Below, in pieces: positions 1 to 22,296 of a stretch of DNA of 22,296 bases (positions are counted from its first letter, which is position 1; the number at the start of each line of letters is the position of its first letter). The DNA comes from an uncultured Faecalibacterium sp. (GTDB taxonomy: Bacteria > Bacillota > Clostridia > Oscillospirales > Ruminococcaceae). The DNA is taken from NCBI GenBank assembly GCA_934518555.1, contig CAKSXW010000028.1, forward strand, positions 1-22,296. Reading direction: 5' to 3'. Below the pieces are notes generated by a model that searched no databases, was not told where the DNA came from, and worked only from the letters and a program-made list of their open reading frames with translations. The translations under genes and the position numbers were made by a program.

Positions 1-96
1 ATCACTTTTGATGAGATTGCCGCCAAAGATGCCCCAGAGGGCAATGGTTCGGATTTGGGTTGCTTCGCTCCACCAAGAACTCCAGCGTCTTTGTGA
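1..96 (+). CDS. Possible 3' end of a plus-strand gene entering from the left (weak)
   Basis: The plus-strand frame beginning at base 1 stays open and ends at TGA 94-96; its last residues read ...GSDLGCFAPPRTPASL. The stop codon falls at the edge of the loop of a terminator hairpin (78-106), so any gene here would end inside its own terminator. I recognise no family, and 31 codons is too short to be persuasive. The opposite strand is also open across this stretch (see the entry for 1-309 minus), so at most one of the two is real. The upstream part of the gene, if it exists, lies outside the window. Confidence 0.2.
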   Translation: MTFDEIAAKDAPEGNGSDLGCFAPPRTPASL

Positions 97-309
97 TGCT
101 GGAGTTTCTGTTTTACCTAAAACTTTATAAAGCGTATCCAAGGGTGGATTCGAACAGCTGCGGCGACGGCGGCAACGACGGCGCAAAAACAGCCCCAGTG
201 CAACAGCGACGACCGCTGCCTGCGGCAGAAACAGGGAGGAGCTGTTGGGGCTGCGGCCAGCAGGATGCGAGTGCCGTCCAAGGCACGACGCAGCCGCTGG
301 GAGCCGCAA
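1..309 (-). CDS. Possible small membrane-type ORF running off the left edge (weak)
   Basis: On the minus strand a frame is open for 103 codons from a TTG at 309 to the window edge. An AAGGAG lies six bases upstream of the TTG, which is good SD spacing. The predicted peptide has a short hydrophobic stretch (QAAVVAVALGLFL, around residues 34-46) followed at once by a very arginine-rich run, as in a membrane anchor with a positive inside face. Against it: a TTG start, no recognisable family, overlap with two plus-strand terminator-like hairpins, and a plus-strand frame open over the same bases at the edge. It may be a chance frame in structured intergenic DNA. Confidence 0.2.
   Translation of the reverse strand, partial: MRLPAAASCLGRHSHPAGRSPNSSSLFLPQAAVVAVALGLFLRRRCRRRRSCSNPPLDTLYKVLGKTETPASQRRWSSWWSEATQIRTIALWGIFGGNLIKSD
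78..116 (+). terminator. Intrinsic terminator, plus strand
   Basis: A 12-bp stem (AACTCCAGCGTC 78-89 with GATGCTGGAGTT 95-106, one G-T wobble) with a 5-nt loop is followed by TTTCTGTTTT. The minus strand has no T-run after the stem, so this ends a plus-strand transcript that comes from left of the window. Confidence 0.7.
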
Positions 310-365
310 CCCGGGCTCCTTTTATTCTGCGCGGCTTGCGTAATCCACCCGCGCCCACCAAAAAG
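120..365. other. Structured intergenic stretch with no recognised gene
   Basis: This stretch lies between terminators. It carries a long-range pairing (CAGCCCCA near 190 with TGGGGCTG near 246), a local GTGCC/GGCAC hairpin near 271-286, and a 6-bp GGAGCC/GGCTCC stem (300-319) followed by TTTTATT that could act as a weak plus-strand terminator. The signature elements of T-box, RNase P, SRP or tmRNA are not visible. It could encode a short structured RNA of unknown type, but I see nothing decisive. Confidence 0.3.
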
Positions 366-402
366 CCTCAACGTATGCAAATACGCTGAGGTTTTTGTTT
401 TG
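366..402. terminator. Bidirectional intrinsic terminator
   Basis: An 11-bp stem (CCTCAACGTAT 366-376 with ATACGCTGAGG 381-391, GCAA loop) is followed by TTTTTGTTTT on the plus strand. AAAAAG precedes the stem, so the minus strand also has a T-run after it. Confidence 0.75.
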
Positions 403-445
403 TCCAGGCCTAAAGTTTCACCCTTGAAAATGAGTTTTCCCTTAC

Positions 446-494
446 AAAAAGCCCCACCCACCCTCCGGCAAAGCGGTCAGAGGGTGGGTGGGGC
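446..494 (-). terminator. Intrinsic terminator of the metY transcript
   Basis: A perfect 15-bp stem (GCCCCACCCACCCTC 451-465 with its complement 480-494) is followed on the minus strand by TTTTT (446-450). It lies about 90 bp past the metY stop. A second GC-rich hairpin without a T-run (546-577, GTCCGGGG arms) sits between the stop codon and this terminator. Confidence 0.85.
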
Positions 495-585
495 TTACGA
501 ATGGAACAAGAAAAAGAGTTTGGTCTCGTAGATGGCTGGATCACTGTCCGGGGGCCGGAGTGGGGGTGGCCCCGGACGGCCTGGG

Positions 586-1875
586 TCACTGGCCCTGGAC
601 GGCGGCAAAGCCTGCTTCCAGGTCTGCCAGGATATCGTCGATGTGCTCGGTGCCAATGGACAGGCGGATGGTGTTCTGATAGATCTGCTGCTGGGCCAGC
701 TCGGCGTCGTTGAGCTGGCTGTGGGTGGTGGAGGCCGGGTGGATCACCAGGCTCTTGACGTCTGCCACATTGGCCAGCAGGGAGAAGATCTTCAGGTTAT
801 CAATGAACTTGAATGCTTCCTCCCGGCCGCCCTTGATGTTAAAGGTAAAGATGGAAGCACCGCCGTTGGGGAAGTACTTCTGGTACAGGGCGTGGTCCGG
901 GTGATCCGGCAGGGAGGGGTGGTTGACCTTTTCCACCTGAGGGTGGTTTGCCAGAAACTCCACCACCTTCTTGGTGTTCTCCACATGACGCTCAATTCGG
1001 AGGCTCAGGGTCTCGGTGCCCTGCAGCAGCAAAAAGGCGTTGAAGGGGGAGATGGTGGCACCGGTATCTCGCAGCAGGATGGCCCGGATGTAGGTGACAA
1101 AGGCTGCAGGGCCTGCGGCATCCGCAAAGGAAACGCCGTGGTAGCTGGGGTTGGGGTCGGCAATGTCGCCATACTTACCGCTGGCCTTCCAGTCGAACTT
1201 GCCGCTGTCCACGATGATGCCGCCCAGGGTAGTGCCGTGGCCGCCGATGAACTTGGTGGCAGAGTGGACCACGATGTCGGCGCCGTGCTCAATGGGCCGG
1301 ATCAGGTAGGGGGTGCCGAAGGTGTTGTCGATGACCAGAGGCAGGCCGTGCTTATGGGCAATGGCGGCAATGGCGTCGATATCCGGGATATCGCTGTTGG
1401 GGTTGCCCAGGGTCTCCAGGTACACCGCCTTGGTGTTGGGCTGGATGGCGGCCTCCACCTGGGCCAGATCGTGGGCATCCACAAAGGTGGTGGAAACGCC
1501 AAACTGGGTCAGGGTGTGGGCCAGCAAGTTATAGCTGCCGCCGTAGATGGTCTTTTGGGCCACGATGTGGTCCCCGGCCTGGGCCAGGGCCTGGATGGTG
1601 TAGGTGATGGCAGCGGCACCGGAAGCGGTGGCCAGGGCTGCCACGCCACCCTCCAGGGCGGCAATGCGCTTTTCCAGCACATCCTGGGTGGAGTTGGTCA
1701 GGCGGCCATAGATGTTGCCGGCGTCTGCCAGGCCAAAGCGGTCGGCGGCGTGCTGGCTGTTGCGGAACACATAAGAGGTGGTCTGGTAGATGGGCACCGC
1801 ACGGGCGTCGGTGGCGGAATCGGGCTGCTCCTGGCCCACGTGAAGCTGCAGGGTCTCGAATTTATAGTTAGACAT
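586..1875 (-). CDS. metY: O-acetylhomoserine/O-acetylserine sulfhydrylase (MetY type)
   Basis: PLP-dependent gamma-replacement enzyme that joins sulfide to O-acetyl-L-homoserine (or O-acetylserine), giving homocysteine or cysteine; it is cytosolic and part of methionine/cysteine synthesis. The 429-residue protein has the usual family length and reads through the whole Cys/Met metabolism fold: N-terminal LQLHVGQEQPD, the YGRLTNST segment (56-63), ASGAAAI (84-90), the cofactor aspartate in VIDNTFGTPY (D183), and the PLP lysine in HSATKFIGGHGT (K208). The start ATG at 1875 follows GAGAGGAAAA. It is the distal gene of a unit that begins at the promoter near 2214-2242 and includes a small ORF and a terminator hairpin upstream. 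Cystathionine synthase or methionine gamma-lyase are relatives; the length and the N-terminus favour MetY. Substrate choice is inferred. Confidence 0.93.
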   Translation of the reverse strand: MSNYKFETLQLHVGQEQPDSATDARAVPIYQTTSYVFRNSQHAADRFGLADAGNIYGRLTNSTQDVLEKRIAALEGGVAALATASGAAAITYTIQALAQAGDHIVAQKTIYGGSYNLLAHTLTQFGVSTTFVDAHDLAQVEAAIQPNTKAVYLETLGNPNSDIPDIDAIAAIAHKHGLPLVIDNTFGTPYLIRPIEHGADIVVHSATKFIGGHGTTLGGIIVDSGKFDWKASGKYGDIADPNPSYHGVSFADAAGPAAFVTYIRAILLRDTGATISPFNAFLLLQGTETLSLRIERHVENTKKVVEFLANHPQVEKVNHPSLPDHPDHALYQKYFPNGGASIFTFNIKGGREEAFKFIDNLKIFSLLANVADVKSLVIHPASTTHSQLNDAELAQQQIYQNTIRLSIGTEHIDDILADLEAGFAAVQGQ

Positions 1876-1921
1876 ATTGTTTTCCTCTCTATCTTTTCAA
1901 CTTTAAGTATAATATTACGGT

Positions 1922-1961
1922 ATAAAAATTCCCGATGCGTCCTGGTTGGCGGCGCACCGGG
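1922..1961 (-). terminator. Intrinsic terminator between the small ORF and metY (candidate attenuator)
   Basis: On the minus strand CCCGGTGCG (1961-1953) pairs along 9 bp with CGCATCGGG (1939-1931; one G-T wobble) around a 13-nt loop, and AATTTTTA follows directly. The stem begins 10 nt after the small ORF's stop codon and about 47 bp before the metY start codon. I see no good second promoter between it and metY, so metY expression seems to need read-through of this site. Confidence 0.7.
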
Positions 1962-1971
1962 CAAACACTGG

Positions 1972-2115
1972 TCAGAAGGACTCTTTGCTCCTGGGGGTAC
2001 ACATTCGTGCGCCGGAGGGCATGAGGATGCTTTCTGTCAGTAGTTCTGCCCGGCCCTTGCACATTCGCCCACAGCGGATATTGGCGTGCAGCAGGATCTT
2101 CCAGATCTTTTTCAT
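1972..2115 (-). CDS. 47-residue small ORF in the metY leader
   Basis: ATG at 2115 is preceded by a near-ideal AAAGGAGG eight bases upstream, and the frame ends at TGA 1974-1972. The peptide starts MKKIWKILLHANIRCGRMCK and contains three cysteines (15, 19, 39) and four methionines (1, 18, 32, 38). It has no signal peptide or known domain that I recognise; the first ten residues are basic and hydrophobic. It is the first ORF after a consensus promoter and ends just ahead of a terminator that precedes metY. This suggests a leader peptide, or a small conserved protein co-transcribed with metY. The SD and promoter are seen directly; the regulatory role is inferred. A longer minus frame (to 2146) overlaps it but has no SD. 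Confidence 0.65.
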   Translation of the reverse strand: MKKIWKILLHANIRCGRMCKGRAELLTESILMPSGARMCTPRSKESF

Positions 2116-2207
2116 GCCGGTGCCCTCCTTTCCTTCTTGGGACCATGGGTCCCTAGGGTTTCCCCAGGGGAAGTTTTACACTTCCCTACTTGTCCGGTGG
2201 ATTTGAT
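2116..2207 (-). promoter_or_regulatory. Structured 5' leader of the metY unit
   Basis: Between the likely transcription start and the small ORF, the minus strand holds two clear hairpins: GGGAAG/CTTCCC (2186-2181 with 2173-2168) and GGGACC/GGTCCC (2153-2148 with 2144-2139), with a self-complementary CCCTGGGG-type segment between them. It does not match the SAM riboswitch or T-box patterns that I know. The SD lies immediately after the last hairpin. Confidence 0.4.
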
Positions 2208-2213
2208 GTTTGC

Positions 2214-2242
2214 ATTATAGTCCTATTTCCCCAGCTTGTCAA
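2214..2242 (-). promoter_or_regulatory. Consensus sigma-A promoter for the small ORF-metY unit
   Basis: On the minus strand TTGACA (2242-2237), a 17-bp spacer and TATAAT (2219-2214) match the consensus at all twelve positions. An AT-rich stretch (2247-2275) lies just upstream of the -35 and could serve as an UP element. Transcription would start near 2207. Confidence 0.88.
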
Positions 2243-2246
2243 TAGG
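2222..2246. promoter_or_regulatory. Candidate operator: inverted repeat over the metY promoter
   Basis: CCTATT (2222-2227) and AATAGG (2241-2246) form a perfect 6-bp inverted repeat with a 13-bp gap. It covers most of the spacer and all of the -35 box. The spacing between half-site centres is about 19 bp (roughly two helical turns), which fits a dimeric repressor. The regulator is unknown; a sulfur or amino-acid responsive repressor is a guess from the gene controlled. Confidence 0.45.
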
Positions 2247-2549
2247 TTAATTCCATTTTTTCTCAACTTGCATATTCTGCACGGAGAGTTTCCCCACCGG
2301 GGCCCGGAGCTTGTGCATTCCCGTGAGGGGTCCTACTTTTCCGGCTCACACGCAAAAAGCACCGCACAGCGGCTTCTGGTTCGCTGTGCGGTGCTTTTCT
2401 TGCGGTATTCTGGTTTGGAAAAGGAGGAATCATGTTGCCGTGAGGGGGAATTGCGGCCTTCCCTCCCCGGTGATTTTATGATACCAGATCATTTCGTCAA
2501 AACTGTTGTGCTTTCGTGAATCTTTTATGAATGATGGAAATTTTCCAGG
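2247..2549. other. Intergenic region between the metY promoter and the ABC permease
   Basis: Apart from the terminator at 2354-2400, I see no gene here. An AAAGGAGGAATCATG string near 2419-2434 opens only a four-codon frame on the plus strand. Confidence 0.5.
2354..2400. terminator. Strong bidirectional terminator
   Basis: A 17-bp perfect stem (AAAAGCACCGCACAGCG 2355-2371 with its complement 2382-2398) has T-runs on both strands. On the minus strand it would end the ABC transporter transcript, about 150 bp after the permease stop. Confidence 0.88.
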
Positions 2550-5500
2550 TCATTCCGGTGCTTTCATGCTCTCCACCATGCTGATGCGCCGCACGTGCCG
2601 CCGCATGACGAAGCAGACGACCAGGGTAAAGACCATGGTCAGAGCCACCGACAGCAGGTAGCTGCGAGGGGCAATGGTGCGGATGAACATGAGCTGGTCC
2701 ATTTCCACCGTGCGGATGATGAACTGATGCAGGGGGATGCCCAGCAGCAAACCCACGCAAGAGCCCATGAGGGCCAGCAGGTCGATCTCCCGGAAGATGT
2801 AGCGGTAGACCTCCGGGTCGTAGAAGCCCAGCACCTTGATGGTGGCCAGCTCCTTTTTGCGCTCTGCCAGGTTCACGCTGATCAGGTTATACAGCACCAC
2901 CGCCGCCAGGGCCCCAGCGCACACGATAATCAGCACCACCACCGAGTTCAGGCTCACGATCAGGTTGTCGAACATAGAGGTGGCGTCCTCCGTAAAGGAA
3001 ACTCCGGTCACATAGTTGCAGGCCAGCAGAGTCTCACGCATGGTGTTGCGGTCGGCGGCACTGTCGCAGCGGGTCTGGGCGTACACCGTGTTCCAGGGGA
3101 TGTCCTGGGTGCCCAGCAGGGTCTGCAGCTGGGCATTGGACAGATACAGCCGGGTGAACATATAGTTCTCCGTCACGCCGGTCAGGGTCATCTCCACCCG
3201 TTCTCCGTCAGGGTTTTCCACCCAGATGGAACCTCCCGGCTCTACCCCCAGGTTCAGGGCGGTCTTTTCTGTCAGCACCACGCTGTCCTTTTCAAAGGGG
3301 ATGGCCTTGTGGCCCTGCCGGGTGCGGAAGGTCACATAGCGGCTCAGCTGGCTGTCGGTCTGGGCTCCCACCACGCTGACGTCGGCACCTTCTCCGTCGG
3401 CATTGTAGATGGTCACCGACTTGCTGTACACCGCCGCCCAGTTCTCCACATGGCCTCCCTCCAAGGCATCCGTCAGGCCCTTTTCCACTGTAAAGGCGGC
3501 AGGGTCGCTGAGGGTGACCGTCAGGTCGTTGTGGGACAGCTCTGTGGACTGCTTGGTGACGATGGGCAGCAGGGAGTCCTGGAGGCCGAAGCCGATGAGC
3601 AGCAGGGCCGTACAGCCTGCCACACCCAGCACCGTCATAAAGAACCGCTTCTTATACCGGAACAGGTTCCGGGCGGTGGTCTTTTGGGAGAAGCTCATGC
3701 GCTTCCACAGAGGGGTGATGTACTCCAGGAAGATGCGCTTGCCTGCCACGGGAGCCCGGGGCAGCAGCAGGGCTGCACTTTTTTCCTTCAGGCTGGAGCG
3801 GCAGGCACTCCAGGTAGCCAGGCCGATGACGGCGGCACTGATGGCCATGCTGGCTGCTGCCATGCCCGGGTAGAACCGCAGGGTGAAGGTGGGCAGGCTG
3901 AAGATCAGCTGATAGGCATACCAGATAATGCTGGGGAACACCACAAAGCCCACCACCATGCCAGCTATGCTGCCCAGCACGCTGGCGGTAAGGGCATAGA
4001 ACAGGTACTTGCCTGCAATGCTGGCGTTGGAGTAGCCCAGGGCCTTCAGGGTGCCCATCTGGAGGCGGTTCTCGTCCACCATACGGGTCATGGTGGTGGT
4101 GGCCACCAGGGCTGCCACCAGGAAGAAGAACACCGGGAACACCCGGGCAATGGCCGCCATCCGGTCGGCATACTGCTCAAAGGTCACAAAGCTCAGGGTG
4201 CTGTTGCGGTCCAGCACATACCACTCGCCCTTTTTGATCTTGCTCACCTGCTCCTCCGCATCGGTGAGCTGCTGCAGGCCTTCGTCCAGCTTTTGCTGGG
4301 CATCGGCCTTTTTGGTCTCGTACTCGGCACGGGAGTCTGCCAGCTGCTGTACCCCGGCCTGATATTCCTGCCACCCGGCGTCCAACTGGGCCCGGGCTGC
4401 CTCAAACTGGCTGTAGGCCGTGGCGGTGCCGGTGGTAAGCTGCAATTGGCCTTCCAGCAGCTGCACCTTCAGCCGCCGCAAAGCGGCCTTGGCCTCCACC
4501 ACCAACTGGTCGTTGCTCAGGCTGGGGGAGGAGATGAGCCCCTGGGCGTACATCTGCTTTTTGCCCTCATCCAGCTGGGCCTGGTAGCCCTGGAGCTGGC
4601 CGTTGATGTTGTCGTAGGCGGCCTGGGCCTTGGCCAGGGCGTCCCGCAGCTCGATGTATTCCTCGTCGGCAGGCTCGGCATCGTCCAGAGCCTTCTGGGC
4701 GTTGTTCAGGGCGGTCTGGGCGTAGGTCAGCAGAGGGTCTGCCACCTTTTTCAGGTTCACCAGCAGCTGGATCTGCTGCAATTGTTCCTCAAACTCCAGC
4801 ACCTGGTTTTCGCCCTCCACCAACTGGTCCGCTCCGCTGGCCATGGTGTTGGGCAGGTTCTTTTTCTGCTGGGCTAGCTCTGCCTCTCCGGCGTCCAGCT
4901 GGGCCTTGGCCTGGTCCAGCTGCTGCTGGGCCTCGTTCAGCTGCTGTTCCGCCTCGGCAAATTTCTGCTCGGCCTCGGCCTTCTGGTCATTGTAGGTCTG
5001 ACGGGCCTCGTCCAGCTTTTCGTTAGCGGTGTCCATGAGCTGTTCCCGGCGCTGCACACACTGGGCGGTGCTGATCTGCTCCAGCCGATCCGCCACCTGG
5101 TCCACTGCCTCCTGGTACTCCTGGGAATAATTATCGTACTGGTCGGCATTTTCTGCCTTGATATAACAGGCGGTGTAGTAATCCGCCGTCAATTCCCCGT
5201 CCATCACATAGGCAATGTAGTTCAGCTGCCCGTTGCCCACGGTGCTGCTCTCTTTGTCGGTGGAGATGTGCTGAGGGTCCTGCACCAGCCCCACCACCGT
5301 ATATTCCTTGTGTTTTGTCCCCTCCGTATCTTCCGGAAGGGTCAGCACGGTGCCCTCGGTGATCTCGGCCTGGTAGCCCATTACATGGACCACGCACTCG
5401 TTGGCGGCCTGGGGCATCCGGCCGGAGCGCAGCACCAGACGGTTCATGTTGGCGTCGGTGTCTGCCGCCGGGTCCTGCTGGAGGGCCTGCAGCTGCACCA

Positions 5501-5825
5501 CGATGCGCTCCTCCTGGCCCTGCCAGTTGGCCTCCAGGTCCAGGGTCTTTACCGGCATCACAGCCTCCACCCCGGGGGTGGCGGCAATGGCGGCAATGTC
5601 CTGGTCTGAAAGGCCCAGGGTGGACAGCACCCGGAGGTCAAACACATTTTGCTGCACATAATATTTTTGGGCTGCGCTCCGCATACTGGGGGCAATGCTC
5701 ATGAGGCCTGTCAGCATCATGACCCCCAGGGCCACGATGCCAAACAGCGACACCATGCGGCTGGCGTTGCCCTTCATCTCCCGGAGGATATTTTTGCGAT
5801 AACTTTTTTGCACTGCACTCACCAC
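2550..5825 (-). CDS. ABC transporter permease, FtsX/MacB type with long coiled-coil domain
   Basis: Membrane component of an ABC exporter whose ATPase is encoded just upstream; the cargo cannot be told from sequence. The 1091-residue protein has TM1 at about 24-46, an extracellular MacB-like region (about 50-230), and a Gln/Glu/Ala-rich coiled coil (about 240-530). A first FtsX domain follows, with TMs at about 560-580, 605-640 and 655-675. Then comes a linker with a further TM near 728-748 (after LFRYKKRF), a second extracellular region, and a C-terminal FtsX domain of three TMs ending in RRISMVESMKAPE. The start is GTG at 5825, overlapping the ATPase stop by 7 nt; the SD is weak and the next in-frame GTG at 5816 is possible. 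Such pairs often move lipids, peptides or antimicrobials; this is family knowledge, not shown here. Confidence 0.9.
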   Translation of the reverse strand: MVSAVQKSYRKNILREMKGNASRMVSLFGIVALGVMMLTGLMSIAPSMRSAAQKYYVQQNVFDLRVLSTLGLSDQDIAAIAATPGVEAVMPVKTLDLEANWQGQEERIVVQLQALQQDPAADTDANMNRLVLRSGRMPQAANECVVHVMGYQAEITEGTVLTLPEDTEGTKHKEYTVVGLVQDPQHISTDKESSTVGNGQLNYIAYVMDGELTADYYTACYIKAENADQYDNYSQEYQEAVDQVADRLEQISTAQCVQRREQLMDTANEKLDEARQTYNDQKAEAEQKFAEAEQQLNEAQQQLDQAKAQLDAGEAELAQQKKNLPNTMASGADQLVEGENQVLEFEEQLQQIQLLVNLKKVADPLLTYAQTALNNAQKALDDAEPADEEYIELRDALAKAQAAYDNINGQLQGYQAQLDEGKKQMYAQGLISSPSLSNDQLVVEAKAALRRLKVQLLEGQLQLTTGTATAYSQFEAARAQLDAGWQEYQAGVQQLADSRAEYETKKADAQQKLDEGLQQLTDAEEQVSKIKKGEWYVLDRNSTLSFVTFEQYADRMAAIARVFPVFFFLVAALVATTTMTRMVDENRLQMGTLKALGYSNASIAGKYLFYALTASVLGSIAGMVVGFVVFPSIIWYAYQLIFSLPTFTLRFYPGMAAASMAISAAVIGLATWSACRSSLKEKSAALLLPRAPVAGKRIFLEYITPLWKRMSFSQKTTARNLFRYKKRFFMTVLGVAGCTALLLIGFGLQDSLLPIVTKQSTELSHNDLTVTLSDPAAFTVEKGLTDALEGGHVENWAAVYSKSVTIYNADGEGADVSVVGAQTDSQLSRYVTFRTRQGHKAIPFEKDSVVLTEKTALNLGVEPGGSIWVENPDGERVEMTLTGVTENYMFTRLYLSNAQLQTLLGTQDIPWNTVYAQTRCDSAADRNTMRETLLACNYVTGVSFTEDATSMFDNLIVSLNSVVVLIIVCAGALAAVVLYNLISVNLAERKKELATIKVLGFYDPEVYRYIFREIDLLALMGSCVGLLLGIPLHQFIIRTVEMDQLMFIRTIAPRSYLLSVALTMVFTLVVCFVMRRHVRRISMVESMKAPE

Positions 5826-6523
5826 TCAATTTCTTCCACTGGCACCGGGTGCTCGTTGACCTTGTTGGACACGATCTGCCCACTGCGTACCTGAATGACA
5901 CGGTCGGCCATGGCGGTCAGGGCCGTGTTATGGGTGATCACGATGACGGTGCGTCCGGTCTTGCGGCAGGTCTCCTGCAAAAGCCCCAGCACCTGTTTGC
6001 CGGTCTTGTAGTCCAGGGCACCGGTGGGCTCGTCGCACAGCAGGAGCTTGGGGTTTTTGGCCAGGGCCCGGGCAATGGACACTCGCTGCTGCTCGCCGCC
6101 GGACAGCTGCGCCGGGAAGTTGTTCAGCCGCTCCCCCAGGCCCACACTGGTCAGGGTCTGGGCCGGGTCCAGGGGGTCCCGGCAGATCTCGCTGGCCAGC
6201 TCCACATTTTCCAACGCCGTCAGGTTCTGCACCAGGTTGTAGAACTGGAACACAAAGCCCACGTCGTACCGACGGTAGGTGGTAAGGGCCTTTTCCGAAA
6301 AGCGGCTCACGTCCCGGCCGTCCAGCCAGACATGGCCCTCATCGCAGCTGTCCATGCCGCCCAGAATGTTCAGCAGGGTGGTCTTGCCGGCACCGGAGGG
6401 GCCTACGATGATGCAGAACTCCCCCTTGTCCACATAAAAGTTCATGTGGTCGGCGGCGGCGATCTTCACACTTCCGGTCTGGTAATATTTGCAGACGTCC
6501 TCAAACTCCACAAAATGATCCAT
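5819..6523 (-). CDS. ABC transporter ATP-binding protein (LolD/MacB family)
   Basis: Cytoplasmic ATPase that powers the FtsX-type permease encoded next to it. The 234 residues are typical of the family. Visible motifs in order: Walker [11 protein letters not shown]-loop in FVFQFYNLV, signature LSGGEQQR, Walker [13 protein letters not shown] and the H-loop VIVITHN. ATG at 6523 follows AAAGGAG with an 8-9 nt spacer. The gene is translationally coupled to the permease by a 7-nt overlap, so the two form one operon read from a promoter between 6524 and 6626. Confidence 0.93.
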
Positions 6524-6564
6524 GGCGTTTTCTCCTTTGCAACCATGTAATTTTATCCACTTTA

Positions 6565-6604
6565 ACTATAACACAACCCGGCAAAGGTTGCACCCTCTGC
6601 CGGG
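6565..6604 (-). promoter_or_regulatory. Possible promoter with upstream dyad for the ABC transporter operon
   Basis: A TATAGT (-10 candidate, 6570-6565) lies about 40 bp upstream of the ATPase start, without a recognisable -35. An 11-bp inverted repeat (CCCGGCAAAGG 6577-6587 with CCTCTGCCGGG 6594-6604, one wobble) occupies the place of the -35. It could be an activator or repressor site, or simply an RNA hairpin. Confidence 0.3.
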
Positions 6605-6625
6605 CAAATTTTCAAAAACTTAACA

Positions 6626-6660
6626 GAAAAACTCCCACTGCAACAGCGGCAGTGGGAGCT
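6626..6660 (-). terminator. Terminator of the secreted repeat protein gene
   Basis: A 10-bp stem (CTCCCACTGC 6632-6641 with GCAGTGGGAG 6649-6658) is followed on the minus strand by TTTTTCTGTT. It lies about 35 bp past the stop codon at 6694. Confidence 0.85.
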
Positions 6661-6693
6661 TTTGGATGCTTATGGAAATTCAGGAATTGGGGC

Positions 6694-7323
6694 TCAGCGG
6701 CCGATCAGCAGATCCCGGCGGCCCCGGCCATTGACGCTGAGGCGGACGGTGCTGCCGCACTGGTGCAGGCTGACCTTGGCGTCAGCATCATAGCCCTCCG
6801 TCAGCAGGCTCAGGTTCAGGGTGGTGGAGGTCTTTTCGGTCTTGAACACCAGGGTGTTGACGCCGTTGTTCATCATGGTGGTCAGGTCCTCCATGGTGCA
6901 GCGGAAGGTAGCCACGCTGGCAGGCACATCCAGGGTCAGCACAGTGCCGTTCTGCCGGGCAGTATACAGCACCTGGCGGCCAAACAGGCCCTTGACGCTG
7001 TAGTTCAGCTTCAGGGCGTCACTCTCAGCACCGTCGGCGCTGATGAGCATGATGTTGCCCTGGATGGCAGGGCCTTCCGGGGCACCGTAGCCGCCGTAGG
7101 TGGGGTCCTTTTCGCCAACGGCCACATCGCCGTCGGCACTGATGAGCATGATGTTGCCCTGGATGGCAGGGCCTGCCGGGGCACCGTAGCCGCCGAAGGT
7201 GGGGTCCTTTTCGCCAATGGCCACGTCGGCAGCAAATGCGCCTACGCTGAGCATGGCAACGGCACAGGTGGCCACCGCAGCGGCAGCCAGGGTACGGGCA
7301 AATTTATGATTCAGCAGTTTCAT
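6694..7323 (-). CDS. Secreted protein with 33-residue tandem repeat, function unknown
   Basis: I do not recognise a family. The 209-residue product begins with a classical signal peptide (MKLLNHKFARTLAAAAVATC..., likely cleavage after GAFA, residue 31). Two near-identical 33-residue repeats follow (33-65 and 66-98), each starting DVA(I/V)GEKDPT and ending GNIMLISADG. The rest (99-209) looks beta-rich, with two cysteines (142, 189) that could form a disulfide. ATG 7323 is chosen over the upstream ATG at 7371 because AGGAGG stands eight bases before it and the signal peptide starts there. No LPXTG, lipobox or SLH motif is seen, so it is probably released. I found no clear promoter; it may be read from its own weak promoter or by read-through from ftsH. 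Confidence 0.8.
   Translation of the reverse strand: MKLLNHKFARTLAAAAVATCAVAMLSVGAFAADVAIGEKDPTFGGYGAPAGPAIQGNIMLISADGDVAVGEKDPTYGGYGAPEGPAIQGNIMLISADGAESDALKLNYSVKGLFGRQVLYTARQNGTVLTLDVPASVATFRCTMEDLTTMMNNGVNTLVFKTEKTSTTLNLSLLTEGYDADAKVSLHQCGSTVRLSVNGRGRRDLLIGR
7030..7227 (-). repeat. Two tandem 99-bp coding repeats
   Basis: Copies 7129-7227 and 7030-7128 are in frame and differ at only about six of 99 bases by eye, which points to a recent duplication inside the secreted protein gene. Confidence 0.9.
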
Positions 7324-7415
7324 GGTAAAATCCTCCTGTTTTTGCAGCCGGGGTCCGGCTGTGTTTTTCATGTTCTAGCAACCATGGTTTTTTGCGGCAG
7401 GGCTCTGAACCAGAA

Positions 7416-7448
7416 CCGCCGCATCTGTCTTGTAAACGGATGCGGCGG
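7416..7448 (-). terminator. Hairpin downstream of ftsH (weak terminator)
   Basis: A perfect 10-bp stem (CCGCCGCATC 7416-7425 with GATGCGGCGG 7439-7448) lies about 28 bp past the ftsH stop. The following minus-strand sequence (TTCTGGTTC) is a poor T-run, so termination may be partial. Confidence 0.45.
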
Positions 7449-7475
7449 CTGGATTATTGCAGGGAATGCAAAAAA

Positions 7476-9311
7476 TTATTCAGTTTTTTCTTCCTCGTTC
7501 AGGATGGCCATAAACTCCTCCCCGGTGATGGTCTCCTTTTCGTAGAGGAACTTGGCCAGCTGGTCCAGCTTGTCCCGGTTCTCGGTAAGGATCTGCAAAG
7601 CCTTGGCGTGCTGGGCCTTTACCAGCTCCACCACCTTCTGGTCGATCTCCCGCTGGGTCTGGGCAGAGCAGGCCAGGGAGGTGTCCCCTCCCAGGTATTG
7701 GTTGTTCACCGTTTCCAGGGCCACCATGTCAAAGTCCTGGCTCATGCCGTACCGGGTGATCATAGCCCGGGCCAGCTTGGTGGCCTGCTCGATGTCGTTG
7801 AAGGCTCCGGTGGTAACAGAGTGGAATACCAGTTCCTCGGCGGCACGGCCTCCGGTAAAGGTGGCGATCTTGTTTTCCAGCTCCGTCTGGTTCATCAGGT
7901 AGTGGTTGCCCTCGTCCACCTGCATGGTGTAGCCCAGGGCACCGGAGGTGCGAGGAATGATAGTGATCTTTTGCACCGGAGCCGAGTGGGACTGCTTGGC
8001 TGCCACCAGGGCGTGGCCGATCTCGTGGTAGGCCACGATGCACTTTTCCTGGTCCGTCAGGATGGAGTTCTTTTTCTGGTAGCCTGCAATGACCACCTCG
8101 ATGCTCTCCTCCAGGTCTGCCTGGGTCACGCTCTTGCGCCCGGCCCGTACCGCTCGCAGGGCGGCCTCGTTGACGATGTTGGCCAGCTCGGCACCGGAGG
8201 CACCAGAGGCCATGCGAGCCACGGTGTTAAAGTCCACCCCCGGGGCGATCTTTACCTTTTTGGCGTGGACCTTCAAAATTTCTTCCCGGCCCTTCAGGTC
8301 CGGCAGCTCCACCGGCACCCGGCGGTCAAAGCGGCCGGGACGGGTGAGAGCCGGGTCCAGGGAATCCGGGCGGTTGGTGGCTGCCAGGATGATGACCCCG
8401 GTGTTGCCCTCAAAGCCGTCCATCTCCGTCAGCAGCTGGTTCAGGGTCTGCTCACGCTCGTCGTTGCCGCCCAGGTTGCCGCTGTTGCGCTTCTGGCCAA
8501 TGGCGTCGATCTCATCAATGAACACGATGCAGGGGGCCTTTTCCTTGGCCTGCTTGAACAGGTCCCGGACCTTGGAGGCACCCATGCCCACAAACATCTC
8601 CACAAACTCAGAGCCGGAGATGGAAAAGAAGGGCACGTTGGACTCGCCTGCCACAGCCTTGGCCAGCATGGTCTTGCCGGTGCCCGGAGGGCCCACCAGC
8701 AGGATGCCCTTGGGCATGGAGGCACCGATTTCCTCATACTGCTTGGGGTCGTGGAGGTAGTTGACGATCTCTTGCAGGTTCTCCTTGGCCTCGTCCTCTC
8801 CGGCCACATCCGCAAAGCGGATGCCGTGGGTGGACTGCACATAGACCTTGGCGTTGGACTTGCCTGCGCCGCCAAACATCATGGCACCGGGGCCGCCGCC
8901 TGCCTTTTCCATGAGCTTTTTGTTCATCTGGTTGCCGATGAAGCTGAACAGCAGGATGGGCAGGGCAAACCAGATCAAAAAGCTCAGCACCGGGGAGCCC
9001 TGCTCCACGATCTCGCTGGAGAACTGGGCCCCGGCGTCGTAAAGACGCTGGGTCAGGCCCGGGTCGTTCATCAGGCCGGTCTTGTAGATCTGCTTTTCTT
9101 CTTTATCTGTGAACACGATCTGGTTGGACTGGATGTCCACCTTGCCGATGTTCTGCTGCTGGGTCATGCTCATAAAGGTGCCATAGTCCACTTCCTGGAC
9201 CTGACGCTCTGTGAGCCAGGGCACCAGCACCAGGTTCAGCACCAGCAGCACCAACAGCACGATGGCGTAGTAAATGGCCAGGGGCTTTTTGGATGGCTTG
9301 ACCTCTTTCAT
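7476..9311 (-). CDS. ftsH: ATP-dependent zinc metalloprotease FtsH
   Basis: Membrane-anchored AAA+ protease that degrades misfolded and regulatory membrane and soluble proteins; it works as a hexamer. The 611-residue protein has two N-terminal TMs (about 11-31 and 107-126) flanking a small extracytoplasmic domain. The AAA+ module follows, with Walker A GPPGTGKT (207-214), Walker B IVFIDE (262-267) and the second region of homology around [10 protein letters not shown]...RPGRFDR (311-330). The zinc site is HEIGH (429-433; HEAGH is usual, HExxH intact) with D506 in FNDIEQ as third ligand. ATG 9311 is preceded by AAGGAGGG. Length and order are standard. It is monocistronic or followed at low level by the secreted protein gene. 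Confidence 0.97.
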
Positions 9312-9370
9312 GGGGATCCCTCCTTATAAGAATGGGCCTGCTGATGCAGCAGAGCCCGGATGTCGGCTTC

Positions 9371-9376
9371 AGTATA
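9371..9376 (-). promoter_or_regulatory. Likely ftsH promoter (extended -10)
   Basis: Minus-strand TGTGCTATACT holds a TGN-extended -10 box (TATACT, 9376-9371) about 60 bp upstream of the ftsH start codon. No convincing -35 is visible. Confidence 0.45.
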
Positions 9377-9529
9377 GCACACCCCGGCACAGGGGGACAG
9401 CGGTTTGAGACCATGTTTCCAAAAACTTCGCAGTTTCTTAACAAAGAAAGCCCGGCATCTCCCTCAATCCTGCATGATTTTCCCGGTATTATTGTGAAAT
9501 TTTTTCATCTTTGTTATGAATGTTTCTTC

Positions 9530-9558
9530 TTGACAGTTTCTGGCAGACATGATAAAAT
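9530..9558 (+). promoter_or_regulatory. Promoter of the leucine operon
   Basis: TTGACA (9530-9535), a 17-bp spacer and TAAAAT (9553-9558). Transcription would begin near 9565, just ahead of the T-box leader. Confidence 0.85.
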
Positions 9559-9589
9559 GGACCCACTTTCTACAAAGTGCAAATGCGTT

Positions 9590-9873
9590 GACGGGGAAAA
9601 AACGATCTTCTTCTGTGTGCAGAGAGCCGCCGGGTGGTGCAAGGCGGTACAGAGGGTTTCGGATACTGGCCCCTGAGCGGCAGAGCTGAACCGGACAAGT
9701 AGGCTCTGACGGATGCCCACCGTTACCAGGGCAGCGATTCGCCGCAAGGCCGATCGTGCAAAGTGGCTGCGCCCCCGGCGCAGCAAAGAGAGTGGTACCA
9801 CGGGTGCCCTGTAAAAGATATTTGCAGGCTCTCGTCTCTCAAGGTTTTCGCCTTGAAAGACGGGAGCCTTTTT
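9590..9873 (+). ncRNA. T-box leader (tRNA-Leu, CUG specifier) of leuA
   Basis: Stem I closes AGAGCC (9623-9628) with GGCTCT (9702-9707) and has the characteristic GGTGGTGCAAGGCGGTA upper part and AAGTAGG before the closing strand. In the specifier loop GGATACTGGCCCCTGAG, CTG (9666-9668) is followed by the conserved purine, giving a leucine codon. The T-box antiterminator bulge TGGTACCACGGG starts at 9793; TGGT would pair with an ACCA-ended tRNA. The terminator follows: 19-bp stem 9826-9844 with 9851-9869 and a T-run to 9873. Uncharged tRNA-Leu would stabilise the antiterminator and switch the leu genes on. Confidence 0.93.
9826..9873 (+). terminator. T-box-controlled terminator
   Basis: The stem starts AGGCTCTCGTC and ends GACGGGAGCCT, with a TTTTCG loop region and TTTTT after it. 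It competes with the antiterminator at about 9788-9815. Confidence 0.9.
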
Positions 9874-9885
9874 GTATGCGGATAG

Positions 9886-9995
9886 CCCTTCAGGCATCTC
9901 TATGCGATGCCAGATTCCCCTTTTTGTCACCTACGGTGACATCTTCCCCCGGAACGGGGGAAGTCGGCCCTCTCGGGGGCGCCTTTGGGCAATGC
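9886..9995 (-). repeat. Palindromic intergenic repeat, copy 1 (inverted)
   Basis: Bases 9909-9963 are, with a few changes, the reverse complement of 11814-11866; both hold a CTTCCCCCG/CGGGGGAAG hairpin next to a TGTC/GACA hairpin and a GGGGAATCTGGC segment. Similarity extends weakly to both sides. The copy lies between the T-box terminator and leuA, inside the operon's 5' untranslated region. Confidence 0.75.
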
Positions 9996-10012
9996 CGCAA
10001 ACTTTACCGTAT

Positions 10013-10078
10013 TCCGGAAAGCCGTCCCCTTGGGGAAGGTGGATGCGAGTGAAACGAGCAGACGGAAGGGGTGCATTT
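10013..10078. repeat. Second short palindromic repeat before leuA
   Basis: The stretch carries TCCCCTTGGGGAAGGTGGATG and then GCAGACGGAAGGGGTGC, with CCCCTT/AAGGGG arms and an inner ACTCG-type stem near GCGAGTGAAACGAGC. It resembles the small GC-rich palindromes common in intergenic DNA of gut Clostridia (from memory, not searched). Confidence 0.5.
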
Positions 10079-10110
10079 TTATGCACCACAACATCAGGAG
10101 GACGCACATT

Positions 10111-11763
10111 ATGATGGACGCTACCAAGTACGCACCGGGATACTACCCGGTCCCTGCCGGCTACGACAGCTGGGTGAAAAAGGATCACATTGAAAAGGCC
10201 CCTGCCTGGTGCAGCGTGGACCTGCGAGACGGCAACCAGGCCTTGATTGTGCCCATGAACCTGGAAGAAAAGCTGGAGTTTTTCCAGATGCTGGTGAAGA
10301 TCGGCTTCAAAGAGATCGAGGTGGGCTTCCCGGCTGCCAGCGAGACCGAGTACGAGTTCCTGCGGACCCTCATTGAGAAGAATATGATCCCTGAGGACGT
10401 GACGGTGCAGGTGCTGACCCAGTGCCGGGACCACATCATCCGCCGCACCTTCGAGGCCGTGAAGGGTGCCCCCCGGGCGGTGATCCATTTCTACAACTCC
10501 ACCTCTGTGGCCCAGCGAGAGCAGGTGTTCCACAAGTCCAAGGCAGAGATCCAGCAGATCGCCATAGACGGTGCCAAGCTGGTCAAGCAGCTGAGCCAGG
10601 AGTACGAAGGCAACTTCCTGTTTGAGTACAGCCCCGAGAGCTTTACGGGCACCGAGGTGGATTACGCCGTAGAGGTGTGCAATGCCGTGCTGGACATCAT
10701 GCAGCCCACCCCGGACCGGCCCATGATCATCAACCTGCCGGTGACGGTGGAGATGAGTATGCCCCATGTGTATGCCAACCAGATCGAGTATTGCGATAAG
10801 CACCTGAAGTACCGGGACAGCGTCATCATCTCCACCCACCCCCACAACGACCGGGGCACCGGCGTAGCCTGTGCAGAGCTGGCGGTGCTGGCAGGAGCCC
10901 AGCGAGTGGAGTGCTGCCTGTTTGGCAACGGAGAGCGCACCGGCAACGTAGACGCCGTGACCCTGGCCATGAACCTGTACAGCCACGGGGTGGACCCCAA
11001 GCTGGACTTTTCGGATATGCCGGGCATCTGCGCCACCTACGAGCGTGTGACCCGGATGCCCATTTACCAGCGCAGCCCCTACGCCGGGCAGCTGGTGTTC
11101 GCCGCCTTCTCCGGCAGCCACCAGGACGCCATTGCCAAGGGCATGGCCTACCGCAAGGAACGGGGGGAGCACCGCTGGACCTGCCCCTACATCCCGGTGG
11201 ACCCCCACGACATCGGCCGCACCTACGACGCCGACGTCATCCGCATCAACAGCCAGAGCGGCAAGGGCGGCATCGGCTTTGTGCTGGAGCAGAACTACGG
11301 CTACAACCTGCCCCCCAAGATGCGTGAGGCCCTGGGCTACAAGGTCAAGGGCGTGTCGGACCACAGCCACAAGGAGCTGAGTGCCGGAGAGGTGCTGCAC
11401 ATCTTTGAGGACACCTTCCTGAACAAGGCTAAGCCCCTGTCGGTGGTGGAAGCCCACTTTGCCCAGACCAGCGGCATCACCGCCACCGTCACCCTGGAGC
11501 TGAACGGCCAGCAGAAGGTGGTCACCTCTGTGGGCAACGGCCGTCTGGACGCTGTGGCCAACGCCATCCAGAGTGCCACCGGCATGGACTTCCACCTGGA
11601 GACCTACTCGGAGCACAGCCTGGACCAGGGTTCCACCTCCCGGGCCGCCTCTTATGTGGGCCTGGTATGGGGAGACAACACTGTCACCTGGGGTGCCGGC
11701 ACCGACACCGATATCATCGTGGCCGGCATCAAGGCCCTGGTCAGTGCCATCAATAATAAGTAA
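10111..11763 (+). CDS. leuA: 2-isopropylmalate synthase (long, 550-residue type)
   Basis: Condenses acetyl-CoA with 2-ketoisovalerate to give 2-isopropylmalate, the first committed step to leucine. The HMGL-like TIM barrel begins near SVDLRDGNQAL (catalytic R39-D40) and has the metal-binding STHPHNDRG (H243, H245). The C-terminal third (about 430-550) is the LeuA regulatory domain that senses leucine. The length and KAPAWCSVDLRDGNQA place it in the longer LeuA class also found in yeast and actinobacteria. Start ATG 10111 follows AGGAGG (10096-10101) with a 9-nt spacer; an upstream extension of the frame to 9985 is repeat sequence and lacks an SD. It is the first gene of the leuACDB operon, under T-box control and probably leucine feedback. 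Confidence 0.95.
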   Translation: MMDATKYAPGYYPVPAGYDSWVKKDHIEKAPAWCSVDLRDGNQALIVPMNLEEKLEFFQMLVKIGFKEIEVGFPAASETEYEFLRTLIEKNMIPEDVTVQVLTQCRDHIIRRTFEAVKGAPRAVIHFYNSTSVAQREQVFHKSKAEIQQIAIDGAKLVKQLSQEYEGNFLFEYSPESFTGTEVDYAVEVCNAVLDIMQPTPDRPMIINLPVTVEMSMPHVYANQIEYCDKHLKYRDSVIISTHPHNDRGTGVACAELAVLAGAQRVECCLFGNGERTGNVDAVTLAMNLYSHGVDPKLDFSDMPGICATYERVTRMPIYQRSPYAGQLVFAAFSGSHQDAIAKGMAYRKERGEHRWTCPYIPVDPHDIGRTYDADVIRINSQSGKGGIGFVLEQNYGYNLPPKMREALGYKVKGVSDHSHKELSAGEVLHIFEDTFLNKAKPLSVVEAHFAQTSGITATVTLELNGQQKVVTSVGNGRLDAVANAIQSATGMDFHLETYSEHSLDQGSTSRAASYVGLVWGDNTVTWGAGTDTDIIVAGIKALVSAINNK

Positions 11764-11777
11764 AGAAGGAAAACCTG

Positions 11778-11893
11778 CCCTCTCATGCAAAAAGCTCCCC
11801 CTGAGAGGAAAGACTTCCCCCGCTCCGGGGGAAGATGTCGCACAGCGACAAAAGGGGGAATCTGGCAATGCCGCAAGGCATTGACTGAGAGGG
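11778..11893 (+). repeat. Palindromic intergenic repeat, copy 2 (reference copy)
   Basis: A 116-bp element bounded by CCCTCTCA (11778-11785) and TGAGAGGG (11886-11893), an 8-bp inverted terminal repeat. Inside are the CTTCCCCCG/CGGGGGAAG hairpin, a GTCGC/GCGAC hairpin and GCAATGCCGCAAGGCATTG. It has no coding capacity and fills almost the whole leuA-leuC gap. The layout is MITE-like. Confidence 0.8.
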
Positions 11894-11919
11894 TTTTGAG
11901 TAAAAAGGAGAAAACTACC

Positions 11920-13179
11920 ATGGGAATGACCCTGACGCAGAAGATCCTTGCCGCACACGCCGGGCTTGCCGAGGTCAAGGCAGGCCAGCTCATCAACGCA
12001 AAGTTGGACATTGTGCTGGGCAACGACATTACCACCCCGGTGGCCATCAACGAGTTTGAACGAGCCGGGTTCGACCGGGTGTTTGACAAGGAGCACATCG
12101 CTATCGTGCTGGACCACTTTGTGCCCAACAAGGATATCAAGAGCGCTACCCAGTCCAAGCAGTGCCGGGAGTTTGCCAACCAATACGATATCCTGAACTT
12201 TTACGATGTAGGCCAGATGGGCATTGAGCACGCCCTGCTGCCGGAAAAAGGCATCGTCACCGCCGGAGACTGCGTTATCGGTGCCGACAGCCACACCTGC
12301 ACCTACGGTGCCCTGGGGGCCTTTTCCACCGGCGTAGGCTCCACGGATATGGCCGCTGGCATGGCCACCGGCATGGCCTGGTTCAAGGTGCCCTCTGCCA
12401 TCCGGTTCGTGCTTACCGGCAAGCTGGGGCCCCGGGTGTCCGGCAAGGACCTGATCCTCCACATCATCGGCATGATCGGGGTGGACGGTGCTCTGTACAA
12501 GTCCATGGAGTTCACCGGGCCGGGTGTGGCAAGCCTGACCATGGAGGACCGCCTGTGCATCTGCAACATGGCCATTGAGGCCGGAGCCAAAAACGGCATC
12601 TTCCCGGTGGACCAGGTCACCAAGGCCTATCTGGAAGGCCGCAGCCAGCGGCCCCCGGTGTTCTACGAGGCAGACCCTGACGCCGAGTACGAGCAGACCA
12701 TTGAGATCGACCTGAGCACCCTGGAGCCCACCGTCAGCTACCCCCACCTGCCGGAGAACACCCACAAGGCCAGCGAGGGCAGCAGCATTAAGATCGATCA
12801 GGTGGTCATCGGCAGCTGCACCAACGGCCGCCTGGAGGACATGGAGGCCGCCTACCACATCCTGAAGGGCAAGCACATTGCCAAGGGTGTCCGGGGCATC
12901 ATCATCCCGGCCACCATGGCAGTGTACAAGGAGTGCATCCTCCGGGGCTGGACCACCGCCTTTATCGACGCTGGCTGCATCGTGTCCACCCCCACCTGCG
13001 GCCCCTGCCTGGGCGGCTACATGGGCATCCTGGCTGCCGGGGAACGCTGCGTTTCCACCACCAACCGCAACTTTGTGGGCCGCATGGGCCATGTGGACAG
13101 CGAGGTATATCTGGCCTCCCCTGCCACTGCCGCCGCCAGTGCCCTCACCGGCTACATCACCGACCCTCGCCAGGTCTGA
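11920..13179 (+). CDS. leuC: 3-isopropylmalate dehydratase large subunit (short, archaeal/HACN type)
   Basis: With LeuD it isomerises 2-isopropylmalate to 3-isopropylmalate through an aconitase-type [4Fe-4S] centre. At 419 residues it belongs to the short class, not the roughly 465-residue E. coli type. The cluster ligands are C300 in [10 protein letters not shown] and C360/C363 in [26 protein letters not shown] (121-135) is the conserved active-site strand. ATG 11920 follows AAGGAG (11905-11910) with a 9-nt spacer; the frame is open upstream through the repeat element but that part is not used. leuD follows after 18 bp. Confidence 0.95.
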
Positions 13180-13197
13180 CCTGAAAGGAGCACTCCC

Positions 13198-13680
13198 ATG
13201 AACGCAAACGGTTCTGTTTTTAAATACCCGGACAACGTGGACACCGACGTCATCATCCCGGCCCGGCACCTGAACACCCAGGATGCCAAGGAGCTGGCCA
13301 GCCACTGCATGGAGGATATCGACCCCACCTTCGTGACCAAGGTGCAGCCCGGGGACATTATGGTAGGGGGCTGGAACTTTGGCTGCGGCTCCTCCCGGGA
13401 GCACGCCCCCCTGTGCATCAAGACCGCCGGCATCTCAGTGGTCATCGCCAAGAGCTTTGCCCGGATCTTCTACCGCAACAGCATCAACATCGGCCTGCCC
13501 ATTCTGGAGTGCCCGGAGGCCGCCGATGCCATCCAGGCCGGGGACCGGGTCCATGTGGACTTTGACACCGGCGTCATTACCGACCAGACCACAGGCCAGA
13601 CCTTCCAGGCCCAGCCTTTTCCGCCCTTTATCCAGGAGATCATTTCTGCTGGAGGCCTCATGAAGGCTATCAAGAAATAA
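13198..13680 (+). CDS. leuD: 3-isopropylmalate dehydratase small subunit
   Basis: Swivel-domain partner of LeuC. The 160-residue length matches the short archaeal-type subunit. [13 protein letters not shown] (13-25) and [11 protein letters not shown] (61-71) are the substrate-binding motifs, and the product-side [14 protein letters not shown] segment is present. ATG 13198 follows AAAGGAG. It lies 18 bp after leuC, consistent with equal synthesis of the two subunits. Confidence 0.95.
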
Positions 13681-13683
13681 ACC

Positions 13684-13760
13684 CCCTCAGCCTCACTTCG
13701 TTCGGCAGCTCCCCCAAGGGGGCGCCTTATAGCAATGCCGCAGGCATTGACTGAGAGGGT
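13684..13760 (+). repeat. Palindromic intergenic repeat, copy 3 (short)
   Basis: Shares GCAATGCCGCAGGCATTGACT followed by GAGAGGG with the end of copy 2, in the same orientation, and starts with CCCTCAGCC, close to a mirrored terminus. The middle differs (CTCCCCCAAGGGGGCGCC). It fills most of the leuD-leuB gap. Confidence 0.75.
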
Positions 13761-13784
13761 CCAAGCCCATAAAAGGAGTACCTC

Positions 13785-14858
13785 ATGGAAAAAAACATTG
13801 CCGTCATCTGGGGCGATTGCTCCAGCCCAGAGATCGTAAAGCAGGCCCTCCGGGTCCTTGACAAGGTGGCTGAAAAATACGGCCACACCTTCCACTACAC
13901 CGATGCTGCCATGGGCGGCGAAGCCATTGACAAATACGGGGACCCCCTGCCCCAGCAGGAGCTGGACAAGTGCCTGGCTGCCGACAGCGTACTGCTGGGT
14001 GCCGTAGGCGGCCCCAAGTGGGAGGGCCTGCCCGGAGAGCAGCGGCCGGAAAAAGGCCTGCTGCGGCTGCGAGCCGGTATGGGGCTCTACGCCAACAACC
14101 GTCCGGCCAAGATCTGGCCCCAGCTGGCCCCTGCCAGCCCCCTGAAGCCGGAGATCGTGGCAAAGGGCATCGACCTGCTCATTGTCCGGGAGCTCATCGG
14201 CGGCGTCTACTTTGGTCAGCACACCACCCACACCCTGGAAAACGGTGAAAAGCAGGCCGTGGACACCATGCCCTATGCAGAGCACGAGATCGAACGCATT
14301 GGCCGCATCGGCTTTGAGACCGCACGCAAACGCCGCAAAAAGCTGTGCTGCGTGGACAAGGCCAACGTGCTGGACACCAGCCGTCTGTGGCGTACCGTAA
14401 TGCATCGGCTCCAGGCAGAGTACCCGGACGTGGAATACTCCGAGATGTTCGTGGACAACTGCACCATGCAGCTGGTAAAGGACCCGGCCCAGTTCGACGT
14501 TATCGTCACCGAGAATATGTTCGGAGACATCCTCTCCGACGAGGCCTCCATGATCACCGGCTCCATCGGCATGATCCCCTCCTCCAGCCTGGGGGAGGGC
14601 ACCCGGGGCCTCTACGAGCCCATCCACGGCTCTGCTCCGGACATTGCCGGTAAGGATGTGGTAAACCCCACCGCCTGCATCCTGTCCGCCGCCATGATGC
14701 TGCGGTACTCCTTTGGCCTGGCCGCAGAGGCCGACGCCATTGAGAACGCCGTCGGCAAGGTGCTGGACAAGGGCCTGCGTACCGCCGACAACATGAGCGA
14801 GGGCTGCACCTGCCTGGGCTGCTCCGCCATGGGCGACGCCATCCTGGCAGAGATCTGA
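13785..14858 (+). CDS. leuB: 3-isopropylmalate dehydrogenase
   Basis: Oxidises and decarboxylates 3-isopropylmalate to 2-ketoisocaproate using NAD+. The 357 residues have normal family length. Motifs include [20 protein letters not shown], the catalytic lysine in [26 protein letters not shown] (metal and NAD binding), and [14 protein letters not shown]. Two points are odd. The N-terminal loop, normally GDGIGPE, reads GDCSSPE (residues 10-16). After YFG comes [11 protein letters not shown] instead of the usual EPRG-type stretch. ATG 13785 follows AAAAGGAG. It is the last gene of leuACDB and is followed by a terminator. The identity is supported by the operon; other members of the isocitrate/isopropylmalate dehydrogenase family are less likely. 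Confidence 0.93.
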
Positions 14859-14867
14859 GATTCAAAC

Positions 14868-14906
14868 AAAAAAGATGCAGCCCACACTGTGAGCTGCATC
14901 TTTTTA
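14868..14906. terminator. Bidirectional terminator between leuB and upp
   Basis: A 13-bp stem (AAAAAGATGCAGC 14869-14881 with GCTGCATCTTTTT 14893-14905) carries T-runs on both strands and ends both the leu operon and the minus-strand tsaE-upp operon. Confidence 0.92.
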
Positions 14907-14922
14907 TTGTTTCAGGCCTATT

Positions 14923-15549
14923 TTACTTGGTGCCGTAGATACGATCGCCGGCATCGCCCAGGCCGGGGACGATGTAGCCGTTCTCGTTCAGGTGGTCATC
15001 CTGTGCGCCCAGGTAGATGTCCACATCGGGGTGAGCCTCGTGGAGGGCCTTGATGCCTTCCGGTGCGCCCAGCAGACCGATGAACTTGATGCGCTTTGCG
15101 CCACGGCTCTTGATCTGGGTGATGGCGTCAATGGCACTGCCGCCGGTAGCCAGCATGGGGTCCAGCACCAGCACATCACGCTCGGCAATGTCCTGGGGCA
15201 GCTTGCAGAAGTACTCCACAGGCTGCAGGGTGGTCTCGTCACGGTACAGGCCGATGAAGCCCACCTTGGCAGCAGGCAGCAGGGTCAGCATACCGTCCAG
15301 CATACCCATGCCTGCACGGAGGATGGGCACCAGAGCCAGCTTGCGGCCTGCCAGCACCTTGGTGCGAGCCATGGTGATGGGGGTCTCGATCTCTACCTCC
15401 TCCAGAGGCAGGTCACGGGTGGCCTCGTAGCACAGCAGAGTGGCAACCTCGCCCACGAGGTCACGGAACTCCTTGGTGCCGGTCTGTTTGTTCCGCAGCA
15501 GGCTGATCTTGTGCTGCAGCAGGGGATGCTCAACGATCATGGGGGTCAT
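14923..15549 (-). CDS. upp: Uracil phosphoribosyltransferase
   Basis: Salvage enzyme making UMP from uracil and PRPP. The 208 residues match the family. Visible are the PRPP-binding loop [14 protein letters not shown] (126-139), [11 protein letters not shown] (76-86) and the uracil-binding C-terminal [19 protein letters not shown] 15549 follows TAAGGAGCG; the second ATG four codons in is a poorer fit to the SD. It is the last gene of the tsaE-tsaB-rpiB-upp run, 47 bp after rpiB. Confidence 0.97.
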
Positions 15550-15596
15550 AAAAACACGCTCCTTATTTTGAATAGATCACTCTATCGGGTACATTA

Positions 15597-16043
15597 TCAG
15601 CGATTTTCCAGGGCGGTCAACTTGTCGATGCGGCGCTGATGACGGCCGCCCTCAAACTCGGTGTTCAGGAACAGGTCCACCAGCTGGCAGGCAAGGCCTG
15701 CACCCACCACACGGCCGCCCATGCACAGGGCGTTGGCGTCGTTGTGGCGGCGGGTGTACTCACAGCTGAAGCTGTCGGAGCAGCAGCAGGCACGGATGCC
15801 CTTGATCTTGTTGGCTGCCATGCTGATGCCTACGCCGGTGCCGCAGAACAGCAGTGCCTTGTCGCACTGGCCGCTGACCACAGCGTCGCAGGCAGGCACT
15901 GCCATATCGGGGTAATCCACGCTGTCGGTGCTGTGGGTGCCAAAGTCGATATACTCCAGCCCCAGCTCCTCCAGGTGTGCCTTAACGGCTTCCTTCAGTT
16001 CAAATCCGCCATGGTCGGCGGCCAATGCGATGGGTTTTGCCAT
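15597..16043 (-). CDS. rpiB: Ribose-5-phosphate isomerase B
   Basis: Interconverts ribose 5-phosphate and ribulose 5-phosphate. The 148-residue protein shows the LacA/RpiB signatures: ALAADHGGFELK (D10-H11), LLFCGTGVGISMAANK (catalytic C67) and RRHNDANALCMGGR (H100, N101). The start MAKPIALAADHGG at 16043 is preferred over the upstream ATG at 16127 because AAAGGA stands nine bases before it and the extra N-terminus would run into tsaB. Ribose-P supply for PRPP is a plausible reason for the pairing with upp. Confidence 0.95.
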   Translation of the reverse strand: MAKPIALAADHGGFELKEAVKAHLEELGLEYIDFGTHSTDSVDYPDMAVPACDAVVSGQCDKALLFCGTGVGISMAANKIKGIRACCCSDSFSCEYTRRHNDANALCMGGRVVGAGLACQLVDLFLNTEFEGGRHQRRIDKLTALENR

Positions 16044-16083
16044 GAAAGTGGGTCCTTTCCCTGTGATACACAGTTCAGATTTT

Positions 16084-16794
16084 TTATTCAGCTCGGGCTG
16101 CGGCCTGGGCGGCAAGACGCTCGGCACGCTCCCGTTCAGCCTGGCTCAGGCGGTGGTAATCCGGCAGCAGGGCCTCCGGCAGAACAGTCTGCCCGGCATT
16201 GGCCATCTGCCGGGCCACCAGGGCCACCGCAGCGGCCCGGCCGCCCCGCAGAGCCGGGGGCGTTTCCAGCACGCCCGGCACACTGCCGTATTTATTATAG
16301 CACAGAGATGCCCCATCACCAACAAAAAACAGAGGCTTTTTGCAATTTTCTACAAATTGGGCCAGATCCGCCACAGCCCGGGCGTCGTCCTCCAGCAGCC
16401 GCTGGTGGGTGGCCAGGTCAAAGGCGGCACTGTACACCTGGGCCCGTCGGGCGTCCAGGGCGCAGAGCACCGTGCCCTCTCCCGTGTGGGCCGCTGCCAG
16501 GGCCTCCAGGGTGGACACCGGGGCACACAGGGTCTCCCGGGGGAAGGCCAGCCCCTTGACGGCGGCCAGACCGATCCGCAGGCCCGTAAAGCTGCCGGGC
16601 CCGGCGTTGACCCCGAACAGGTCGATGTCGGCGCAGCTCAGACCACAGGTCTTTAAGCAGGTGTCGATCATGGGCATCAGGGTCTCGCTGTGGGTCATGC
16701 CGGCGTCCAAGTACACCTCGTACAGCAGTCGGTCGTCCTGCATCAGGGCCACTCCGGCGGTCTTTCCGGCGGTATCCACGGCCAGGATCTTCAT
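16084..16794 (-). CDS. tsaB: tRNA t6A biosynthesis protein TsaB
   Basis: Partner of TsaD in threonylcarbamoyl transfer to A37 of ANN-decoding tRNAs. The 236 residues have the ASKHA-like N-terminus MKILAVDTAGKTAGVAL, the hallmark GPGSFTGLRIGLAAVKGLA (66-84) and the C-terminal LLPDYHRLSQAERE. The start overlaps the tsaE stop by ATGA (16794-16791), so translation is coupled. Gene order tsaE-tsaB is common in Firmicutes; tsaD is not in this window. Confidence 0.95.
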   Translation of the reverse strand: MKILAVDTAGKTAGVALMQDDRLLYEVYLDAGMTHSETLMPMIDTCLKTCGLSCADIDLFGVNAGPGSFTGLRIGLAAVKGLAFPRETLCAPVSTLEALAAAHTGEGTVLCALDARRAQVYSAAFDLATHQRLLEDDARAVADLAQFVENCKKPLFFVGDGASLCYNKYGSVPGVLETPPALRGGRAAAVALVARQMANAGQTVLPEALLPDYHRLSQAERERAERLAAQAAARAE

Positions 16795-17216
16795 AGCTCC
16801 ACCCCCTCAATGGTGATCTTACGGGTCGTTTCGTCCACCCGTTCGATGTTTACCCGGATAGGCTGCTCCAGGGCCAGCAGGTCCGCAAAGTTCTCGCTCC
16901 ACTCTGCTGCCACGATGGCCCCCTGGTCCAGGTAATCGTAGAACCCGGCGGCGCACAGATCGTTCTCGGTGGAGATGCGGTACAGGTCAAAGTGGGCCAG
17001 AGGCCGGGGGCCCCGGTAATAGTTCACAATGGCAAAGGTGGGGCTGCTTACCGGGTCGGTGCAGCCCAGACCCTGGGCCAGCCCCTCGGTAAAGGCGGTC
17101 TTGCCTGCCCCCAAGCCGCCGGTATAGGCGATGAGGGCACCGGGCTGCAGCACCGCTGCCATGCGCCGGCCCAGGGCCACCGTCTCAGCCCGGGAATGGG
17201 TGGTATATTCCGACAT
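16791..17216 (-). CDS. tsaE: tRNA t6A biosynthesis ATPase TsaE
   Basis: Small P-loop ATPase of the TsaBDE complex. The 141 residues contain Walker A GGLGAGKTAF (33-42), VSSPTFAIVNYY (56-67), and LAHFDLYRI (73-81), all typical. ATG 17216 is preceded by GAGGTGATC, a modest SD. First gene of the minus-strand operon; the transcript seems to begin with a terminator-like hairpin (17238-17267). Confidence 0.95.
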   Translation of the reverse strand: MSEYTTHSRAETVALGRRMAAVLQPGALIAYTGGLGAGKTAFTEGLAQGLGCTDPVSSPTFAIVNYYRGPRPLAHFDLYRISTENDLCAAGFYDYLDQGAIVAAEWSENFADLLALEQPIRVNIERVDETTRKITIEGVEL

Positions 17217-17236
17217 TGAAGATCACCTCGTAACAA

Positions 17237-17268
17237 CAAAAAAGGGATGACAGCATTCTGCCATCCCC
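17237..17268 (-). terminator. Terminator-like hairpin in the tsaE leader
   Basis: On the minus strand GGGATGGCAG (17267-17258), a 4-nt loop and CTGTCATCCC (17253-17244; one mismatch) are followed by TTTTTTG. The hairpin begins only a few bases after the predicted transcription start and about 20 bp before the tsaE start codon. No minus-strand gene lies directly upstream that would need it. Confidence 0.65.
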
Positions 17269-17269
17269 T

Positions 17270-17298
17270 AGTATAGTATATTTTTTGTAAAAGCGCAA
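17270..17298 (-). promoter_or_regulatory. Promoter of the tsaE-tsaB-rpiB-upp operon
   Basis: TTGCGC (17298-17293), a 17-bp spacer and TATACT (17275-17270) on the minus strand. Confidence 0.65.
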
Positions 17299-17366
17299 TG
17301 CCCGGCTTTGGGGCCCCTGCATGGCTGGTATGTAAAACTGATATCAGCCGCCGCCCCAAAACAGGC

Positions 17367-17372
17367 TATAAT
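17367..17372 (+). promoter_or_regulatory. -10 box for the DUF1275 gene
   Basis: A perfect TATAAT (17367-17372) without a good -35. Transcription would start near 17379, giving a leader of about 20 nt before the TTG start at 17398; this rules out the ATG at 17308. Confidence 0.55.
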
Positions 17373-17397
17373 AGAGGGCGAAAAGAAGGTGCTGGAA

Positions 17398-18195
17398 TTG
17401 AAGACTGATCATCACGGACAAATGTCCGAGTCCTTTCTCACGGCTGTGTTCCTGTCCCTGTCCGGCGGACTGCAGGATGCCTATACCTACCTGTTCCGGG
17501 GTAAGGTTTTTGCCAACGCCCAAACCGGCAACATCGTGCTGCTGAGTGCCAACCTGATGGACGGTCAATGGGACCGGGTGCTCCATTACCTGGTGCCCCT
17601 GTGCGCCTTTGCCCTGGGAGTGCTGGCGGCAGAGCAGCTCCGGGAGCGGTTCCAGGCTTTGCAGCGGCTCCACTGGCGGCAGTTGGTGGTGCTGGGGGAG
17701 GTAGTGCTGCTGTTCCTGGTGGGCTTTTTGCCCCAGGAGCAAAATCTGCTGGCCAATGCCCTGGTGTCCTTTTGCTGCGCCATGCAGGTGCAGGCCTTCC
17801 GGAAGGTAGAGGGCTACGCCTTTGCCAGCACCATGTGCATCGGGGACCTGCGGAGCGGCGTGGAGGCCCTTTACATCTGGCGCAAGACCCACCAGCCCCA
17901 GGCCCGGGACCGGATGCTGCGGTACTTTGGCATCATCCTGCTGTTTGCCCTGGGGGCCGGGCTGGGCAGCAAAGGCACCGGGGTCCTGGGGGGCCGAGCC
18001 ATCTGGGCCTCCTGCGGCTTTTTGCTGGTGAGCTTTGCCCTTATGTTCATCCGGGAGGACCTGGAGGAGAACCCGGTGATCGAAAAGGACCTTTCTGCCA
18101 TCCGGCAGGAGACCCGGGATATCGACCGGGCCCTGAAACAGGAGCTGCAAGACCAGCACCAGGAGCTGAAGCAGAGCATGGAGCCCCACAAGTAA
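17398..18195 (+). CDS. DUF1275 (YoaK-family) integral membrane protein
   Basis: Membrane protein of unknown function. The family hallmark GGLQDAYTYLFRGKVFANAQTGNIVLL lies near the N-terminus (about 23-49). Hydrophobic segments follow at about 65-80, 98-115, 116-128, 180-196 and 205-220, and the C-terminus is a charged helical tail (about 225-265; IRQETRDIDRALKQELQDQ) unusual in its length for the family. The start is uncertain: TTG 17398 has AGAAGG eight bases upstream and fits the promoter, while ATG 17422 lacks an SD. That gives 265 or 257 residues. It converges with the LysR gene, leaving only 6 bp between stop codons. Confidence 0.82.
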   Translation: MKTDHHGQMSESFLTAVFLSLSGGLQDAYTYLFRGKVFANAQTGNIVLLSANLMDGQWDRVLHYLVPLCAFALGVLAAEQLRERFQALQRLHWRQLVVLGEVVLLFLVGFLPQEQNLLANALVSFCCAMQVQAFRKVEGYAFASTMCIGDLRSGVEALYIWRKTHQPQARDRMLRYFGIILLFALGAGLGSKGTGVLGGRAIWASCGFLLVSFALMFIREDLEENPVIEKDLSAIRQETRDIDRALKQELQDQHQELKQSMEPHK

Positions 18196-18201
18196 GGCAG
18201 C

Positions 18202-19098
18202 TTATCGGTGAGAGGCCTTGGTGAGCATCTGCTGGAACTTCCGGGCAGCGGTGTTCAGGGGGCGGTGGTTGTCGTAGACCAGGCAGATGGACCGGGAGGG
18301 GATGATCTCCTGCAGGTGCAGCTGCACCAGGCTCCCCTGTTCCAGCAGGCCCTTTACCATGGGTTCCGGCACAAAGGCCATGCCCAGCTCGCTTTTTACC
18401 AGGGTCAGCATCTGGTCGGTGGTGGCAGCCTCGATATCCGGCTTCAGCACTGCCCCGTGGTCCAAAAAGAACTGCCGGTAAAAGCTGCGGGTCATGCTGG
18501 CCTCGCTGAGGCTGATCAGGGGGTAGTGGGCCAGTTCCTTTAAGGAAAGGCTCTGGCTGGCCAGGGCCGTAAAAGTCCTGCCCCCCACCAGCACCTCATA
18601 AAAGGGCTTCAGCTCCACCACCTTCAGCCCCTGCTCTGCCTCTGCCGGGGTGGTGACGATGGCAAAATCCACCTCGCCGTTTTTCACCGCCTGCACCGCC
18701 TGGGGGGTGGAGTGGTTGGCGATGCGGAGCCGGATGCCCGGGTATTCGGTGTGGAAATCCCGGAGCTTTTCCGACAGGTAGATGTTCAGGGCCGTCTCGG
18801 TGGTGCTGATGCTGATGGCCCCGTGTTCCAGGGTGGCGCTGGCACTCAGCTCCTCCTCTGCGTCCTGGATCTGCACCGCCGCCGAGGCGATCCGGGAGTA
18901 CAGCATCTCCCCCTCCGGCGTCAGGGTCACTCCTCGGTTGGAGCGGATGAACAGCACGCAGTTCAGCTGGCTTTCCAGCCGGTTCATGGCGTGGGTGATG
19001 TTGGGCTGGTTATTGCCCAGCACCCGGGCTGCCCGGGTAAAGTTCTGGTACTTTGCCACATAATAAAAGATCTTATAGTATTCCCAGTCCACATACAT
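18202..19098 (-). CDS. LysR-family transcriptional regulator
   Basis: 298 residues, the standard LTTR length. The N-terminal winged helix-turn-helix covers about 1-60 (FYYVAKYQNFTRAARVLGNN, then MNRLESQL and GVTLTPEGEML); an effector-binding periplasmic-binding-protein fold covers about 90-290. ATG 19098 follows AAAGGGG about ten bases upstream; the frame extends further to 19293 but that part lies in the divergent purA promoter. LTTRs often regulate the divergent neighbour, here purA-pyrB, and a dyad lies in the shared intergenic region. The effector is unknown. Confidence 0.9.
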   Translation of the reverse strand: MYVDWEYYKIFYYVAKYQNFTRAARVLGNNQPNITHAMNRLESQLNCVLFIRSNRGVTLTPEGEMLYSRIASAAVQIQDAEEELSASATLEHGAISISTTETALNIYLSEKLRDFHTEYPGIRLRIANHSTPQAVQAVKNGEVDFAIVTTPAEAEQGLKVVELKPFYEVLVGGRTFTALASQSLSLKELAHYPLISLSEASMTRSFYRQFFLDHGAVLKPDIEAATTDQMLTLVKSELGMAFVPEPMVKGLLEQGSLVQLHLQEIIPSRSICLVYDNHRPLNTAARKFQQMLTKASHR

Positions 19099-19140
19099 GG
19101 AACAGCATCCCCTTTCATACCAAAAGTACATCGTGACCAT

Positions 19141-19160
19141 GTGTACAATACTTTTTACAC
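19141..19160. promoter_or_regulatory. Candidate LysR operator over the purA -35 box
   Basis: GTGTA (19141-19145) and TACAC (19156-19160) form an inverted repeat with a 10-bp gap in the LysR-purA intergenic region. The right arm overlaps the purA -35 hexamer. A TACA/TGTA pair (19127-19130 with 19142-19145, N11 gap) is interleaved with it. Confidence 0.4.
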
Positions 19161-19182
19161 ATTCTCTCTCTGCTCGTATAAT
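19154..19182 (+). promoter_or_regulatory. Promoter of purA-pyrB
   Basis: TTTACA (19154-19159), 17-bp spacer, TATAAT (19177-19182). The leader to the purA start is about 50 nt. Confidence 0.8.
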
Positions 19183-19237
19183 AACACTGCGATCCGGAAT
19201 TGCAAGAGGGAAATCAAAAAAGAAGGTATCGAAGAAT

Positions 19238-20539
19238 ATGTTGACCGCAGTGACTGGAATCAATTGGGGCGATGAGGGCAAAGGCCGTGTCATCGACCTG
19301 CTGGCAGAGCACGCCGACGTGGTGGCCCGTTATCAAGGAGGCAACAACGCCGGGCACACCGTGGTGACGGACCAAGGCAAGTTCGTTCTGAACCTGCTGC
19401 CCTCCGGCATCCTGCACCCGGAGGTGACCTGTGTGCTGGGTGCCGGCATGGTCATCGACCTGGACCACCTGGCCAAAGAAATGGACGCCATTGAAGAACA
19501 GGGCGTAAAGGTAGGCCCTGAGAACCTGAAGCTCTCGGACAAGGCCACCATCTCCATGCCCTGGCACAAGGTGCAGGATGAGCTGGAGGAGGACCGTCTG
19601 GCCCGGGAGAACCGGGCCTTTGGCTCCACTCGCCGGGGCATCGCCTACGCCTACAGTGACAAATACCGCAAAAAGACCCTGCGTCTGGGGGACCTGCTGC
19701 ACCTGGACGAAAAACGGGTCCAGGACCGTCTGGCCATGATCCTGGAATCCAAGAATCTGGAGCTGGCAGGCTGCTACCACCAGGAGCCCATGAGCTACGA
19801 CGCACTGCTGGAGTGGTGCCGGGAGCAGGCCGGGCAGTTTGCTCCGTACATCTGCGATGTGGGGGCCTTCCTGCAGCAGGCCCACGACAGCGGCAAGCGC
19901 ATCGTGCTGGAAGCCCAGCTGGGTGCCATGCGGGATATCGACTACGGCATCTTCCCGTTTACCTCCAGCTCCAATACGCTGGCGGCCTATGCACCGCTGG
20001 GGGCTGGCATCCCCAACTGCAAGCTGGACCATGTAGTGGGCGTGCTGAAAGCCTACTCCACCTGCGTGGGTGCCGGCCCCTTTGCGGCCGAGAACGCCAT
20101 GGGCGAGGTGTGGAACGAGCAGCTGCGTAAGGCAGGCGGCGAGTACGGTGCCGCCACCGGCCGCCCGCGCCGGGTGGGCCCCTTTGACTGTGTGGCCAGC
20201 CGCTATGGCCTTGCCATGCAGGGTGCCGACAAGATCGCCCTGACCAAGCTGGACGTGCTCAGCAGCCTGAAGGAGATCCCGGTCATCACCGGTTACAAGC
20301 TGGACGGTGTGGAGGTCCCCACCTTCGACCCGCTGTCCGACCTGGACCGTGTGGAGCCGGTGGTCACCATGCTGCCCGGCTGGGAGCAGGATATTTCCGG
20401 CTGTACCAGCTGGGACGAGCTTCCCGAAGCAGCAAAGAACTATGTGCAGTTCCTGGAAAAGCAGCTGGACCATGAGATCCAGTTCGTTTCCACCGGTGCC
20501 GAGCGCGAGAAGTTCGTGTTGAAAGGAGCATGGCTGTGA
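19238..20539 (+). CDS. purA: Adenylosuccinate synthetase (divergent)
   Basis: GTP-dependent ligation of IMP and aspartate, the first step from IMP to AMP. The 433 residues match the family length. Conserved parts: GDEGKGR (11-17), RYQGGNNAGHT (31-41), KAYSTCVGAGPF (271-282), TGRPRR (307-312), TKLDVL (336-341) and LPGW. Departures from the usual sequence: RRGIAYAY (132-139) where GRGIGPAY is typical, and EAQLGA (225-230) where EGAQG is typical. ATG 19238 is chosen because AGAAGG lies 11 bases upstream and the ligase begins there; the frame is open back to 19097 across the promoter. pyrB overlaps its stop codon. The 3' part of the gene (from about 20,166) differs in CGCG content from the 5' part. 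Confidence 0.9.
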   Translation: MLTAVTGINWGDEGKGRVIDLLAEHADVVARYQGGNNAGHTVVTDQGKFVLNLLPSGILHPEVTCVLGAGMVIDLDHLAKEMDAIEEQGVKVGPENLKLSDKATISMPWHKVQDELEEDRLARENRAFGSTRRGIAYAYSDKYRKKTLRLGDLLHLDEKRVQDRLAMILESKNLELAGCYHQEPMSYDALLEWCREQAGQFAPYICDVGAFLQQAHDSGKRIVLEAQLGAMRDIDYGIFPFTSSSNTLAAYAPLGAGIPNCKLDHVVGVLKAYSTCVGAGPFAAENAMGEVWNEQLRKAGGEYGAATGRPRRVGPFDCVASRYGLAMQGADKIALTKLDVLSSLKEIPVITGYKLDGVEVPTFDPLSDLDRVEPVVTMLPGWEQDISGCTSWDELPEAAKNYVQFLEKQLDHEIQFVSTGAEREKFVLKGAWL

Positions 20540-21483
20540 GACATTTCATTGAACCGAACAGCTTTTCACGGAACGAGCAGCTGGCCCTGCTGGATCTTGC
20601 CGACCGGATGGAAGCAAACCCCGCACCCTACGCCCACCTGTGCGACGGGCGCATCCTGGCCACCCTGTTCTATGAGCCGTCCACCCGCACCCGGCTTTCT
20701 TTCGAGTCGGCCATGCTGCGGCTGGGCGGCAAAACGCTGGGCTTTGCAGGGGCACAGCTTTCTTCCGCCAGCAAGGGCGAGACGGTGGAGGACACCGCCC
20801 GCGTGGTGAGCAACTACGCCGACGTCATCGCCATGCGCCACCCCAAGGAGGGGGCCCCGCTCCGGGCGTCCCGGTATGCCCGCGTGCCGGTCATCAATGC
20901 GGGCGATGGCGGCCACGCGCACCCCTCCCAGACCATGATCGACCTGATGACCATCCGTCAGCGCAAGGGGCGGCTGGATCATTTGACCATCGGCTTCTGC
21001 GGCGACCTCAAGTTCGGCCGGACGGTCCACTCCCTGACCGCCGCGCTGAGCCAGTTTGAGGGCAATCGCTTTGTGTTCATCTCGCCGGAGGACCTGCGCC
21101 TGCCCCGCTACGTCAAGACCGAATCGCTGGAGCCCACCCATCAGGTCTACACCGAGACCGATGATCTGGAAGCGGAACTGCCCCATCTGGATGTGCTGTA
21201 CATGACCCGCATCCAGCAGGAGCGCTTCTTCAACGAGGAAGAGTATCTTCGCCTGAAGGGCTGCTACCAGCTGGACGAAGCCATGCTGCGGCTGGCCCCG
21301 GCGGATATGCCGGTGCTGCATCCGCTGCCCCGCATTGACGAGATCAGCACCGACGTGGACAACGACCCCCGCGCCGCCTACTTTGACCAGGTGCACAACG
21401 GTGTCTACATCCGCATGGCCATCATCCTGGCCCTGCTGGGCATCCCGGACCCGGTAACTGGTAAGGAGGTGCTGGAGGGCTGA
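20536..21483 (+). CDS. pyrB: Aspartate carbamoyltransferase catalytic subunit
   Basis: Makes N-carbamoyl-aspartate in de novo pyrimidine synthesis. The chain (315 residues) has the carbamoyl-phosphate loop FYEPSTRTR (45-53), the SASKGETVEDT loop (SxxK), GDGGHAHPSQTMIDL, the CGDLKFGRTVHSL aspartate-domain motif and HPLPRIDEIS. Start choice: AAAGGAG (20522-20528) is one base from the ATG at 20530 but seven bases from the GTG at 20536, so GTG is preferred. It then overlaps the purA stop as GTGA, a translational-coupling arrangement. No pyrI follows. The gene holds five of the seven CGCG tetranucleotides of the right part of the window. Confidence 0.95.
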   Translation: MRHFIEPNSFSRNEQLALLDLADRMEANPAPYAHLCDGRILATLFYEPSTRTRLSFESAMLRLGGKTLGFAGAQLSSASKGETVEDTARVVSNYADVIAMRHPKEGAPLRASRYARVPVINAGDGGHAHPSQTMIDLMTIRQRKGRLDHLTIGFCGDLKFGRTVHSLTAALSQFEGNRFVFISPEDLRLPRYVKTESLEPTHQVYTETDDLEAELPHLDVLYMTRIQQERFFNEEEYLRLKGCYQLDEAMLRLAPADMPVLHPLPRIDEISTDVDNDPRAAYFDQVHNGVYIRMAIILALLGIPDPVTGKEVLEG

Positions 21484-21500
21484 CCCCCTCCGGGAAAAAA

Positions 21501-21552
21501 CCAAAAAGGATGCCTCCCTGAGCATTGGAACCCAGGGAGGCATCCTTTTTCA
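21501..21552. terminator. Bidirectional terminator after pyrB
   Basis: An 18-bp perfect stem (AAAAAGGATGCCTCCCTG 21503-21520 with its complement 21533-21550) with T-runs on both strands. It ends purA-pyrB and the minus-strand symporter gene. Confidence 0.92.
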
Positions 21553-21613
21553 TTTGCAGCCGGGGCACCGGCCGCTGGTTCGGTTTTTCAGAGCCCGGTC
21601 AAGGGCTTGGGGC

Positions 21614-22296
21614 TCAGCTGCGGTATTCTGCCGGCAGCTGGTCCAGGGTCTGCCACTTGGTCATGGCATCTTCCAGGGTCATGCCCTTTTCCACCGCATC
21701 CCGGCGGCAGGCGTTGACGGCCTGGATCTCCTTCATCTTGGCACCAGTCAGGGTGTAGCCCTTCATGGCGATGAGGGTAGCGGTCCAGGCGATCATGGGG
21801 ATGAGGCAGAACAGCACGATGACCACCCAGTTCATGCCCGGGGTGTAGGGGTCATACTGGGTAGGCAAGCTCTGCAGTCCCACAAAGCTGACGGCAATGC
21901 CCACCACGGTAGCGGACAGGCTGGACACCAGCTTGTCCACCAGGCTGAACAGGGTGCCCATGATGCCGGGGATGTAGTTGCCGCTGCGGTAGGTCTCGTA
22001 GTCGGAGCAGTCGGCCACCATGGGGATAGGCATATCGGCGGTGGCGTAGTAAGCGCCGTAGCCGATGCCGAAGAAGGCAATGAACAGGATGGTGTACAGG
22101 TTGATGGACAGGCCCTTCTCCCCCAGGATGGACAGGGTGAAGGCATCGCCACGACCCCACAGCAGCAGCAGTACCAGCACGCCCACATAGCACAGCAGTG
22201 CCACCCGGACATACTTTACCAGGCTGGCCTTCTGGCCCTCCTTCTGGCTGGTGCGGACGGTGAGCAGGAAGAAGGGCACGCTGAACACATAGCCCA
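21614..22296 (-). CDS. GPH-type sugar:cation symporter, C-terminal part (runs off the right edge)
   Basis: About 226 residues of the C-terminal half are in the window; the 5' end lies beyond 22296. Several TM helices are visible (VRVALLCYVGVLVLLLL; INLYTILFIAFFGIGYGAYY; ATVVGIAVSFVGL; WVVIVLFCLIPMIAWTATLIA). MPIPMVADCSDYETYRSGNYIPGIMGTLFSLVDKL is the signature region of the glycoside-pentoside-hexuronide (MelB/GusB-like) family, with MVADCSDYE where D(Y/W)xE is conserved. The tail after the last TM (ALTG..., EKGMTLEDAMTKWQTL) is cytoplasmic. The transported sugar cannot be named. Confidence 0.85.
   Translation of the reverse strand, partial: GYVFSVPFFLLTVRTSQKEGQKASLVKYVRVALLCYVGVLVLLLLWGRGDAFTLSILGEKGLSINLYTILFIAFFGIGYGAYYATADMPIPMVADCSDYETYRSGNYIPGIMGTLFSLVDKLVSSLSATVVGIAVSFVGLQSLPTQYDPYTPGMNWVVIVLFCLIPMIAWTATLIAMKGYTLTGAKMKEIQAVNACRRDAVEKGMTLEDAMTKWQTLDQLPAEYRS

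Follow-up and report, generated by a model that had tools for sequence, protein, structure and literature searches.

Avoidance of CGCG and other short words in a Faecalibacterium lineage, and a purA-pyrB tract in which two of these words reappear

The window, i.e., the whole 22,296-base stretch of DNA analysed here, carries a gene set typical of Faecalibacterium: leuA-leuC-leuD-leuB, ftsH, upp, rpiB, tsaB-tsaE, genes for a DUF1275 protein and a LysR regulator, purA, and pyrB. Ten proteins were scanned against Pfam and the remaining names were obtained by reading the translations; among the genes nameable in this way, no restriction or methylation gene was found. A T-box leader (RF00230) lies upstream of leuA at 9579-9842. 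Toward the right end, the DUF1275 gene (17308..18195, + strand), which lies near lysR-purA-pyrB in several relatives, is followed by the gene for a LysR-type regulator (18202..19293, - strand), adjoining purA and of native composition. Next come purA itself (adenylosuccinate synthetase, PF00709; 19238..20539, + strand; 433 amino acids from the likely start), pyrB (aspartate carbamoyltransferase, PF02729 and PF00185; 20530..21483, + strand), and a fragment of an MFS-type sugar transporter gene (21614..22288, - strand). The four genes from DUF1275 to pyrB (17308-21483) are clustered in several relatives too, and many of the relatives with this cluster have an additional purA and pyrB elsewhere that are more distant. 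At the opposite end, the unstranded intergenic DNA (1..459) consists of a mosaic of short repeats (1-78 and about 200-320), with copies at multiple positions in other genus members and in fecal contigs deposited as phage. Three human fecal GenBank records labelled "Bacteriophage sp." (L237, L238, and L239) contain stretches 83-88% identical to the window's genes for a Cys/Met metabolism enzyme or the MFS transporter, and may therefore be bacterial in part.

Because the best orthologues of the compared genes are 84-93% identical in DNA (in the 13 genus genomes with the most aligned columns), the species is absent from the 31 genus genomes searched, and the window is best assigned, on sequence grounds, to an unsampled Faecalibacterium lineage, known from these 22 kb only. 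For the FtsX gene, the best orthologue in the same 13 genomes reaches only 80.5% DNA identity. The window's PyrB shares 94% identity with its counterpart in Faecalibacterium sp. I4-3-84, and 89-93% with those of five further Faecalibacterium isolates. No same-species sequence was found in the 31 genus genomes, the GTDB-species contigs, IMG/VR, or the phage and plasmid collections.

CGCG occurs nine times in the window, at 330, 350, 20166, 20504, 20800, 20881, 20916, 21042, and 21370, against a maximal-order Markov expectation of 48; over the first 20 kb it stands at 0.05 of expectation. A recount of all nine sites reproduced exactly what an earlier note on this DNA had claimed, namely these positions, the 19.8-kb gap, and the seven copies that follow within 1.2 kb. 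The first two sites lie in the left intergenic DNA, together with one CCCGC at 348. The long native background that follows (460..20159, unstranded) has 0 CGCG and 8 CCCGC, is depleted in RGCGCY and GCGC, and holds CCWGG at chance. The remaining seven fall in the island, comprising the 3' part of purA and all of pyrB (20160..21483, + strand), where CGCG and CCCGC are near the level of other Faecalibacterium. Since proteins and codon usage constrain words, synonymous codons were permuted within each gene while protein and codon usage were kept (1,000 codon-preserving shuffles). The 5,726 codons outside the island contain 0 CGCG versus 49.6 expected (range 36-65); the 444 codons inside it contain 7 versus 10.3 expected, with 102 of the 1,000 shuffles as low.

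Comparison with relatives gives the same contrast. A site was counted as consensus if CGCG is present in half or more of the relatives aligned there (three or more). Of such sites, 0 of 63 survive in the window outside the island and 3 of 3 inside; when 14 relatives are each treated in this way, 52-84% of 19-61 sites survive per relative. Within the window, the earlier proposal that the host lineage avoids CGCG is strongly supported by this comparison. In pooled stretches of the 31 genus genomes (7-60 kb each, a small part of a genome), CGCG stands at 0.38-0.96 of expectation, and CCCGC at no less than 0.95 in all 31 pools. Single short genus pieces reach a CGCG ratio of 0.1-0.16; short pieces L125 and L128 (of G026 and G028) have 2 CGCG versus 18-19 expected, and for L014, 11.5 kb from a chicken-gut assembly, the count is 8 versus 50.5. 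Complete CGCG loss over 20 kb was found in the window only, among the genus sequences compared. Depletion at this strength is thus lineage-specific, though milder CGCG avoidance recurs in the genus.

Other words are avoided as well. Words of 4-6 bases were compared in columns aligned with relatives, with sums over pairwise columns in which a single place may enter as many as 14 times. Among the most strongly depleted outside the island were CGCG (0 vs 701 in relatives), CCCGC (66 vs 773), AGCGCC (22 vs 262), TGCGCA (0 vs 122), and CTCTTC (0 vs 99); relative by relative, the window has 2-7 CCCGC in the aligned columns where the relatives have 30-87. Against the codon-preserving shuffles, the same DNA holds 7 CCCGC versus 54.2 expected, 6 RGCGCY versus 45.5, and 35 GCGC versus 98.7. 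Signals for TGCGCA (0 vs 3.3 expected, 25 of 1,000 shuffles as low) and CTCTTC (0 vs 6.9, 1 of 1,000 as low) are weaker than for the main words. CTCTTC is also rare in the G002 (1 vs 13) and G022 (2 vs 10) pools, possibly as an avoided word that these have in common with the window. The earlier note had argued that GCGC occurs throughout and that the avoidance is therefore specific to CGCG. GCGC is indeed present, with 56 copies in the window; specificity does not follow, since GCGC, CCCGC, and RGCGCY are avoided too. In summed pairwise columns with the 14 relatives, GCGC stands at 0.24 of the relatives' level outside the island (317 vs 1,322) and at 0.80 inside it (112 vs 140). CCWGG is at chance in the window (171 vs 170), and in the same columns nine of 14 close relatives have 0-4 copies where the window has 47-134, the remaining five having 10-29 where it has 55-121.

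One palindromic word, CGCG, and one asymmetric word, CCCGC, mark the same island. CCCGC, or its complement GCGGG, occurs 12 times between 20164 and 21368 and nine times in the rest of the window, the copy at 348 lying beside a left-end CGCG; the shuffles gave 8.3 expected for the 12 inside. The first island CGCG, in purA (20166..20169, unstranded), is overlapped by the CCCGC at 20164, and the last, in pyrB (21370..21373, unstranded), is accompanied by a CCCGC at 21368. RGCGCY stays low inside (1 vs 3.5 expected) and does not mark the island, while TGCGCA and CTCTTC are too rare to show its presence or absence. Island CCWGG is also low (5 vs 9.6 expected, 8 of 1,000 shuffles as low), a weak hint that might suit a donor partly avoiding this word, such as G002 or G019.

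Composition was also scored over 300-base segments with an order-3 Markov model, trained without the scored neighbourhood and set against two groups of relatives. Outside the island, the mean was +3.8 nats per 300 bases with the first group (31 of 196 segments negative, minimum -4.8) and +3.2 with the second (38 of 196 negative). The score turns negative from about 20.0-20.2 kb, has its low of -15.5 in pyrB, and returns to positive values at 21,301, i.e., composition changes sharply at both tract ends, with sign changes at about 20.0-20.2 and 21.2-21.4 kb. About 20.1-21.4 kb is thereby marked as relative-like, with one native-like segment (20,201-20,500, +2.6) inside. Masking CGCG, CCCGC, and CCWGG leaves the island at -12.7 per 1.3 kb, versus a minimum of -13.4 in the rest (184 windows of that size), which is extreme but within range; the words therefore carry most of the island signal.

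Judging from lost and kept sites together with the score, the left edge would lie between about 19,990 and 20,163 and the right edge between 21,373 and about 21,600. The composition switch falls near purA residue 310, beside a strongly conserved stretch, in agreement with the earlier placement of the island start near codon 310 and of its end with pyrB. The left edge adjoins a long PurA stretch that is one residue off the nearest protein among the matches listed, and this conserved stretch would be a natural place for a crossover. On the other side, the right edge sits at or after the pyrB end, where synteny with relatives ends too. To the right of pyrB, 684 bases hold 0 CGCG versus 2-4 in three orthologous stretches, which themselves have 0-1 CCCGC; since these orthologues hold few sites, the missing ones are modest evidence for native DNA resuming there. 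The transporter fragment has 0 CGCG and 0 CCCGC, and its score is mostly native-like.

A search for the donor returned nothing above about 88% DNA identity over the tract, in the 31 genus genomes by DNA and in the GTDB-species contigs and IMG/VR by PyrB. The IMG/VR contig L165 encodes a PyrB that is 95% identical, but its DNA identity is 85%; an exact 40-base word from the window had no match in IMG/VR, and the phage and plasmid collections gave just orthologues at 73-88% or short repeats. Protein searches with PurA and PyrB return representatives of 90% clusters, among which a recurrence of the same chimeric gene is invisible. Identity to relatives is flat across the edge, at 95% or less in any 200-base window, and the mean DNA divergence between window and relatives, divided by that among relatives, is 1.07 in the island versus 1.13-1.24 in five other genes, a small difference. 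Gene trees, suggested earlier as a check, show no shift of the window between the core (9 rows) and the island (12 rows), since in both it joins between the same pair of groups; in the purA-5' tree it is nearest G002 and G033 with weak support (59-77). No relative stands out as closer inside the island than in its flanks, and we therefore infer import from word content only. The earlier claim that the purA 3' end and pyrB were imported is accordingly favoured in part, by the two words, the GCGC and CpG levels, and the composition score, and finds no backing in the trees or in DNA identity. A donor, if any, would be unsampled, its distance from known species being about equal to the recipient's.

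The manner in which sites were lost bears on the cause of the avoidance. Among the 63 lost CGCG sites, 53 changes are synonymous in the codons touched, 8 are nonsynonymous, and 2 are unclassified. Deamination of cytosines methylated by an orphan methyltransferase, without restriction, could in principle have removed CGCG, and CACG, one expected product, accounts for 9 of the 63. The commonest outcomes are nevertheless the transversions CCCG and CGGG (28 of 63), and transitions make up just 12 of 47 single-step losses, versus 33 of 55 in four relatives' own losses. Losses that are mostly synonymous transversions argue for selection against the word and against methyl-cytosine decay, which we consider very improbable. 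A codon-pair or CpG bias of the lineage would likewise dispense with restriction, the island still being imported, with normal bias. CpG falls to 0.79 of the relatives' level outside the island, matching that level inside, and ACGT, TCGA, GCGAC, and CCGAA in the outside DNA also fall under shuffle expectation, with ACGT and TCGA indicating that some wider CpG bias is mixed in. As the main cause, however, such a bias seems improbable given how word-specific the pattern is: CGCG is zero, yet CCGG exceeds its shuffle expectation outside the island (230 vs 180); CCGG and CCG are not reduced versus relatives, despite bearing CpG; and AGCGCC stands at 0.08 of relatives where GGCGCA (0.69) and AGCGCA (0.61) are only mildly reduced. 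Type II restriction-modification, acting as the selective force, accounts best for the avoidance.

For the island, the least credible account is that its seven sites cluster by chance or are held by functional constraint. Seven of nine uniformly placed points fall within 1.2 kb with a frequency of about 5e-6, i.e., in one draw of 200,000, and 12 CCCGC cluster at the same place. Site 20504, as CGCG in 11 of 12 aligned relatives, might be constrained, but the other six are CGCG in only 2 to 10 of 11-13. All seven are CGCG in at least two aligned relatives, with each differing in at least one, and because they vary in this way most appear to be usual genus sequence under no strong constraint. The main rival is an assembly chimera, in which the assembler, working on a mixed gut sample, would have switched to a different Faecalibacterium strain within the conserved purA and back after pyrB; the avoidance would then be real and the import not. 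The contig may be a metagenome record, and near the left edge close relatives are 86-92% identical. The DUF1275-lysR-purA-pyrB module is joined to tsaE, an order not seen in relatives, where the two are at least 34 kb apart on one contig or lie on different contigs. Moreover, native composition to the right of pyrB rests on 0.8 kb, with orthologues that offer few sites for comparison. Against this, the assembler would have had to switch twice if native DNA follows pyrB, as the score and missing CGCG there suggest; the junction with the new neighbours, at 17.2-17.3 kb, is surrounded by native-type DNA, away from the composition edges; and the island has no close match in any sampled strain. We regard a chimera as unlikely, if a good deal less so than the other alternatives.

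CGCG is cut by the Type II systems FnuDII, ThaI, AccII, and BstUI, and CCCGC is the recognition word of FauI; the words recognized by these enzymes are the window's two most avoided. The ThaI family (PF15514) was found in 0 of 31 genus genomes, the window's own not among them, in a search whose only responding control was below the cut-off. A mosaic housekeeping gene, produced by import of a tract through homologous recombination, is likewise a known kind of event. The island resembles such tracts in having an edge inside a gene, in its length of about 1.3 kb, and in that orthologous sequence is replaced; it differs from those with an identified donor in that it was detected by word content, with no donor found. 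Rusinov et al. (2015, PMC4687349) link orthodox Type II systems to host avoidance of palindromic and asymmetric sites, an avoidance that grows with a system's residence time and may outlive it. The window, with strong depletion of short palindromic and asymmetric words, is like the Type II avoidance covered there. It differs in the absence of CGCG over 19.8 kb, in the several words affected together, and in the one tract that breaks the pattern.

Restriction-driven word avoidance in an unsampled lineage, followed by a recent recombination tract from a Faecalibacterium without that pressure, is in our judgement the probable explanation of these observations. The lineage would long have been counter-selected against short words, chiefly CGCG and CCCGC, most likely through orthodox Type II restriction-modification systems, carried now or formerly, that cut those words. 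Ordinary, mostly synonymous substitutions would have removed the sites until none (CGCG) or few (CCCGC) were left. A tract of about 1.3-1.6 kb, from about purA codon 310 to the pyrB end, would then have been swapped in by homologous recombination from the donor, recently enough that its sites have not been purged again.

Comparable avoidance of other words is found across the genus. CCWGG is at or below 0.11 of expectation in 10 of 31 genus genomes, at 0.26-0.63 in seven, and at 0.71 or above in 14 (13-60 kb each); it is nearly absent (0.01-0.11) from the sampled stretches of G001, G003, G004, G005, G008, G010, G022, G024, G032, and G033. In 400 kb each of G010 (L262-L281) and G022 (L242-L261), there are 115 CCWGG versus 1,158 expected (0.10) in one and 81 versus 1,210 (0.07) in the other, with GGWCC at 0.25 and 0.37 of expectation. 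Further words are rare in G010 (GTCGAC, 1 vs 87 expected; GAGCTC, 7 vs 140; GGGCCC, 9 vs 153) and in G022 (CTACAG, 11 vs 134; TCCGGA, 17 vs 133; GAAGAC, 22 vs 140), in 400 kb each. The 800 kb of these two genomes contain 11 CCWGG clusters (at least three sites with gaps of 1 kb or less), viewed as possible import islands. Three of the G010 clusters and one of the G022 clusters fall within rRNA genes, and a second G022 cluster is adjacent to that one. Genes at the remaining clusters include those for an alpha/beta hydrolase, a C39-type exporter, an HTH regulator, an aldolase, and acyl-CoA metabolism. The EcoRII-C profile, used to look for a gene behind CCWGG avoidance, matched 0 of 31 genus genomes, and no control either. 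Since genus members avoid differing words, lineages seem to carry their own restriction fingerprints, for which we propose CGCG, CCCGC, RGCGCY, and perhaps TGCGCA and CTCTTC in the window, and CCWGG, GGWCC, GTCGAC, and more in others. More tentatively, and somewhat short of an even expectation, every Faecalibacterium lineage might have its own set of scrubbed words, breaks in which would map and date core-gene recombination even with an unsampled donor.

No description of the present case was found in the open-access literature on avoidance or on Faecalibacterium restriction, methylomes, or recombination, as judged from the title and start of the abstract among the matches listed, with subscription journals largely outside this coverage. 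The palindrome-avoidance literature includes a paper on plasmids and restriction (PMC10359461), and that on Faecalibacterium restriction-modification and recognition sites includes a review on genetic manipulation. Avoidance of restriction sites is itself a known phenomenon; what the window shows is its completeness for one word across 19.8 kb and its extension to several words at once. A tract that breaks two words together hints, whatever the donor, at recent recombination in this important gut commensal. The avoided words also suggest what restriction systems may be present in such lineages, a practical help for introducing DNA into harmless commensals for study.
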